Part shown: positions 1 to 64,000 of the stretch, in pieces | How the letters are laid out: each line of letters starts with the position of its first letter | Numbering within the stretch: the stretch's first letter is position 1 | Origin: Ilumatobacteraceae bacterium | GTDB lineage: Bacteria; Actinomycetota; Acidimicrobiia; Acidimicrobiales; Ilumatobacteraceae | DNA: 64,000 nt | Reading direction: 5' to 3' | Assembly: GCA_033344875.1 (NCBI GenBank) | Contig: JAWPMO010000001.1 | Coordinates: 1,885,595 to 1,949,594, forward strand | Notes under the pieces: model-generated | Seen by the model: only the letters and a program-made list of their open reading frames with translations | Told to the model about the DNA's origin: nothing | Databases searched by the model: none | Program-made: the position numbers and the translations under genes

Positions 1-40
1 CGGTGAAGCGCAACGCAGCAATCGGACGATCTGGCCCGTC

Positions 41-1643
<1,603 letters not shown>

Positions 1644-1647
<4 letters not shown>

Positions 1648-3404
1648 GTCAAGAGCTCCCGGTTGTGCTGCTGGGTCGGATGGACGAGGACCTCGTCGTT
1701 GGACTTACCGGCCGGAACCATCGGGAAGACGTTCTCGTCGGGGTCGGTGCGGAAGTCGATGACGACGCACCGGTCGTTGATCGAGTTGGCCTTCTCGATC
1801 GCGGGTGCGACCTCTTCGGGTGACTCGACCAGGATGCCGACACAGCCCATCGCCTCGGCCCACATCACGAAGTCGGGGCAGGTGCCAGAGTGCAGGTCGG
1901 TCTGGCTGTACCGCTCGTCGTAGAACATGTTCTGCCATTGGCGCACCATGCCCAGCCAGCCGTTGTTGAGGATCGCGACCTTGATCGGGATGTTCTCGAG
2001 CGTGGCGGTCACGAGCTCCTGGGCGGTCATCTGGAAACACCCGTCGCCGTCGACGGCCCACACGGTCCGATCGGGCTGGCCGACCTTGGCACCGATCGCG
2101 GCGGGGACGGAGAAGCCCATCGTGCCGAGACCCCCGGAGTTGACCCAGGTATAGGGCTCTTCGAACTTCCAGAACAGCGACGACCACATCTGGTGCTGGC
2201 CGACGCCGGCGGTCAGGATCGTGCCGTCCGGAGCGTGGTCGCGCAGCTGCTCGAGGCAGAACTGCGGCTTGAGCGCCGAGCCCGGCTCCGACGGTTCGTA
2301 GACGGTCGGGAACGTCTCCTGCCAGCCCGAGATGCGGCTCTTCCACGCGCTCGTGTCGGGCTGGACGACCCCCGACTCCTGCAGGGCACGGATCTGCTTG
2401 ACGATCTCCACGGTGACCTGGCGGCAGTCGCCCACGATCGGCACGTCGGGCTTGCGGACCTTGCCCTGCTCGGCCGGGTCGATGTCGACGTGGATCACCT
2501 TGGCGTCGGGTGCGAACGACGCGACGTTGCCCGTGATCCGATCGTCGAAGCGGGCCCCGAGCGCGATCAGCAGGTCGCTCTTCTGCATCGCGGTGGTCGT
2601 CGCCGCGTTGCCGTGCATGCCGGGCATGCCGAGGTTGAGCGGGTGGCTGTCGGGGAAGACCCCCCGCGCCATCAGCGTGGTCACGACGTGGATGCCGGTC
2701 AGCTCGACGAGCTCGGCGAGCGCGTCGGCCGCTCGCGCCTTGAGCATGCCGCCACCCACGTAGAGCACCGGCCGCTCGGCCTGCATGATCAGCTTGGCAG
2801 CCTCCTTGATCATGCGCGGGTGACCCTTGGTGTTGGGCCGGTACCCCGGCAGCGCGGCGATGACCTCGTCGTCGGTCGGCCACGACCACGTCATCTCCTC
2901 GTTGAGAACGTCTTTCGGCAGATCGATCAGCGTCGGGCCCGGGCGACCGGTGGTCGCGATGTGGAACGCCTGACGGACCGCCATCGGGATGTCGTCGGCG
3001 CTCATCACGAGCTCGTTGTGCTTCGTGCACGAACGGGTGATTCCGACGGTGTCGCACTCCTGGAAGGCGTCGGTGCCGATCGCGGCCGTGCCGACCTGGC
3101 CGGTGATCGCAACCATCGGGATCGAGTCCATGTAAGCGTCCATCAGCGGGGTCACGAGGTTCGTGGCAGCGGGGCCCGAGGTGACGATCGCCACGCCGGG
3201 TCGCCCGGTGACGTGGGCATACCCCTCGGCCATGTGGCCGGCGCCCTGCTCGTGACGGACGAGCACGTGCCGGATCGACGACTCGAGCAGCGGGTCGTAC
3301 ACGGGCATGATGCAGCCACCTGGCATGCCGAACATCACGTCGACCTGTTCCAACTCGAGCGCTCTGATCAGGGCCTGCGCTCCTGTCATCGTCGTCGTTG
3401 TCAT
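1644..3404 (-). CDS. ilvB: Acetolactate synthase catalytic subunit
   Basis: Thiamine-diphosphate enzyme condensing two pyruvates, or pyruvate with 2-oxobutyrate, at the first common step of branched-chain amino acid synthesis. The 586-residue length is typical. The N-terminal ThDP domain has [11 protein letters not shown] and the catalytic glutamate in [14 protein letters not shown]; the C-terminal ThDP/Mg motif starts [14 protein letters not shown] and ends NNGWLG. The ATG at 3404 has a purine-rich GGAGAAAC segment just upstream. Expression is probably controlled by the leader peptide and attenuator immediately upstream. Confidence 0.97.
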
Positions 3405-3452
3405 GGTGTTTCTCCTGTGGGCGGGTGGGGTTGAGTCTGACGAAGGGTCCGG

Positions 3453-3485
3453 AAAAATGAAACGACCTCCCGTGTCGGGAGGTCG
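3453..3485 (-). terminator. ilvB transcription attenuator hairpin
   Basis: On the minus strand, a perfect 9-bp stem (CGACCTCCC paired with GGGAGGTCG, 5-nt loop, positions 3463-3485) is followed by a T-rich tract at 3452-3462. It lies between the branched-chain leader peptide and ilvB, exactly where an attenuator terminator should be. It is the only canonical intrinsic terminator I found in the window. Confidence 0.85.
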
Positions 3486-3515
3486 GGGCGCACGCGGCGA
3501 GGGAAACCGGGTGCG

Positions 3516-3557
3516 CTAGTCGATGAGTACTACGAGGGCACGGAAGTCGGCGCGCAT
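3516..3557 (-). CDS. ilvB operon leader peptide, 13 aa
   Basis: An ATG-initiated ORF reads M-R-A-D-F-R-A-L-V-V-L-I-D-stop. Five consecutive residues (L-V-V-L-I) are the three end products of the pathway, the classic signature of a ribosome-mediated attenuation leader. Its stop lies 30 nt upstream of the terminator stem. An imperfect -10 (CAGAAT) 7 nt before the ATG suggests the leader mRNA may itself be leaderless; that part is tentative. Confidence 0.8.
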   Translation of the reverse strand: MRADFRALVVLID

Positions 3558-3636
3558 GACCCAGATTCTGCCAGACGAAGCCGGATCGCGCAACATCGAC
3601 GCGGAACGGTGCCGTCAGAGCGGCCGCACCGTCGAA

Positions 3637-3642
3637 TAACGT
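3637..3642 (+). promoter_or_regulatory. -10 element of a leaderless promoter (MOSC gene)
   Basis: TAACGT, then a 6-nt spacer, then the ATG at 3649. No Shine-Dalgarno sequence fits. It lies close to the oppositely oriented ilvB leader region. Confidence 0.6.
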
Positions 3643-3648
3643 CCGTTC

Positions 3649-4341
3649 ATGCACGTGCGGGAGATCTGGCGCTATCCGGTCAAATCGATGGGTGGGGAAT
3701 CGCTGACCGGCTGCGACGTCGACGAGCGAGGGCTCGAGTTCGACCGGGCGTGGGGCGTGTACGACCCGGCGACCGGCATGGTGCTCACGGCCCGACGCGA
3801 ACCGTCGCTGCTGTTCCTGTCGGCGAAGGTCGTCGGCGGCCGTCCCGACATCCGGACCGAGACCGACGACGACGTGTCGAGCGACGACGATCTGTCCGCG
3901 TGGCTGGGACGACCGGTCGAGATCCGTTCGGCCGCCGACGGACCGGCCACGTTCGAGAACCCCGTCGACGTCGACACCGAGACCGACTGGATGAGTTGGC
4001 AGAGCGCCGGGACCACGTTCCACGACGGCCGCTCGACGATCTCGTTCGTGACGCGGGCGACCCTGCGCGACTGGGACGGGCGCCGCTTCCGCATGAACCT
4101 GACGCTCGACGGCGACGGCGAGGACCAACTCGACGGGTTGATCACGGTCGGCACGAGCACGCTGTCGATCCGCAAACCGATCGAACGGTGCGTGATGGTG
4201 TCCCGACCGCAGCCGGGCATCGAACGTGATCTCGGTGTGCTGAAGACGATCATCCGCGAGCGGAACAACCAGCTCGGCGTCGGCGCGACCGTGGCGTCGT
4301 CGGGCCACATCGACGTCGGCGACGTCGTGCTCCCCGGCTGA
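3649..4341 (+). CDS. MOSC-domain protein (YcbX-like)
   Basis: The protein starts with the MOSC N-terminal beta-barrel signature (IWRYPVKSM) and continues into a MOSC domain of the kind found in molybdenum-cofactor sulfurases and the E. coli YcbX group. Members handle sulfur or reduce N-hydroxylated compounds using Moco. At 230 residues it matches short MOSC proteins without the C-terminal ferredoxin domain. The conserved N-terminal start and the -10 element placed 6 nt upstream fix the ATG. It is transcribed divergently from the ilv operon. Substrate unknown. Confidence 0.85.
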   Translation: MHVREIWRYPVKSMGGESLTGCDVDERGLEFDRAWGVYDPATGMVLTARREPSLLFLSAKVVGGRPDIRTETDDDVSSDDDLSAWLGRPVEIRSAADGPATFENPVDVDTETDWMSWQSAGTTFHDGRSTISFVTRATLRDWDGRRFRMNLTLDGDGEDQLDGLITVGTSTLSIRKPIERCVMVSRPQPGIERDLGVLKTIIRERNNQLGVGATVASSGHIDVGDVVLPG

Positions 4342-4375
4342 CGGGCGGGCCGACCAGCGGCCGGACCACGCCGTC

Positions 4376-6433
4376 TCAGAGCAGCTCGGGTCGCCGCCAC
4401 TCCTCGTCGAGCACGTGCTCGGCGAGAAACGCGAGCACGGTGTCGTACCAGATGCGCGCGTTGCCGGGCGCCAGCACCCAGTGGTTCTCGTCGGGGAAGT
4501 AGAGGAACTTCGACGGCACCTCACGCTTCTGCAGGTCGTACCAGAGCCGCAGGCCCTCCCCGATCGGCACCCGGTAGTCCTTGTCGCCGTGGATCACCAG
4601 CATCGGGGTGACGATCGCATCGGCGTACCGGTGCGGCGAGTTCGCCTCGTAGCGCTCGGGCTCGTTCAACGGGTGTCCGAACTCCTTCTCCCAGTAGAAC
4701 GACGCGTCGGTGCTCCCCACGAAGCCGTCGAGATGCCACAGGCTCGCGTGCGTGACGATCGCCCGGAACCGGTCGGTCTGCGTCGCCACCCAGTTCGCCA
4801 TGTACCCACCGAACGAACCGCCCATCGCCGCCGTACGGGACGCGTCGATCTCGGGCAACTCGACCGCCGCGTCGACGGCGGCCATCAGGTCGGTGAACGG
4901 CTCGTTGCCCCACGCGCCCCAACCGCGACGGACGAAGTCCTGGCCGAAACCCTGCGACAGTCCGGGGTTGGGCATCAGGACCGCGTAGCCCTGGGCAGCC
5001 AGATTCCACGGACACCAGCGCCATGACCACGCGTTCCAACTCATGAGCGGCCCGCCGTGGATCCACAGGACCAACGGCGCCGGCGACTCCGCCGAGGCAC
5101 CGTCGGGAAGCACGAGCCACGACTGCACCCGCGCGCCGTCGGCGGCCTCGGCGTCGACCGAACGGAAGGTGCCGGGCACCGACGTGATCGCTCCGGGGTG
5201 CGGCAGCACCGTGGGGACCTGACCCGCCGCGCTCGGGTCGAGCCGGACCGGTTCCGGAGGCGTGTCGACCGTCGATCGGAGGGCGTAGATCGCCGATCCG
5301 TCGGCGGCCACCTGCAGGTCGCTGTAGGCCCCTTCGGCGGTCAGGCGAACCGGCGTCTCCCCGGGGACCACCCGGAAGATCGGCCGGTGCCCGTCGTCGT
5401 CGGCCACGAAGTAGACGGCCGTGCCGGCGGCGTCGAACTGCGGACTGTCGGGCCAACGATCGAAGCCGGGCGTCAGCTCGTCGGCGTCACCCGTAGCGAG
5501 ATCGACGACCACGAGCGTCTGGTCCGGCGGTTCGTCGTGCGTCGACTGCTGCTGACGGACGAAGACGATCCGCGAGGAGTCGGGCGAGAACGCCGGTGCC
5601 TCCATCGACGCGTCATCGGCATCGCCGAGCACACGGAGCTCGGACGTGCCCGTGTCGACGACCACGAGCCGACTCCGCCAACCCGCCGGGCCATCGGGCA
5701 CACGCTGCGGGTAGGCCAACAGGCGACCGGAGGGCGACAGCACGACCGACTCCCCCACGCCATGCGGCACGCCCGCATCGGGCGTCAGGTCGCGCCACGA
5801 AGCCTCGTCGACCGCGGTGTCGCCGGGCAGATCGCCGACCCAGAACGCGTGTGGCACCGACGAGCCGAGGTCGTGGTCCCAGTAACGCACCGGATAGTTC
5901 TCGTGGAGGACGGCGCTGACCCCGGCCTGCTCCCGGGCGTCGCGCAACTCGGTGTCGGCGGCCAGGTCGTCGCTCGTCGGCGCGATCGAGGCCGACACCA
6001 CGACCTCCCCCGTGTCGGCGGCGACGGCGACACCGTCGAGTCCTGCCGCACGCGAGACGACCAGGCGGGCCTCGCCGCCCTCCGCCGGCAGGCTCCAGAG
6101 GGCCGGCTTCGGGTCCTTGGCATCGGCCCCGGCGTCGGGATCGGGACGCTTCGACAGGAACAGCAGCGAACCGTCGGGGGCGAACACCGGAGACGCCTCG
6201 CCGGGGGCACTTCGCGTCAGGCGCCGCGCCTCACCGGAGCCTGTGGTGTCCAGCTCCCACAGCGCTGTCTGGAACTTCTTGCCGTCGGCGTCGAGCGTCG
6301 CGACCGAGGTGACCAGTCGGCTGCCCCCGACCGACAGTGCGAGTCCCGAGAGTCGCGGGATCGCGACGAACTGGTCGAGGCGATGGAACGGCGTCGGGGC
6401 CGCTTCGTCGGTCACTGTCGGGTTCGTCGCCAT
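4376..6433 (-). CDS. S9 family prolyl oligopeptidase-like peptidase
   Basis: Probably a cytosolic serine peptidase of the acylaminoacyl-peptidase/dipeptidyl-peptidase group; no signal peptide is seen. The first 400 or so residues contain WD40/TolB-like beta-propeller repeats (for example SPDSSRIVFV and APDGSLLFLS). The alpha/beta-hydrolase C-terminus has the nucleophile in GGSFGGY (Ser about 540), Asp in HGDKDYRVP (about 614) and His in ENHW (about 649). The length of 685 residues is usual. AGGAG lies 11 nt before the ATG. Confidence 0.93.
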   Translation of the reverse strand: MATNPTVTDEAAPTPFHRLDQFVAIPRLSGLALSVGGSRLVTSVATLDADGKKFQTALWELDTTGSGEARRLTRSAPGEASPVFAPDGSLLFLSKRPDPDAGADAKDPKPALWSLPAEGGEARLVVSRAAGLDGVAVAADTGEVVVSASIAPTSDDLAADTELRDAREQAGVSAVLHENYPVRYWDHDLGSSVPHAFWVGDLPGDTAVDEASWRDLTPDAGVPHGVGESVVLSPSGRLLAYPQRVPDGPAGWRSRLVVVDTGTSELRVLGDADDASMEAPAFSPDSSRIVFVRQQQSTHDEPPDQTLVVVDLATGDADELTPGFDRWPDSPQFDAAGTAVYFVADDDGHRPIFRVVPGETPVRLTAEGAYSDLQVAADGSAIYALRSTVDTPPEPVRLDPSAAGQVPTVLPHPGAITSVPGTFRSVDAEAADGARVQSWLVLPDGASAESPAPLVLWIHGGPLMSWNAWSWRWCPWNLAAQGYAVLMPNPGLSQGFGQDFVRRGWGAWGNEPFTDLMAAVDAAVELPEIDASRTAAMGGSFGGYMANWVATQTDRFRAIVTHASLWHLDGFVGSTDASFYWEKEFGHPLNEPERYEANSPHRYADAIVTPMLVIHGDKDYRVPIGEGLRLWYDLQKREVPSKFLYFPDENHWVLAPGNARIWYDTVLAFLAEHVLDEEWRRPELL

Positions 6434-6478
6434 GGTGCGTTGTCTCCTGGTTCGCCGGATGTCGTGCCCTGGCGGGCG

Positions 6479-6484
6479 ACGGTA
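6479..6484 (-). promoter_or_regulatory. Candidate -10 for the S9 peptidase gene
   Basis: TACCGT on the minus strand about 45 nt before the peptidase ATG, predicting a short leader that contains the AGGAG ribosome-binding site. It makes the peptidase a likely separate unit from the katE operon upstream. Confidence 0.4.
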
Positions 6485-6525
6485 CCGGATCGTCGGGTGG
6501 CGGCCGGTCGCGACGCCGGCCGATC

Positions 6526-7623
6526 TCAGGTCGTCAGGACGATCAGGCCCTCGTCGGCCAGTCGGCGGACGAGTACGAGCCGGTCGTCGGTATCGAGCCC
6601 CGGCAGGTCACCGACCTCCAGTCGGTCACCGTCCGGGCCGTCGCTGTCGGCGATCGCGACCAGTGCCGGGGCGACGAAGCCGGGCATCGTCAGCGAGCCA
6701 CCGTTCCACCGACACCGCACCCGCTCACCGGCCTGCTCGACGATCGGATCCGACGCCGCGACCAGTTCGATCCCGGTGTGTTCGTCGATCGGTCCCCTGG
6801 TGACGGCGCGCTCGATGATCCCGCCGGGGTCGCGCCGGGCCGGGCGGCGGACGGCACGCTCGACCTCATCGGCGTCGACGTCCGCCAGCGCTCGGCGGAC
6901 GCCGTCGAGCGCGGCCGACAGCGTGGTCGACAACGGTGCCGACCGACCGATCGGCACCGGCGGCGCGGTGACCTCCAGCCGGTCGAGCGCTGCCCGCACC
7001 AGGCGTGACGGGCCGGGCCGGTGGACGCCCACGGTGACGTGGAGCGAAGGTCGGTCGTGGGTCGAGGCGTCGTGGTGCACACCGGCGGGCAGATAGAGCA
7101 CCTCACCGACGCGCAGTTCGAACTCGCCGAGACCGTCGACGTCCCAGTGTTTCGACCCGTGGGTCTGCACGACGAACACGTCGTGGCCGTCGGCATGACG
7201 GCGGAGACCGCTGGTTCCCGGTGGGGTCAGGTAGGCGTTGCACTGCACCGGCCAACCGATCTCCGCTTCGAGTTCGGCGCACCATGTCGACATGGGCGAC
7301 CAAGTGCGTTGCAGCGACTGCAACACGATCGTCGCTCCCCGTCGGTACTCGTCGAGCACCTTCGCTGCGTCGGCGACGTCGCGCAGCGTCGTACTGCCGA
7401 TCCGGGTCGGTGAACAGAAGTCCGCCGACGGGACGCGTCGACCGCCGCGGACGAGACGGATGGCGGGCACCCTCGCCGACGAGGTGATGATGCGATCGAC
7501 ATCGGCGAGCGTGAGGGGAACGGGCGATGCGAGATCGGCATCACCCGTGCGCAACGGTTGCGTCCCCCACACTTCACGGCCGAAGCGGTCGACGTCGCCC
7601 ACGAGGGCGGCGAGGGTGCTCAC
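6526..7623 (-). CDS. JmjC/cupin-4 family oxygenase
   Basis: A 365-residue protein resembling the ribosomal oxygenase group (YcfD/NO66/MINA), Fe(II)/2-oxoglutarate enzymes that hydroxylate ribosomal proteins. The JmjC-type core shows RRHADGHDVFVVQ (metal ligands His and Asp, about residues 141-145) and LPAGVHHD (about 177-184, distal His). A C-terminal winged-helix-like region follows. It starts 4 nt after the small acidic gene and is the last gene of the katE operon. The substrate cannot be told from sequence. Confidence 0.85.
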   Translation of the reverse strand: MSTLAALVGDVDRFGREVWGTQPLRTGDADLASPVPLTLADVDRIITSSARVPAIRLVRGGRRVPSADFCSPTRIGSTTLRDVADAAKVLDEYRRGATIVLQSLQRTWSPMSTWCAELEAEIGWPVQCNAYLTPPGTSGLRRHADGHDVFVVQTHGSKHWDVDGLGEFELRVGEVLYLPAGVHHDASTHDRPSLHVTVGVHRPGPSRLVRAALDRLEVTAPPVPIGRSAPLSTTLSAALDGVRRALADVDADEVERAVRRPARRDPGGIIERAVTRGPIDEHTGIELVAASDPIVEQAGERVRCRWNGGSLTMPGFVAPALVAIADSDGPDGDRLEVGDLPGLDTDDRLVLVRRLADEGLIVLTT

Positions 7624-7627
7624 CTGG

Positions 7628-7807
7628 TCAGGCTTCGTCGCCGGTGTCCTTCGAGTGCTCGCCGGGGGCGTCGAGGTTCTCGTCGTCTTCCGTCGGTCCG
7701 TCGGCTTCGTCGCCGGTGTCCTTCGAGTGCTCGCCGGGGGCGTCGAGGTTCTCGTCGTCCTCCGTCGGGCCGTTGCGGGTGATGTCGTTGTCTGCCAGGT
7801 TGCTCAT
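7628..7807 (-). CDS. Small acidic protein, internally duplicated
   Basis: A 59-residue, very acidic, hydrophilic protein lying between two genes with gaps of 4 and 5 nt, so it is part of the operon. After a 12-residue N-terminus, the rest is one unit (GPTEDDENLDAPGEHSKDTG plus DEAD) present twice. No hydrophobic core is visible, so it is probably intrinsically disordered. I do not recognise the family. The position inside a catalase operon suggests a stress role, which is inference. Its tight spacing is the main evidence that it is a real gene. Confidence 0.65.
   Translation of the reverse strand: MSNLADNDITRNGPTEDDENLDAPGEHSKDTGDEADGPTEDDENLDAPGEHSKDTGDEA
7631..7774 (-). repeat. 72-bp tandem duplication inside the small acidic gene
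   Basis: Two adjacent 72-bp copies (about 7631-7702 and 7703-7774) keep the reading frame and differ at only a few synonymous-type positions. Near-identity at DNA level points to recent duplication. Confidence 0.9.
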
Positions 7808-7812
7808 GGCGA

Positions 7813-8352
7813 TCAGGTACCCGCTTTCGCCGCATTCGATGCACATGATCCGTCGGATTCTTCGCCGCCGACGAACGCGATCGATGTGGCGAGCCGATGG
7901 AGGCGCTGGAGCTCCGCGACCTGAGCGTCCGCGCGACTGTCGAGCTCGGCCAGATCGACACCGGCGAGCCGTTGGCTCCCGGCGTACGTCCGCAACGACC
8001 GCCAACCGAGCTGCTTGCCGACCACACCGGCGATCAACGCTTCCAGCTCCACCACCCGCGAGAGCGGGCTGGGTCGGACGAGGTTGCCGTTCAGCTTCAG
8101 ACGGGCGAGCCGCTCGCCGACGACGGCGCCCAGTCGCTTGACGCAGCCGCCGTCGGCCCCCACGCCCTCGCGGACGATGTCGAGGGCGCGCCGGTCGTCG
8201 TCGATCTCGTCGGCGAGCGAGACGAGCGATGCGAAGTCGGGCTCGTCGCCGTAGCGATCGGCGAGCCGCCGAGCCAGCGAGACACCACCGGCCGCGCCGG
8301 CCCGGTGGTCCTCGAGGTACGTCGAGAGCAGATCGTCGCGCTCGGTGCTCAT
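7813..8352 (-). CDS. Conserved actinobacterial hypothetical protein
   Basis: 179 residues, almost entirely helical by composition, beginning with a segment of the type [16 protein letters not shown] followed by LARRLADRY. Similar N-terminal motifs (YLxDHxAGAxxGxxLARR) recur in uncharacterised actinobacterial proteins I have seen; the fold may be a four-helix bundle. The ATG at 8352 overlaps the catalase stop in an ATGA arrangement, so it is translationally coupled to katE. No catalytic motif is visible. Function unknown; a role with catalase in oxidative stress is inferred from coupling only. Confidence 0.8.
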
Positions 8353-10457
8353 GAGGCGTCGTCCTGCGCCGGCAGCTCCCGGGCCCACCGGCGAAGATCG
8401 CGACACGCTGCCACGAACGCCTCGGCCGACTTCTTCGTGGAACCGAGCGCGAGGTAGCCATCGTCCCGCATCGACTCGTCGAGACCGGCCGCCTCGAGCA
8501 GCGGATCGGCGTTGGGTCCGCACGCCACGAATTTCGCGTGGGCGTGTGCGTCGGCGACGAAGTCGCGGGCGGTCGGGGTCGCCGCCATCGTCGCGGCACC
8601 GTCTTCGGTGAGGACGATCGCGACCGCGTCGAACAGCACCGACGGTCCACCGTCGACCTGTTCGTCGATCACGAGTTGGTTGCCGTCGCTGTCGGTCACG
8701 CCCTCTCGCGTCGGTCCGACGAGCATCAGCTGCGCGCCCTCTGACTTCAGCGCCCGTCGCAGCGCCCGCAACGTCTTCGCGTCGGCCCCGTCGGTCACGA
8801 GGGCGCCGACTCGGCGACCGGCGAACGACTCCGGTCCGTTCCGGATGATGCTCAGCGCCGGCGATTCGGGCAGGTCGGTCATCGGCTGCGCCGCCGGCGC
8901 GATCCGCTCGGGCACGTCGATGCCGAGGCCGACGGCGACACCGGCCGCGAGGTCGTCGTCGATGTTGCGGAGCTGGCCGACGACACGCTCCCGGATCGCC
9001 GGGACCTCGACCTTCGACAGCTCGAACACGAGGGCGTCCTGGAGGTGCTGCTGCTCGACGGGGGTTTGGCTCACGTAGAACTGCCGGGCCTGACTGAAGT
9101 GGTCGGCGAACGAGTCGGGGCGGAGACGGCGCTGGTCGCCCTCGACCGCCGAGGCGTGCGACCGGTAGCCGCCCTCGGGATCCTCGCGCGGCCCGCCCTG
9201 ATCGCCCCACGAGTTCGGCTCGTAGTTGGCGCGACCGACCGGGTTCTTCATGGCCATGTGCCCGTCCTGCTGGAAGTGAGCCATCGGGCACCGGGGCGCG
9301 TTGACGGGGAGGTGGGTGAAGTTCGGCGAACCCAACCGCTTGAGCTGCGTGTCGAGGTACGAGAAGTTGCGACCCTGCAACAGCGGGTCGTTCGTGAAGT
9401 CGATGCCCGGCACGACGTTCTGGGTGCAGAACGCGACCTGCTCGGTCTCGGCGAAGAAGTTGTCGACCGTCCGGTCGAGCACCATTCGTCCGATCGGACG
9501 CACCGGCACCAACTCTTCGGGGATGATCTTCGTGGCGTCGAGGATGTCGAAGTCGAACGAGTCGGCGAAGTCGTCGTCGAAGAGCTGGACGCCGAGTTCC
9601 CACTCGGGGTGATCGCCCTGCTGGATCGCGTTCCAGAGATCGCGGCGGTGGAAGTCGGGGTCGGCACCGTTGATCTTGACGGCCTCGTTCCAGACGACCG
9701 ACTGGAGGCCCTGCTTCGGCTTCCAGTGGAACTTCACATAGGTGCTCTCACCCGCCTCGTTCACGAACCTGAACGAGTGGACGCCGAAGCCCTCCATGAA
9801 TCGGAACGAGCGCGGGATCGCCCGGTCGGACATGATCCACATGACCATGTGCATCGACTCCGGCATCAGGCCGATGAAGTCCCAGAAGTTGTCGTGCGCG
9901 GTCTGTGCCTGCGGGAAGCCCCGATCGGGTTCCGGCTTGGCAGCGTGGATCAGGTCGGGGAACTTCATCGCGTCCTGGATGAAGAAGACCGGGATGTTGT
10001 TGCCGACGAGATCCCAGTTGCCTTCCTGCGTGTAGAACTTGACCGCGAAGCCGCGCACGTCGCGCGCAAGGTCGAACGAGCCCTTGTTGCCCGCCACGGT
10101 CGAGAACCGGACGAACACGTCGGTGCGCTCTCCGGGCCGCTGGAACAGGTCAGCCCGCGTGACGTCGGCGAGCGACTCGTACGTCTCGAAGTAGCCCTTG
10201 GCACCGAATCCGCGGGCGTGAACGACCCGCTCGGGAATCCGTTCGTGGTCGAAGTGGAAGATCTTCTCCCGCATCACGAAGTCCTCGAGCAGCTGTGGTC
10301 CGCGCGGGCCGGCCGTCAACGTGTTCTGGTCGTCCGAGATCGGAACGCCCTGCTGGGTGGTGAGTCGGGTGCCGTCCCCGGCCTCGCCGACGACCTGGTG
10401 CGTCGCGCCGCCGTCGCCCTGCTCGCCGCTTCGGGCCTTCGAACCTGTTCGTGCCAT
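8349..10457 (-). CDS. katE: Large-subunit catalase (HPII type)
   Basis: Haem catalase of clade II that dismutates hydrogen peroxide in the cytoplasm. From the ATG at 10457 it is 702 residues. Catalytic His is in [12 protein letters not shown] (about 77), Asn in [11 protein letters not shown] (about 153) and the proximal haem Tyr in [14 protein letters not shown] (about 365). Residues from about 540 form the DJ-1/PfpI-like domain unique to large-subunit catalases. The start is decided by GGAGG 6 nt before the ATG; the frame stays open 27 codons further upstream. It heads an operon with three downstream genes. Confidence 0.96.
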
Positions 10458-10506
10458 GGTGACCTCCGGTGTCGTGGGTGTGTCGTGTCTGCGTGTCCGA
10501 ACGGAT

Positions 10507-10512
10507 TTACCC
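10507..10512 (-). promoter_or_regulatory. Possible SigB/SigF-type -10 upstream of katE
   Basis: GGGTAA on the minus strand, about 50 nt before the katE ATG. This matches the -10 of SigB/SigF-dependent promoters, but I see no convincing GTTT-type -35 at the right distance. Confidence 0.25.
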
Positions 10513-10538
10513 AAAGGTGTCCGCGGTGATGCATCCAC

Positions 10539-11126
10539 TCAGGTCCGGCGCCACACCCCGAGCTCGAACGAGTCGTCGAGGTACGTGACCACGCGGGCGA
10601 GCCCGGGGACGCGGTCCAGCCAGGACGCGACCTCACACCCCCGCATCGGGTAGTCGGTCTCGCCGGTGTAGTGAACCGCGAGCACGTCGCCACCGGGAGC
10701 GACACGGCGCCGCAGCTCCGCACCCGCGACCTCGCGCCCTGGCTCACTGAGGTAGTAGGCGATCTCCGACAGGACGAGGAGGTCGATCGGCTCGTCCGGC
10801 CACCAGGCAGGAAATGCCGCACAGTCGACCGTCACGTGCGGCTGACCGACGAGACGACGACGCGCCCGTTCGGCGACCTCGGGGACGAGGTCGGTCGCGA
10901 CGAGGCGGCCGCAACGGGGTGCCAGCAGTTCCGTGAGGGCACCGTTGGCGCAGCCGGGCTCGAACGCGCACGCGTACCTCGGCTCGGGCAGCGCTGCGAG
11001 TGACAGGGCGTACTTCCGGCGCTCGTACCACCGACGGTCGAAGCCCCACGGATCGTCGTCGCCGTCGTACATGTCGCGGAAGTACTCGGTGTCGTGGTGC
11101 AACCGTGTGCCGTCCGGCGTGCTCAC
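10539..11126 (-). CDS. SAM-dependent methyltransferase (NodS-like)
   Basis: 195-residue class I methyltransferase. The N-terminus FRDMYDGDDDPWGF followed by WYERRKY and motif I (FEPGCANGALTELLA) are typical of the NodS-like group, which includes N-methyltransferases acting on sugar amines. Motif VLSEIAYYL is the post-III region. The GTG start at 11126 overlaps the dehydrogenase stop (GTGA), giving tight coupling. Next to a PIG-L deacetylase and a glycosyltransferase, methylation of a deacetylated amino sugar is plausible but unproven. Confidence 0.85.
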   Translation of the reverse strand: MSTPDGTRLHHDTEYFRDMYDGDDDPWGFDRRWYERRKYALSLAALPEPRYACAFEPGCANGALTELLAPRCGRLVATDLVPEVAERARRRLVGQPHVTVDCAAFPAWWPDEPIDLLVLSEIAYYLSEPGREVAGAELRRRVAPGGDVLAVHYTGETDYPMRGCEVASWLDRVPGLARVVTYLDDSFELGVWRRT

Positions 11127-12055
11127 GTGCCGGCCGCCAGGGCTTCGAGATCGGCGCGACCGTGATGCTGCCGGAGGTACAGCTGGACGTCGGCGATGCG
11201 CCGGCCGGCACCGCCGTGCTCGACCATGGGTCGGGGCCCGTATGCCCGCATGAACGTGTCGACGACACCGGTGGCGAGTTCGTGGATCGCGTGTCGCAGG
11301 GCACGCGCGCGCCACCGCGCGGCGTCGAGATCGTCGGGCGTTCGGTCGGCCTCGTCGCCGGCTTGCCGGAGCAGTGCCCGCATCGACCAGACGTCGGCTT
11401 CGATCGCTCCGGCAGCCGCGAGCCGGTGGGGATCGCCGCCACTCGTCCGCTCGGACATGAGGCCGGCCGCTCCCCCGCCCCAGCAGGCCGCTGGGCCGCA
11501 CGCACCGTGCCAGAACCCCGGGCGTTCGAGATACCAGTCCGGCGGACCGACCGTCTCGACGTCGTCGGCGGCGTCGAAACACACCGTGCCCGTGTTGGTC
11601 GCGACGAGGCCCTGGTTGTGCCAGTCGATCGTCGCCGTGCGACGCCCGTCGTCGGAGTGCCACCGATCTCCCACGGGGTCGACGGCGACGGCGGCATCGA
11701 CGAGTTGCCGTCGCCCGTCGCACATCACCTCGATCAGTGCGCGGTCGACGAGCCCGACACCCGAGGCGAACGACTTGACCCCGCGCAGGGAGCCGTCGAC
11801 GAGTTCGACGTCGCGGCCGTCGGGCCGGACCGACGCCCACACGCCGTACAGCGCACCCGGGCGCGGCGCGTGCCCGGCCTCGGCGAGGATCGCGGTCGCG
11901 TCGAGGTGCGCTTCGCAGAGCCGGGCTCCACTCACGTCGCCCGCCGCGGCGAGGTCGAACAGCGCGAGCCACCGAACACCGGTCGCGCCGTCGCCGGGTA
12001 CCCGGCTGGTCGGCAGCGAGCGCACGGCGGCCACGAGGTCACCACGTGCGGTCAC
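11123..12055 (-). CDS. Acyl-CoA dehydrogenase-like protein
   Basis: 310 residues with the helical architecture of acyl-CoA dehydrogenases, shorter than the usual 380 or so. Recognisable parts include FDLAAAGDVSGARLCEAHLDA near the N-terminus, the mid beta-domain with WYLERPGFWHGACGPAACWGGGA, and a C-terminal helical region. The GTG at 12055 overlaps the PIG-L stop (GTGA). Such proteins recur beside PIG-L deacetylases and small methyltransferases in bacterial genomes; their substrate is unknown and it may not be a fatty acyl-CoA. Confidence 0.78.
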   Translation of the reverse strand: MTARGDLVAAVRSLPTSRVPGDGATGVRWLALFDLAAAGDVSGARLCEAHLDATAILAEAGHAPRPGALYGVWASVRPDGRDVELVDGSLRGVKSFASGVGLVDRALIEVMCDGRRQLVDAAVAVDPVGDRWHSDDGRRTATIDWHNQGLVATNTGTVCFDAADDVETVGPPDWYLERPGFWHGACGPAACWGGGAAGLMSERTSGGDPHRLAAAGAIEADVWSMRALLRQAGDEADRTPDDLDAARWRARALRHAIHELATGVVDTFMRAYGPRPMVEHGGAGRRIADVQLYLRQHHGRADLEALAAGT

Positions 12056-12783
12056 ACCGCCACCCCGTCCGACTCCCCGACGATCACGTACTCGCTCGGC
12101 CAGTTGGCGATTGCGAGTTCGACCTCACCCAGCACGGGATCGTCGGCGACCTCTGCCGTGACCTGGCTGCGGTGCGATGCGATGGCGGCTCGTTTGCGGG
12201 CGCGCTCGTCGGCGGTCAGGGCGAGCGATCGCAACTCGACGTGTGCACCTGCCCGGTCGCGCAGCATCGACCAGAACAGGCCCGACACGACGGTCACCGG
12301 CCGGGGCACCGCGCCGGCGGCGCGTGCGGCCGCTCGGCCGCACGCCTCGTGGTCGGTGTGGTGGTCGTGGCTCCACGGGGCCAGCACCACGTCGATCGCG
12401 TGGCGTGCGATCGCGGTGGCGATGGCCGCCCCCAGGTCGGGTTCGCGATTCGCGACTTCGCCGTCGGGCAGACCGAGGCGCGTCAGCGGAGCACCGAGCA
12501 GTCCCAGCGCACCGAGCGCGTCGGCCTGCTCGGTGCGCCGGAGCGCGCCCAGCCTTTCGCCGTCGGCGACGTCGGGGTAGGCGGCGCCGCCGTCGGTGAC
12601 CGCGATCACGTGCACCGGGTCGGTTCGGCCTGCGAGGCGCGCGAGGTGACCGCCGAACATGAGCGCTTCGTCGTCGGGGTGTGGTGCCACCACGAGGTAG
12701 CGACCGCCCGGTGGGGTCCACGGTCGGGCCCGTGCGATCGCGTCGGACCACCCCGGGGCGAGCGGGTCGGCGCACTCCGTCAT
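12052..12783 (-). CDS. PIG-L family deacetylase
   Basis: Zinc-dependent N-deacetylase of the LmbE/PIG-L family, 243 residues. The metal motif PHPDDE is at about residues 34-39 and the distal histidine segment HDHHTDHEACGRAA near 135. Such enzymes remove acetyl groups from GlcNAc-containing lipids or small thiols. The ATG at 12783 lies 6 nt after a TAGAGC hexamer, a weak leaderless promoter. It is the first gene of the coupled deacetylase / dehydrogenase / methyltransferase unit. Confidence 0.9.
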   Translation of the reverse strand: MTECADPLAPGWSDAIARARPWTPPGGRYLVVAPHPDDEALMFGGHLARLAGRTDPVHVIAVTDGGAAYPDVADGERLGALRRTEQADALGALGLLGAPLTRLGLPDGEVANREPDLGAAIATAIARHAIDVVLAPWSHDHHTDHEACGRAAARAAGAVPRPVTVVSGLFWSMLRDRAGAHVELRSLALTADERARKRAAIASHRSQVTAEVADDPVLGEVELAIANWPSEYVIVGESDGVAV

Positions 12784-12856
12784 GCACAGGCTCTACCCCG
12801 TCCCGGTCGGGTTGAAGCGCCTGCGTCAAGTCGACCGGAAGTGGGTAGTCGAAGGC

Positions 12857-13642
12857 GTGCCCATTCCCCAGCGTCGAACCCACCCCCCGACGATCCGGCG
12901 CGTCGGGATCGTGCTGCCCGCTCGCGACGAAGCCGGTCGCGTCGCCGACGCGATCGTCGCGATCGGCGAAGCGGCCGCGGCGGTCGTCCACCGCGTCGAC
13001 GTGTCGGTCATGGTCGTCGACCACGGCAGCACCGACGCGACCCGAGTCGAAGCGGAGCGCGCCCTCGACGTCATCCGGCAGCGTGTAACCCGCGCCGGGT
13101 TGGTCTCCGCGACGCGAGGCGGGGTGGGAACCGCACGCCACATCGGAATCCGGGCGCTCACCGACGGCTGGGAGGACCCTGCGGCTACGTGGTTGCTGTC
13201 GACCGACGCCGACTCACGTGTCCGCCCCGACTGGATCCGCCGGTATCTCCGTCATGCCGAAGCGGGCACCATGGCGGTCGCCGGGATCGTCGATCTGTTC
13301 GATGACGGCGAGGCCGACGATTTCCGTGACCGTTGGCGTTGCGACTACGGCTCGACGCTCATGGCCGACGGTCGCCACCCGCACGCCCACGCGGCCAACC
13401 TCGGTGTCCGACTCGACGCCTACCGGAGCGTCGGTGGATTCCGTGATGTCGGGCCGGCCGACGACCGCGACCTCTGGAGCCGTCTCCGACAGCGCGGTGT
13501 CGAACCGGTCGCCGACGCATCGATCGTGGTCGACACCAGCGGACGCCGGGCGGGACGGGTGCCGACCGGGTTCGCCCACGCGCTGGCGACGCTGTACCCG
13601 GCCGGCCGGGACCGTCTGGGCGACCGACCGCTGGCGGGCTGA
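12857..13642 (+). CDS. Family 2 glycosyltransferase
   Basis: GT-A fold transferase with VLPARDEAGRV near the N-terminus, VDHGSTDATR, the DxD-containing STDADSR and the acceptor region GFRDVGPADDRDLWSRL. From the GTG at 12857 it is 261 residues. The frame is open to an ATG at 12782, but that would overlap the PIG-L promoter and add an unusual basic N-terminus. Divergent from the PIG-L unit, with which it probably acts on the same glycoconjugate. Confidence 0.8.
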   Translation: MPIPQRRTHPPTIRRVGIVLPARDEAGRVADAIVAIGEAAAAVVHRVDVSVMVVDHGSTDATRVEAERALDVIRQRVTRAGLVSATRGGVGTARHIGIRALTDGWEDPAATWLLSTDADSRVRPDWIRRYLRHAEAGTMAVAGIVDLFDDGEADDFRDRWRCDYGSTLMADGRHPHAHAANLGVRLDAYRSVGGFRDVGPADDRDLWSRLRQRGVEPVADASIVVDTSGRRAGRVPTGFAHALATLYPAGRDRLGDRPLAG

Positions 13643-13721
13643 CCGTCGGGTCCGCTCACCCCATCGGGTGAAACGCGACCGGGCGGCGTAGTTCCGTCGA
13701 CGGTTGGGTAACCGACCCGGC

Positions 13722-14378
13722 GTGACACTCACCTCCGACTCCGATCGACGGACTCCGAGGCGCTGCGCCGAAGAGCTGTTCGAGCAACACCGCGACCTGG
13801 CGAGCTCGATCGCACGGCGGTACGCGACGACGCCACACGCGGCCGACATCGGTCAGGTCGCCGACATCGCGCTGTGGAGCGCAGCGACGCGATTCGACCC
13901 GGCTCGTGGCGCGTTCGAAGGCTTCGCGGCCGTCACGATCTCCGGCGAGATCAAGAAGTTCCTGCGTTGCGCCGGGTGGGCGGTCCGTGTCGGACGTCGG
14001 CGCCAGGAGGACGCTCTCCGGCTTCGACAGGTGGCGGACGACCTGACGGTGCGACTCGCCCGCACGCCCGACCGATCGGACCTGGCCGATGCGACGGGAT
14101 GGACCATCGGACGCGTCGACGACGCGATCCGGTGCAGCGCGGCCCGGTTCAGCGAACCCGCGAGCCATCACCTCGGCATGGATGTCGTCGACGTGGCGGA
14201 GTCGTTCGAGTCGATGATCGAACTCCTGCCCGATCTCGAACGCTCGATCGTGCGGATGACGTACGTCGGGGGTCTGACCCAGCGAGAGATCGGTGAGCAC
14301 CTCGCGATCTCCCAGACCATGGTGCACCGGCGGCTCCGGCGGGCGCACCGGTTGCTGGCGGTGTCGCTCGCGACCTGA
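13722..14378 (+). CDS. SigB/SigF-type RNA polymerase sigma factor
   Basis: About 218 residues with sigma region 2 (ELFEQHRDLASSIARRYA; DIGQVADIALWSAATRFDPARGAFEGFA), region 3 (RTPDRSDLADATGW) and a region 4 helix-turn-helix (LTQREIGEHLAISQTMVHRRLRRA). This is the architecture of the stress/sporulation SigB/F/G group. No anti-sigma or anti-anti-sigma gene is adjacent, unlike rsbW-sigB loci. The GTG at 13722 is chosen over a TTG at 13704. Nearby katE and the YdaD-like SDR are the kind of genes such sigmas control. Confidence 0.88.
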   Translation: MTLTSDSDRRTPRRCAEELFEQHRDLASSIARRYATTPHAADIGQVADIALWSAATRFDPARGAFEGFAAVTISGEIKKFLRCAGWAVRVGRRRQEDALRLRQVADDLTVRLARTPDRSDLADATGWTIGRVDDAIRCSAARFSEPASHHLGMDVVDVAESFESMIELLPDLERSIVRMTYVGGLTQREIGEHLAISQTMVHRRLRRAHRLLAVSLAT

Positions 14379-14379
14379 G

Positions 14380-14694
14380 TCAGTCGGTCTCGAACAACCC
14401 GTTCAGTTCGACGACCTCGCGCACCCAGGCCACCGAACCCGGCGCCTGACCCTTCATCTTCGGCGTGATGGCGAGTTCGCCCACGAACAGCGCCGTGTCG
14501 GCCGGCAGCCGCCACTTGATCTCGTGGTAGAGCCGCGACTGGGTCAACGACGAGGTCACGAGGAGGTGACGAGCAGCGAGCGCGGTGCCCTCCCCCAGAT
14601 CGGTGAGGTCGAGATCGTGCGCGTCGGCCTCGTCGTCGAGCACGACGGTGTACAACCGGACGACTTCCATGGCACGAATGTCTCCGGCGGCCAT
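14380..14694 (-). CDS. Hypothetical protein
   Basis: 104 residues from the ATG at 14694, which has GGAGGGG about 10 nt upstream; a second ATG lies at 14670. The sequence alternates strands and acidic turns (VVRLYTVVLDDEADAHDLDL; ALFVGELAITPKMKG) and has no signal peptide or membrane segment. It converges on the sigma factor gene with a 1-nt gap. I do not recognise the family. Confidence 0.55.
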   Translation of the reverse strand: MAAGDIRAMEVVRLYTVVLDDEADAHDLDLTDLGEGTALAARHLLVTSSLTQSRLYHEIKWRLPADTALFVGELAITPKMKGQAPGSVAWVREVVELNGLFETD

Positions 14695-14898
14695 CGTGCC
14701 GAAACCCCTCCGACGATGGCCCGGAGCCCCGCCCCCGCTCGGCGGCGACAGGTACGACCGGGTGAAAGACGACGTCCCCACTCATCACCGACGCCGCATC
14801 GGCCGCGTGCCGGCCGGCACCGCACCAGCGCTGGACCGCTCGATCGTGACCCCGTCGACCTCGGATTCGGTGCCGGCGCAGTGGGGTACTCCATCGGC

Positions 14899-15798
14899 AT
14901 GAACGACGAGACAACCGTTCCGGACGACACGACCGATCCGCGCGAAGGACAGGGCGGGCCACCTGCCCAGTCGATCGACCACCCCGGCACGAGCGCCCAG
15001 CTGGAACCTGCACCCGACCACGGCGAGGACACGTACGAGGGTGCCGGTCGCCTGACCGATCGGGTGGCGATCATCACCGGTGGCGACTCGGGGATCGGGC
15101 GGGCCACCACGATCGCCTTCGCCCGGGAAGGCGCCGACGTCGTGGTCGTCCACCTGCCAGGCGAGGCCGAAGACGCCGCCGAGGTGGCACGGCTCGTCGA
15201 CGCTGCGGGTCGCTCGGCGCTGACGATCGCCGCCGATCTACGTGAGCACGAGGCCTGTCGTATGGTCGTCGACCGGACGGTCGAGCGGTTCGGACGACTC
15301 GACATCCTGGTGAACAACGCCGCCTACCAGTGTGCGCTCACCGACGGGTTCGTCTCGCTCAGCGCCGAGCAACTCGAGCGCACGTTCCGCACCAACGTGT
15401 TCGCGACCGTGTGGCTCACGCAGGCCGCGCTCGACCACATGCCGCCCGGGTCGACGGTGATCAACACCGCGTCGATCCAGGCCTACGACCCGTCGCCCGA
15501 CCTCGTCGACTACGCGTGCACGAAGGCGGCCATCGTCAACCTCACGCGCGCGTTGGGCGTCCAGCTGGCCGATCGCGGCATCCGCGTCAACGCGGTCGCC
15601 CCGGGCCCGGTGTGGACACCGCTGATTCCCGCCACGATGCCGCCCGACCGGGTCAAGGGGTTCGGTGAGGACACACCGCTCGGCCGCCCCGGTCAGCCGG
15701 CCGAGCTGGCGCCGACCTTCGTGTTCCTGGCCTCGGACGCATCGACCTACATCACCGGCGAGACGATCGCAGTCACCGGCGGCCGTCCGACGCCATGA
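14899..15798 (+). CDS. Short-chain dehydrogenase, YdaD/YghA-like
   Basis: 299-residue SDR with a polar 50-residue N-terminal extension typical of the YdaD/YghA (general stress protein 39) group. The NAD(P) motif TGGDSGIGRA, then NNAAYQ, the catalytic Ser in NTASIQAY and Tyr-Lys in YACTKAA are all present, as is GRPGQPAELA near the end. In Bacillus, ydaD belongs to the SigB regulon, which fits the sigma factor gene nearby. TACTCC 6 nt before the ATG could be a weak leaderless -10. Confidence 0.9.
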   Translation: MNDETTVPDDTTDPREGQGGPPAQSIDHPGTSAQLEPAPDHGEDTYEGAGRLTDRVAIITGGDSGIGRATTIAFAREGADVVVVHLPGEAEDAAEVARLVDAAGRSALTIAADLREHEACRMVVDRTVERFGRLDILVNNAAYQCALTDGFVSLSAEQLERTFRTNVFATVWLTQAALDHMPPGSTVINTASIQAYDPSPDLVDYACTKAAIVNLTRALGVQLADRGIRVNAVAPGPVWTPLIPATMPPDRVKGFGEDTPLGRPGQPAELAPTFVFLASDASTYITGETIAVTGGRPTP

Positions 15799-16128
15799 TC
15801 CACCGCCGGCGCTCGTCGTCATGTGGGTCAACCAGATCGCCCGCCGGCCAGCCGCCACGGCCCAGGTTCAGGTCAACTGTGTCTCGTCGCCGGGCGTGTC
15901 GACCACCGCGGTGCACAGTGGCGCTCGGCTCCAGCCGGCCCTCGCCATCACGGGACGATTGAATCAGGACGGCCGATCTCGGAGGCACCAAGGGCTCGGG
16001 TCGGCGACGGGCTGGCCCGATGGCGATGTGTACCAACCGTCAGGTGGTGCGGGACCGTCTGACGGACCCGGCTGTTCAGCAACTCGAACAGTGACAACGA
16101 CACGTCGTCCTTGGCGGACCGGCCGACA
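15799..16128. other. Intergenic region without a convincing gene
   Basis: About 330 bp between the SDR and the SGNH hydrolase unit. No ORF here has a recognisable domain, start signal or conserved-looking composition. It ends in the promoter of the SGNH unit. Confidence 0.6.
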
Positions 16129-16134
16129 TACAGT
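16129..16134 (+). promoter_or_regulatory. -10 element of the SGNH hydrolase unit
   Basis: TACAGT followed by a 5-nt spacer and an ATG that opens a 27-codon upstream ORF. Confidence 0.45.
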
Positions 16135-16139
16135 GCAGC

Positions 16140-16223
16140 ATGGCGGATTATCGGACCCGCTTCGGCGACTCCCGCGACATCGGCCGCGCCCGCGGGAGCG
16201 GCCCCTGGGTGGGTTCACCATGA
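16140..16223 (+). CDS. Candidate leaderless upstream ORF, 27 aa
   Basis: ATG at 16140, 5 nt after a TACAGT element. It encodes a polar Arg/Gly-rich 27-residue peptide (MADYRTRFGDSRDIGRARGS onward) ending at a TGA that overlaps the ATG of the SGNH gene (ATGA). The peptide has no recognisable domain; its role may only be to deliver ribosomes to the downstream start. Confidence 0.35.
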   Translation: MADYRTRFGDSRDIGRARGSGPWVGSP

Positions 16224-16855
16224 CTCGCCGGACCGTCGTCTCCATCGTTGCGATCGCCGTCGCGATCATGACGGTAGGAGGACTTGTGCTGCGTGAACGC
16301 CAGTCGCGCCCTGATCATGACGACCCGTTCGACTCGAACAGCGTCGTGATGCTGGGCGACAGCATCACCGAACAGGTCGACTGGTCGTCGCTGCTGGGGC
16401 CGTCGGTCGTCAACCGTGGCTTCTCCGGCTACACCACCGCCCAGCTGGTCCCCGTCGCCCGGAATCTGGCTACGGCCCAGCCGCGGATGGTGTTCGTGCT
16501 GACCGGAACCAACGACATTCGCGACGATCACCCGCCGTCGTGGACCGTACGTCACCTCGACGCGATCCTGACAGCGTTGGCGACACGATCACCGACGACA
16601 CGTGTCGTCGTGCAGTCGGTGCTTCCGCGCGCCGACGTCCCGGCCGCAGTCGATGCGGTGAACGCCGCGATCATGCACCTCGCCGACGAACGGGACGTGG
16701 AGTTTCTCGATCTGCACGCGTCGTTCGACGACGGCGCCGGCGGGCTTCGTCGGGCTGACACGACCGACGGCATCCACTTGACATCGGCCGCATACGCGCG
16801 CTGGGCGGAACTGGTCCGTCGTACGGCCGAGCAATCCGCGACGTTCGACGGGTGA
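16220..16855 (+). CDS. Membrane-anchored SGNH/GDSL hydrolase
   Basis: 211 residues. A basic start (MTRRT) and a hydrophobic helix at about residues 6-24 indicate a signal anchor, so the catalytic domain is outside. Block I GDSIT (Ser about 48), block III GTND and block V DGIHLTSAAY (Asp and His) complete an SGNH esterase. Such enzymes deacylate polysaccharides or peptidoglycan. The start overlaps the upstream ORF stop. Confidence 0.85.
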   Translation: MTRRTVVSIVAIAVAIMTVGGLVLRERQSRPDHDDPFDSNSVVMLGDSITEQVDWSSLLGPSVVNRGFSGYTTAQLVPVARNLATAQPRMVFVLTGTNDIRDDHPPSWTVRHLDAILTALATRSPTTRVVVQSVLPRADVPAAVDAVNAAIMHLADERDVEFLDLHASFDDGAGGLRRADTTDGIHLTSAAYARWAELVRRTAEQSATFDG

Positions 16856-16904
16856 CGCCCCTTCGCCACGGCACGACGGGGATGACGCGACTCCCGACCG
16901 CCAG

Positions 16905-16910
16905 TACTGT
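16905..16910 (+). promoter_or_regulatory. -10 element of a leaderless promoter (membrane protein)
   Basis: TACTGT, 7-nt spacer, ATG at 16918. Confidence 0.5.
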
Positions 16911-16917
16911 CCTCCAT

Positions 16918-19143
16918 ATGGATCGGCCGGTGGGCAACGAGGCGACCCCTCAGTTGCCGCCGCGCGACCCGCACGCGGTCAGCGACGAACAGGCGCAACT
17001 CGACCTCGCGACGGGTGACTCCTCAGCGGCTGCGATGCGACGCGTCGAGTGGCAGCCCTACGATGAACCCGAGCTGCTCCCGCTGGTCGGCGCGAAACGG
17101 GCGCTGATCGCTGCCCGGACGATTGTCGGGGCGTGGGCGGTCGCGCTGCTGGTCGTCGCCGTCGTCGTCCGACGAAACGCTCCCACCGATATGGCCGGCA
17201 ACGGAGTGCGGGCCGTCGGTGCGGTCGGGATCGTGGCGGCGGTCGGTGCCGCAGTCACCGGTTGGTACTGGTCCGACCGGCTGACGCAGAACGTGCACCG
17301 GCTGGGTAGCCGCCTGCCACCTCGACGGCGGTGTGTCAGCGCCTGGGCGTCGCCGATGGTGTGGGCGGGCGTGCTCGGTGCGACCGTGCTGCAGCTCGCC
17401 CCGACCGAGCTCATCGACGTGCGCCCCGTGATCGCCATCACGATCTTCACAGCGGCGGTGGCGCGACCGTACGCCCTGTGTCGACGGTTGGTGAAGTCGC
17501 TCTCCCGCGTCGATTCCGACGTGCTGATCGGCACCGCATTCGTCTTGGACCTGGCCGGGTTCGGGCTCGTGTGGTGGCAACTCTGGACCTGGCCCGGGCA
17601 GCTCACCCAGGCGGATCTCGGCGCGGCCGACACACTGATCGGACTCGGTGGAGCAGCGATGGTCGCGCTCGCCACCAATGTCATCGTGTGGCACCTGCTG
17701 CTGCGAGATGTCGACGCCAAGGTGGTGCACCGCACCATCGCGCTCCGCACGCGCGACGAACACCGTCAACTTCGGCTTCGTGGCATCGACCCGATGGACC
17801 CGGAAGTGAGATGGGCCCTGCTGAGGACCCGTCAGGAGGAGTACGCGGCCGAGCGACGGGTTGCCGAGCAAGAGTCGTCCGTTGCCGAGCGAACCACCGC
17901 CCACGCTGGCCCCGCCAACCTGTCGACCGACGAGCGTCGAGCCGACGACACCGCCGCCCCCTCGACAGGCGACGCCGAGGCTGCCGCCGACGCGGTCGCC
18001 GACCGCATCCGCGACCGACTACGCCTCGCGGCCGAGGCGCCACCGAAGTCGGCGCCCGATGCCGACCTCGAAGACCCTGAGGTCGACGTGGTAGCACCGT
18101 CGCCTCCGCCGGACCGACGCCTCGACGTCGTCGCGCGACTCGCCAGCCGGGCCGCAGCGTCACGTCGACCCACCGATGACTCCACACGTCGACAGGCGAA
18201 GCCCGTCGGGAGCCACGACCGACGAGCCGTCGAGCCACCGGCCCGCGACCGTCTGGAGCGGATCGCCCGGCGGCTCGGAGAGAGCGAGCACCGCGACTCC
18301 GACGAAACCGTCCTCGACCGACTGGCGCGATACGGCATCAGCCCCCCGGCCGAGGCGGAACCGATCCCCGACCGCTCGCTCGACGGCCCCGTCGACCCGG
18401 GCGAGTTGGTTGGCCCGGGCCTGACCGTGCAGCGGTTGTACCTGCTCGAGCTCGTGCGATACCTCGTCCTGCTCTCGCTGGCGGCGATCGCCGCCGCGGC
18501 CGCTTGGCTGATCACGCGCACCGTCACGATCGAGCTCGTCGACGGAACGATCCCTGCGCCGGATGTCAAGCGACTCGAACTCGCGCGCCGGCTCACCGTG
18601 GGCGCGTTGGCCATCTCGCTCGCGCTCGCATCGCTGTGGGCAGCTGCAGTCGGCCGTTGGTCCCGCCGGAGCGGGGCGGAGGACACCTCGGCGGGTCGGG
18701 ATCTCGCGCTGTTCGGCGTCGCGGCGACCGCGAACGTGGTGATGATCGTGGCCACTTCGGACCGGCCCGGCACCAGCTCGCTCGCCATGCTCGTCTGTCT
18801 CACGACGGCCACCTGGTCGATCTCCGGCATCGTCCGGGTCCAGGACTGGTTCCGCCGCCGGTCGACGCTGACCACGGCCTGGCTCTGGATGCTGGCGATT
18901 CTGAGTCTCACGTCGTGGGTCGGCCGGTTCCTCCAGCCGATCGAGGCGCGGGACGAGGTCGAGCTGATCACCTTCACCGGCGCCGCGGTCAGCATCACTG
19001 CTGCGGTCGCCGTCGTGCTTGCCGGACTCGCCACGGCGGACATCGAAGAAGCGATCCGGTTCTCCCACCCACCCGAGGACGAGTCCGAGCCCGATGTCCG
19101 CACCATGTTGCCGTTCGGCTCCCACATCTCCGGCCCATCCTGA
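16918..19143 (+). CDS. Large polytopic membrane protein, unknown function
   Basis: 741 residues from the ATG at 16918; the frame is open back to a GTG at 16852 that overlaps the previous stop. Two blocks of about six predicted transmembrane helices (roughly residues 60-290 and 525-720) flank a long, charged, Arg/Asp/Ala-rich cytoplasmic segment that includes coiled-coil-like EEYAAERRVAEQESS. No transporter or enzyme motif is visible. I do not recognise the family. Confidence 0.75.
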   Translation: MDRPVGNEATPQLPPRDPHAVSDEQAQLDLATGDSSAAAMRRVEWQPYDEPELLPLVGAKRALIAARTIVGAWAVALLVVAVVVRRNAPTDMAGNGVRAVGAVGIVAAVGAAVTGWYWSDRLTQNVHRLGSRLPPRRRCVSAWASPMVWAGVLGATVLQLAPTELIDVRPVIAITIFTAAVARPYALCRRLVKSLSRVDSDVLIGTAFVLDLAGFGLVWWQLWTWPGQLTQADLGAADTLIGLGGAAMVALATNVIVWHLLLRDVDAKVVHRTIALRTRDEHRQLRLRGIDPMDPEVRWALLRTRQEEYAAERRVAEQESSVAERTTAHAGPANLSTDERRADDTAAPSTGDAEAAADAVADRIRDRLRLAAEAPPKSAPDADLEDPEVDVVAPSPPPDRRLDVVARLASRAAASRRPTDDSTRRQAKPVGSHDRRAVEPPARDRLERIARRLGESEHRDSDETVLDRLARYGISPPAEAEPIPDRSLDGPVDPGELVGPGLTVQRLYLLELVRYLVLLSLAAIAAAAAWLITRTVTIELVDGTIPAPDVKRLELARRLTVGALAISLALASLWAAAVGRWSRRSGAEDTSAGRDLALFGVAATANVVMIVATSDRPGTSSLAMLVCLTTATWSISGIVRVQDWFRRRSTLTTAWLWMLAILSLTSWVGRFLQPIEARDEVELITFTGAAVSITAAVAVVLAGLATADIEEAIRFSHPPEDESEPDVRTMLPFGSHISGPS

Positions 19144-19476
19144 AGGCCGCTCGAACACGCCGAGCAGCCACGGTGGCGCGGTGCGCGAGGTGGCGGAAGC
19201 GGACGGCTGGAGCGTGTTCGCACACCTCGTGGTGGTGGGTTCGACGCTGCTCGCTTTCCATCGCGACCGACGTCGCCATCTCGGCGATGCCGGATGACCG
19301 ACCTTCTGGCTCTGGTCCACGGGCTCCGGTTCGCCATAGCGGCCGGCCACCTCCGTGCGTCGATGGTCGGCCTCGTGCGCCATTCGGCTTCGACACCGGT
19401 TGGGACGACGGTCGCAGGTCGCTGCAGACGGTGGTCGTGTCGTTCACCAGGGTGCGCTCCGTCTGTATTCCGCGAT

Positions 19477-19500
19477 GCACATCGGCACATCGGCACATCG
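19477..19500. repeat. Three tandem copies of an 8-mer
   Basis: GCACATCG occurs three times in direct succession. Too short to assign a role. Confidence 0.8.
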
Positions 19501-19628
19501 ATGGAGTTCTGCCTTCTCGCGTTCGTGACGTTCTGGTCACCAGCGCGTCGCCCGATCGACCCCGCGTCTCGGTGTCAGGCCGGGTCGTCGATGACCGACC
19601 ATGAGGATCTGCGTCGGAGTTGCACGCG

Positions 19629-19652
19629 CCGCTCCGTTCGCTCACGGAGCGG
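19629..19652 (-). terminator. Hairpin downstream of the UXS gene
   Basis: Perfect 9-bp stem CCGCTCCGT / ACGGAGCGG with a 6-nt loop, 42 bp beyond the stop codon of the minus-strand sugar operon. There is no T-tract, so it would be a U-less actinobacterial-type terminator or an mRNA-stabilising hairpin. Confidence 0.45.
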
Positions 19653-19693
19653 AAGGTCGTCGCGTCGGTTGCGCGTCGAGGGCGTGCCAGGGG

Positions 19694-20677
19694 TCAACCG
19701 ATGCCGGTTGCTGCCGGCTGACGCTCGCGAAACCAGGCGATGGTCCGTTCGAGCCCGTCACCCAGTTGAATGGTCGGTTCCCATCCCAGACGATCGCGTG
19801 CGATCGCGATGTCGGGCTGCCTCAACTTGGGATCGTCGGACGGCAGCGCACGTTGCTCGATCGTCGAGCTCGATCCGGTGAGTTCGAGCACGAGCTCCGC
19901 GAACTCGACCATCGTGAACTCGGCGGGGTTTCCGACGTTGACCGGGCCCGTCAGCGGCCCCTCGAGCACGGCCAGCAACCCCCGCACCTCATCGTCGACG
20001 TAGCAGAAACTCCGTGTCTGGCTGCCGTCGCCGAACACCGTCAGCGGATCGCCGCGCAGCGCCTGGTTCACGAAGTTGGTGACGACCCGACCGTCGTCGG
20101 CCTGCATGCGCGGACCGTAGGTGTTGAAGATCCGAGCGATCCGGATGTCGAGGCCGTGGGAGCGGTGGTAAGCCATCGTGAGCGCCTCAGCGAACCGCTT
20201 CGCCTCGTCGTACACCGATCGCTCACCGATCGGGTTCACGTTGCCCCAATACGTCTCGGGTTGCGGGTGCACCAGTGGATCGCCGTACACCTCGCTGGTC
20301 GACGCGAGGAAGAAACGTGCGCCGTGGGTGCGCGCGAGTTCGAGGAGCTGGCGGGTGCCGATGCTGCCGACGTCGAGGGTGTCGATCGGGCGCCGCAGGT
20401 ACTCGGGCGGCGATGCCGGGCTGGCGAGATGGAGCACCCGGGTGACCGGCTCTGACCCCCAGGCCGAGCGCACGATCTCGTCGAGGCCGGGCCGGACGAC
20501 GTCGTGCTCGACGAACTGGAATCGGTCGTGACCGACGAGGTGGGCGACGTTGTCGGTCGTGCCGGTGCTGCAGTCGTCGACGCACAGCACGTGGTCGCCA
20601 CGCTCGATGAGCAGGTCGCACAGGTGCGACCCGAGAAAGCCGGCCCCACCGGCGACGACGGAGCGGTGGGCGCTCAT
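19694..20677 (-). CDS. UDP-glucuronate decarboxylase (UDP-xylose synthase)
   Basis: Extended SDR of 327 residues that converts UDP-glucuronate to UDP-xylose. GGAGFLGSH is the NAD motif; [19 protein letters not shown] and [20 protein letters not shown] (catalytic Tyr and Lys about 156-160) are the UXS hallmarks. The start overlaps the UDP-glucose dehydrogenase stop (ATGA), which supplies its substrate. Together the two genes provide UDP-GlcA and UDP-Xyl for the polysaccharide locus. Confidence 0.92.
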
Positions 20678-22017
20678 GACCGACCCACGCCGTCGTAGTA
20701 GAGCCCGGCGGCGCGACAGGCGGCGCCGTCGAGCAGGTTCCGGCAGTCGACCACCGCGTCGCCACGCATCACGGCGGCGACCTTGTCGAGGTCGAGCTCG
20801 GTGAATTCAGGCCATTCGGTGAGCACCACCGTCACGTCCGCACCATCGATCGCGTCGAGCGCCGACGCCTGGAGTTCGAAGCCGGCGAGGCGATCGTGCT
20901 GCACGGCATTGAGATCACCGGTCGTGGTCGGGTCGTACGCCCGGATGGTGGCGCCGCGTGCCCGCAAGGTCTCGAGCACGCGCAGGCTGGGCGACTCGCG
21001 CAGATCGTCGGTACCCGCCTTGAACGTCAGCCCGAGTGCACCGACCACGACGCCGTCGAGTGCAACCCCGCGACGGGCGGCACGCATCACCTTGTCGACC
21101 ATCCGCTGGTACTGCTGTTCGTTGATGTCGATCACGCCGCGCATCAGCGAGAAGTCGTAGCCGTGCTCGGCGGCAGTCGACACGAGCGCACGTGAATCCT
21201 TGGGGAAGCAGCTGCCACCCCAACCCGGACCCGGCTGCAGGAATGACGTACCGATCCGGTGGTCGGACCCGATGCCGTCGACCACGCTCGCCACGTCCGC
21301 GCCGACGTGTTCGCACAGGGCTGCGACGCTGTTGACGAACGAGATCTTCATGGCGAGAAAGCCGTTGGCGGCGTACTTGATCAGTTCGGCCGAGGTGGGG
21401 TCGGTGAACACGAACTCGGTGTCGAGTGCTGCGTACAGCGAGGCGACGACCTGGGCGGCGCGCTCGTCGTCGGATCCGATCACCACGCGGTCGGGATGGA
21501 GGAAGTCGTGGACCGCTGTGCCTTCGCGGAGGAACTCGGGGTTCGACACCACCGTCACGTCGGTTCGGTCGAGCGTCTCGCCGACGATGTGGAACGAACC
21601 GACCGGCACGGTCGACTTGTTCACCACCACCGCCCCAGGTCGGAGCATCGGCCCGATCTCGGCGGCCGCCGCACGGACGTAGCTGAGGTCGGCCGACCCG
21701 TCATCGTCCTGTGGTGTCGGAACACAGAGGAACACGACATCGGCATCGGATGCCGATTCGTTGCCGACCTCGAACGTGAGGCGGCGGGATTCGAGTGAGG
21801 GCCTGAGCAGGTCGGCGAGTCCGTGCTCGACGATCGGCACCTCACCGCTTCGCAGCAGTTCGACCTTGGCCGCATCGATGTCACAGCAAGAGACCCGCGC
21901 CCCGAGGTGGGCCAGGCACGCACCCGTGGTCAGCCCGACGTATCCGGTGCCGATGATGGCGACGCGCAACCCGCTGGATTCGGTCATGTCGTGTGCGATC
22001 CGCTCGTGATCGGTCAT
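20674..22017 (-). CDS. UDP-glucose 6-dehydrogenase
   Basis: 447 residues; oxidises UDP-glucose twice to UDP-glucuronate with [20 protein letters not shown] near residue 20, VPTPQ near 100, the catalytic Cys in [12 protein letters not shown] (about 269) and the C-terminal [17 protein letters not shown] define the family. Because a WbpB/D/E-like set is also present, a UDP-GlcNAc 6-dehydrogenase activity cannot be excluded, but the adjoining UXS gene favours UDP-glucose. The ATG at 22017 overlaps the preceding stop; another lies at 21987. Confidence 0.93.
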
Positions 22018-23513
22018 CAGACGGCACCCCGGCCCAGCGCGACCACACCGACGGTGCGTAGACAGATGCGGAGATCGTGCAACAGCGACCAGTTGTCGAC
22101 GTAGTAGAGGTCGAGGCGTCGGTACTGCTCGAACGACGAATCGGAACGTCCCGACACCTGCCACATCCCGGTCAGACCGGGCAGCACGCGGAGGCGGTCG
22201 CGGAGGGACTCGTCCCACTCGTCCACCTCGTCGGGAAGGGCGGGACGCGGCCCTACCATGCTCATCGAGCCTCGGATCACGCACAACAGTTGCGGGAGTT
22301 CGTCGATCGACAGTTTGCGCAGCAGCCGGCCGATCCTGGTGATCCGCGGATCGTGAGCCATCTTGAAGAGCGGTCCGTCCGCTTCGTTCTGATCGAGCAA
22401 CTCGAGCCGACGAGCCTCGGCATCGACGACCATCGTGCGGAGCTTGAGGATCGTGAACAGCTCGCCGTCGCGGCCGACACGGGTCTGGCGGAACAGCACC
22501 GGTCCGGACGAGTCGAGTTTGATGGCGATGATGGCCGCCAGCCAGAGCGGCGCCGTCATCAACAGGACGAGGGCGGCGGTCGTGACGTCGAACACACGCT
22601 TGGCATCGGCCCGCCAGCCGTTGCGGATGACCGGTTCGACGTAGATCATCGTGCGACCATCGATCGCCTGGGGGCGCAGCCGCGTCACGTCGATGTCGGC
22701 CAGGCTCGACGAGATCGCGACGTGGTAGCCGTGGTCGGTCAGGCGGCGGGTCAGTTGGTTCACGTCACGATCCTCGATCGACGACAGCGACACCACGACG
22801 CCGACGGCCTGGTGCGCCTCGAGGATCTCGCCGAGCGCATCGATCGGGCCGAGCACCTCGACACCGCCACGGTTGCCGATGTCGTCGTCTCCGACGAACC
22901 CGACGACCTGATAGCCGAGGTCCGGGTTGCGCTGATAAGTGTGCAAGAGACCGATCGCGTGGGCGTCGGTGCCGACGATGACGATACGACGACAGAGGCG
23001 GCCTTCGTGGCGGAGCCGGGCGAACACCTTGCGAGCGATCGCGCGCTCGACGAGCAGGAACCCGGTGACTGCGACCATGACGGCCACCACCCACAGACGG
23101 GACAACGTCTGGAACTTCAGCGCGAACCCGAAGGTGACCATGACGGCCACACCGATGCCGACGGTGAGGACGATGTTCACCGCTTCCTGTGAACGCCGCT
23201 CGTTGGCGCGGGCCCGGTGCAGGAGCGTCGTGGCAGCGCCGAAGGCGAAGCCCGGCAGGCTGAGCACCATGAGCAGCATGTGGAAGGCGACGATGCGATC
23301 GGTGGTCGGCCTGACAGTCTGGAGCACGACGAACGCCGTGGCGAAGCCGGCGAGCACGGCCACGAAGTCGGCGAGCACGAGGCGACGTCGCACGGACGCA
23401 CCGGCATCGCCCGCTGTCACATCTGTGAACTCGAGATTGTCAACTCGATGTGAAGTATTGTGGTCCCCCGCTTCCGGGTTTCGTACCGCCAACTGCCCGC
23501 TCATTTTGATCAT
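22017..23513 (-). CDS. Polyprenyl-phosphate sugar-1-phosphate transferase
   Basis: 498-residue initiating enzyme of the WbaP/CpsE type that loads the first sugar onto undecaprenyl phosphate. It has an N-terminal membrane region of about five helices, a central Rossmann-like CoA-binding-type domain (IVIVGTDAHAIGLL), and a C-terminal catalytic domain from about residue 310 with DSSGPVLFRQTRVGRDGE, RLLRKLSIDELPQL and GPRPALP. A GGAAGGGG sequence lies just before the ATG. First gene of a three-gene coupled unit. Confidence 0.93.
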   Translation of the reverse strand: MIKMSGQLAVRNPEAGDHNTSHRVDNLEFTDVTAGDAGASVRRRLVLADFVAVLAGFATAFVVLQTVRPTTDRIVAFHMLLMVLSLPGFAFGAATTLLHRARANERRSQEAVNIVLTVGIGVAVMVTFGFALKFQTLSRLWVVAVMVAVTGFLLVERAIARKVFARLRHEGRLCRRIVIVGTDAHAIGLLHTYQRNPDLGYQVVGFVGDDDIGNRGGVEVLGPIDALGEILEAHQAVGVVVSLSSIEDRDVNQLTRRLTDHGYHVAISSSLADIDVTRLRPQAIDGRTMIYVEPVIRNGWRADAKRVFDVTTAALVLLMTAPLWLAAIIAIKLDSSGPVLFRQTRVGRDGELFTILKLRTMVVDAEARRLELLDQNEADGPLFKMAHDPRITRIGRLLRKLSIDELPQLLCVIRGSMSMVGPRPALPDEVDEWDESLRDRLRVLPGLTGMWQVSGRSDSSFEQYRRLDLYYVDNWSLLHDLRICLRTVGVVALGRGAV

Positions 23514-23722
23514 CTGCCCCTTCCGCCGGGTTCAATGACCATTCCTACCACCAAGAAAGGCCGGGGATCCAGGTTATTCTCTCAGTTTCCGGGCCGTTCG
23601 GCGCCCATCGCGTTCGCCCGAACGCATGGAGTGAATTGTTCGGCGTGGGCGCGGCTCTCAGCTCACAAAGTCTTGACACAGAGCAACCAGGCTCATCGAA
23701 ATGAGACGGCGGGCCGAACGAT
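23514..23722 (-). promoter_or_regulatory. Leader/promoter region of the sugar-transferase unit
   Basis: 209 bp, visibly more AT-rich than its surroundings. On the minus strand it offers TAACCT- and TAGGAA-like hexamers. I cannot choose one promoter. No ORF. Confidence 0.35.
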
Positions 23723-25588
23723 TCACCCGTTGACGAACGGGGCCGTCTCCCACGTCCGGTCGTTCAGATGGCCCTGGACGACACCGATGTACTCCAAGCC
23801 TGCGGGGTCTCGGAACTGCCCGCTGAACCACGACCCGGCGCATCCCCACAGGTCGCCACGGGTGTCGCCCAGCCAGTTGTACTGCTGCTCGAAGCAGCCG
23901 CGCCACACCGCGTACGTGTAGTCGACGTTGTACGCGGACGACCGGATCGCGTTGTCGTTCTGGAACGCACCGTTGTCGCCGGAACCCGGCCGATTGCCGT
24001 GATACGGCACCCGAACCTGCCCCAGACCGTACGAGTCGCCACCGTCACCGTTCGCCGACATCTTCCACCACGACTCGGTCACGATCTGGGCCCGCACCAC
24101 ATCTTCGTCGATCCCCCACTTGCACGCCGCCCACTGCAGGATCTCATCGGTCGTCCCGACGAAGTCGCCGTCGACCCGATCGAACGGCGACCAGCTCTCC
24201 TGGAAATCGAGCCACTCCGTGCCGCCGGCCGGGATCACACCCCGCGTTTGATTCTGCGCGGCGTTCTCCGGCCGCACCTCCGCGGCAGGGCGCACCCTGG
24301 CAGCGCACTCGGCGCCGGACGGCAACGCCGAACCCGCGGGCAGCGTCTCGAACCGACCCGACGAGGGCGGGTCGTCGGGCGGCGGGATCGGCGGTGGCGG
24401 GTCGTCGGGCGGCGGCTCCTCGGGCGGAACCGGGTCTCCGACCCCGCCGGTGTAACCGACCACGTCCACCACGACGTGCACCCGACTCGCGTCGACGAGC
24501 ATCGCGCTCAGACAGACCTCGCCCGAGTCGGACAGGGCGACGACGATCTGGTTCGCCCGCACCGCACCGGGCCACAGGTTCAGCACCGACGAGTTTGGTT
24601 CGGGCTCGTCGCACGGCCATGCGTTGACGAACCCGAGTGCAGCCGCATCCACCCCGACGATGTTGAGGACCGCGTTCGTGGCCCCCCGCTTGGTCCCGGC
24701 TCGACCTGCGACCTGGACTGCGGCCACCTCACCATCACGAAGTGCGCCCCTGGTGCCACCGAAGCCGGTGCGCGTGTCGAGCGCCCGGTTGGGTGAGATC
24801 AGTTCGATTTCGCTGTCTGCCCCCATCCAGCCGAACACGTCGATGACCAGATCGGTGTCGACGAGCGACGTCACGCACACGTCGCCATCGGCGAACGCGC
24901 TGAACGTGAAGTGCGGGACGATCTCCCCGCGGCGGAAGTTCATCGTCGACGCCGACGAGTCGCCATCACACGGCTCGACGAGCACGAAGCCGTCGGCAGC
25001 TGGATCGACGACCGTCACGTTGAACGCAGCCGCGGCTGCGTCGGCGGGTATCGCTCCCCAACCGCCGATTCGGAACCGGCGTTCCTCGCCAGCGGAGAAC
25101 CGGCGGCCGTCGCGGCTGTCGAATCGTCGAGCGGGCGCGGTCGCCATGAAGTCGCCCGAGGTCGTGACGCTCGTCAGGTCCGCGATCAGGTGCACCGGCG
25201 TCGTCGACGAGAAGCACAAGCCGGCGGATCCGTACGCGAGCGCCACGGCGTTCGGGATGGCTCGACCTGGGAACACGTTGAGGATCGACGTGTCGGTCGG
25301 GTCCTCGTCGCACGGCCACGCCGACACGAATCCGGGCGCCTCCGCCTGATCGCTGGTCAAGTTCAGCATCACCGCCGTACCGGCCCGCTCGGGGACCTCG
25401 TCGATCTGCAATCTGAGCGCTGCACCCGGTCGCACCTTTCCCACCGACGAGCCCAGACCCACCCGGGTGTCGAGCACCCGATGCGGAGGGTCGGCCGCCA
25501 CAGCGGCTTCGACCTCGCCGGGCTGAGCGCTCCAAGCAGAGGTCGCTATCAAGAGTGCGGCCAGAGCCACAGACGTACGAGATCGCAT
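23723..25588 (-). CDS. Secreted protein: three DTR-type modules plus lysozyme-like domain
   Basis: 621 residues. A signal peptide (MRSRTSVALAALLIATSAWS) is followed by three diverged copies, each about 115 residues, of a beta-rich module marked by a D[TS]R motif, G(F/V)V..(W/E)PCD and a closing IDVFGW/VDVVGY. A Pro/Asp-rich linker (about residues 384-410) leads to a C-terminal domain with TESWWKMSANGDGG, SYGLGQV and DYTYAVWRGC, resembling lytic transglycosylases (Glu about 504). Probably a cell-wall-acting surface protein. The identical-repeat protein at the window end uses the same module. An AAGGAA site lies before the ATG. Confidence 0.8.
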   Translation of the reverse strand: MRSRTSVALAALLIATSAWSAQPGEVEAAVAADPPHRVLDTRVGLGSSVGKVRPGAALRLQIDEVPERAGTAVMLNLTSDQAEAPGFVSAWPCDEDPTDTSILNVFPGRAIPNAVALAYGSAGLCFSSTTPVHLIADLTSVTTSGDFMATAPARRFDSRDGRRFSAGEERRFRIGGWGAIPADAAAAAFNVTVVDPAADGFVLVEPCDGDSSASTMNFRRGEIVPHFTFSAFADGDVCVTSLVDTDLVIDVFGWMGADSEIELISPNRALDTRTGFGGTRGALRDGEVAAVQVAGRAGTKRGATNAVLNIVGVDAAALGFVNAWPCDEPEPNSSVLNLWPGAVRANQIVVALSDSGEVCLSAMLVDASRVHVVVDVVGYTGGVGDPVPPEEPPPDDPPPPIPPPDDPPSSGRFETLPAGSALPSGAECAARVRPAAEVRPENAAQNQTRGVIPAGGTEWLDFQESWSPFDRVDGDFVGTTDEILQWAACKWGIDEDVVRAQIVTESWWKMSANGDGGDSYGLGQVRVPYHGNRPGSGDNGAFQNDNAIRSSAYNVDYTYAVWRGCFEQQYNWLGDTRGDLWGCAGSWFSGQFRDPAGLEYIGVVQGHLNDRTWETAPFVNG

Positions 25589-25657
25589 CTCAGTTCCTTT
25601 CGTCGGTGGCGTACCGACGTCCTCGACATCGCCCTGGCGAATCGTAACGCAATCGTC

Positions 25658-25780
25658 ATGTTCTTCGTCGTCACCACACCGAACTCATCGGCTCTGGCCG
25701 CGGTCGTCGGCCCCGGGGTGCCGTCGGGTGGGTCGATACTCGTCTGTCCAGCGGTACGCCCGGCTACCGTCGTGACGTGA
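25658..25780 (+). CDS. Doubtful short ORF upstream of the GT4 gene, 40 aa
   Basis: ATG at 25658 preceded 7 nt upstream by TAACGC; 40 residues, ending in a TGA that overlaps the GTG of the next gene (GTGA). The downstream gene also has its own leaderless -10 inside this ORF, so this may be fortuitous. Confidence 0.2.
   Translation: MFFVVTTPNSSALAAVVGPGVPSGGSILVCPAVRPATVVT
25765..25770 (+). promoter_or_regulatory. -10 element of a leaderless promoter (GT4)
   Basis: TACCGT, 6-nt spacer, GTG at 25777. Confidence 0.6.
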
Positions 25781-26910
25781 CCCCATCAGACCGCCCGGCG
25801 CCGCGTGGTCGTCCGCTCCGTTGTCAGGTCGTGGTCGAGCAGACGCTCGGCCACGTCACGCACAGTCAGAATCTTCGTCGTCTGCTACCCGAGACCGGTC
25901 TGGACGTGAACTTCGTCCCGATCGAATTCGATGTCGATGGTTGGAAGCGGCGAGTACCAGGATTCGGCAACTGGACGATACGAGCCGGGATCCGGGCGAA
26001 GGCGGCGCTCCGAGCCGAATCCACGGCCGGGCGCGGGCATCCGGATGTGCGGCTCGTCCACACCCAGGTGCCGGCCGTGTTGTTGCGCAGCGAGATGCAG
26101 GCCGTACCGACGGTCGTCTCGCTGGATGCCACTCCGCGGCAGTACGACGCTCTCGGCGAGCACTACGACCACGCGGTCGGCCGCCCGACAACCGAACGTC
26201 TCAAGACGGAACTGAACCGTCGATGCTTCGAGCGTGCTGCCCACCTCATTACGTGGGCAGCGTGGACAAAGGAGAGCCTCGTCGATGACTACGGCATCGA
26301 TCCGCACCGGATCACGGTGATCCCACCGGGCGTCGACGTCGAACGCTGGACGGCTCCGGACGCGACCCCCGACGACGGAACCACACGGATCCTGTTCGTC
26401 GGCGGCGACCTGGCACGCAAGGGTGGTCACGATCTGCTGGCAGCATTCGCTCAGCTCCGAGCGATCCACGGAGCCAACGTCGAGCTCCATCTCGTGACGC
26501 CGCGACCGGTCGCTCCACCCCCGGGCGTCAACGTGCACAGCACCATGACTCCCAACAGCGCCGACCTGATCGAGCTCTACCATCGATGTCAGATCTTCTG
26601 TCTTCCGACACGTGGCGACTGTCTGCCGATGGTCCTGCCCGAGGCCGCGGCCGCCGGGCTCGCCCTCGTCTCGTCGAGAGTTGGAGCAATCCCTGAGATC
26701 GTGCGTGACAGCCAGACCGGCCTGCTCGTCGACCCCGGAGATGTGGGGCAACTCGTGATGTCGCTCGATCGGCTCGTCAGCGACCGAGAACTGAGGACCC
26801 GGATCGCGGCCGCCGCCTCAGCGTTGGTACGCGCCGAACACAGTGCCAGTCGGAACGCTGGTCACATCGCGGGGATACTCAGGGCGGCCGCCGAGACAGG
26901 ATCGGCGTGA
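25777..26910 (+). CDS. Family 4 glycosyltransferase
   Basis: 377-residue GT-B retaining glycosyltransferase. The N-domain begins [19 protein letters not shown], the hinge segment [11 protein letters not shown] is near residue 185, [13 protein letters not shown] follows, and the nucleotide-sugar site ends in [21 protein letters not shown]. Closely related in layout to the gene at 34053-35135 (same opening and same linker), so the two are probably ancient paralogues. Donor and acceptor unknown. Confidence 0.9.
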
Positions 26911-26914
26911 TGAC

Positions 26915-27478
26915 GTGATCGATCTCGACCCGAACCTGAAGCGCAATGTGAGCGATGGGATCGCAGCACTTCGTGCCGGCTGGCATCTGCGTTCGGCAAC
27001 GAGTGTCGGGCGCAGGACTCGTTTGCGGGGTCGGCCCGTCGTCGTGACCAGAGGTGAACTGGTGATCGGCGAACGAGTACAGCTCGTGTCCACCGTTGCT
27101 CGGCTCGAACTCGTCGCTGAGCGTGGTGGCCGTCTCGAGATCGGGGCACGAAGCCTCGTGAACTTCGGCTGCTCGATCGTAGCGCTCGAACGCGTCACCA
27201 TCGGCGAACGGTGCCTGATCGGGCCGCACTGCATGATCATGGACACCGCGTTCCATCACATCGAGCCGGACCGTCGACTGGCCCCTCCCATCGCGGCTCC
27301 GATCACGATCGGCGACAATGTCTGGCTCGGTGCACGCGTCGTCGTGTTCCCGGGTGTGACGATCGGGGAGAACTCGGTCATCGGCATCGGGAGCATCGTG
27401 ACGAACGACATCCCCGCGAACTCCGTTGCCGTCGGGTCACCGGCCCGGGTCGTCCGCACGTTCTCGGCACCTGCCTGA
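26915..27478 (+). CDS. Left-handed beta-helix acyltransferase
   Basis: 187 residues from a GTG 4 nt after the GT4 stop. Hexapeptide repeats dominate the second half ([37 protein letters not shown]), with the catalytic-type His in [10 protein letters not shown]. This is the WcaF/colanic-acid O-acetyltransferase type. It probably O-acetylates a sugar added by the preceding transferase. Confidence 0.85.
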
Positions 27479-27509
27479 TCGGGACACACGATCGCCCACC
27501 GCCTCACGG

Positions 27510-29012
27510 TCAGAATCGTGATCGCACACGTCCGATCCCGGCAGACACCATCGATCGTTCGGTGTCGTCGAGCACCCGCAGCAGGAAAATCGCAGCCACG
27601 TAGACCGCGGCACAGACAGCAACTTGGGCGATCATCAGCGTGTCCTCGAGCGCCCATCCGGTAGCGAACATCGCACCACCTGCGGCACCGACTTTGACGA
27701 CACGCGTGCCAACTCGACGATTGAGGAGATGGGGGGCGATGAGGAGCAACCCGATCACGAACTGCACCGTCTCGGTCACGAGATACGCGACCGACCCGCC
27801 GATCGCTCCGTTCCCGTACCGGTCTCGGAACAGCGGCACCAACAACAGGTCCAGCGGGATCGTCGTCGCCGCCGCGCCAACCAACACCATCGCCCACAAG
27901 GAACCGCGTTGTGTCGCCAGCGCAACCGTGCCGAACAGGATCGTGCCGAAGGTCAGGATGATGACCGGCCCGAGGACCGCCAACACGTCGCTCGCTCGGC
28001 GGTAATCATCGCCGTTCAGCAGCGGCATCACGGTCGACGCCGTCAGCGTGGTGCCGAGACCGATCGGAACGGATGCGATCAGCAGTCGGGAGAAGGCGTT
28101 CTCGACCAGCTCGTCGAGCATCTGCGGGTCCTCGGCGAAGCGACGCCCGAGAGTGGGGAACAGCACCCCCATCGTGACCGTGGCGGGAAACAGCAGCGAA
28201 CCGAACAAGATGTCCGATGCGCTGTACCACCCGAGCTCCGTGTCCGACGCAGCGAAAGAGATGACGATCACGTCGACCTGCTGATACAGCACCAACGCAC
28301 CGAACACCGACACGAACGGCAGTCCGGCCCGAACGATCTGACGGGCTGTCCACGGCCAATCTCTCAGATGGACCGAGGAGATCTGCCGAAAGCGGAGCGC
28401 CAGCTGGCAGAGCCCCCACAGACTGGCCACGCCGGACACGGCCACCACCGCGTAGATCCCGAGGTCCAACACGACGACAGCGATCACACCGAGGGTCCCG
28501 ATGACCCGCACCGACGCTGCGGTGAGCGCGGTGGCTGCCATTCGTTCGAGCCCGACGAACACCGACCCGAGTGCATCCGACCAGGTCCCCAGCAGCGCTC
28601 CCACCGACACGATGGCGGCGAGTCCGACAACCGTTTGATCGGCACCGGTCAGCCACAGGTAGAGGGCGATCACCCCTCCGACGAGCACGAACGCGACCGT
28701 TCTCACGACGAGTATCGGTCCCACGAGCCGCAGCCCGGTTGCCCGATTCGTCGCAAGTTCGAGCTGGAGTACGGATGACAGTCCCAGACCGATTGCGATA
28801 CCACCGATGGTCCACACCGCGGTCGCGACCGAGACCTGACCTCGGCCGGCAGCGCCGATGTAGCGGGAGATGATGAATGACGTCACCGTGGCCAGCGTCC
28901 AGGTGAACACCTGTGACGACATCATGTGTGCGACGTTTCGGCCGAATGATGCCCGCTCCAGCGAGTCCCCGTGCTCCGCAGCGGGTGGCGCGTCGTCAGT
29001 CACCTCGTGCAC
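27510..29012 (-). CDS. Wzx-type oligosaccharide flippase
   Basis: 500-residue polytopic protein of the MOP/polysaccharide-transport superfamily with 12-14 predicted helices; the N-terminal amphipathic segment FGRNVAHMMSSQVFTW and SFIISRYIGAAGRG are typical. It would move lipid-linked repeat units across the membrane for polymerisation. The start may be the GTG at 29012 or the in-frame GTG at 29003, which exactly overlaps the stop of a short upstream ORF. Confidence 0.88.
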   Translation of the reverse strand: MHEVTDDAPPAAEHGDSLERASFGRNVAHMMSSQVFTWTLATVTSFIISRYIGAAGRGQVSVATAVWTIGGIAIGLGLSSVLQLELATNRATGLRLVGPILVVRTVAFVLVGGVIALYLWLTGADQTVVGLAAIVSVGALLGTWSDALGSVFVGLERMAATALTAASVRVIGTLGVIAVVVLDLGIYAVVAVSGVASLWGLCQLALRFRQISSVHLRDWPWTARQIVRAGLPFVSVFGALVLYQQVDVIVISFAASDTELGWYSASDILFGSLLFPATVTMGVLFPTLGRRFAEDPQMLDELVENAFSRLLIASVPIGLGTTLTASTVMPLLNGDDYRRASDVLAVLGPVIILTFGTILFGTVALATQRGSLWAMVLVGAAATTIPLDLLLVPLFRDRYGNGAIGGSVAYLVTETVQFVIGLLLIAPHLLNRRVGTRVVKVGAAGGAMFATGWALEDTLMIAQVAVCAAVYVAAIFLLRVLDDTERSMVSAGIGRVRSRF

Positions 29013-29077
29013 CGAGCAGCCGATCTCGTAGCAGAGATCGCGACGATTCGCTGCTGATGGTCATGCGCACTGTGCAT
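29000..29077 (-). CDS. Candidate leaderless upstream ORF of the flippase, 25 aa
   Basis: ATG at 29077 lies 8 nt after TACCTT; the 25-residue, His- and Arg-rich peptide ends in a TGA that overlaps the GTG at 29003 (GTGA). No known domain. Confidence 0.3.
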   Translation of the reverse strand: MHSAHDHQQRIVAISATRSAARCTR

Positions 29078-29085
29078 CGCTCGCC

Positions 29086-29091
29086 AAGGTA
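29086..29091 (-). promoter_or_regulatory. Candidate -10 for the flippase unit
   Basis: TACCTT on the minus strand, 8-nt spacer before the upstream ORF. Confidence 0.4.
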
Positions 29092-29141
29092 TCCCTCGCG
29101 AGGATGCGTCGAGCGACAACCCGAGCGGGATGCCGTGTAGC

Positions 29142-30053
29142 TCACCCGTCGCTTACGCTCGCAATGACCCGCGTCATGCGCACGCCGATCCAGATTCCAC
29201 GACATGTCGAGGTGATTCGGCCGAGGATCGGAGGGACACGAAATGCTCGCAGCGCCGATACGGCCGGTGGGATCGACGACCCACAGATCGCCCGGGCGAG
29301 TGGCAGGAGCACGCTGGGGTGGCCGAGGCGGAGCAACTGGCCATGCGCCGCCCCGGTGCCGAGCATGTAGCCCCGTACCAGCGACTTCGTCTCCTCGAAC
29401 GTTCGGAAGCCGTGATGTACGACGACCGGTGTCGTGCTGTGTCGCACGTGGTGACCCGCAATCAGCAATCGCAGGACCACGTCGATCTCTTCGGCGCTCT
29501 TGAGCGGTGCGCCGGCGCCGAGCATCGGGTCGAAGCCGCCGACCTGTAACACCGCTGACCGCCGAAACCCGACGCAGGCGCCGATCCCATGGCAGGGGTC
29601 GTAGCGACGCACCCGGCAAAACGTTCGGTCCTGTGGTATCGGGCCATCCGGCACGTAGCCCTGCGTCTGGTCATAATCAGCGGCTTCGACGACGCCGAAC
29701 ACGGCGGCGATTCGATCGTCGCTGCGCAGTTGTGTGGTCATGTCGGCGACCCAGGTGGTCGACACGACGCAGTCATCGTCGGTCATCAGGATCAGATCGC
29801 TGTCGGACGCGGCGAGACCGATGTTCCGGGCACGGCTCAGACCGACGGTCGATGTCGGCACCACGCGGAGTCGTTCGTCGTCGAGCGTTGCCAGGTAGTC
29901 GGCGCTCTGACCGTCACTGCTCTGGTCGACCACGATCAGCCTGAAGTCACCGTCGTTGGCGAGGATCGATTCGATCGTCGTCGGCAGGCTGCCTGGCCGG
30001 TCGCGGGTGCACACGACGACTGTCGCCGGATGCGCACCAGCGCTCAGGGTCAT
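29142..30053 (-). CDS. Family 2 glycosyltransferase
   Basis: 303 residues. VVVCTRDRPGSLPTTIESIL opens the GT-A fold, VVDQSSDGQS binds the nucleotide, MTDDDCVV is the DxD, and GIGACVGFRRSAV with GAPLKSAEEIDVVLRLL forms the acceptor region. The ATG at 30053 has GGGAG upstream and overlaps the stop of a 7-codon upstream ORF. Homologous in layout to the gene at 35293-36192. Confidence 0.9.
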   Translation of the reverse strand: MTLSAGAHPATVVVCTRDRPGSLPTTIESILANDGDFRLIVVDQSSDGQSADYLATLDDERLRVVPTSTVGLSRARNIGLAASDSDLILMTDDDCVVSTTWVADMTTQLRSDDRIAAVFGVVEAADYDQTQGYVPDGPIPQDRTFCRVRRYDPCHGIGACVGFRRSAVLQVGGFDPMLGAGAPLKSAEEIDVVLRLLIAGHHVRHSTTPVVVHHGFRTFEETKSLVRGYMLGTGAAHGQLLRLGHPSVLLPLARAICGSSIPPAVSALRAFRVPPILGRITSTCRGIWIGVRMTRVIASVSDG

Positions 30054-30073
30054 GGGTGGTCTCCCGCGAACAC
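30050..30073 (-). CDS. Candidate leaderless mini-ORF, 7 aa
   Basis: GTG at 30073 lies exactly 6 nt after TACCTT. It reads seven codons (M-F-A-G-D-H-P) and stops at a TGA overlapping the glycosyltransferase ATG (ATGA). The same bases hold the ribosome-binding site, so they may simply be a 5' leader. Confidence 0.25.
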   Translation of the reverse strand: MFAGDHP

Positions 30074-30079
30074 GGCGCC

Positions 30080-30085
30080 AAGGTA
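30080..30085 (-). promoter_or_regulatory. -10 element, minus strand
   Basis: TACCTT, 6-nt spacer. Only 11 bp separate it from the opposite-strand -10 at 30097, so the two promoters must compete for the same DNA. Confidence 0.45.
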
Positions 30086-30096
30086 ACAGCGGGCAG

Positions 30097-30102
30097 TACG
30101 GT
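30097..30102 (+). promoter_or_regulatory. -10 element of a leaderless promoter (GT2)
   Basis: TACGGT, 6-nt spacer, GTG at 30109. Confidence 0.6.
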
Positions 30103-30108
30103 TTCACG

Positions 30109-31146
30109 GTGGCCCTACCCACGATCAGCGTTGTCATTCCCTGTTACAACTACGCCCGGTTCCTGACGGCCGCAGTGGTATCCGTCGTTCATCAGCCCGG
30201 CGTCGAAGTCGAGGTAATCATCGTGGACGACTGCTCCACCGACGAGACGCCGGAGGTCGCCGCGGCCCTGGCTGCGGACTTTCCGTCGGTGCGAGTCGCC
30301 TCTCATTCGAGCAATCAGGGACTGATTCGAACGATCAATGACGGGATCACAGAGGCACAAGGAGATCTGCTCCTGGTGCTCTCGGCGGACGACTGTGTCG
30401 CCCCAGGAACGTTGTCTCGAGCGGCGCAGGCGTTCGAGTCGTACCCGCAGGTCGGCATGGTCTTCGGCCAGCGCGAAGAGTTCACCGATCCGTCGACCCT
30501 GCCGAACGAGGACCGGTACCTTGCACTGGCCGGGCCAGGACCAGCAGGCGATATCCACGTTCACCGCGGCGTCGACTGGGTGACGGAACGCTGCCGGCAA
30601 GGCATCAATCTGATCGCCTCACCCGAAGTACTCGTCCGGATGTCGGTACAACGGGCGATCGGTGGTTACGACCCCGAGTGTCGGCACACGAGCGACCTGA
30701 ACATGTGGTTACGAGCGGCGATGGCATCGGACGTGGCATACGTGGCCGGCCCTCCGTTCGCCTATTACCGCAAGCACGATCAGAACATGTCGGTCGTCGA
30801 GTTCGGCGATGCGTCCGTCAACCTGTCGGAGCGGTGGAAGGCCTTCGACCGAGCGATCGAAGGGAGCCAGGCGGCCGATGCGACCCGGGAGCGCTGGAGG
30901 CGCCTCTCTCGGCGGTCCCTGATGACGGAAGCGCGCCATGAGATCCGCCGGGCACAGGAACGCGATGCCGACGCGTCGGTGGTTGTCGGGCTGCGGTCCG
31001 CCGCTCGCGAGATCGGCGGAGCCGCGAGCAGAATCGGGGCGAGAACGACGGAAGCCGGACGAGCGCGCGCCGACCATCTCGGTCGGATCCGTCACCGATT
31101 GCGGTGGCGGCGATGGCTGGCGCGCTGGAAGTCCGTCGGGTTGTGA
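30109..31146 (+). CDS. Family 2 glycosyltransferase
   Basis: 345 residues from the leaderless GTG at 30109 (an upstream open frame is not used). ISVVIPCYNYARF, IIVDDCSTDET, SADDCVAPG (DxD region) and GGYDPECRHTSDLNMWLR mark a GT-A transferase. The C-terminal 60 residues are helical and Arg-rich, suggesting peripheral membrane attachment. Paralogous to the gene at 44255-45235. Confidence 0.9.
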   Translation: MALPTISVVIPCYNYARFLTAAVVSVVHQPGVEVEVIIVDDCSTDETPEVAAALAADFPSVRVASHSSNQGLIRTINDGITEAQGDLLLVLSADDCVAPGTLSRAAQAFESYPQVGMVFGQREEFTDPSTLPNEDRYLALAGPGPAGDIHVHRGVDWVTERCRQGINLIASPEVLVRMSVQRAIGGYDPECRHTSDLNMWLRAAMASDVAYVAGPPFAYYRKHDQNMSVVEFGDASVNLSERWKAFDRAIEGSQAADATRERWRRLSRRSLMTEARHEIRRAQERDADASVVVGLRSAAREIGGAASRIGARTTEAGRARADHLGRIRHRLRWRRWLARWKSVGL

Positions 31147-31219
31147 CCTCGTACCGATCGGGACGGCCAGGCACAGCGACGCGCCCGTACTCAGGCCGTC
31201 TGGCTCGTGGTCGATCGGG

Positions 31220-31225
31220 TAGGTT
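31220..31225 (+). promoter_or_regulatory. Candidate -10 for the FemAB-like gene
   Basis: TAGGTT 20 nt before the GTG; the short leader carries GAGGGA. Confidence 0.4.
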
Positions 31226-31245
31226 CGACCGGAAGTGAGGGAAAC

Positions 31246-32250
31246 GTGGACCACAAGCACTGGTACGAGGTGGCGCGGGCCGACCCGGCGGCGACGTTCT
31301 TCCAGACGCCCCTGTGGTCCGAGATCTCCTGCGATGTACTCGGAGCGACATCCGATTTCACCCGGTCCTTCGAGCTCGAATCTGGAGTGCGGGTGGTCGT
31401 CCCCCTCGTCGGGGTCGGACGACCGGGACCGATGCGGCATGTCATCTCGACAGCGACGGGCTGCTACGGGGGCTTGATCGCCGACGGGCCGGTCTCACCG
31501 GACGAGGCGACCCAGGTGTACCTGCGAGTAATGAGCCGATCGACGTTGTCGTTCCAGTTCCTGGAGTCGCCATTGCGTCAATACCGACTCGGGCCCGAGT
31601 TCACCGCTCACGCGACGGCACGGCCGGAGAGCGCCTGGCTGATCGATCTGGAGGACGGGTTCGACGCCGCCTACCAACGGATGCCGCGCCGGATCCGTGA
31701 GTACCACCGCAGCGGGATTCGCAAGGGTGTTTCGGTCTCCGAGAGCGACAGTCTGGCCGACTACCGGTCGGCCTTCGATGCGTATCAAGACGCGATCCTC
31801 CGTTGGGGTGAAAGTTTGGATTACGGGTACGGGTGGGAGGTCTTCGAGCGGATCCATGCCGCCGCCCGACTGCACCCCGATCTGATCAAGATGTGGATCG
31901 CTCGAGTCGACGGTGAGGTGGCCGGCGGTCGGCTGGTGTTCTACTGGAACCGTCACGCGGTGCTGTGGCACGGCACAGCCCGTCGGGAGTTCCTGAAATA
32001 CCGGGTCATCCCGATTGCCGACATCGAGGTGATGCGAGACGCCGCTGCACGCGGCTACTCGGTGTACGACCTCAACACCAGCGGCGATCAGCCTCAGGTC
32101 GTCGAGTACAAGCGACGCATGGGTGCGAGCGACACCCCACTCCAGATCTGGCGCCGTGAATCACCGGTGGTGCGTCTCGGTCGCGGTGGCAAGCGAGCGG
32201 GACGCGTCGTCGCCCGGAGCCTACGTTCGGTCGCTCGGAAGGCTCACTGA
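31246..32250 (+). CDS. FemAB/BioF2-like acyltransferase
   Basis: 334 residues from a GTG with GAGG 6 nt upstream. Two tandem GNAT-like halves: DPAATFFQTPLWSEI at the start, then RMPRRIREYHRSGIRKG, and the second half with MWIARVDGEVAGGRLVFYW and YDLNTSGDQPQVVEYKRRMG. This is the arrangement of FemAB-related enzymes that occur in exosortase-type polysaccharide loci and in cell-wall bridge formation. Likely acylates an amino sugar with an aminoacyl or acyl group; substrate unknown. Confidence 0.8.
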   Translation: MDHKHWYEVARADPAATFFQTPLWSEISCDVLGATSDFTRSFELESGVRVVVPLVGVGRPGPMRHVISTATGCYGGLIADGPVSPDEATQVYLRVMSRSTLSFQFLESPLRQYRLGPEFTAHATARPESAWLIDLEDGFDAAYQRMPRRIREYHRSGIRKGVSVSESDSLADYRSAFDAYQDAILRWGESLDYGYGWEVFERIHAAARLHPDLIKMWIARVDGEVAGGRLVFYWNRHAVLWHGTARREFLKYRVIPIADIEVMRDAAARGYSVYDLNTSGDQPQVVEYKRRMGASDTPLQIWRRESPVVRLGRGGKRAGRVVARSLRSVARKAH

Positions 32251-32308
32251 GCAGCGCGGGAGACCTGATCGACGAGACCGGTGCGGTCTGGGTGGTACTT
32301 GGCTCGCA

Positions 32309-32314
32309 TAGGCT
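32309..32314 (+). promoter_or_regulatory. -10 element of a leaderless promoter (GNAT)
   Basis: TAGGCT, 6-nt spacer, GTG at 32321. Confidence 0.6.
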
Positions 32315-32320
32315 GGGAGT

Positions 32321-32971
32321 GTGCGGCAAGTGATTTCGCGGAACGGTACCTGGCTCGTCAGGTGTTACCCGAGGTACCACTCGATCGAGGGCGGCGGCGT
32401 CGAGCTGTTCACACCTCAGGTCCGTCAGACCCGGACGGTGCAGCGATGTATCACCGACCCCGGCGCCCAGCGTTATCTCGGTTGGCAGCCGGAGTGGATC
32501 GCCGACCTGATGGGTCCTGACCCCCGGCGGGTGCGATACGACCCGCGCCCGCAGCCGTGGCTCGGCGAGTTCCTCATGTTCGGTGTGCGCCGCATGGGAT
32601 CAAGCGAGATCGTCGGTCATGCGTGGATGACGTTCGACGAAGACGGTGTGGCCGAGGGCAGTCTGGGACTGCGACCTGATCAGCGTCGGGCAGGATTGGC
32701 GATGTCGATTGGTGTGGCCGGGGCCGCCTTCCTTCATCGGCACCTCGGCTACGAAGTGGCCCAGTTCCACACAGAAGTGACGAACGTCGGCGTCCACAAA
32801 GTGTCGGAGCGTGCGGGCAGAGAACCGGATGATTCGACGTCGGTGCGTCATCTCCCCGACGGTCGTACGGTCGAATCGAACCTGTACCGCAGCGTCGAAC
32901 CGGATGTGACCTGCGTGTGTCGGCGGTGGCAACCTCGTCACACGTCTGGCGACGCCGCCGGGTCACAGTGA
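32321..32971 (+). CDS. GNAT-like acetyltransferase
   Basis: 216 residues. The central part (GEFLMFGVRRMGSSEIVGHAW followed by FDEDGVAEGSLGLRPDQRRAG) has the beta-strand pair and R-x-x-R/G-x-A loop of GNAT enzymes, although the AcCoA loop is imperfect. The N-terminal 70 residues are not recognised. Placement between acyl- and glycosyltransferases suggests sugar modification. Confidence 0.6.
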   Translation: MRQVISRNGTWLVRCYPRYHSIEGGGVELFTPQVRQTRTVQRCITDPGAQRYLGWQPEWIADLMGPDPRRVRYDPRPQPWLGEFLMFGVRRMGSSEIVGHAWMTFDEDGVAEGSLGLRPDQRRAGLAMSIGVAGAAFLHRHLGYEVAQFHTEVTNVGVHKVSERAGREPDDSTSVRHLPDGRTVESNLYRSVEPDVTCVCRRWQPRHTSGDAAGSQ

Positions 32972-33016
32972 TCGATGTTCCCGAGCGGTCGTCGGCGGAC
33001 GGCGGAGCCAGCAAAA

Positions 33017-33022
33017 TAACGT
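33017..33022 (+). promoter_or_regulatory. Candidate -10 for the GT2 gene at 33048
   Basis: TAACGT 25 nt before the ATG; no strong ribosome-binding site intervenes. Confidence 0.4.
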
Positions 33023-33047
33023 CGGCCATCCCGCCCCGAGACACCTG

Positions 33048-34049
33048 ATGAGCAGCATCGAGCCGGCGATCAGCGTCGTCGTTCCGACCTTCAATCGGTG
33101 TGAGCGGCTCCACCGAGTGCTGACGTCATTGGCGAATCAGGAGGTCGCAGCCGACTACGAGGTGATCGTGGTGTCCGACGGATCGACGGATGGCACCGAC
33201 GAATACCTCCGCAGTGAGCAGCTGCCACTACCCGTCGTTGCGGTGACGCAGGAGAACCAGGGGCCGGCAGCGACACGAAACCACGGCGTCCAACGTGCCC
33301 GAGGGCGCCTCATCCTCTTTCTCGACGACGACGTGGTGGCCGACCCCGGCCTGCTACAGGCCCACCTGGATGCCCACGCGCGCTTTGACGGTGGTGTGGT
33401 CGTCATCGGGCCGATGCTCGACCCTCCCGACCACGCAATGACCTCATGGGTGGTCTGGGAACAGCGGATGTTGGCGAAGCAGTACCAGGCGATGGAGAAG
33501 GGCAAGTACGCGGCGACGGCACGGCAGTTCTACACCGGGAACGCATCGCTGCTGCGGGCTGACTTCGATGCAGCGGGCGGTTTCGACAGCCGATTCCGGC
33601 GGGCCGAGGACGTCGAGCTCGCGTTTCGGCTCGACGACAACGGACTGGCATTCCGGTACGAGCCGCGCGCCGTCGGTCTGCACTATGCCGAACGTTCCCA
33701 CGAGGCGTGGATCGACACCGCTCGCGTGTACGGACACAACGATGTCGTCTTCGCCCGCGATCTCGGGCACCGATTCATCTACGGGGTGATCAGGGAGAGC
33801 TACAGCGCCCACCACTTCACCTTGCGTGTGCTCACTCAGCTGGCCTTGGCGAGTGGACCGATCGATTGCTTCGTGACCCGCCGACTGGCGGCGCTCGTGG
33901 AGGCATACCCAGAAGGCCGCCGCCGGAAGATCATGGGTTATGTGTTGAGTGCGCAGTATTGCCTGGAGTACCACCGGGGCGTCACCGAGGAACTGGGCTC
34001 GGTTCGGGACTTTCGTCGCCTCGTGATCTTCCGCAGATCCCCGTCCTGA
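33048..34049 (+). CDS. Family 2 glycosyltransferase
   Basis: 333 residues. ISVVVPTFNRCERL, VVSDGSTDGTDEYL, LFLDDDVVADPGLL (DxD) and the acceptor segment FDSRFRRAEDVELAFRLDD are all canonical. The C-terminal 90 residues are helical, as in transferases that dock at the membrane. Convergent with the GT4 gene that follows, 3 bp apart. Confidence 0.92.
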   Translation: MSSIEPAISVVVPTFNRCERLHRVLTSLANQEVAADYEVIVVSDGSTDGTDEYLRSEQLPLPVVAVTQENQGPAATRNHGVQRARGRLILFLDDDVVADPGLLQAHLDAHARFDGGVVVIGPMLDPPDHAMTSWVVWEQRMLAKQYQAMEKGKYAATARQFYTGNASLLRADFDAAGGFDSRFRRAEDVELAFRLDDNGLAFRYEPRAVGLHYAERSHEAWIDTARVYGHNDVVFARDLGHRFIYGVIRESYSAHHFTLRVLTQLALASGPIDCFVTRRLAALVEAYPEGRRRKIMGYVLSAQYCLEYHRGVTEELGSVRDFRRLVIFRRSPS

Positions 34050-34052
34050 ACC

Positions 34053-35135
34053 TCAGCCCGTCCGGGCGGTCACACTCTCGCGAACGATCGCGATCAGTTC
34101 GTCGGCGTTCCGACGTGCATCGTAGCGCTCGGTGGCCCGCTGCCGCGCGGCGACGCTCATCCGGCGTTGGAGCGATTCGTCGTCGACCAAGCGTGTGAGC
34201 GCTGCTGCGAGGGCGTCGACGTCGCCCACCGGGATCGTGAATCCGGTCTCGTCGTCGCTCACGATGTCTTCCAGGCCGCCGATTCGGGAAGCCACCACGG
34301 GGAGGCCGGTGCTGGCTGCCTCCAGAGCCGCTATGCCGAATGTCTCGGCACGACTCGGCAAGGCGAACACGCAGGCACTCCGGAACAACTCGATCAGTCG
34401 TACATCGTTGGGGCCGAGGTCGTCCACCACGTGGACCCCGTCCATCGACGGCACCGCCGACTTGGTGACCACCCACAGATCACAGCGGTCGGCGATGGTG
34501 CGGTAGGCCTCCAGCAACAGATCACCGCCCTTGCGTTCGAACTCGCCGCCGACGAACAGGATTCTCGGTCGACCGTGCGGCCGGCGATCCGGAGACGGAC
34601 TCCATGTCTCCGTGTCGACCCCAGGCGGGACGATCGAGACGAGGTCGGGGTCGACGCCATAGTCGTCGATGATCGAACTGGCAGCCCACGAACTCCAGCC
34701 GACACATCGTGCAGCTCCGGCGAAGACCTGGGTGTTGACCCGGTGCTTCCACCAGCGCATCGGACCGGGCCGGTCGGGCTCGTGGCCGTAGCCGACGGCC
34801 ATCTGGTCGTACTGCACCGGCGTCACGTCCGTGATCACGATGTAGGGGCGCGACCTCGCCTCTCGCCCCCCGAGCGCGGCCGGGACTTGGGTGTTGAACA
34901 CGTTGATGTCTGCATCGGCCGAACGCAGTCCGCTGCGGATCTCGCGTCGAGCATCGACCGACGGTTGGAATCGACCGAACGGCCGGCTTCCGGCGCGGTC
35001 CGCCCCGTAAGTCACCGGGATCCAGGTCGCATCGAGGCCGGTTCGGCCGTCAACGGCCTGCCGGAGATTCTCGGCGTAGGTGCGGTGGCCGACGTGTTGC
35101 TCGAGCGCGAAGGCAACGCTGAGAACGTCACGCAT
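34053..35135 (-). CDS. Family 4 glycosyltransferase
   Basis: 360 residues from the ATG at 35135; the open frame continues 81 codons further but that part is not protein-like. VAFALEQHVGHRTYAENLRQ opens the N-domain, SIVPPGVDTETW is the hinge, ILFVGGEFERKGGDLLLEAY follows, and LEAASTGLPVVASRIGGLED closes the donor site. Paralogue of the gene at 25777-26910. The start overlaps the end of an 18-codon upstream ORF. Confidence 0.9.
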   Translation of the reverse strand: MRDVLSVAFALEQHVGHRTYAENLRQAVDGRTGLDATWIPVTYGADRAGSRPFGRFQPSVDARREIRSGLRSADADINVFNTQVPAALGGREARSRPYIVITDVTPVQYDQMAVGYGHEPDRPGPMRWWKHRVNTQVFAGAARCVGWSSWAASSIIDDYGVDPDLVSIVPPGVDTETWSPSPDRRPHGRPRILFVGGEFERKGGDLLLEAYRTIADRCDLWVVTKSAVPSMDGVHVVDDLGPNDVRLIELFRSACVFALPSRAETFGIAALEAASTGLPVVASRIGGLEDIVSDDETGFTIPVGDVDALAAALTRLVDDESLQRRMSVAARQRATERYDARRNADELIAIVRESVTARTG

Positions 35136-35184
35136 CGGGGGCTCGGCCCCTCGTACCGTCGTCTGAGCCCACCGCCGTCCGCAT
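35128..35184 (-). CDS. Candidate leaderless upstream ORF, 18 aa
   Basis: ATG at 35184, exactly 6 nt after TAACGT. The 18-residue peptide (MRTAVGSDDGTRGRAPDA) ends at a TGA 8 bp inside the start region of the GT4 gene, so terminating ribosomes are placed on the next ATG. No SD with good spacing serves the GT4 gene itself. Confidence 0.4.
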   Translation of the reverse strand: MRTAVGSDDGTRGRAPDA

Positions 35185-35190
35185 GCTGCC

Positions 35191-35196
35191 ACGTTA
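35191..35196 (-). promoter_or_regulatory. -10 element, minus strand
   Basis: TAACGT, 6-nt spacer, ATG of the upstream ORF. Confidence 0.5.
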
Positions 35197-35252
35197 ACGG
35201 TCGAGATCGACTCACCGACGCCAGACCCGTGCCGGTCGCCGCGTCGTCCTGC

Positions 35253-35258
35253 TACCGT
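35253..35258 (+). promoter_or_regulatory. -10 element upstream of the GT2 gene
   Basis: TACCGT. Transcription would begin near 35265-35266, where the glycosyltransferase frame offers ATC and no ATG, GTG or TTG. Confidence 0.45.
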
Positions 35259-35292
35259 TCCGACTATCGAAGCACAGCCGGAGATCGACCTC

Positions 35293-36192
35293 TTGGTCTG
35301 TACGAAGGATCGTCCCACCGACTTGGCGATGATGATCCCCACCGTCGCCGCCCAGCAGGGTCCGAGATTTCGGTGCATCGTGGTCGATCAGAGTGGCGAT
35401 CGAACCGCCAACCGAGTGCTGTTCGCGACGCTGGACGACGACCGGTTCGTCGTGATCGACGACGACCGCGTCGGCAAGAGCCGAGCGCTCAACACCGGCC
35501 TCCGGGCCACGACCGCTCCGATCGTGGCCTTCACCGACGACGACTGTGAACTTCCCGCGGGTTGGCTCGCCAGGGCGGTCGCGGCGCTCGACGGTGACGT
35601 CGGCTTGGCGTTCGGGAACGTCGAGGCGGCAGGTCACGACCCGAGCGAGTACTTCATCCCGACGCTCGAGTTCGACACGGACGAAACCATTGAACCTGGC
35701 CAGATCCTGGTTCCTACCCTGCTCGGCATGGGTGCGAGCATGGTGGTCGAGCGATCGGTGGTCGAGCGAATCGGCGGGTTCGACGAGATGCTCGGACCGG
35801 GCGGGGTGTTTTATACGGGCGAGGATTGCGAGTTCGCGTATCGAGCACTCCGATCAGGGGTCGCGGTCCGACGTGTTCCCTCGTGGAAGCTGATCCACCA
35901 TGGCAGGCGCACGCTCGACGACGACGTCGCTCGACGGCTGGTCGTCAACAGCTTCTTCGCCATCGGTGTCGGGTACGGGAAGCATGTTCGCCACGGTGAT
36001 TGGCGTGCGGCCGCGATCAGCGTGGTGATGATTGCCCGCAACGTGGCGGAGATGACAACTCGGCTGATCCGTGGTCGCAGGCCGCTCCACATCCGGCGGT
36101 TCCTCGCCTTCGTCCGCGGCGTGGGGACCGGGCTACGCGCGGGCCTCGAGGTGCCCGAGATCGCGGCGCATCAGCGCGAATCGGAGACGTGA
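35293..36192 (+). CDS. Family 2 glycosyltransferase with an unclear start
   Basis: At least 299 residues. VCTKDRPTDLAMMIPTV, VVDQSGDRTANRV, TDDDCELPAG (DxD) and GPGGVFYTGEDCEFAYRAL identify the fold. The only standard start, TTG at 35293, falls inside the first beta-strand: the frame continues upstream as I-E-A-Q-P-E-I-D-L-L before VCTKDRP, which looks like the natural N-terminus. A -10 element 7 nt before the in-frame ATC at 35266 suggests initiation there. Homologous in layout to the gene at 29142-30053. Confidence 0.85.
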   Translation: MVCTKDRPTDLAMMIPTVAAQQGPRFRCIVVDQSGDRTANRVLFATLDDDRFVVIDDDRVGKSRALNTGLRATTAPIVAFTDDDCELPAGWLARAVAALDGDVGLAFGNVEAAGHDPSEYFIPTLEFDTDETIEPGQILVPTLLGMGASMVVERSVVERIGGFDEMLGPGGVFYTGEDCEFAYRALRSGVAVRRVPSWKLIHHGRRTLDDDVARRLVVNSFFAIGVGYGKHVRHGDWRAAAISVVMIARNVAEMTTRLIRGRRPLHIRRFLAFVRGVGTGLRAGLEVPEIAAHQRESET

Positions 36193-36202
36193 GAAGCGCC
36201 GT

Positions 36203-36904
36203 TCACGCCCAGACTCGTTCGACCGGCTCGTGCCCACCCAGCGCAAGCGCGTGCGACCTCACCGAGTCCAGCCATGCGTCGGACACCTGGCTGGCGAAGG
36301 TCTGGGAGAGTTCCAGTTTGGCATCGAGGTCGATCACCTCATCGACAGGTGCCAACTGCGACAGGACGTCGTCGGGAACGGTGTGCTCAGGCGTGCCCGC
36401 TGCTGCGTACGGCAGGTCTTCGTAGAACGCCACAGGTAGCCCCGCCCGGCGGTGCTCGAGTCCGATGTCTCGCAGTATGACGTGGTCCGGATGCGGGTTC
36501 TCGCCGCACGCGATCGGGAAATAGATGTTCGTGGCCGCCTTCATGTGGTGCGAGAGCCGTCGCCTGATCGCCGGGAGCATTCGGTGCCCCATGTACACGG
36601 GTTTGCCCGTCATGAGGAACTTGCGTATCTGATCGCGGCGGCCGCCTCGATCGGCGCAATCCCAGAAGTCGAGGAACCTCGCTTCGAAGCCCAGCAGTTC
36701 GCTGGCCGTCATCGCCTCTCGCCGACGGATCTTGGGCACATGACGTGACCCGGCCTCGGCCGCGGGTGCATCGGGGTTCGTCCACGTCGACAGCGGAAAG
36801 ACGTAGACGACTCGGGCGTCGAGGTTCCGCGCCTGCCACGCCAACAGCCGACCGCCCATCGACAGGACGCAGTCGTCGATGTGTGGTGCGACGACGACAT
36901 GCAT
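36203..36904 (-). CDS. PIG-L family deacetylase
   Basis: 233 residues from the ATG at 36904. The metal motif is the variant PHIDDCVLSMGG (His, Asp, Asp) and the second site is ENPHPDHVILRDIG. The family N-deacetylates GlcNAc-containing substrates; within this locus it could free an amino group for the FemAB- or GNAT-type acyltransferases nearby. A TACGGT element lies 8 nt before the start. Confidence 0.88.
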   Translation of the reverse strand: MHVVVAPHIDDCVLSMGGRLLAWQARNLDARVVYVFPLSTWTNPDAPAAEAGSRHVPKIRRREAMTASELLGFEARFLDFWDCADRGGRRDQIRKFLMTGKPVYMGHRMLPAIRRRLSHHMKAATNIYFPIACGENPHPDHVILRDIGLEHRRAGLPVAFYEDLPYAAAGTPEHTVPDDVLSQLAPVDEVIDLDAKLELSQTFASQVSDAWLDSVRSHALALGGHEPVERVWA

Positions 36905-36912
36905 GGCAGCGC

Positions 36913-36918
36913 ACCGTA
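36913..36918 (-). promoter_or_regulatory. -10 element of a near-leaderless promoter (PIG-L)
   Basis: TACGGT on the minus strand, 8-nt spacer, ATG at 36904. Confidence 0.5.
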
Positions 36919-36953
36919 TCAGGAGCGAAGATCGTGGCGTCTGGACGGCGGGG

Positions 36954-38147
36954 TCAGTTGGTGGGTCGAGTCGTAACCGGTTCACCGTCGGCCCGATGAG
37001 CCGCGGGAACATAGGGATGGTGCACCTTGCGGCGGTTGATCGGCGCCTCGAAGAGTCGCCACGAGGCGGTCGATGCGAGGACCGTCACCATGGTCACCGC
37101 GACGAAGAGGACCACCCCGTACTCGGGCACCGAGACCCCCACCTTGTCGCCCGCCGTTCGAGCCGACTGTTCGATGAACGGATGGAGGAGATACATCCCG
37201 TAGCTGACGACCCCGATGTGTGTCATCGGGGTCGATTCCAGGAACCTCCCGATCGGACCTGGGACACCTCGACACGCGGCGTGGACTACGACGATGCAGA
37301 TCAAGGGGATGGACATCCTGGTGACGCCGGCGATGGTGTCGGCATCGTTGAAGGCTGCGATCCGATTGACGGCGAGCAACGCGACGCCGGCGATGCCGCA
37401 CCAGCGGACGAACAGCGACGCGCCGTGCTCCGAGCGCCACGCCCAGGCCAACGCCGCCCCGAGGCCGAGAGCATCGAACGTCGACGGGGTGATGATGTCG
37501 ATACCGGGCCGCCACATGTCCGTCGCCGTGACGAGCACGCCACGTGTGACCGGGCCCACGGCGACCATCGCGCCGATCACCCAGGGGAGTGCCCTGCGGG
37601 GCACGAGCAGGATCACGAGCGGCCAGAACAGGTAGAACTGTTCCTCGACCGCGAGCGACCAGGCGTGGGTGGCGACGTTCCACTGCTCGTCGAAAGCGAT
37701 GTACCAGTTCGACGTGTAGGTGAGGTACCACCAGAAGCCGGCCCGCACCCCGTCGAAGTTCAAGAGCGCAGCGACGAAGATCGTTGCGTAGTAGATCGGG
37801 AAGATCCTGAGGAATCTCCGGATGTAGAACGCTCGCAACACGGTGCCGGTCGACGTGTCCGTCGATGCGGCCGACCCTCGGGCGTCGAGCAGGATGCCGG
37901 TGATCAGGAACCCGCTGATCGCGAAGAACAAGGTGACGCCTTCCTCGCCCCACACGACCCAAGGCCGGTGGTAGACGTCGACGGTGTGCGTGGCGATGAC
38001 GGCCAACACAGCGATTGCCCGCAACCCGTTGAGTTGGCCGAAGTATCGCTGGTCCAAGTAGCCTCCCGCTGCTGTGTCGGCCACCCTATCGAAGCCGGAC
38101 GGACGTACCGGGCGAGGTGGTTCGGTGGCCGGTGGTCGCGCGGTCAC
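36954..38147 (-). CDS. Acyltransferase-3 family O-acyltransferase (OafA-like)
   Basis: 397-residue integral membrane protein with about ten helices. LNGLRAIAVLAVIATHT at the start of the domain and GVTLFFAISGFLITGILL are diagnostic. These enzymes transfer acetyl or other acyl groups to sugars during export. The GTG at 38147 overlaps the stop of the upstream glycosyltransferase (GTGA). The C-terminal tail is short and there is no SGNH fusion. Confidence 0.9.
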   Translation of the reverse strand: MTARPPATEPPRPVRPSGFDRVADTAAGGYLDQRYFGQLNGLRAIAVLAVIATHTVDVYHRPWVVWGEEGVTLFFAISGFLITGILLDARGSAASTDTSTGTVLRAFYIRRFLRIFPIYYATIFVAALLNFDGVRAGFWWYLTYTSNWYIAFDEQWNVATHAWSLAVEEQFYLFWPLVILLVPRRALPWVIGAMVAVGPVTRGVLVTATDMWRPGIDIITPSTFDALGLGAALAWAWRSEHGASLFVRWCGIAGVALLAVNRIAAFNDADTIAGVTRMSIPLICIVVVHAACRGVPGPIGRFLESTPMTHIGVVSYGMYLLHPFIEQSARTAGDKVGVSVPEYGVVLFVAVTMVTVLASTASWRLFEAPINRRKVHHPYVPAAHRADGEPVTTRPTN

Positions 38148-38854
38148 CGCCCGAGGCGGCGACGTATCCGGTGCAGAAGACCTGAAGACATCGACGGGAG
38201 CGGATTCAGCGGGTCGTCGAGGTGCCGTTCGTCACCGAGGTGGTAGTACACACCGGGAACGAGGAACCATCGCTTGAGACCGTGCTCGAGGTACGCGGCG
38301 TTCACCGCGCCTTCGGTCGACAGGTGCTCGTACGGCCCGATGTCTCGCCAATTGCTCACGCGCAGCAGGTGAGGGCTGAACGAGTACCCGCTCCAGGGGT
38401 CGCTCTCCTCGTACTGCACGAAGGCGGCACCTCCGTGGTGGACGGGAGGCTGGAACACCCGCGCTCGATCCAGGTGGGTCTGGATCGAACCTGTCTGGCG
38501 TGCCCAGATGCCACTCGCGTCCGGAGTTGCCTCCAGCGCTGCGTGCAGGTGTGGGATGAACTCGACGGGATCGAAGGCCCAGTCGTCCTCGCAGTGGAAG
38601 ACGTACGGGGTCTCGACCAGCGAGTAGAGCTTGTCGATCGAGCGGTGCTGACCGATCGGGGATTCGGAGGTGAGCAGGACGACGTCGTCGATCTCCTGAC
38701 GCACGACCTCGTCGGTCGCGGCGTCGCCTCGGTCGTTCGTCACGAGTACCTGGTCGAAGAACTTGCCGTTGTACGGCAGGAGCGATCGGAGCGTCTCGCG
38801 CAGCAGATCGGGGCGCCCACCGGAGGTGATGCACAGGGAGACACCGAGGCTCAT
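38144..38854 (-). CDS. Glycosyltransferase-like protein (GT-A)
   Basis: 236 residues. VSLCITSGGRPDLLRETLRSL at the N-terminus and HCEDDWAFDPVEFI (EDD in place of DxD) place it near family 2. Later segments such as DPWSGYSFSPHLLR and STEGAVNAAYLEHGLKRWFLVPGVYYHLGD resemble small sugar transferases of variable loci. Coupled to the downstream O-acyltransferase. Confidence 0.75.
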   Translation of the reverse strand: MSLGVSLCITSGGRPDLLRETLRSLLPYNGKFFDQVLVTNDRGDAATDEVVRQEIDDVVLLTSESPIGQHRSIDKLYSLVETPYVFHCEDDWAFDPVEFIPHLHAALEATPDASGIWARQTGSIQTHLDRARVFQPPVHHGGAAFVQYEESDPWSGYSFSPHLLRVSNWRDIGPYEHLSTEGAVNAAYLEHGLKRWFLVPGVYYHLGDERHLDDPLNPLPSMSSGLLHRIRRRLGR

Positions 38855-38937
38855 ACCGACCCCAGTTCTGCATGGCGTCGGTCACCGGCGCGGAGCACGC
38901 GAGTCCTCAACGGACGGCATTCGCACTCGCTGACCAT
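38851..38937 (-). CDS. Candidate leaderless upstream ORF, 28 aa
   Basis: ATG at 38937, 7 nt after TAGTGT. It encodes a 28-residue Arg/Cys/Glu-containing peptide (MVSECECRPLRTRVLRAGDR onward) and ends at a TGA overlapping the glycosyltransferase ATG (ATGA). No SD precedes that ATG. Confidence 0.38.
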   Translation of the reverse strand: MVSECECRPLRTRVLRAGDRRHAELGSV

Positions 38938-38944
38938 GTTGCCG

Positions 38945-38950
38945 ACACTA
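38945..38950 (-). promoter_or_regulatory. -10 element, minus strand
   Basis: TAGTGT, 7-nt spacer, ATG of the 28-codon upstream ORF. Confidence 0.45.
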
Positions 38951-39010
38951 CAGCGAGGCGTGCTGGTCGGGTGACTCGTCCCACGCCGAATGCCCTCTGA
39001 CCTGGTCTGC

Positions 39011-39016
39011 TACGGT
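39011..39016 (+). promoter_or_regulatory. -10 element of a near-leaderless promoter (2OG oxygenase)
   Basis: TACGGT, 8-nt spacer, ATG at 39025. Confidence 0.5.
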
Positions 39017-39024
39017 CCCGCACG

Positions 39025-39828
39025 ATGGTCGAGTCATTGCAGACGTGCGCGCTCCTCGAGAACGTTCTGGCGGACGATGACCTCGTCGCCTTGAAGCAGG
39101 CGTGTCAGCGAGCGATGCGACGTGACGATCCGATCCCCAGCTACGTGATGCTCGATGATCTCGCCTCCCCCGTCTACCAAAAGGTGCATCGGTGCATCGA
39201 CGAAACGCTCGGGGAACAGGTCTTCTACCTGAACGACTTCTACCTGTACTCGGACGAGTCGTTCGGCGCTCCCTGGCACATGGACACCGAGTTGTTCACG
39301 TTCGCCCGTTGTGTGAACGCTTGGATCCTGCTCTCGCCAGGCGAGATCGAGAGCCCGTTGTCGTTCATCGACGACATGAACGCTGGCGCCGATGTCGACT
39401 TCCATTCGGTCTCGGCGAACGACGAGGATTTCGTGTTCACCAACTATCGGACGCGAAAGCGTCTGACCCGGTCTCGAGACGAGGTCGACGAGCAGCGCGT
39501 CGATGCCCCCACGGTCAAGGCAGGTGACATCTTGCTGATCGATCCGAAGCGGTTCCATCGCACGAAGACCACCGTGCCGAAGCATGCGCTCGTCTTCAAG
39601 TTCCTCCTGAAGGGCGAGAACGGGTTCATGTCGGACTACCAGGTGCCGCCCATGTTCTGGGCCGAGATAGCGATCTTCAAAGACCTGGTGGAGAACAGCG
39701 CCGAGTGGTCGGACGTCTTGGATGGCATCCGCGGGCAGCTCCGGACCGAACACGGTCGGACGGCGCTCAGCGCAGGGTTCTTTCCGGACAGGATCGAGTT
39801 GTACCGGAAGATGGCTGCAACGCTCTGA
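39025..39828 (+). CDS. Fe(II)/2-oxoglutarate-dependent oxygenase-like protein
   Basis: 267 residues with a double-stranded beta-helix core: FYLYSDESFGAPWHMDTELF supplies the HxD iron ligands (about residues 91-93) and LLIDPKRFHRTKTT the distal His. This resembles the phytanoyl-CoA dioxygenase group, which hydroxylates small molecules. In a polysaccharide locus, hydroxylation of an acyl or amino substituent is possible but speculative. The neighbouring decarboxylase/ligase cassette could use its product. Confidence 0.7.
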   Translation: MVESLQTCALLENVLADDDLVALKQACQRAMRRDDPIPSYVMLDDLASPVYQKVHRCIDETLGEQVFYLNDFYLYSDESFGAPWHMDTELFTFARCVNAWILLSPGEIESPLSFIDDMNAGADVDFHSVSANDEDFVFTNYRTRKRLTRSRDEVDEQRVDAPTVKAGDILLIDPKRFHRTKTTVPKHALVFKFLLKGENGFMSDYQVPPMFWAEIAIFKDLVENSAEWSDVLDGIRGQLRTEHGRTALSAGFFPDRIELYRKMAATL

Positions 39829-39881
39829 CGCCGGCGACCCTCAGTGGTGATCGTTCCGAGTCGATCGATTGCTCGTTCGGT

Positions 39882-41189
39882 TCACGGGGCGATCACGCCG
39901 GCCAAACCGTCGTGACCGGTACCTGCCGAACGGATCAGGCGGGCCGTACCACCTTCGACCCAGACTTCGGCCGGCCCCGGGTGGCTGAGGAACCCCATCG
40001 GGCTCGCACTGCGACCGTAGGCACCCGATTGGAGTACCGCGATCACGTCGCCGGGTTGCACCTCCGGAATGGTGAGATCGCGGGCGAGTGTGTCGAGCGG
40101 GGTGCACAGCGGCCCGACGAGTTGGGCCGGCGGTGCGTCCGCTGCGAGGAGGTGATCGGCAGCGACGATCGGGTAGTTCCGCTTGATCACCTGCCCGAGA
40201 TTGCCGGACGCGGCCAGATGATGGTGCATGCCGCCGTCGATGATCACGAATGTGGAGCCGCGCGACTGCTTCACGTCGCGGACCGTCGCCAGGTAGACAC
40301 CTGCTTCCCCGGCGAGGAAGCGGCCGGGCTCGACGAGGAACTGGGTCTCGGCGAGCGCCGCCGGCCGGTCGGCCATCAACGCCGTCACACCGACCCGTAG
40401 CGCCTCGAGATCCAGCTGCCGGTCACGGTCGAAGTACGGGATGCCGAGGCCACCGCCGAAGTCGACGGTGCTGAGCGGCCGGCCGATCAGATCACCGACC
40501 CGTACCGCGACCTCGATCGCTTTGCGGTATTGGGCGATGAGGACGTCCGCCGAGAGTATCTGGGTGCCGGCGAACAGGTGGACGCCGACGAGTTCGATGC
40601 CCGGCAATTTTTCGAGTGCGGCGACGACGTGGTCGAGTTCTTCTTCGTCCACGCCGAACGGTGCGGGCTGCCCACCCATCCGCATCGCTCCGCCCTGGGC
40701 TTCGCTGTCGGGATTGACGCGGACTGCAACTCTGGTCGTCACGCCGCGCTCGGTGGCGAGCGCTGAGAGCCGTTCCGCTTCGAGGAGGGATTCGACATGG
40801 ATCTCGGCGATCCCATGGTCGATCGCAGCGGCGAGTTCCTCGGGGGCCTTGCCCGGTCCGGCGAACAACGTCTTCGCCGGATCCCCGCCCGCGGCGATCA
40901 CGGTGTTCAGCTCGCCGGCCGAGGCGATCTCCAAGCGGGCACCGAAGGAGACGAGGCGCTCGACGACAGCGGGGTGTGGGTTCGCCTTGATCGAATAGCA
41001 GATGTCGATCTCGTTCGGCAGTGCGTTGCGCAACGCCAGCCAACTGCGCTCCAGACCCGCTGCGGAGTAGGCATAGATGGGGCTCCCGAATTCACGGACC
41101 AGATCCGAGGCGCTGACACCGTCGAGTACGAGTTGGTCCGACGAGCCGGGGAAGCATCGTGCGACGAGGGCTGCGGTTCGTTCGTTCAT
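39882..41189 (-). CDS. PLP-dependent decarboxylase, LysA/exosortase-associated type
   Basis: 435-residue fold-type III decarboxylase. The PLP lysine is in CYSIKANPHP (about residue 68), with EIASAGEL, VDFGGGLGIPYF, LVEPGRFL and the C-terminal GAYGRSASPMGFLSHP. Family members decarboxylate diaminopimelate, ornithine or related amino acids. The closest pattern I know is the decarboxylase that accompanies AMP ligases in exosortase A loci. The start overlaps the ligase stop (ATGA). Free diaminopimelate decarboxylase activity is less likely given the context. Confidence 0.85.
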   Translation of the reverse strand: MNERTAALVARCFPGSSDQLVLDGVSASDLVREFGSPIYAYSAAGLERSWLALRNALPNEIDICYSIKANPHPAVVERLVSFGARLEIASAGELNTVIAAGGDPAKTLFAGPGKAPEELAAAIDHGIAEIHVESLLEAERLSALATERGVTTRVAVRVNPDSEAQGGAMRMGGQPAPFGVDEEELDHVVAALEKLPGIELVGVHLFAGTQILSADVLIAQYRKAIEVAVRVGDLIGRPLSTVDFGGGLGIPYFDRDRQLDLEALRVGVTALMADRPAALAETQFLVEPGRFLAGEAGVYLATVRDVKQSRGSTFVIIDGGMHHHLAASGNLGQVIKRNYPIVAADHLLAADAPPAQLVGPLCTPLDTLARDLTIPEVQPGDVIAVLQSGAYGRSASPMGFLSHPGPAEVWVEGGTARLIRSAGTGHDGLAGVIAP

Positions 41190-42763
41190 GACGTCTCCTC
41201 GGCTCTGGCCTTGAGCTCCGGATAGTTGACCTTGCCGGTGGAGGTCTGCGGCAGGCTCGAGACGACTCGAACACTACGGGGCACCATGTGCGGCGGGCGA
41301 TGAGCGGCCACGTGCGCGATGATCTCGGCTTCGACCACGTCGGCTGACGGAGCGGCGACGACGAACAGCACGATCGTCTGCCCGAGCGCATCGTCGGAGG
41401 CACCGACGGCCGCGGCAGCCGAGACGGCGTCGTGGGACAGGGCGACCGACTCGACCTCGGTCGGGCTGACCCGGTAACCCGACGTCTTGATCATCGCGTC
41501 GCCTCGTCCGACGAAGTAGAGAAAGCCTTCGTCGTCGGTTCGCACCAGATCGCCCGAGAAGCACACGAGCTCCTGGGCCGTCGGCGAGTTCTCGCCGTCG
41601 TCGAGCGTGCGGAGCCGTTGTGCCGTGAGATCGGGACGACCCCAGTAGCCCAGCGAGACCGTCGGGCCGCGATGGACCAACTCGCCGACCTCCCCGGGGT
41701 CACAACGTGTACCGTCGGGGCGGAGCACGAGGATCTCGGTGTTCGGGATCGCCTTGCCCATCGAATCGGGGCGTCGGTCGAGTTCCGCCGGGTCCAGGTA
41801 GGTCGAGCGGAATGCCTCGGTCAGTCCGTACATCAGGAAGATCTGGGTGTGAGGCAGGGCTTGTCGGAGCTGTTCGAGGATCGACGCCGGCATGTGTCCA
41901 CCCGTGTTGGTGATGTACCGCAAGCTCGACATGTCGCTCTGGACGAGTCCTGATCGCGGATGCACGAGGAGGTGCCACAGCGTGGGGACGCCGGCGAGCG
42001 CAGTGACCCGCTCGCTTTCGATCGCGTTGACGATCTCGCGCCCGAACGTGAACGACATCGGGAGAATGGTCGCACCTTGATCGAACGCGGTGATCAATTG
42101 GTTCAATCCGGCATCGAAGCTGAAGGGGAGCACGCCGAGGATCCGGTCGTCGGACCGAATGCCGAGATAGTCGGACACGATCGCCGATCCGGCGAGGACC
42201 TGTTCGTGGCTGATCATGACGCCCTTTGGCCTGCCCGTCGACCCGGAGGTGTACATCAGCCCGGCAAGGTCGCGGCCGATCGCGACGTCTGTGAGTGAGC
42301 TCGCGGTGTGCGCCGCGACCTCGTCGAGGTCGACGGCCGGTAGCGCTGCGCTGAAGGCCGCGGCCGAACCATCACACATGACGATGGAGGACAGTGGCGT
42401 CAGGTCGACGTCTGCTTCGATGAGGGAGGTGAGCCGCTCGCGCACGGTGATGAGGACCGACATGCCGCAGTCGGCGATGATGTGGCCGACCTGATCCGGG
42501 AAGAGCCCGACATGGATCGGGACGAATACTCCGCCCGCTTCACTCGCAGCAAAGATCGAGATCGCCTGGTCGATCCCTGCTTCCAGCAGCACACCGACGC
42601 GACCGCCGCGTCGGAGGCCTGCGGAGCGCAGGCCACTCGCCAACGCGGTACAGGCGGTGGCCGCTTCGCCGTACGTTCGGCGCTCCGACCCCGCAACGAT
42701 GGCTTCCTGAGAGTGATCGCGTGCAGCGCTGGCCTGCAGCAGATGATGCAGCAGGTAGTTCAT
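41186..42763 (-). CDS. AMP-forming acyl-CoA/acyl-ACP ligase
   Basis: About 525 residues of the ANL superfamily. MYTSGSTGRPKGVMISH is the P-loop-like A3 motif, MYGLTEAFRSTYLDP is A5, SGDLVRTDDEGFLYFVGRGDAMIKTSGYRVSP is A7-A8, and the C-terminal catalytic Lys is in TSTGKVNYPEL. It probably activates an amino or fatty acid and loads it onto the adjacent carrier protein. Start chosen at the ATG at 42763; a GTG at 42775 is also possible. Confidence 0.88.
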   Translation of the reverse strand: MNYLLHHLLQASAARDHSQEAIVAGSERRTYGEAATACTALASGLRSAGLRRGGRVGVLLEAGIDQAISIFAASEAGGVFVPIHVGLFPDQVGHIIADCGMSVLITVRERLTSLIEADVDLTPLSSIVMCDGSAAAFSAALPAVDLDEVAAHTASSLTDVAIGRDLAGLMYTSGSTGRPKGVMISHEQVLAGSAIVSDYLGIRSDDRILGVLPFSFDAGLNQLITAFDQGATILPMSFTFGREIVNAIESERVTALAGVPTLWHLLVHPRSGLVQSDMSSLRYITNTGGHMPASILEQLRQALPHTQIFLMYGLTEAFRSTYLDPAELDRRPDSMGKAIPNTEILVLRPDGTRCDPGEVGELVHRGPTVSLGYWGRPDLTAQRLRTLDDGENSPTAQELVCFSGDLVRTDDEGFLYFVGRGDAMIKTSGYRVSPTEVESVALSHDAVSAAAAVGASDDALGQTIVLFVVAAPSADVVEAEIIAHVAAHRPPHMVPRSVRVVSSLPQTSTGKVNYPELKARAEETS

Positions 42764-42780
42764 GCGGCGGGGCACGTCAC

Positions 42781-43074
42781 CTACGAACGCTTGCTGTCGA
42801 CGAGTTGCGAGATGGAGTCCACCGTCTCGAAGTGCTCGGCGGTCAACTCGTCGTCGTCGATCATGATGTCGAACTTCTCCTCGACGAACATCACGATGTC
42901 GAGCATGCCGAGGGAGTCGACAGCGCCGGACTCGAGGAGCGAGTCGCCGGTGGCGAGATCGTCGGGCAGTGCTGGGAAGCGTTGCGTCACGAACGAGGTG
43001 ACAACGGCAGTCGTCGACGCGTCATCTGGCGTCGTCGAGTCCGGGTCGGTCATGTCGGGCGATGGGTGATTCAT
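42781..43074 (-). CDS. Acyl carrier protein
   Basis: 97 residues; a Pro/Thr/Asp-rich N-terminus precedes a carrier domain with the phosphopantetheine Ser in ESGAVDSLGMLDIV (about Ser 54) and FVEEKFDIMIDDDELTAEHF. A dedicated ACP next to a ligase and a decarboxylase indicates a tethered acyl or aminoacyl intermediate. The ATG at 43074 overlaps the preceding gene's stop (ATGA); a second ATG lies at 43053. Confidence 0.9.
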   Translation of the reverse strand: MNHPSPDMTDPDSTTPDDASTTAVVTSFVTQRFPALPDDLATGDSLLESGAVDSLGMLDIVMFVEEKFDIMIDDDELTAEHFETVDSISQLVDSKRS

Positions 43075-44042
43075 TCTGTCCTCCGTGTGACCAATCGGCC
43101 GGCGGCTCTCTTCACTTGACGCATTCTCCACAGCGCGATCTGAACGGCCTGCCGAGCCTGGTAGGCGCGGGTGGGGGGCAGGCTCTTCGGAACGGTCGTG
43201 ATGTCGAGCAACATCACCTCGGAGTAGAGGTTGTCGATCTGCTCGGGGTTGAGGTTGCCGGGATTGGCGACGAGTGCGACGGTCCGATCCGGGAGTAGCC
43301 GTGCGCAGGTGGCTCCACGTGACCAGGTGAAACGATTGCCGGCGAAGACGGTGCTCACACCCTCGGTCGTCTGCATCGTCGCCACGATCCCGTCGGCATG
43401 CTCGACGAAGAGTTCTGGATTGCTGACGTGGTCGATACGGAGGTACGGGCGTCGGTGGATGGTGCTCTTGCTCGCGACGATCAGGCAGGCGGCGTCGCCG
43501 TCTCTTGCGACGTACCACCGGCACGTCGGGATCCACTGGTGATCGCTGACGATCTGCCGTTCGGTGGGGCCGAGCGCCCCGAGGACTCCGAGATGGCCCG
43601 GCGTGACGGTGAGTGTCGACGACTGTTTGGTCTCCGGTTCGAACAGGCGTGTCGATGTTTCCAGTTCCTGGAAGCCGAGCCGTAGCGAGATGCGTTCGGC
43701 CTCGACGGACGGGCTGAAGTCGGTCACGACGTGACCGTCGAGCCGGAGCGGAGGTCGCATCATCGCCAGGCTCGATCCACGGTGCTCGGGCTCGACATAC
43801 CACGTGGTCAAGTTGCAGAAGCGAAAAGGTTCCCCATCGATGTGACGGTCGACGGTGACTGCACCGAGAAACCCGACGGCTCGATCATCTTCGTGCAGGA
43901 TCCAACCGGGTGACGTCTCCGGATCGGACCAGGGCGGCGCGAGGAGGCCGACCACCTCGCTCGCGCTGAATCCGAACAGGTCCCCGATGAGATCGTGGAC
44001 GAGATCGAACGTGGATGCGTCAATAGAAACAAGGTCAGGCAT
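43071..44042 (-). CDS. GNAT-like acyltransferase upstream of the ACP
   Basis: 323 residues. The first half has SPGWILHEDDRAVGFLGAV, CNLTTWYVEPEHRGSSLAMM and SVEAERISLRLGFQELE, the strand/loop order of GNAT enzymes; the second half is less clear. GAGGGG lies before the ATG. Coupling to the ACP suggests it takes its acyl group from that carrier, the role played by the acyltransferases of exosortase-type cassettes. This last point is inference. Confidence 0.7.
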   Translation of the reverse strand: MPDLVSIDASTFDLVHDLIGDLFGFSASEVVGLLAPPWSDPETSPGWILHEDDRAVGFLGAVTVDRHIDGEPFRFCNLTTWYVEPEHRGSSLAMMRPPLRLDGHVVTDFSPSVEAERISLRLGFQELETSTRLFEPETKQSSTLTVTPGHLGVLGALGPTERQIVSDHQWIPTCRWYVARDGDAACLIVASKSTIHRRPYLRIDHVSNPELFVEHADGIVATMQTTEGVSTVFAGNRFTWSRGATCARLLPDRTVALVANPGNLNPEQIDNLYSEVMLLDITTVPKSLPPTRAYQARQAVQIALWRMRQVKRAAGRLVTRRTE

Positions 44043-44242
44043 GGTGGGTCCCCTCGCTCGGCGGTCGTGATTGTTGAAACCAGACCGAGGGCCGTGGCGA
44101 CGGGAACCATCGAGCGAGCACTGGATGAAACCTGCTCGCTGTCAGTACATCGCTTCGGTCGAACCGTACTCGCACAACATGTCTGACGCAATCAGAATCG
44201 GCCTCCTGTACCGGTGTTCTCAGGGGTCGGGGTCGGCTTAGT

Positions 44243-44248
44243 TACGCT
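44243..44248 (+). promoter_or_regulatory. -10 element of a leaderless promoter (GT2)
   Basis: TACGCT, 6-nt spacer, ATG at 44255. Confidence 0.6.
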
Positions 44249-44254
44249 GACGGG

Positions 44255-45235
44255 ATGGCCCCCCGCCTCTCGGTCACGATCCTCAACTACAACTACGGTC
44301 ACTATCTCGCAGAATGCATCGACTCGATCCTCGCCCAGACCTTCGAGGACTTCGAATTGTTCGTCATCGACGACTGCTCATCGGACGGATCGGTCGAGCT
44401 GATCACGAGCTACTCGGACCCGCGGGTCCGCCCGATCATCCACGAGCAGAATCTCGGATTCCTCGGATCGTTGGTCCAGGGCACCGAGGAGTTGTCGACC
44501 GGTGAGTATGTGGCCGTGGTCTCCGCCGACGACTTCGTCGTCCGTCCCGATGCGTTCGAGCGTCAGGTCGCGATGCTCGACGAGCACCCAGATGTCGGCT
44601 ATTGCTTCACCGGGTTCGAGATCATCCGGCCCGGGGAGAGCACACAGCACGCCTCGTTCGAACACGACACCGTGCTCGGACCAGAGGCCGCGTTCGACGA
44701 GATACTGATGGCACGCGGGGTGTGGCCGGCGCACTCCGGAACGGTGATTCGTCGCTCGTCCTACGATGCGGTCGGTGGGTATCGCCGAGACATCTCGATG
44801 CCGGTTGATCTCGCCCTGTGGTTCGACCTGAGCCGGACGGGTGGGCTGGCCTACGCCGCAGTTTGTGGGCATTCGTGGCGGCTCCACGGTGACCAGATGA
44901 CGACGTCCAAGACGCAGCTGAACCTGCGCGAGATCGCCCAGGTCGTCACCGAGGCCTGCGAGCAAGGTGAGCGGGCTGGGTTCGGGACCGGAGGACTCAC
45001 ACGGCGCGCGATCGGAGCACACTTCGGAGCGTTCGCCGTGACCGAGGCCTACGGGGGGTCCCGACGCGAAGCTCTTCGCCGGTGTTGGGCGGCGGTTCGG
45101 GAATGCCCGGTGCCTGCGCTCACGTCGAAGCGGATCTGGGTCGCATGCGTTCGCGCGCTCCTCGGTGAGCGCTTGACGGGGGCGATCGCAGGAGTGCTGC
45201 GCGTTCCTCGCAGCATCGCCCGGAGTTCGAGCTGA
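44255..45235 (+). CDS. Family 2 glycosyltransferase
   Basis: 326 residues. LSVTILNYNYGHYLAECIDSIL, FVIDDCSSDGSVELI, SADDFVVRPDAFERQ and GGYRRDISMPVDLALWFDL are the usual GT-A elements, arranged as in the gene at 30109-31146. The last 60 residues form an Arg/Ala-rich helical tail. Isolated between minus-strand genes, it has its own promoter. Confidence 0.9.
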   Translation: MAPRLSVTILNYNYGHYLAECIDSILAQTFEDFELFVIDDCSSDGSVELITSYSDPRVRPIIHEQNLGFLGSLVQGTEELSTGEYVAVVSADDFVVRPDAFERQVAMLDEHPDVGYCFTGFEIIRPGESTQHASFEHDTVLGPEAAFDEILMARGVWPAHSGTVIRRSSYDAVGGYRRDISMPVDLALWFDLSRTGGLAYAAVCGHSWRLHGDQMTTSKTQLNLREIAQVVTEACEQGERAGFGTGGLTRRAIGAHFGAFAVTEAYGGSRREALRRCWAAVRECPVPALTSKRIWVACVRALLGERLTGAIAGVLRVPRSIARSSS

Positions 45236-45244
45236 CCGGTCGAG

Positions 45245-46033
45245 TCAGCTCCACTCCTCCCAGCGGTCATAGGCGCCGTGCAGCGCAGCCGTGAAGCGGC
45301 GATCGCTGTCGACCGACGTGATAAACGTTCGAGGAATCGTCCCGGCCGGACGTTTGTCTTCCGACTGGGCGTACACGTGGTGGTAGCCGGCGGAGTGGGC
45401 CATCGCCGTCAGTTCGTCGCTCCAGGTCGCAGCGACACCGAACGGGATCGCGAACGAGTCGACCACCGTGCCCAGTTCCTCGCTGATGCGTCGGCCGGAC
45501 TCCACCATCTCGCGGCGAGCATCGTCGTCGGTGATGCTGCTGAAGTCGGGGTGGCTCAGCGAGTGGCTGCCGATCTCCACCCCGGCGTCCGCGAGTTCGC
45601 GGACGCCCGACCAGCTGAGGGTCTTGTCGCGTTGCCACTGGTGGTCGTGGTCGAGCCACGACGTCACCACGAAACATGTGGCGGGTACGTCGAATTCGTG
45701 CAGGATCGGAACCGCTGTCTCGAGGACGCTGCGAAGACCGTCGTCGAAGGTGATCGCCAGATCCTTCGCTGAGCCGCCGCCAGTCGCCGCGTCGGCAGCG
45801 GGCACGAATCGATGACCCTGCGACAGCGCCAGGTCGAGCTGCCGGCGGAATCGATCGGCGGTGACGTCGTTGACGCCGTATTCGGGTTGGCCCACCGAGT
45901 GGTAGCAGAGGATCCTGGTCCGTGCTGATGGCTCGCCGGGGCGGAGCGCGAGCGCTGTCCGCTCAGCCAGGAGCCGTGCGTGTGCAACACGTTCCCGCGT
46001 GATGCCCAGGCGTCGCCGGAGTTGGGTGATCAT
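45245..46033 (-). CDS. Polysaccharide deacetylase (NodB domain)
   Basis: 262 residues. RILCYHSVG, the catalytic TFDDGLRSV (about residues 94-102), SWLDHDHQW and the metal-binding SHSLSHPDF (about 157) are canonical for carbohydrate esterase family 4. There is no clear signal peptide; the N-terminal helix may be peripheral. Likely N-deacetylates GlcNAc-type residues of the polymer or precursor. GAGG lies 8 nt before the ATG. Confidence 0.92.
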   Translation of the reverse strand: MITQLRRRLGITRERVAHARLLAERTALALRPGEPSARTRILCYHSVGQPEYGVNDVTADRFRRQLDLALSQGHRFVPAADAATGGGSAKDLAITFDDGLRSVLETAVPILHEFDVPATCFVVTSWLDHDHQWQRDKTLSWSGVRELADAGVEIGSHSLSHPDFSSITDDDARREMVESGRRISEELGTVVDSFAIPFGVAATWSDELTAMAHSAGYHHVYAQSEDKRPAGTIPRTFITSVDSDRRFTAALHGAYDRWEEWS

Positions 46034-46076
46034 GGCGCCATCCTCGCGCGTGTCCGATCGGTGATCGGGCTGACGG

Positions 46077-47102
46077 TCATGTTGCGTCGGTTCCCATCAG
46101 GGTGTCGGCGATCTCTCGCGCGGTGTCGGCGTCGTCGGCCCAGTGAACATTCGGGAACCGCTGGGTCGAGTAGTCGAACACAGCACGATTCTTGCCGAAC
46201 TTGTCCGGGAGGAGCACCACCTGCTGGCCGATCATCACAGCGAGCACGTGGGGATGCATCCGGTCGGTCACGAGCACGTGCCGAGTGCTCAGAACGTCGA
46301 CGCCGTAGTCGACGAGACGACTTGATGCCCAGCCGTATCCACGACTGATCGAGGCATTGACGAGGCGTCCCAACCGCCCGCCGACCGAGCGACTCCCACG
46401 GAGACGCGACAGCAGCCCCGTGGTGCGGAGCGCGAGATACGTGGTTCGATGGATCGGCTCGTAGATCTCCGGCCAGTCGAAGGTCTCGATGCTCGGGCCG
46501 TCCGCGGCGAGACGCTCGGCATCGTTGCGGGCGAGCCACCCGATACCGGATTCGCCGATCTTCGACTCGCGTGCGCCGAGCCGGAACGCCGAATCGTGTG
46601 AGAGACGGACCTGCACCTCTCCGTCGTAGAGCGACTCGAGTTGTTCAGCACTGCTCGGATCTCGAGCGAGGATCGAGACGTCGGGGTGGCCGTCGAAGAC
46701 GTGACGAGCGGCTTCCCGATCATCGTCGTCGATGAACAACGTCGTCGACGTGAGTTGCACGATCCGGTTCTGCGGGCACTCTGCCGCGACCCGCCGCTTG
46801 GCCTCTCGATGATCCGGCCACAGGCTCGACATCGTCACCCCACCGAGGAACAGCACCGGATCGTCTCCGATCGCGCGGCGCATCGCGGGGATGTCGAGGT
46901 TCCCGGCATGGGCCGAGTAGCCGACCCGGACATCTCGCTCGGCGAGGTAGCGGGTGATCGCCAGCCACATCATGTGGTTCCCGACGTTCCCGTCGAACGG
47001 GAACATCAGCAACGCCACCGACTTCGGCCGACCGATGACCTCATCCAGATCGGCGTCGATGCTGCGGCGCATCTCCTCGAGTTGGGGCCGTGTCGAGACC
47101 AC
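46077..47102 (-). CDS. Polysaccharide pyruvyl transferase family protein
   Basis: 341 residues from a GTG 8 nt after the aminotransferase stop, with GAGG 6 nt upstream. Typical features are LLMFPFDGNVGNHMMWLA, the FLGGVTMSS segment, SILARDPSSAEQL and the C-terminal VVLLPDKFGKNRAVFDYS. Members such as CsaB, GumL and ExoV add pyruvyl ketals from phosphoenolpyruvate. The upstream open frame is not protein-like, which supports the GTG. Confidence 0.85.
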   Translation of the reverse strand: MVSTRPQLEEMRRSIDADLDEVIGRPKSVALLMFPFDGNVGNHMMWLAITRYLAERDVRVGYSAHAGNLDIPAMRRAIGDDPVLFLGGVTMSSLWPDHREAKRRVAAECPQNRIVQLTSTTLFIDDDDREAARHVFDGHPDVSILARDPSSAEQLESLYDGEVQVRLSHDSAFRLGARESKIGESGIGWLARNDAERLAADGPSIETFDWPEIYEPIHRTTYLALRTTGLLSRLRGSRSVGGRLGRLVNASISRGYGWASSRLVDYGVDVLSTRHVLVTDRMHPHVLAVMIGQQVVLLPDKFGKNRAVFDYSTQRFPNVHWADDADTAREIADTLMGTDAT

Positions 47103-47110
47103 CGGTCGCC

Positions 47111-48262
47111 TCAGCGAGCGACCACGGAACGGACCGAGGCGATCACGTGATCGATGTCGGCGTCGTCCATCGTGGGGTAGAGGGGCAGGACGATGTGACG
47201 ATCTTGTGCCCACTCCGAGAGTGGTAGGTCGTACTCGCCGGCATACGGAACTTCCCGGTGGGCGTTCATGATCCCGCGACGTGACGCCACGCCGAGATCC
47301 ATTAACGCCTGCATGAAGGCTCGCTGTTCGACACCGTCCGGGAGCCGCACGAGATAACTCTGGTAGTTCGTGCGCGCCCACTCGGGTTCGTGTGGCGGCT
47401 CGACGCCGTCGATCTCCGAGAACGCCTCGTTGTAGCGGGCAGCGATCTCACGTCGGCGGGCGATGATCTCGGGCATCCGCTTGAGCTGCTCCCGTCCGAC
47501 CGCAGCCTGGATGTCGGTCATCCGGTAGTTGAAGCCGATCACCGAATGCTCTTCGAAGATCACCTCGTTGGCGCTGTGACGGACGCGGTCGTTGACCGAC
47601 ATGCCGTGCTGACGCAGCAGCTTGAAGCGGGCATCGAGCTCCGGGTCGTTCGTGGTGAGCATGCCGCCGTCACCGGTACTCATCACCTTGCGGGGGTGGA
47701 AGGAGAAGCAGGCGACGTCGCCGTGTGGGCGCCCGACACGCTGCCATTCGCCGTTCCAGAGGATCTCACTGCCGATCGCGCATGCAGCATCCTCCACCAG
47801 CGGCAGTCCGTTGCGCTTCGCCACGTCGAGCAGCCCGGCGAGGTCGCAGGGGAGTCCGATCTGGTGCACGCACAGGATCGCCTTCGTGCGCGGCGTGATC
47901 GCTGCTTCGATCAGCGCCGGGTCGATGTTCTTCGTCGCTGCGTCGACATCGACGAAAACTGGCGTCGCACCGCAGTACGTGATCGAGTTCGCGGTGGCGA
48001 TGTAGGAGTGGCTGACGGTGATGACCTCGTCGCCCGGCCCCACCCCCACCCCGAGCAGTGCGAGATGGAGTGCGGTCGTGCAGTTCGAGACGGCTGTGGC
48101 GTGCTCTGCCGAGGTGAAGGCGGCGAACTCCGACTCGAAGGCGGCGACCTCCGGGCCCTGCGTCACCCAGCCGGACAGGATGACGCGTTGAGCGGCATCC
48201 GCCTCTGGTTGTCCCATCACCGGCTTCGCGATCGGGACCTTCCGGATCGAGGTGTCGGTCAC
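47111..48262 (-). CDS. DegT/DnrJ/EryC1/StrS aminotransferase
   Basis: 383 residues from the GTG that overlaps the epimerase stop (GTGA). PLP enzyme acting on nucleotide-linked keto-sugars: VTQGPEVAAFESEFA, SNCTTALHLAL, HQIGLPCDL, and the Schiff-base Lys in FSFHPRKVMSTGDGG (about 190). It resembles LegC/PseC-like enzymes that form 4-amino sugars. With the neighbouring epimerase it may make a second amino sugar, distinct from that of the WbpE-like enzyme. Confidence 0.9.
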   Translation of the reverse strand: MTDTSIRKVPIAKPVMGQPEADAAQRVILSGWVTQGPEVAAFESEFAAFTSAEHATAVSNCTTALHLALLGVGVGPGDEVITVSHSYIATANSITYCGATPVFVDVDAATKNIDPALIEAAITPRTKAILCVHQIGLPCDLAGLLDVAKRNGLPLVEDAACAIGSEILWNGEWQRVGRPHGDVACFSFHPRKVMSTGDGGMLTTNDPELDARFKLLRQHGMSVNDRVRHSANEVIFEEHSVIGFNYRMTDIQAAVGREQLKRMPEIIARRREIAARYNEAFSEIDGVEPPHEPEWARTNYQSYLVRLPDGVEQRAFMQALMDLGVASRRGIMNAHREVPYAGEYDLPLSEWAQDRHIVLPLYPTMDDADIDHVIASVRSVVAR

Positions 48263-49233
48263 GTCGGGTCTCCGTTGATGCGCCACCACTCGACGAGTTC
48301 ACGGAGGCCGGTGTGCAGATCGATCTGGGCCTCGAAGCCCAATCGGTCCTTGGCGGCCGAGACGTCGGCGAGACGCCGCGGCACCGGATTGACCGAGCGC
48401 TCCGGGCCGTACTCGGGGAGGAGGTCGCCACCCATCACCTCGGTGAGGGCGGCGGCGAGGTCGTTCAGGCTGGTTTCGGTGGCGCTGGCGATGTTGAAGA
48501 TCTCATCGTTGGCATCGGATTGGGCGGCGAGGATGTTCGCCCGCGCGATGTCGGTCGCGTAGATGAAGTCCATCGTCTGCTTGCCGTCTCCGAAGATCAG
48601 CGGGGCTTCGCCGGCGGTGATGCGGTTCATCCAACGGATCAGCACCTCCGTGTACACGCCGACCGTGTCCATGCGGGGTCCGTAGACGTTGAAGTAGCGA
48701 AGACCGACGTACGGCAGTCCGAACATGTCGCGATACGAGCGCAGCAGACCCTCGTTGTAGACCTTGAGTGCGCCATACAACGTGCGGTTGTTGTACGGAT
48801 GGTGGCGCTCGGTCGTCGGGAACGAGTCGGCGTGTCCGTAGACCGAGGCGCTCGAGGAGGCGACGACCTTGCGCGCCTCGGCCCGCATCGCCGCATCGAC
48901 CACGTTGAACGTGCCGGTACCGAGCACCTCGTGGGCGAGGCGTGGGTCCTCCGCACAGTGAGTGATCCGGATCGCCGCCAGGTGGAAGACGAGATCGGCA
49001 CCGTCCATCACCGCATCGACGGCATCGACATCGCGGATGTCACCTTCGACGACCTCGACCGGCCCGCGGGCCATCGCCTCGGCGAGATTCGACATGCGGC
49101 CCCGCGTGAGGTTGTCGAACACGACGATGTCGCCGTACGTCCCCTCCTCGCGACCGGCGACCAACAGGTCGACGATGTGGGATCCGATGAGACCGGCGCC
49201 ACCGGTGACCACCACTTTTCCGTAGTCAGTCAT
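48259..49233 (-). CDS. NAD-dependent sugar epimerase/dehydratase
   Basis: 324-residue extended SDR. VTGGAGLIGSHIVDLL, HLAAIRITHCAEDP, SSSASVYGHAD and YGALKVYNEGLL (catalytic Tyr and Lys) place it near UDP-GlcNAc 4-epimerases of the WbpP type; the exact reaction cannot be decided. A clear AGGAG lies 6 nt before the ATG at 49233, which excludes the longer frame. Confidence 0.88.
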   Translation of the reverse strand: MTDYGKVVVTGGAGLIGSHIVDLLVAGREEGTYGDIVVFDNLTRGRMSNLAEAMARGPVEVVEGDIRDVDAVDAVMDGADLVFHLAAIRITHCAEDPRLAHEVLGTGTFNVVDAAMRAEARKVVASSSASVYGHADSFPTTERHHPYNNRTLYGALKVYNEGLLRSYRDMFGLPYVGLRYFNVYGPRMDTVGVYTEVLIRWMNRITAGEAPLIFGDGKQTMDFIYATDIARANILAAQSDANDEIFNIASATETSLNDLAAALTEVMGGDLLPEYGPERSVNPVPRRLADVSAAKDRLGFEAQIDLHTGLRELVEWWRINGDPT

Positions 49234-49261
49234 ACAGCTCTCCTGTGTCGGGCCGACGCGA

Positions 49262-50374
49262 TCATCGGTTGTCACACCATGTGCGGATCGCGTCGACCAC
49301 ACGCTCTTGTTGCTCCGCCGTGATCTCGGGGAACATCGGGAGCGACAGCACCTCGTCGGCCGCGGACTCCGCCGCGGGGAAATCCCCGCGGCCGTGACCG
49401 AGCTCGGCGAAGGCCACCTGCAGGTGAACGGGGATCGGATAGTGGATGCCGTTGCCGATACCCACCTCGTTCAAGTGGGCTTGTAGGCCGGCTCGATCAT
49501 CGGTCCGGATGGCGTAGACGTGGTAGGCGTGGCGGCGGCAGTCGAGCTGCTTCGGTGCCGCCACGTCGACGTCGGCGAGCCACTCGTCGTACCGTGTCGC
49601 GGCGGCACGACGGGCATCGGTCCAGTTCTCGATGTGGGCCATCTTCACCCTGAGTACAGCACCCTGGATGCCTTCGAGTCGGTAGTTGAAGCCTTTGAGG
49701 ACGTGGTGGTACTTCTCCTCGGCACCCCAGTCGCGCAGCATGCGGACGGTTCGGGCGACCTCGTCGTCGCTGGTGGTGACCGCGCCACCTTCCCCGTAGG
49801 CACCGAGGTTCTTGCCGGGGTAGAAGCTGAAACATCCGGCGAGTCCGATCGAGCCGGCTCGTCGGCCTCGGTACTCGGCACCGTGGGCTTGCGCAGCATC
49901 CTCGATCACGGCCAGATCGTGCCTGGCAGCAACGTCCATGATCGGATCCATGTCGGCCATCTGGCCGTAGAGATGGATCGGGAGGATCGCTTTCGTGCGC
50001 TCGGTCACCGCCGCCTCGATCGCCGTCGGGTCGATCGTGAACGACACCGGGTCGATGTCGACGAACACCGGTGTGGCACGGCAGTAGTCGATCGCGGAGA
50101 CCGACGCGATGAAGGTGTGCGGCGTCGTAATCACCTCGTCGCCGGCGCCGACACCTGCGGCCAGCAAGGCGAGATGGAGCGCACTCGTGCCCGAACTCGT
50201 TCCCATCGCGTGTGAGGATCCTGCATAGGGAGCGAAGAGGCCTTCGAACGCGAGCACATCGCGGCCCAGCACGAACTGGGTGCTGTCGAGCAGGGCGAGA
50301 ACCGCCTCGTCGACCTCCGGCTTGATCGAGTGGTACTGGGCCTGCAGATCGACGAACGGAACGGATTGCTGCAT
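49262..50374 (-). CDS. WbpE/WlbC-like aminotransferase
   Basis: 370 residues. VPFVDLQAQYHSIKPEVDEA at the N-terminus, SSGTSALHLALLA, HLYGQMADM, and the PLP Lys in FSFYPGKNLGAYGEGG (about 187) match the WbpE/WlbC group that aminates UDP-3-keto-GlcNAc uronate at C3. The next two genes upstream are the matching oxidoreductase and N-acetyltransferase. The start overlaps the oxidoreductase stop (TGATG). Confidence 0.9.
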   Translation of the reverse strand: MQQSVPFVDLQAQYHSIKPEVDEAVLALLDSTQFVLGRDVLAFEGLFAPYAGSSHAMGTSSGTSALHLALLAAGVGAGDEVITTPHTFIASVSAIDYCRATPVFVDIDPVSFTIDPTAIEAAVTERTKAILPIHLYGQMADMDPIMDVAARHDLAVIEDAAQAHGAEYRGRRAGSIGLAGCFSFYPGKNLGAYGEGGAVTTSDDEVARTVRMLRDWGAEEKYHHVLKGFNYRLEGIQGAVLRVKMAHIENWTDARRAAATRYDEWLADVDVAAPKQLDCRRHAYHVYAIRTDDRAGLQAHLNEVGIGNGIHYPIPVHLQVAFAELGHGRGDFPAAESAADEVLSLPMFPEITAEQQERVVDAIRTWCDNR

Positions 50375-51402
50375 CAGTGTGCCTCTCGCATCGGATGGAC
50401 TTCGATCGGTAGGCCGCGTTGCGCCATCGATTCGTGGGCGGCTTCGAGGATGCGGACGACGCGCAGCCCGGCGCGCCCGTCGGAGAGCGGCGTCTCGCCG
50501 GTGTTGATGCAGTCGACGAAGTGCTGGGTCTCGACCGCGAGTGCCTCGATGTTGTCGAGACGCGGCGCCCACATGTCGCCGGTTCGATATCCGACGTGAC
50601 GCTGGTACACGTGCTCGGCGGCTTCGTCGAGGATCACGCCCTTGTCGTAGACCTTCACCTTTTCACTCATGTCGACGTCGTCGAAGACCACCATCTTCTC
50701 GGATCCGCACAGCAGGGTCTGGCGAACCTTGACCGGGGCCAGCCAGTTGACGTGGAAGTGGGCGATCAGGTTGTCGGGGAACATGCAGGTGATGTACGCC
50801 ATGTTCTCCGGCTGACCGCCGACGTGGGCGACGCCCGTCGCCGAGACGGTCACGGGGTCGGCGCCGAGCAGGTAGTCCATGATCGACAGGTCGTGGACGG
50901 CGAGATCCCACATGACGCTGACGTCGCTCTGGAACAGACCCAGATTGACCCGGACCGAGTCGTAGTAGTAGAGGCGCCCGAGATCGCCGGCCTGCACGAG
51001 ATCGTGGATCTTGCGAACCGCGCTCGTGTAGATGAACGTGTGGTCGACCATGAGTGTCAACTCGCGCTCGTCGGCGATCGCGATGAGCTCCTCGCCCTCG
51101 GCGGAGGTCTTCGTGAACGGCTTCTCGACGAAGACGTGTCTGCCGGCTTCGAGACTCTGCTTGGCGAGCGGGAAGTGGGTGGTCACCGGTGTGGCGATCG
51201 CCACTGCGTTCACGGCCGGATTGGCCAGCATCTCGGTGACCGAGGTGTACGTGGAGACCGCCGGGTACAGCTTGTTGACGACGTCGAGCCGTGGCTGACT
51301 GGCGTCGCACACGGCGACGACAGCCGCTCCATCGACCTGGGCGAAGTTTCTGACGAGGTTCGGCCCCCAGTAGCCGTACCCGATGACTCCGATGCCGATC
51401 AC
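50374..51402 (-). CDS. WbpB/WlbA-like Gfo/Idh/MocA oxidoreductase
   Basis: 342 residues. VIGYGYWGPNLVRNF is the N-terminal Rossmann motif, HVFVEKPFTKTS contains the catalytic Lys (about 95), and DLAVHDLSIMDYLLG supplies the second-domain His. WlbA/WbpB enzymes oxidise UDP-GlcNAc uronate at C3 before transamination. Overlaps both neighbours, so the three-gene set is translated as a unit. Confidence 0.9.
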   Translation of the reverse strand: MIGIGVIGYGYWGPNLVRNFAQVDGAAVVAVCDASQPRLDVVNKLYPAVSTYTSVTEMLANPAVNAVAIATPVTTHFPLAKQSLEAGRHVFVEKPFTKTSAEGEELIAIADERELTLMVDHTFIYTSAVRKIHDLVQAGDLGRLYYYDSVRVNLGLFQSDVSVMWDLAVHDLSIMDYLLGADPVTVSATGVAHVGGQPENMAYITCMFPDNLIAHFHVNWLAPVKVRQTLLCGSEKMVVFDDVDMSEKVKVYDKGVILDEAAEHVYQRHVGYRTGDMWAPRLDNIEALAVETQHFVDCINTGETPLSDGRAGLRVVRILEAAHESMAQRGLPIEVHPMREAH

Positions 51403-51959
51403 CGCGGGGCCATTGCTTCCGCCTCGGTCGTGCTGATCGCCTCGTCCTGCGTGTCGAACCGCTCACCGCTCGCGCTGACCCATCCGACCAGTCGACCAGG
51501 GTTCCCGACGACGAGCGCGTGGTCGGGCACGTCGCGGGTGACCACGGTGCCGGAACCGATCATGGCCCATCGGCCGATCTCGACCCCTGTCACGATCACG
51601 GCATTGGCGCCGATCGCCGCGCCGTACCGCACGGTCGTCGCCCCGAGCACCCAGTCGTCGGTCGTCTTCAGCCGGCCGTCGGGGTTGATCGCCCTCGGCA
51701 CCTTGTCGTTCGTGAACACCACGTGCGGTCCGATGAACACCCCATCCTCCAGGGTCACGCCCTCGTAGAGCGAGGCGTTGTTCTGGATCTTGACCCGGTC
51801 GCCGACACGCACGTCGAGATCGACGAAGCTGTTGCGCCCCAGCACGCACTCGGACCCGATGTGGGCCCCGCTGCGAATCTGTACGTGCGCCCATACCTTG
51901 CTGTGATCGCCCACGTCGACCTCATCGTCGATCTCGGCCGTCGGGTGCAGCATCGTCAT
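51399..51959 (-). CDS. WbpD/WlbB-like N-acetyltransferase
   Basis: 186 residues of left-handed beta-helix (AEIDDEVDVGDHSKVWAHVQ; LGRNSFVDLDVRVGDRVKIQ; GPHVVFTNDKVPRAIN), with the family's His-free, Asn-containing loop and the C-terminal cap GNPGRLVGWVS. Acetylates the 3-amino group to give the 2,3-diacetamido uronic acid. An AAGGAAA site precedes the ATG at 51959. First gene of the WbpD-WbpB-WbpE-epimerase-aminotransferase-pyruvyl transferase run. Confidence 0.9.
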   Translation of the reverse strand: MTMLHPTAEIDDEVDVGDHSKVWAHVQIRSGAHIGSECVLGRNSFVDLDVRVGDRVKIQNNASLYEGVTLEDGVFIGPHVVFTNDKVPRAINPDGRLKTTDDWVLGATTVRYGAAIGANAVIVTGVEIGRWAMIGSGTVVTRDVPDHALVVGNPGRLVGWVSASGERFDTQDEAISTTEAEAMAPR

Positions 51960-52005
51960 CGAGTTTCCTTCCGAGTCGTTGCGACCACGCTTGTCTGACC
52001 GCTCC

Positions 52006-52011
52006 AAGCTA
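52006..52011 (-). promoter_or_regulatory. Candidate -10 for the WbpD-B-E unit
   Basis: TAGCTT on the minus strand about 47 nt before the ATG, predicting a short leader containing the ribosome-binding site. Confidence 0.4.
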
Positions 52012-52129
52012 ATCGGTTGCGGATCGCGCCGACTTGATCTCGTCCGCGGCGCGACCAGGCGGACAGGGACCGAGCGTCCGAGGACACGTTGCATCGGGCC
52101 GGCCACCGCCGTCTCGTACCGCCGTCTCG

Positions 52130-52699
52130 TCACGTCGGATCGATGTCGTCACGAAGGTCGCGGATCGTGCGGGCAGGGACACCGGCGACCAGCGTGTCAG
52201 GCGGAACGTCATGCCGAACCACAGCGCCGGCCGCCACGATCGACCCGCGCTCGATCGTCACCCCAGGCAGGATCACCGAGCGCGCGCCGAGCCAACACCC
52301 GTCACCGATCGTCACGGGCGCGTCGGTCAAGGCACCGGCTCGCCGCTCGGAGGGGCCGAGCTCGTGTGATTGTGTGAGGATCAACACGCCCTGTCCGATG
52401 GCAACGTCGTCACCGATCGTGATGGGAGCCGAAGCGTCGAAATAGCAGCCGGCATTGATCCAACCTCGATCGCCGATCCGCAATCGACGCTCTGCGGGGC
52501 CACGCCCGGCAATCCGCATCCCGCCGCCGATCACCGTTCCGACCCCGATGGACACGCCGGCAAGCCGAAAGACCGCGGCCCTCATCCGGTTCCCGAACAG
52601 ATCCGGGAGCAAGTGGGAGAAGGCGCCGGCGACGATCATCCTCGGCCTCGCTCCGCCGAACTCTTCGGCCGCTACCCGCCTCCAGCGATCCAGGACCAT
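52130..52699 (-). CDS. Left-handed beta-helix O-acetyltransferase
   Basis: 189 residues. RLRIGDRGWINAGCYFDASAPITIGDDV and VTIGDGCWLGARSVILPGVTI are hexapeptide-repeat coils, and QSHELGP carries the catalytic-type His. Resembles the maltose/colanic acid O-acetyltransferases. The TAGCAT element 7 nt before the ATG suggests its own leaderless promoter. Confidence 0.85.
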   Translation of the reverse strand: MVLDRWRRVAAEEFGGARPRMIVAGAFSHLLPDLFGNRMRAAVFRLAGVSIGVGTVIGGGMRIAGRGPAERRLRIGDRGWINAGCYFDASAPITIGDDVAIGQGVLILTQSHELGPSERRAGALTDAPVTIGDGCWLGARSVILPGVTIERGSIVAAGAVVRHDVPPDTLVAGVPARTIRDLRDDIDPT

Positions 52700-52706
52700 C
52701 GGGACA

Positions 52707-52712
52707 ATGCTA
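52707..52712 (-). promoter_or_regulatory. -10 element of a leaderless promoter (acetyltransferase)
   Basis: TAGCAT on the minus strand, 7-nt spacer, ATG at 52699. Confidence 0.5.
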
Positions 52713-52808
52713 CCGACCTGGCCGCGGCAGACCGAGTTTTACGTCCGGATGAGAAGATGTCCGTGGCAGACTCAACGAGGCGATGCAGCGGACGGGGGCG
52801 ACGAGCGG

Positions 52809-53375
52809 ATGAGATCCGGCAATTTCAGGGACGCGATCACGGATCTGCGCCTCGACGCTGCGCGCTGGGTGCGACCCGAAGCGATCTCCGATGTCGCCGA
52901 GGTCACACCGACGATGCTGCTCAAGTTGTTGCATCGTCATCTGCCGCTGCGCGCCATGGCGTGGTTCCGGCTGGCGGTCGCGGCGAGACGAGCCGGAATC
53001 CGAGGGGTCAGCGGTTGGGTCCAGCGTCGACTGCTCCGGGTCTATGGACTCGAACTCGCTCCCGGCACCCCAGTCGGCGGCGGCTGCTACATCGCACACC
53101 CCGTTGGCTGCGTGCTGCACGCCGAATCCATCGGCCACAACGTCACCATCGTCGGGCAGGTCACGTTCGGAACGCGATCCGACGCGCGATGGCCCCGGAT
53201 CGGCGATCTGACGTACATCGGGGTGGGAGCGCGTGTGCTGGGAGGCATCGATGTCGGCGACGGAGCGGTCATCGGCGCCAACGCCGTCGTGATCGAGGAC
53301 GTCGCACCGGGAGCCACGGTCGTGGGTGTGCCGGGGCGTGTGCTCACGACCGGCGCCGGGCAGGACGGCGAATGA
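52809..53375 (+). CDS. Serine acetyltransferase-like protein
   Basis: 188 residues. The helical N-domain (FRDAITDLRLDAARWV; LHRHLPLRAMAWFRLAVAARR) precedes a short beta-helix (GGGCYIAHPVGCVLHAESIG; IGDLTYIGVGARVLGGIDVG). This layout is that of CysE/SatA-type enzymes recruited into polysaccharide loci. The ATG at 52809 is used here; an in-frame ATG at 52749 would add 20 residues. Coupled to the next gene (ATGA). Confidence 0.8.
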   Translation: MRSGNFRDAITDLRLDAARWVRPEAISDVAEVTPTMLLKLLHRHLPLRAMAWFRLAVAARRAGIRGVSGWVQRRLLRVYGLELAPGTPVGGGCYIAHPVGCVLHAESIGHNVTIVGQVTFGTRSDARWPRIGDLTYIGVGARVLGGIDVGDGAVIGANAVVIEDVAPGATVVGVPGRVLTTGAGQDGE

Positions 53376-54622
53376 TCGCGACCGCTCGTCGCCTGGGCCG
53401 CCTCGCAGGTCTGGTTCCCATCGGCGCTGCGGCTGCGACGACAACCCTGTCCGCCTACCTGGCGGTGTCGACGGTCGTCGGGCTGCCGCGACCATCGAAA
53501 CGAACGGTGGTCGGCCCCCGACGCCGGTTCCTGATCCTCGTTCCCGCGCACGACGAGGAGATCGGCATCGGCCGGATGCTCGCGTCGTGCGACTCCCTCG
53601 ACTACCCGCGCGACCGCTTCGCTGTGCACGTCGTCGCCGACAACTGCACCGATCGAACCACGGAACGAGTGCGAACCGCAGGATGGGAAGCCCACGAACG
53701 TGACGATCCCGATCAGCCGGGCAAGGGACCAGCGCTCAACTGGCTGTTCGATCGGCTCGACTCCCGGGAGACGTTCGATGCGGTCGTCATCGTCGATGCC
53801 GACACATCGCTCGACCGGCAGTTCCTCACAGCGATGGACGAGGCACTCGACTCGGGCGCCGTCGTCGCACAGGGGCGTTACCTGGTCAGCGATCCCGATG
53901 CGTCGGCGGCCGCATCGTTCCGCTATGCCGCATTAGCGTGCCGCCACCACCTGCGCCCACTGGCACGCCGACGGCTCGGGGCATCGTGCGGCCTCTACGG
54001 AAACGGCATGGCATTCGAGCGAGACGTGCTCCGTCACCGCTCGTGGACCGGTCATCTCGTCGAGGACGCAGAGTTCCAGATGCAGTTGCTCCTCGACGGC
54101 CTCGTCGTGGAGTACGTCCCTGAGGCTGTGCTCCACGCCGAGATGCCGGACACGCTCGACGCCTCCGTCACGCAGAATGCACGCTGGGAACGTGGTCGTG
54201 TCGACCTGATCGGGCGATTTGTGCCAAGCTTGGCCCGTCAGTTCCCGCGAGCGAAGGGGCGACGATTGGCGGTACTCGATGGGATCATCGACCTGCTGCT
54301 GCCACCGATCTCGGTGCTGGTAGCGGCGCAGACGTTCGGCGCCGTCGCGTCGATGCCGCAGGCCGTGCTCGGCTCGCGTCGACATCGGCTGATCGTGAGG
54401 TGCCAGTTGGCCGGGCTGTCGGTCGTGGTGGCGCACACCATCGCGGGGTTGGTCGCGGTCCGGGCCCCGCTCATCCACTTCCGCAATCTCGCCGCCGCAC
54501 CGCGCATCGTGGCTTGGAAGGTTGCTCTGTGGCTCCGCACCCTGTGCGGCGGATCTGAGATCTCCTGGATTCGCACCGTCCGAAACCACGAACGGACCGA
54601 CAGTGGGGGCACGCAAACATGA
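53372..54622 (+). CDS. Membrane-bound family 2 glycosyltransferase
   Basis: 416 residues. One N-terminal membrane helix (about 12-34), then LVPAHDEEIGIGRML, VADNCTDRTTE, VIVDADTSLD (DxD), EDAEFQMQLLLDG and the QxxRW-type NARWERGRVD, followed by C-terminal membrane helices. This is the processive-type GT2 architecture of cellulose synthase and hyaluronan synthase relatives, though such enzymes also act once per repeat unit. Overlaps both neighbours. Confidence 0.88.
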   Translation: MIATARRLGRLAGLVPIGAAAATTTLSAYLAVSTVVGLPRPSKRTVVGPRRRFLILVPAHDEEIGIGRMLASCDSLDYPRDRFAVHVVADNCTDRTTERVRTAGWEAHERDDPDQPGKGPALNWLFDRLDSRETFDAVVIVDADTSLDRQFLTAMDEALDSGAVVAQGRYLVSDPDASAAASFRYAALACRHHLRPLARRRLGASCGLYGNGMAFERDVLRHRSWTGHLVEDAEFQMQLLLDGLVVEYVPEAVLHAEMPDTLDASVTQNARWERGRVDLIGRFVPSLARQFPRAKGRRLAVLDGIIDLLLPPISVLVAAQTFGAVASMPQAVLGSRRHRLIVRCQLAGLSVVVAHTIAGLVAVRAPLIHFRNLAAAPRIVAWKVALWLRTLCGGSEISWIRTVRNHERTDSGGTQT

Positions 54623-55683
54623 GGGGCATGCGACCTCCTGCGGTGCTGTTCGGTATCCCCATCGCCGACCAGACGATGAGCGAGACGATCGGGACGGTCG
54701 CCGACTTCGTCCGAGACGGCCGCCGTCGAAGCACGACGCATCAGGTCGCGACGGTGAACGTCGACTTCCTGGTCAATGCGTTGGGCGACCCGCAACTCAT
54801 CGAGATCCTCCAGAATGCCGATCTCTGCATCGCCGACGGGATGCCGGTGGTGTGGAGCTCTCGTCTGTTGGGCATGCCGTTGCGTGAACGCGTCGCCGGT
54901 TCCGATCTCCTGCCCCGGCTGATCAGCGAATCGGAGACGACCGGGTGGCGAATCCACGTCTTCGGTTCGACGCCCGAGGTCGCCAAGCGAGCCTCCGGCA
55001 TCATCACAAGAGCACACCCCGCGGCGAGCGTCACCATCGACCCGGGTCCGATCATCCAGGACCCGACCGAGATCGATCCAGCGGTTCTGGACTCGATCGC
55101 GGCGACTGACGCCGACATCCTCTGTGTCGCCCTTGGGCACCCGAAGCAGGAACGGTTCATCGCGGCCCACCGTGATCGGCTGGGTGTACCGGTGATGATC
55201 GGTGTCGGCGGATCGCTCGACCTGTTCGTCGGGGAACGCCGACGAGCACCACGCTGGATGCAACGGACGGGCCTCGAGTGGTTGGCACGAGCGGCGCAGG
55301 AGCCGACGCGCCTGATTCCGCGATACGCCAAGGATCTCGGCGTCTTCACCCCGGCAATGCTCCGCGAGTGGTCGCGCAGTCGGAACGGCCACGCGACGCT
55401 CGGCCTGCGCGCGGCCGACGACGACCCGGTGCTCGTCATTGAACTCGGGGGTCTGCCGCCCACTCCGCAGGTGCGGCACGAGGCCTTCCATCGGGTGTCC
55501 GACGGTGCTTCGATCACCGTCACGGGCGAGGCGTGTGCGCTCGACTCGGCGTCGTTCGCCCTCCTCGTCGGACTCCTTCGCGCTGCGGCCCATCGCGGCG
55601 TGCCCGTGCTCTGGGCCGATGAGGACGTCCGCAATTCGCTCGCAGCCCTCCACGTGCCAAGTGCCCGGTTGCTCGACACGTGA
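54619..55683 (+). CDS. WecG/TagA/CpsF glycosyltransferase with C-terminal STAS-like domain
   Basis: 354 residues. The first 250 or so residues are the WecG/TagA/CpsF domain: VATVNVDFLVNAL, CIADGMPVVWSSRLLG, RVAGSDLLPRL, LGHPKQERFI and GVGGSLDLFVG. Most relatives end there. Residues from about 270 continue as LVIELGGLPPTPQVRHEAF and ACALDSASFALLVGLLRAA, then GVPVLWADEDVRNSLAAL, which reads as a STAS fold. Canonical STAS proteins carry a Ser/Thr phosphosite; here DSASFALL is at that place. Start overlaps the previous stop (ATGA). Confidence 0.82.
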   Translation: MRGMRPPAVLFGIPIADQTMSETIGTVADFVRDGRRRSTTHQVATVNVDFLVNALGDPQLIEILQNADLCIADGMPVVWSSRLLGMPLRERVAGSDLLPRLISESETTGWRIHVFGSTPEVAKRASGIITRAHPAASVTIDPGPIIQDPTEIDPAVLDSIAATDADILCVALGHPKQERFIAAHRDRLGVPVMIGVGGSLDLFVGERRRAPRWMQRTGLEWLARAAQEPTRLIPRYAKDLGVFTPAMLREWSRSRNGHATLGLRAADDDPVLVIELGGLPPTPQVRHEAFHRVSDGASITVTGEACALDSASFALLVGLLRAAAHRGVPVLWADEDVRNSLAALHVPSARLLDT

Positions 55684-55764
55684 CGGGTCGAGTCCACCAC
55701 TCTCCGGGTTGCCCCGTGCGGATTCTTGATCATTCGTCGACCGTTCCCGCTCGACAGGTACCGG

Positions 55765-55770
55765 TAGGCT
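55765..55770 (+). promoter_or_regulatory. -10 element of a leaderless promoter (Wzz-like)
   Basis: TAGGCT, 6-nt spacer, GTG at 55777. Confidence 0.6.
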
Positions 55771-55776
55771 GAAGGT

Positions 55777-56844
55777 GTGCTGAGCGAATCGTCCGCGGAC
55801 ACTCGACGACGCGCCGGTGGTCCCGCATTCTGGTTCCGTCTGACCGACAATCTGTTTCGTCGGTTGGTGTGGTTCCTGGTGCCGATCGTCATCCTCGGAC
55901 TGATCGGTTTCTCGCAGGCTCGCAATACACCCGAGCTGTATCAGAGTTCGGCGACTCTCAGCACCACCGGCAACCCGCTCGTTCCGAGCCAGGATGCCGG
56001 CGGCGTATCGGCCAACTACTGGGAGTCGCAAGCCGACGCGGGTGCCCGGATGATCAACGAACGCTTGCGGACCGACAGCTTCATCACATCGATCGCCGAA
56101 CAGGCGGGCCTCGGCCCGGCTGTCGACTCCGGGCTCGTCGGACTCGACGTGATCAGGACCAGCATCTGGGCCGGAGCGGGCGGGAGCTCGATCATCTCGG
56201 TCAGGGGGCAATGGAACGATCCACAGACTGCGTATCAACTCGTCGAGGGCACCGTGACGGCCTACCAGGCCTTCCTCTCCGACACGCTCGCCAACGACTC
56301 CGCCGAAGCAGAGGTCTTCTACATCGACCAGCTCGCCGCGCTGGAGATCGAGCAGCAGACGGCCTCGGACGAACTGGACGAATTCGTGGCGACACTCCCA
56401 GCCGAGGGCGGCATCACGATCCTCGACCAGATCGAGCTCGAACGACTCAGCGAAAACGTACGCTCCGTCGTCGACCGCATCGAGGAGACGCAGGAGAACA
56501 TCGATCTGGCACGTCTCACGCAAGCTCAGCTCTCCACCGACGCAGGTCGTGGCTTTTCGATGATCGACCCGCCGGCCGTGCCCGACGCCCCAGTGTCGGC
56601 GCTCGTCGATCGGGCGGTCACCGCGCTCGGCTACCTGCTCCTGGGTATGGTCATCGCAGCCGCCGCCCTGGTTGTCACGACCGTCCTCGATCGGAGCGTC
56701 GCCTCACCCGCCGACCTTCTGGCGCTCGACGGCGTGTCCGTCGTCGCCACTGCTCCCCGTGCTGCGGCCCTCCTACCACGGCCCGTCCGAGGTTGGCGGG
56801 TTTGGATATGGCGGATGGGCATGATGAAAGAAGCCTCGACGTGA
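55777..56844 (+). CDS. Wzz/YveK-like chain-length determinant
   Basis: 355 residues. Two membrane helices (about residues 30-48 and 285-307) flank an extracytoplasmic helical region with coiled-coil character (DQLAALEIEQQTASDELDEF). The short cytoplasmic tail lacks a Tyr cluster. Such proteins control polymer length with a BY-kinase, whose degenerate homologue follows in an overlapping frame (GTGA). The Pro-rich PPAVPDAPVSA segment before helix 2 is the usual family mark. Confidence 0.85.
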   Translation: MLSESSADTRRRAGGPAFWFRLTDNLFRRLVWFLVPIVILGLIGFSQARNTPELYQSSATLSTTGNPLVPSQDAGGVSANYWESQADAGARMINERLRTDSFITSIAEQAGLGPAVDSGLVGLDVIRTSIWAGAGGSSIISVRGQWNDPQTAYQLVEGTVTAYQAFLSDTLANDSAEAEVFYIDQLAALEIEQQTASDELDEFVATLPAEGGITILDQIELERLSENVRSVVDRIEETQENIDLARLTQAQLSTDAGRGFSMIDPPAVPDAPVSALVDRAVTALGYLLLGMVIAAAALVVTTVLDRSVASPADLLALDGVSVVATAPRAAALLPRPVRGWRVWIWRMGMMKEAST

Positions 56845-57614
56845 CTTCGTCATCGACGTCGCGGAAGGGCAAGCGTCTCCAACCGGCTCGGGACGAAGCC
56901 GATCAGCACTCTCCAGCCAAGCGGAACACCACGCCGCCGCCTGCCGGCCGGCCGGTCGATGTCATCGCGTACGACGACATCCCCGCGGAGCTCGCCGAGG
57001 CCGTCCGAGCCATCATCAACCGCCACGAGCTCCGGACCGGCGAGCCGCTGCCCCGATCGATCGCAGTGACGTCCGCGACGCCGGGGGACGGCGTCACGAC
57101 GGTATCTCAGACGCTTGCCAGCCTCATCGCGCAGGAGACCGGTGCCGTCGTCTGCTGGTTCGACTGCAGTTGGCTCGCTCCGCAGCCCGACGGCCTGGAC
57201 ATGAGCGAGCAACCCGATCTGATGGAGATCCTGGAGGATCGGTCGCGCATCGTCCCCGCGTTGCGATCGGTCCCTGACTTGCCGCAGCTCCTGTGCCTCG
57301 CCCCCCGCCCGGTGCCCGAACACCGTCGGAATTCGATCGTCCGCGCTCCCGAGTTCGAAGCGATGTTGGAGTTGCTGATCGACGAGTTCGATCACGTGAT
57401 CTTCGATGTGCCTGCCATTCTCGACCAGGCCAACGGGCTCGCCCTGCTGCGACGGTGCGACGCAGCCCTGTTCGTCGTCCGCCACCGTTCGACGTCCGTG
57501 GGACAGGTCGAACGGGCGCTCACGGCCATCCAGCCAACGCCGATCCTCGGCGTGGTGCTCAATCGCTTCAAGCCGAGCGTGCCGGCGTTTCTCCGCCGCC
57601 AACTCGGCGGCTGA
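56841..57614 (+). CDS. Degenerate BY-kinase/ParA-like protein
   Basis: 257 residues aligned to the CpsD/CapB family: EAVRAIINRHELRTGE, SIAVTSATPGDGVTTVSQTLA, FDHVIFDVPAI and LFVVRHRSTSVGQVERAL. The Walker A Lys is missing (GDGVTT instead of GxGKST), and the second Walker A' Asp is lost (WFDCSW). The C-terminus has no Tyr cluster. It is therefore probably unable to hydrolyse ATP normally and may be a structural partner of the Wzz-like protein. Confidence 0.85.
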   Translation: MTSSSTSRKGKRLQPARDEADQHSPAKRNTTPPPAGRPVDVIAYDDIPAELAEAVRAIINRHELRTGEPLPRSIAVTSATPGDGVTTVSQTLASLIAQETGAVVCWFDCSWLAPQPDGLDMSEQPDLMEILEDRSRIVPALRSVPDLPQLLCLAPRPVPEHRRNSIVRAPEFEAMLELLIDEFDHVIFDVPAILDQANGLALLRRCDAALFVVRHRSTSVGQVERALTAIQPTPILGVVLNRFKPSVPAFLRRQLGG

Positions 57615-57629
57615 AGCAACGGACGATCC

Positions 57630-57776
57630 GTGCGGGTTCTCTTCGCCTTCCTGCTCTGCTCGTTCGTCCTCGGCGGCGCAGCACGCGGTCGACCGTTCCG
57701 TGAGCATCCGATGCTGCTCGCCGGTGTGGCGACAGTGGTCGCGGCGAGCATGTACAGCTTGCGGGTGATCCTGTGA
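57630..57776 (+). CDS. Small two-helix membrane protein, 48 aa
   Basis: GTG at 57630, 15 nt after the preceding stop. It encodes VLFAFLLCSFVLGGAARGR then LLAGVATVVAASMYSLRVIL, two hydrophobic helices joined by a short basic loop. Its TGA overlaps the GTG of the polymerase gene (GTGA), so it is coupled. No family recognised; likely a subunit or modulator of the export/polymerisation machinery. Confidence 0.6.
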   Translation: MRVLFAFLLCSFVLGGAARGRPFREHPMLLAGVATVVAASMYSLRVIL

Positions 57777-59299
57777 ACAACGAGGACGTAACGTTCCGGA
57801 CGCGTCACAACACGCTCGTGTGGTGGACCGGGTACGTCTCAGTCGTCGTTACCGGACTCGTGATCGCGGCGTACGCCCGCCGCCAGTACGACGCACCGTT
57901 TCTCGGCCTGAGCTTGGCGATCGTCGTCGCACTCGTGCTCGGGTGGGTGATACGTCCGCTCGCGACGCTGTACACGGTGCTCTTCCTGACCGCGATCAGC
58001 GATCGGGTCACCGTCTGGTGGTTTCCGTTCGCGAAGAACCTTTCGAGCGCCGAGTCGATCTCGTACGTGGCCGACGCACTCACCGTCAGCCCGCTCGAAC
58101 TCGCCCTCGGCACCGGTTTCGTCGTGTCGCTCGTACGTCGATACGCAGAAAGCGGCCGCGTGCTGCGACCGTCGCCACTGACCCGTCCGGTCGTGGTGTT
58201 CAGCGCGTTCGTAGGCTACGGATTTCTGCGCGGCATCATGCTCGGGGGCGACCTCCGGATCGCCGTGCTCGAGGGACGGGGACTCGTGTACATCGGGCTG
58301 ATGTACGCGATCGTCGTGAACGAGTGCACCGAGAACGCTCACCTCCGACGCGCCGTCGCAGCCGTTCTTGCCGGCGTCCTCGTACAGGTGCTGCTGTCGC
58401 TCGAGTACCTGAACCGGATCGATCCCGCTGTCCGCTCCGATCTGGAGTCCCTGACCGAACACGGCTCCTCGCTCGGGCACAACCTCGTCATCCTGATGCT
58501 CCTCGTCTTCCTTGTACTCGGTGTCAGGGCGTGGCAGTGGCGGTGGGGGCTCACCATCGCCGTCATCCCGACGATGTACGTCTACCTTCTGTCGCAGCGA
58601 CGGTCAGGTGTTGCTGCGCTGCTGGTCGCTCTCGGCCTTGTCGCCGTCGTGTTGTTCTGGCGGTCGCCTCGGCGCTTCTGGTTCGTCGTGCCCGCCGCCA
58701 CTGTGCTGCTGGTCGGGTACACCTTGGCGTTCTGGAACTCTGCGTCGTCGATCGGCTTTCCGGCGCAGGCCATCAAGACCGTGGTCGCTCCAGACCAGGC
58801 GAGCGCGAAAGATCAGAGCTCCGATCTGTACCGCATGGTGGAGACGTTCAACGTCAACTTCACGATCCGGTCGAGCCCGTTGTTCGGCCTGGGATTCGGC
58901 TTGCCCTTCTACCAGCCGGTCCAGTTGCCGAACATCACGACGTTCGACCTCGCCGCGTACACGCCGCACAACTCGATCCTGTGGCTCTGGATCAAGACCG
59001 GGTTCGGCGGATTCGCGGCGATGATCTATCTGTTCGCCAAGTCATTGATGCTCGGCGCCGAACGCGTCCGACGCATGGCGCACGGGCCCGACCTGGTGGT
59101 CTCGATCGCAGCGGCGGCGTTCGTGCTGATGTTCGCCGTGTACACGTGGGTCGACATCTCGTGGGATGCCCGCAACACCGTGTTCCTCGGTCTCGCGCTC
59201 GCCATCTGCGCCCGGGCGCCCGAGCCGCGCGAGATGTCGGCCGTAGCCGAGGATCAGTCGGTCGCCGATCGGACGACGCCCTCGATGACGTCGGCGTAG
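57773..59299 (+). CDS. O-antigen ligase/polymerase (Wzy/WaaL-like)
   Basis: 508-residue membrane protein with 10-12 helices and a large loop between the late helices (about residues 330-400) containing LFGLGFGLPFYQPVQLPN and the PHNSILWLWIKTG motif of the O-antigen ligase family. It should polymerise repeat units on the outer face. Its 3' end overlaps the convergent GT4 gene by 46 bp. Confidence 0.85.
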   Translation: MNNEDVTFRTRHNTLVWWTGYVSVVVTGLVIAAYARRQYDAPFLGLSLAIVVALVLGWVIRPLATLYTVLFLTAISDRVTVWWFPFAKNLSSAESISYVADALTVSPLELALGTGFVVSLVRRYAESGRVLRPSPLTRPVVVFSAFVGYGFLRGIMLGGDLRIAVLEGRGLVYIGLMYAIVVNECTENAHLRRAVAAVLAGVLVQVLLSLEYLNRIDPAVRSDLESLTEHGSSLGHNLVILMLLVFLVLGVRAWQWRWGLTIAVIPTMYVYLLSQRRSGVAALLVALGLVAVVLFWRSPRRFWFVVPAATVLLVGYTLAFWNSASSIGFPAQAIKTVVAPDQASAKDQSSDLYRMVETFNVNFTIRSSPLFGLGFGLPFYQPVQLPNITTFDLAAYTPHNSILWLWIKTGFGGFAAMIYLFAKSLMLGAERVRRMAHGPDLVVSIAAAAFVLMFAVYTWVDISWDARNTVFLGLALAICARAPEPREMSAVAEDQSVADRTTPSMTSA

Positions 59300-60321
59300 C
59301 GTTCGATCGCGGCGTGCTCCTCCACCCAGTTCCGAGCCGCCTCGCCGAGTCCGTTCGATCGCGGCGGGTCGCCGAGCAGTCGCACGATCGCGGCTCGGAG
59401 TTCCTCGCTGTCGGCCGGCGACACGTACCACCCGGTCACGCCCTCGAGAATCGTGTCGTTCTGGCCCTGTGTGCGGGTACAGATCACGGCGCGCTCCATC
59501 GCCATGGCCTCGAGGATGGTGGTGATTCCTGCCTGGAAGTCGACGTCGACGAGTGGCATGACGACGAACTGTGACGCTGCATACAGCTCACGTAACGCAT
59601 GTAGGTCGAACCGTTCGATCGTCACGTTGGTCGGCACGACCGTCGCTCGCGACGAGTCGGGCTGCTTGGACCAGGGGCTGGCCGCAGCGATGACGACCTC
59701 GACATCGAGCCCGTCGACGGCGGCCATCAAGGTCGGATAGTCGCGTCGTTCGAGCCCTGCGGAGCAGATCATCCGCCGCCGGGGCACGTCGACGGCCCCC
59801 AGACCGAAGAACGTGGTGTCGACCATGAACGGAGTCACGACAATCCGTGTCGGGGGTACGCCCAACTGGCGTTCGATCCACTCGGCCTGCGCCGTGCAGT
59901 AGACGACGTATCGGCCGATGAGCGGCGCGAGCCTGGCCCAGCGGAGGACGCGGGCCTTCTTCGGCACCGACAGGACATGGACGATCATCACGTGGCGGAG
60001 CCCCCCGGTTCCCAGCATCCGCATCAGCAGGGCGAGGGGGATCCCGACCTGCTCCCCGTCGGTGAGGACGACCTGGTACCGGCGTCGCCGACGGAAGACG
60101 TACCAGGCCAACAACGGGCCGGCACCGCCCAGTCGATGCAACACTCGGCCGATCCGCCCGGTGGCGGCGAGTGCGGCGGCAACGTCGACCACATCGGCGT
60201 CGACTCGGTCGGCGAGCACGCGGTAGTCGGCGCGGGGTCGACGCCCGGCCGCGACCTGTTCGTCGAGATCGTCCGGGATCGTGCCCGAGACGGTCAGCAG
60301 GACCGGACGCCGCTCACCCAT
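59254..60321 (-). CDS. Family 4-like glycosyltransferase
   Basis: 355 residues. VVLTDGEQVGIPLALL and VYCTAQAEWIERQLGVP in the N-domain, IVVTPFMVDTTFF at the hinge, ICSAGLERRDYPTLMAAV, and EAMAMERAVICTRTQGQNDTI in the donor domain. The ATG at 60321 overlaps the lipoprotein gene's stop by 8 bp. It reads toward the polymerase gene. Confidence 0.85.
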   Translation of the reverse strand: MGERRPVLLTVSGTIPDDLDEQVAAGRRPRADYRVLADRVDADVVDVAAALAATGRIGRVLHRLGGAGPLLAWYVFRRRRRYQVVLTDGEQVGIPLALLMRMLGTGGLRHVMIVHVLSVPKKARVLRWARLAPLIGRYVVYCTAQAEWIERQLGVPPTRIVVTPFMVDTTFFGLGAVDVPRRRMICSAGLERRDYPTLMAAVDGLDVEVVIAAASPWSKQPDSSRATVVPTNVTIERFDLHALRELYAASQFVVMPLVDVDFQAGITTILEAMAMERAVICTRTQGQNDTILEGVTGWYVSPADSEELRAAIVRLLGDPPRSNGLGEAARNWVEEHAAIERYADVIEGVVRSATD

Positions 60322-61951
60322 CGAACCGCAACTCGATGAGGTTGATCGACCATGGCCCCAGCTCGACCTCGAGGGCACCCGACCCGAACGCGTCGTCAGT
60401 GATTACCGCCTGGGCGAACTGTTCGGCATCGGCGTTCTCGCCGACGTGTGCGGTCACCCGCATGGTGCCGTCGGCGGCAGGGGCCCCCTCCAAGACAATC
60501 GGCACCGAGGTCACGTCGTCACTGAAGTGGATCGCGATGAGCGCGAGCGTGCCGTCAGCGCGCTGCGTCGCGTAGACCTCGACCTCGTCGCCCTGGTCGC
60601 CGCGGTCGACCTCGAGGAGCGTGGGGCCGCGGCCGGCCCACGTGGCGAGTGCATGGAACTGCGGAAATCGCACCGATCCGTCCGCGCTCACCAATCCATA
60701 GTCGGTGCCGCTCTCGGTGGTGCCGTTGGCCAGGTTCCACTGGTTCGCGATCGGCACACCGGCCGACGCCAACCGGCCGAGGGTGTCGGCGATGAACAAG
60801 GCGTTGCCGACCTTGGTCATCGTCTGGGTCGTGTCGCCCGCCTCGAACGCGACCAGGTTGTACTCCGTGATCGCCAGGGGCACGTCGTCCGGCAGCCCTT
60901 CGCGTGCATCGGCGACGACGTCCGGCCACTGCGTCGCAGCACGGCTGGCGTCGGCGATGTCCGGCGGCTGGTCGTACGCGTAGTGGTGCACGATGTAGAA
61001 GTCGATCTCACCGTCAGCGGCTTCGAGCACCTCGTTGCCCCAGTCGCCCCAACTCGACGGTTCGCGCACACCGACGGCGCCCACCTCGATCGTCGGGTCG
61101 ACTGCCAACATCTCGGCACGGATGTCGAGGTAGCCGTCATGGAGTTCGTTGCCGGTCACGTACTCGGCGCCGTCGCAGGTCCAGGCCTCCTCCCACCCGA
61201 ACGGGGCGCAGTCACCGCCCCCGGTCGACTGGCGGGCACCGTACACCTCGTTGCCGACCTCCCACATCGCGACGCGCACCGGCTCGGTATGGCCACCCTC
61301 GGCTCGGAGGCCCGCCCAGTCGGCCACCGTGCCCCAATCGACGCCGTTGCGATCGACGCCGATCACGGTGTCGTCGTCCCGATCGCCGTTGAAGAAGGAC
61401 ACCACCGCTGCCGCGCTCTGGGCGGTCTCGTTGGGCGACACCGTCCAGATCCCGTGGAGCCCGGAGGCAGACAGCAACGCGGCGAAGTCGGATGGCCGGG
61501 CCGCGCCCTCCCAGATGCATCCGTCGTCCAGGCGTCGCTCGCATGCCGACCAGCCGTACACGGTGCTCCAACTGCCTCCGGGCATCCGGATCGTGGTGGC
61601 ACCCGATTCCGCGAGCGCGGTACGGAACCAGTCGGACGCCAGGGTGTCGGGACCCAGCCACGCGGGCACGTTGGTGCCGAACACCCGGTCGTCGATCGGT
61701 CGTCCCGGCGCGGTGAGATCGATCGCGAATGCTGCGGAGGATGCCTCGTCGGGAGGGGTGGGCGGTGGGCCGGCAGCGTCCCCGGACAATCTGGGGGACG
61801 GCGAGTCGGTGTCGGTTGTCTGCGCCGTGTGCTCGGTGGTCGACGCAGGACCTTGTTCGGCTGCGGGCAGTCGATCCGCACTGCAACCGACGAGCGTCGC
61901 GATGCTCACGAGCAGGGCCATGCGCCGTCGTCCTCGATAAACCGCCACCAC
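60314..61951 (-). CDS. Lipoprotein glycoside hydrolase, GH-A clan type
   Basis: 545 residues from a leaderless GTG. Basic n-region, hydrophobic stretch and lipobox LVGC (Cys 23) indicate an exported lipoprotein. After a Thr/Ser/Pro-rich linker comes a TIM barrel with TIRMPGGSWS, the acid/base Glu in MWEVGNEVYG (about 234) and the nucleophile Glu in AITEYNLVAFE (about 362), as in alpha-L-arabinofuranosidase-like GH-A enzymes; a beta-sandwich follows. It may trim or turn over the locus's polysaccharide. Confidence 0.8.
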   Translation of the reverse strand: MVAVYRGRRRMALLVSIATLVGCSADRLPAAEQGPASTTEHTAQTTDTDSPSPRLSGDAAGPPPTPPDEASSAAFAIDLTAPGRPIDDRVFGTNVPAWLGPDTLASDWFRTALAESGATTIRMPGGSWSTVYGWSACERRLDDGCIWEGAARPSDFAALLSASGLHGIWTVSPNETAQSAAAVVSFFNGDRDDDTVIGVDRNGVDWGTVADWAGLRAEGGHTEPVRVAMWEVGNEVYGARQSTGGGDCAPFGWEEAWTCDGAEYVTGNELHDGYLDIRAEMLAVDPTIEVGAVGVREPSSWGDWGNEVLEAADGEIDFYIVHHYAYDQPPDIADASRAATQWPDVVADAREGLPDDVPLAITEYNLVAFEAGDTTQTMTKVGNALFIADTLGRLASAGVPIANQWNLANGTTESGTDYGLVSADGSVRFPQFHALATWAGRGPTLLEVDRGDQGDEVEVYATQRADGTLALIAIHFSDDVTSVPIVLEGAPAADGTMRVTAHVGENADAEQFAQAVITDDAFGSGALEVELGPWSINLIELRFDG

Positions 61952-61957
61952 ATGCAG

Positions 61958-61963
61958 ACAGTA
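61958..61963 (-). promoter_or_regulatory. -10 element of a leaderless promoter (GH lipoprotein)
   Basis: TACTGT on the minus strand, 6-nt spacer, GTG at 61951. It decides that the lipoprotein starts with the basic segment rather than at the later ATG. Confidence 0.6.
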
Positions 61964-62014
61964 GCGGTCGGTGACCCTTTCCGCTCCGACTCTGAGCAGA
62001 ACTCGGAAGGGCAG

Positions 62015-62020
62015 TATAAC
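62015..62020 (+). promoter_or_regulatory. Candidate -10 for the membrane protein gene
   Basis: TATAAC about 25 nt before the GTG at 62045, divergent from the lipoprotein promoter 52 bp away. Confidence 0.35.
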
Positions 62021-62044
62021 GACGGCGAGAAGGGTGTTCCGGCT

Positions 62045-62620
62045 GTGACGACCGCCGCACTGATGGCCGGAACTGCACTGTGGGCCGGCCGGTGGGCACG
62101 ACACAGCAGAGAGCGCGTCGGAGTGATATTCGCCGGCCTCTTCCTCTTCCTCGCCGCGGACGACTGGCGCCAGATCCATGAGTGGCTCGAGTGGACGACG
62201 GGCGTCGACTGGCAGGTACCGTATCCCCCGCTTGCCGCGAGTGGGGCGGTGCTGTTCGTCCTCATCTTTCGGAAACTGCCCACCGGGCCGAACCCGGCGC
62301 GCCGGCTCTGGGTGGGCGGCGGCGCGTCGATCGCCATCGCACTGCTGCTCGAACCTCTGCAGTGGGGAACCGCCGATTGGCAGGTCGACGGCTACGCCGC
62401 CATGATGGTGGTAGAGGAATTCTTCGAGATGGTGACCCCGGCCGCCTTCAGTCTGGCCCTGATCCTCGCAATCGCCGAACACGGTCTACGTGGACGACAC
62501 TACCGCGATGTCCCATCTCCACGATGCGGCAATGGTGGAATGCCGCGACCCCGACTGCGAACGGGAACACGTGCGCGCGTTCCGAACCTCCGCATTTGCG
62601 CTCCCGGGATGAGTGCCTGA
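62045..62620 (+). CDS. Small membrane protein, unknown
   Basis: 191 residues from a GTG with AAGGGTG about 10 nt upstream. Four hydrophobic helices (VIFAGLFLFLAADDW; ASGAVLFVLIFR; GASIAIALLLEPL; AAFSLALILAIAEHG). The last 38 residues are abruptly Arg/Pro-rich with low third-position GC, as if out of frame; a different frame looks more coding there. A frameshift or overlapping small gene is possible. Family not recognised. Confidence 0.6.
   Translation: MTTAALMAGTALWAGRWARHSRERVGVIFAGLFLFLAADDWRQIHEWLEWTTGVDWQVPYPPLAASGAVLFVLIFRKLPTGPNPARRLWVGGGASIAIALLLEPLQWGTADWQVDGYAAMMVVEEFFEMVTPAAFSLALILAIAEHGLRGRHYRDVPSPRCGNGGMPRPRLRTGTRARVPNLRICAPGMSA
62508..62612 (+). CDS. Doubtful overlapping ORF, 34 aa
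   Basis: ATG at 62508 in the +1 frame of the membrane protein's odd tail. It reads MSHLHDAAMVECRDPDCERE and then 14 more residues, with higher third-position GC than the tail frame. It may be the true C-terminus after a frameshift, or a small Cys-containing protein. Confidence 0.25.
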   Translation: MSHLHDAAMVECRDPDCEREHVRAFRTSAFALPG

Positions 62621-62916
62621 TTCGCGTCACCGAGGCGGCGTGCACGGATGAGACGCATCGAGCCGGTTCTCTGACCGTCGACGAGGTCGTCGCCATAGTC
62701 GACGGATCGAGCGAACAACGCTTTTCCGGCACCGGCGACGAGACAGGTTCTGAACAGGTGGGCATGGCGCGTCATCCGCTGACCGGAAGGAATGATTGAG
62801 TTCCACTTCGAGCAGCGGCCAGGCGACACGCGAGCCTCAAGTGTTGTCGATCCCCGGCCGATCAAAATGTGTGCAAACTGTCAAGCGCGCGGCTCGCAAT
62901 ATCCGGTCCGAAATCG
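62621..62916. other. Intergenic region before the repeat protein
   Basis: About 295 bp in which I see no convincing ORF, RNA or terminator. It ends in the promoter of the repeat protein. Confidence 0.55.
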
Positions 62917-62922
62917 TAACGT
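62917..62922 (+). promoter_or_regulatory. -10 element of a leaderless promoter (repeat protein)
   Basis: TAACGT, 7-nt spacer, ATG at 62930. Confidence 0.5.
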
Positions 62923-62929
62923 AACCGTC

Positions 62930-64000
62930 ATGAAGTCTGTCTGTGTCCGAACGACCTCCCTTCGCCGGGTCGGTGTAGCGATCGCGTTGATCGCCAGCAT
63001 GATCGGCGCGCATCAGGCATCGCCGCTGGACGCAGCGGTCTCGAACGGCACGGTCACGCAGTTGCAGGTGACGGGTCGCGCCGGCATCCCGCACAACGCC
63101 AGCGCTGTCGCCATCAACCTCGCCGCCGTCGACCCCACCGAACCAGGCTTCATCACCGCCTACCCCTGCGGCACCAAACGCCCCACCGCATCCACCGTCA
63201 ACCACCTCACACAAGCCGCCACCTCCAACTCCTCCATCGTCAAGATCGGCGACGACGGCAACATCTGCCTCTACACCCTCACCACCACCGACATCATCGT
63301 CGACGTCACCGGCTGGTACCCCGCCAACGCCGACTACACCCCCATCACCCCCAACCGATTCCTCGACACCCGCACCACCACATCCAACGCCGCCGGAAAC
63401 ACCCGACAGCTACAGGTGACGGGTCGCGCCGGCATCCCGCACAACGCCAGCGCTGTCGCCATCAACCTCGCCGCCGTCGACCCCACCGAACCAGGCTTCA
63501 TCACCGCCTACCCCTGCGGCACCAAACGCCCCACCGCATCCACCGTCAACCACCTCACACAAGCCGCCACCTCCAACTCCTCCATCGTCAAGATCGGCGA
63601 CGACGGCAACATCTGCCTCTACACCCTCACCACCACCGACATCATCGTCGACGTCACCGGCTGGTACCCCGCCAACGCCGACTACACCCCCATCACCCCC
63701 AACCGATTCCTCGACACCCGCACCACCACATCCAACGCCGCCGGAAACACCCGACAGCTACAGGTGACGGGTCGCGCCGGCATCCCGCACAACGCCAGCG
63801 CTGTCGCCATCAACCTCGCCGCCGTCGACCCCACCGAACCAGGCTTCATCACCGCCTACCCCTGCGGCACCAAACGCCCCACCGCATCCACCGTCAACCA
63901 CCTCACACAAGCCGCCACCTCCAACTCCTCCATCGTCAAGATCGGCGACGACGGCAACATCTGCCTCTACACCCTCACCACCACCGACATCATCGTCGAC
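62930..64000 (+). CDS. Secreted tandem-repeat protein (3' end outside the window)
   Basis: Open from ATG 62930 to the window end (357 codons). A signal peptide (basic RTTSLRRVG, then GVAIALIASMIGA, cleavage probably near residue 35) is followed from residue 46 by identical 116-residue modules. Each contains AVAINLAAVDPTEPGF, TAYPCG, NICLYTL, IIVDVTGWYPAN and NRFLDTRTT. The module matches, with strong divergence, the three modules of the protein at 23723-25588. A surface or matrix role is likely; total repeat number is unknown. Confidence 0.88.
   Translation, partial: MKSVCVRTTSLRRVGVAIALIASMIGAHQASPLDAAVSNGTVTQLQVTGRAGIPHNASAVAINLAAVDPTEPGFITAYPCGTKRPTASTVNHLTQAATSNSSIVKIGDDGNICLYTLTTTDIIVDVTGWYPANADYTPITPNRFLDTRTTTSNAAGNTRQLQVTGRAGIPHNASAVAINLAAVDPTEPGFITAYPCGTKRPTASTVNHLTQAATSNSSIVKIGDDGNICLYTLTTTDIIVDVTGWYPANADYTPITPNRFLDTRTTTSNAAGNTRQLQVTGRAGIPHNASAVAINLAAVDPTEPGFITAYPCGTKRPTASTVNHLTQAATSNSSIVKIGDDGNICLYTLTTTDIIVD
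63065..64000 (+). repeat. 348-bp perfect tandem repeats (2.7 copies in window)
   Basis: Units start at 63065, 63413 and 63761, the third cut by the window end. I found no base difference between the units, including at synonymous sites. The period is 116 codons. Codons almost always end in C, giving a strong C-over-G skew on the coding strand. Confidence 0.95.

Follow-up and report, generated by a model that had tools for sequence, protein, structure and literature searches.

What does a cassette that resembles an exosortase-associated gene set do in a genome with no recognizable exosortase? The window analyzed here is a stretch of 64,000 nucleotides from an Ilumatobacteraceae bacterium, whose genome is a single contig of 4.97 Mb and is 99.65% complete. 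Within it, four genes in the order GNAT–ACP–ligase–decarboxylase form a single minus-strand run (39882–44042). All four reading frames are intact and tightly coupled: the GNAT and ACP genes overlap by four bases (ATGA), as do the ligase and decarboxylase genes, and the spacing between the ACP and ligase genes is 5 bases. An earlier sequence-only reading had placed a decarboxylase, a ligase, an ACP and an acyltransferase in this interval, and the genes are there, at about those positions. The run lies within a polysaccharide locus (20674–59299, no strand assigned) in which Pfam matched genes for a UDP-sugar dehydrogenase, an initiating sugar transferase, Wzx-like and Wzy-like proteins, glycosyltransferases and WecG, as well as two DegT aminotransferases, a GFO/IDH/MocA protein, a hexapeptide transferase and a pyruvyl transferase. 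To judge from their sequences, the four genes look like an assembly-line set of the amino-acyl carrier type in a surface-sugar locus.

The sequence-only reading described the cassette as exosortase-style, and saw no exosortase or PEP-CTERM gene beside it. A genome-wide search bears out the second statement. Across the whole 4.97 Mb there are no matches to the exosortase models PF09721 and TIGR04178, and none to archaeosortase; the PEP-CTERM model TIGR02595 also has none, while a control search gave 20, 16 and 6 matches in three exosortase-bearing genomes. The first statement holds in part. The ligase narrowly passes the cut-off of TIGR03098 (ligase_PEP_1; 593.7 bits, cut-off 592.35), but the decarboxylase falls under that of TIGR03099 (dCO2ase_PEP1; 430.6 bits, cut-off 478.45). 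Both models are named for the company their members keep, that of exosortase A.

The absence of an exosortase is not odd, because of 50 genomes that carry related decarboxylases, 34 had no match and 15 had one. Many of the 50 are MAGs for which no completeness is stated. They were drawn from 80 related loci, the best of at least 570 confirmed; the scan behind this set started from the window's own decarboxylase family, and fractions within the set are not population estimates. No exosortase was detected in the 18 Actinomycetota of the 50-genome set, in 11 more actinobacterial genomes that encode the decarboxylase, or in the eight tested Rhizobiales (L039, L043, L044, L046, L048, L049, L052 and L054) of the window's subclade, which comprises 20 rows. 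Hence, the gene set persists without exosortase. Only one of 90 loci (L060) has an exosortase within its own stretch, the stretches of named loci reaching at most ~10 kb to each side; the 90 include the duplicate pairs L033/L059, L034/L063 and L035/L072. The best reading of the cassette has no need of an exosortase.

The decarboxylase (39882–41189, minus strand; PF02784/PF00278) is a BtrK/VinO-like PLP enzyme and not LysA, and its putative substrate is an aminoacyl-ACP. VinO is likened to it by description, and BtrK by sequence comparison. Its closest solved relatives in the PDB are BtrK structures 7ru7 and 2j66 (276 and 275 bits), followed by DapDC at 210 bits or less, and it is 36% identical to BtrK versus 28% to the LysA of its own genome. 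BtrK is reported to decarboxylate glutamyl-ACP (glutamyl-BtrI) in butirosin synthesis (PMC7857480). The window's enzyme has the motif CTPLD, as does that of locus L106, where LysA has CESGD, and both CTPxD and DGGMHHH are common to it and BtrK. Among 84 decarboxylase rows, CTPxD occurs in 82 and CTSxD in two; four DapDCs have CE(S/T)xD. In a quick tree of a 44-row subset, with SH-aLRT support and no bootstrap, the four DapDCs split from the 40 other rows, BtrK and SbnH among them (99% SH-aLRT). BtrK is on a long branch with a grouping support of 80, and the tree does not place it firmly relative to the cassette clade. An SbnH-like siderophore decarboxylase was also considered and rejected: SbnH shares CTPxD but has a very long branch. 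The label “LysA-like” in the sequence-only reading thus survives at the superfamily level only. The phylogeny gives no grouping with LysA, the motif differs, the score against the lysA model TIGR01048 is under the cut-off (283.9 bits, cut-off 297.9), and the genome encodes a separate and distinct LysA of the CESGD type elsewhere. We therefore rejected LysA identity.

The ligase (41186–42775, minus strand; PF00501/PF13193 and TIGR03098) is a VinN-like stand-alone adenylation enzyme that putatively loads the ACP. VinN (3wv4) is the top PDB match to its specificity region, but leads feruloyl-CoA synthetase by only 0.4 bits across the pocket region, so it is the pocket residues and not the score that bear the argument. 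In VinN, the Asp/Ser/Arg triad is reported to hold (methyl)aspartate by its amino group and by the carboxylate left free. Asp230, Ser299 and Arg331 of VinN correspond to Asp, Thr and Arg in the ligase, the Thr being a conservative change, and the loop is of equal length and ungapped in the VinN alignment. Related ligases keep these residues almost without exception: of 76 rows (73 distinct), Arg and Ser/Thr are each present in 76 (73) and Asp in 75 (72), with one row truncated. The whole triad is kept in all 13 ligases from genomes with an exosortase over cut-off, while Arg and Asp are both missing from all six other AMP-ligase ORFs of the loci (four of them distinct and informative). At the level of residue conservation, the Arg shows a common putative substrate class, and not substrate identity. 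VinN Phe231, reported to be important for Asp binding, is replaced by Ala in the ligase and in 48 of the 76 relatives, by Tyr in 27 and by a gap in one. Consequently, the pocket does not distinguish Asp from Glu, and would allow a third acid. We consider the ligase to be VinN-like; its putative substrate is an amino-dicarboxylic acid, with L-Asp and L-Glu the likeliest.

The freestanding ACP (42781–43074, minus strand) matched several NCBIfam ACP models, all under their cut-offs (best NF058660; 49.9 bits, cut-off 80), and the Ser in VDSLGML is likely its attachment site. The first gene of the run (43071–44042, minus strand) is assigned by fold prediction to a tandem-GNAT acyltransferase, putatively an aminoacyl transferase. 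It has no family match at E ≤ 0.001, with weak GNAT matches at E 0.003–0.007, and its homologues behave similarly: among 33 GNAT members of related loci, NCBIfam matched none, and each of two Pfam GNAT models matched three weakly. Its AlphaFold2 model (pLDDT 87) has a two-domain GNAT fold, with Z scores of 13.4–14.2 against NMT, Eis and a glucosamine N-acetyltransferase region, and a Foldseek E of 8e-11 against Eis2. Homologues are present in 33 of the 90 loci examined; among 149 genomes of relatives, a match was found in the cassette's own genome only. Variable residues follow an invariant Arg88. This is compatible with, and not diagnostic of, loss of the CoA diphosphate loop in favor of an ACP-bound donor. 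The donor could also be something other than the cassette ACP.

What would these four proteins make? We propose that the ligase activates an amino-dicarboxylic acid, L-Asp or L-Glu being the likeliest, by adenylation at its side-chain carboxylate, and loads it onto the ACP; by analogy with the conserved residues of VinN, the Arg and Thr would hold the α-carboxylate and the Asp the amino group. The BtrK-like enzyme would then strip the free α-carboxylate on the ACP, which by homology would give β-alanyl-ACP from Asp or GABA-ACP from Glu. Finally, the GNAT would transfer the resulting acyl group, which carries a free primary amine, to an acceptor. We judge it fairly probable that the cassette is such a VinN/BtrK-like ω-aminoacyl-ACP module with a tandem-GNAT for transfer. 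The sequence-only reading had suggested an amine or a hydroxy-acyl group, tethered to the ACP and then transferred. An amine-bearing acyl group fits the evidence; a hydroxy-acyl group is not favored, since two VinN residues, the Asp that binds the amino group and the Arg that binds the carboxylate, are retained in the ligase.

The precedent for this chemistry is the starter-unit pathway of vicenistatin, with VinN, VinL and VinO (PMC11284099). As in the cassette, there is a stand-alone adenylation enzyme with the Asp/Ser/Arg triad, a freestanding ACP, and a PLP decarboxylase for the ACP-bound amino acid. In contrast, the Vin enzymes feed a polyketide synthase through VinM and VinK, whereas the cassette has a tandem-GNAT and a polysaccharide locus; the Phe231 of VinN is also Ala in the cassette ligase. 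The butirosin enzymes BtrI and BtrK resemble the cassette in that no solved structure is closer to its decarboxylase than BtrK; their product goes to an aminoglycoside. In butirosin synthesis the carrier is loaded by the ATP-grasp enzyme BtrJ, and BtrH and BtrG are used, not a GNAT. The same three-part set, likened by description, is found in the Bol and Afc pathways: for BolO/BolC/BolN a β-alanyl-ACP product has been proposed, backed by deletion of bolN (PMC7756342), and AfcQ is reported to take L-Asp in vitro, AfcQ/AfcK/AfcP giving β-alanyl-ACP (PMC12186527). These differ in being lipopeptide pathways, and the cited passages on them mention neither a GNAT nor a glycan setting. The set named by TIGR03098/TIGR03099 is similar in its ligase-decarboxylase order and, in many loci, a nearby ACP, and differs in its link to exosortase and PEP-CTERM proteins, for which the cassette genome has no match. 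Hydrolases of the hydr1/hydr2 type are carried by L076 and L070, without a counterpart among the window genes scanned.

Is the acceptor a glycan? Judged from the position of the cassette only, transfer would probably be to the polysaccharide that the surrounding genes make, at an amino or a hydroxyl group. Across related loci the picture is mixed. A ligase lies within 1.5 kb of the decarboxylase in 66 of the 80 loci (the best 80 of at least 570); within 4.5 kb, an ACP is present in 59 of these 66 and the same GNAT in 27. Of the 14 loci without such a ligase, four begin no more than 300 bases from the end of a contig. No glycosyltransferase was detected in the stretches of 14 of 32 GNAT-bearing named loci, and every one of the ten loci in the window's subclade is among them. 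Transfer to a glycan is thus not a general rule. For the cassette itself, we put forward a glycan as acceptor tentatively, as somewhat short of an even bet. An alternative explanation is that the cassette makes a small natural product, a free β-alanyl or GABA metabolite or lipid, and is in the polysaccharide locus by chance. The known users of this chemistry (Vin, Btr, Bol and Afc) make antibiotics. Several Rhizobiales and two Actinomycetes bins have no glycosyltransferase detected near the cassette, and in L039 and L047 its scanned neighbors serve metabolism or transport. However, no PKS or NRPS was found by Pfam among the window genes scanned, and outside the window's subclade a glycosyltransferase is nearby in 18 of 22 GNAT loci. 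We consider this alternative unlikely, while giving it more weight than any other.

A less probable alternative, and one that we doubt, is that the decarboxylase takes a free diamino acid, like LysA or ornithine decarboxylase, to yield a diamine or lysine, and that the ligase and ACP separately activate a fatty or hydroxy acid. The PLP superfamily is indeed shared, and the decarboxylase scores 283.9 bits against the lysA model; the ligase superfamily includes acyl-CoA ligases, with feruloyl-CoA synthetase nearly equal to VinN at the pocket. Nonetheless, the lysA cut-off, the separate CESGD-type LysA and the split of the DapDCs in the tree all point away from it, as does the ligase pocket, whose Arg and Ser/Thr are retained throughout the 76 related rows. 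Least probable of all is that an exosortase A system lost its exosortase and left the cassette as a relic: the ligase passes the TIGR03098 cut-off and the window's 12-row decarboxylase clade takes in exosortase-bearing Nitrospira, Acidobacteriaceae and Blastopirellula, but the frames are intact and tightly coupled, and the actinobacterial and subclade Rhizobiales genomes tested gave no exosortase match.

If the cassette is of the VinN/BtrK type, a chemical step can be assigned in exosortase-linked polysaccharide loci, namely conversion of Asp or Glu to β-alanyl- or GABA-ACP. The label “exosortase-associated” would then be too narrow, and surface-glycan or other pathways in several bacterial phyla would gain a chemistry familiar from antibiotics. 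The enzymology itself is already known from the Vin, Btr, Bol and Afc systems. In the open-licence PMC literature, we found no paper on TIGR03098/TIGR03099 by identifier or name, none combining exosortase with BtrK or with β-alanine, decarboxylase and polysaccharide, and none placing this enzymology in an exosortase-named cassette; a term search of the 2006 exosortase paper (PMC1569441) gave no matches. This reading further points to an amine as candidate acceptor for exosortase. Speculatively, such cassettes might make the acceptor of exosortase A, the β-alanyl or GABA group putting a flexible primary amine on an exopolysaccharide or lipid-linked precursor; we regard this as improbable. In exosortase-bearing bacteria the amine would be the nucleophile joined to PEP-CTERM proteins by transpeptidation, and without exosortase the same amine would serve some different purpose, as a decoration on a glycan or other molecule. 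If true, the idea would explain the company that exosortase A keeps with an amino-acid ligase, an ACP and a decarboxylase.

The sequence-only reading had also drawn in three nearby genes. All are present, but we count them as neighbors of the cassette and not as parts. The FemAB-like GNAT gene (31207–32250, plus strand; PF13480), previously started at 31246, inside this ORF, scores 51 bits against TIGR03019 (cut-off 260.35), and hence is not the exosortase-system FemAB. We rejected this gene, which lies 7.6 kb away, as a cassette part: it has a single 20-bit match (L063) in the 80 related loci. The general association with FemAB-type proteins does stand, since other PF13480 proteins adjoin the ligase in L037 and L081, and may take this slot elsewhere. 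The PIG-L de-N-acetylase (36203–37012, minus strand; PF02585, 47.5 bits) and the convergent PhyH-like 2OG oxygenase (39025–39828, plus strand, which like the FemAB-like gene is opposite to the cassette; PF05721, 25.6 bits) were rejected as parts because no homologue of either is labelled beside the cassette in the 80 related loci. PIG-L is a possible source of a free sugar amine. Upstream of the cassette is a polysaccharide deacetylase gene (45245–46033, minus strand; PF01522, 89.2 bits), a general glycan-locus gene whose like is found in many cassette loci.

The window's cassette is a single minus-strand run (44042-39882) that encodes, in order, a 323-aa protein (43071-44042), a 97-aa ACP (42781-43074), a 529-aa AMP-forming ligase (41186-42775) and a 435-aa PLP decarboxylase (39882-41189). 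Genes 1 and 2, and genes 3 and 4, share ATGA stop/start overlaps, and 5 bases separate the ACP and ligase genes. The sequence-only reading was correct as to the gene set, and its interpretation, an exosortase-style cassette without an exosortase, was partly right. The most likely function predicted by analogy is that Asp or Glu, tethered to the ACP, would be converted to a beta-alanyl or GABA group, which the tandem-GNAT protein would then transfer. This chemistry is already known; we found no paper in the openly licensed literature that attributes it to the exosortase-named cassette.

The decarboxylase, previously described as LysA-like, is BtrK-like. Among solved structures, two BtrK entries come closest to it (276 and 275 bits; best DapDC, 210), and its sequence identity is 36% with BtrK and 28% with the genome's own LysA. 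It shares GPLCTPxD and DGGMHHH with BtrK. CTPxD is found in 82 of 84 decarboxylase rows, the window's included, and CTSxD in the other two; the counterpart in four DapDCs is CE(S/T)xD, the Glu of which contributes to diaminopimelate binding. In a quick 44-row tree, the DapDCs separate from every other row, including BtrK and SbnH, with 99% SH-aLRT support. The window decarboxylase falls in a 12-row set (support 98) with Nitrospira, Acidobacteriaceae, Gemmatimonadetes, Blastopirellula, Rhizobiales and two Actinomycetes bins. This set unites at support 93 with a 16-row set (support 100) of Massilia, Roseateles relatives, Sphingobium and many Actinomycetota; BtrK is not placed relative to either. 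The substrate of BtrK is described as glutamyl-BtrI, BtrI being a carrier protein (PMC7857480). BtrK-side decarboxylases with CTPND occur in Paenibacillus, Glycomyces and Streptomyces (L088:10001-11236, L102:10001-11236 and L107:10001-11284); no cassette ligase lies within 1.5 kb of them, and any of the three could be part of some other biosynthetic cluster.

The ligase is judged VinN-like from its pocket residues. NRPS adenylation domains rank top for the whole ligase, and the pocket region retrieves VinN first (73.2 bits) and a feruloyl-CoA synthetase next (72.8 bits). Since these scores are close, it is the residues that argue for VinN, which is described as holding (methyl)aspartate with the side-chain carboxylate as the activated group. 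VinN Asp230/Ser299/Arg331 are matched by Asp, Thr and Arg in the window ligase, which aligns with VinN ungapped through the loop. Among the 76 related ligases that came from 90 loci (73 without duplicated stretches), Arg and Ser or Thr are each found in 76 (73), and Asp in 75 (72), one row being truncated. None of six other AMP-ligase ORFs in these loci, four of them informative (two are the same gene, and that of L114 is a fragment), has the Arg or Asp. The residue beside Asp falls into two types, Ala in 48/76 and Tyr in 27/76, and is Phe in VinN. The window ligase is of the Ala type, so its acid may be Asp, Glu or possibly a third one. Besides an ACP and a BtrK-side decarboxylase, an Armatimonadota locus (L066:6979-11206) encodes a hydrolase that resembles hydr1_PEP (104 bits, under the cut-off) and a ligase that shares the Lys-Arg pocket reading of VinN; it looks intermediate between natural-product and exosortase types.

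An adenylation enzyme, a freestanding carrier and a PLP decarboxylase are described for VinN/VinL/VinO (PMC11284099), for BolO/BolC/BolN, a proposal backed by bolN deletion (PMC7756342), and for AfcQ/AfcK/AfcP (PMC12186527), with 3-aminoisobutyryl- or beta-alanyl-ACP as products (PMC11284099, PMC7756342, PMC12186527). In vitro, AfcQ is described as accepting L-Asp and not beta-Ala (PMC12186527). The window cassette likewise combines an adenylation enzyme, a carrier and a PLP decarboxylase, VinO and the Bol and Afc proteins being likened by description, and adds a GNAT.

How does the cassette relate to exosortases? The ligase narrowly passes TIGR03098 (593.7; cut-off, 592.35), in keeping with the exosortase-style label, but the decarboxylase falls below TIGR03099 (430.6; cut-off, 478.45), as it does below the lysA model (283.9; cut-off, 297.9). 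The absence of an exosortase noted earlier extends to the whole single-contig 4.97 Mb genome (estimated completeness, 99.65%), which gave no match to PF09721 (exosortase), TIGR04178 (archaeosortase/exosortase) or TIGR02595 (PEP-CTERM); TIGR02595 gave 20, 16 and 6 matches in three exosortase-bearing control genomes. We scanned for the decarboxylase family and named the best 80 of at least 570 confirmed loci, fractions of which are not population estimates. An exosortase was matched in 16 of 50 genomes tested from these 80, 15 over cut-off, and in none of the 18 Actinomycetota among the 50; nor was one matched in 12 further actinobacterial genomes, 11 with the decarboxylase. The cassette is therefore separable from exosortase. 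The ligase triad is kept in 13/13 ligases from genomes with an over-cut-off exosortase. Alpha/beta hydrolases (hydr1/hydr2) lie near the cassette in exosortase-bearing genomes (L076:3873-5805, L070:6995-7831). VinJ of vicenistatin synthesis is an amidohydrolase that takes off an alanyl group, and by analogy these hydrolases could have a similar role.

A ligase lies within 1.5 kb of the decarboxylase in 66 of the best 80 loci and not in 14, some of which end at contig ends; within 4.5 kb, 59 of the 66 have an ACP and 27 the cassette GNAT. Among 396 genomes sampled from the phylum, 24 encode a decarboxylase that matches at E<=1e-100; one family, Rubrobacteraceae judging by contigs shared with named loci, accounts for 22 of these.

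Glycan would be the acceptor in the window, as we infer from position. The surrounding polysaccharide locus has genes for a sugar dehydrogenase, an initiating transferase, Wzx-like and Wzy-like proteins, glycosyltransferases, two DegT aminotransferases, a deacetylase and a pyruvyl transferase. A homologue of a window glycosyltransferase was found nearby in 18 of 32 GNAT-bearing loci from the best 80 of at least 570; none was found in the examined stretch of the other 14, among them every one of the ten that fall in the window's subclade in an earlier tree. Because of these 14, and because detection is weak (it missed a glycosyltransferase domain in L038), the case for glycan is one of position. 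The G+C content of the polysaccharide locus (about 0.64-0.68 at about 22000-60000) is lower than at 4-20 kb (about 0.68-0.72), which fits an exchangeable locus for surface glycan. A PhyH-like 2OG oxygenase gene (39025-39828) converges on the cassette, and the target of its product could be the aminoacyl group or a sugar, either of which it might hydroxylate; no homologue is labelled next to related cassettes.

The 323-aa protein has no family match at E<=0.001, and an NCBIfam search with its family gave none. Its AlphaFold2 model (33 sequences, pLDDT 87) shows a GNAT fold with two domains, and the closest structural matches are N-myristoyltransferases, Eis and a glucosamine N-acetyltransferase region. 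This GNAT family occurs in 33/90 loci in all. Among 149 relatives' genomes it matched only the window's own; hence, the cassette is sporadic among relatives. Loci that lack this family can have a different member of the GNAT superfamily next to the ligase or ACP: L037 and L081 encode PF13480 proteins there, and L038 and two Rubrobacteraceae loci Acetyltransf_1. A Mycolicibacterium vaccae locus (L099) has two copies of the cassette GNAT (5865-6728 and 12498-13394), which suggests two acceptors or two sites.
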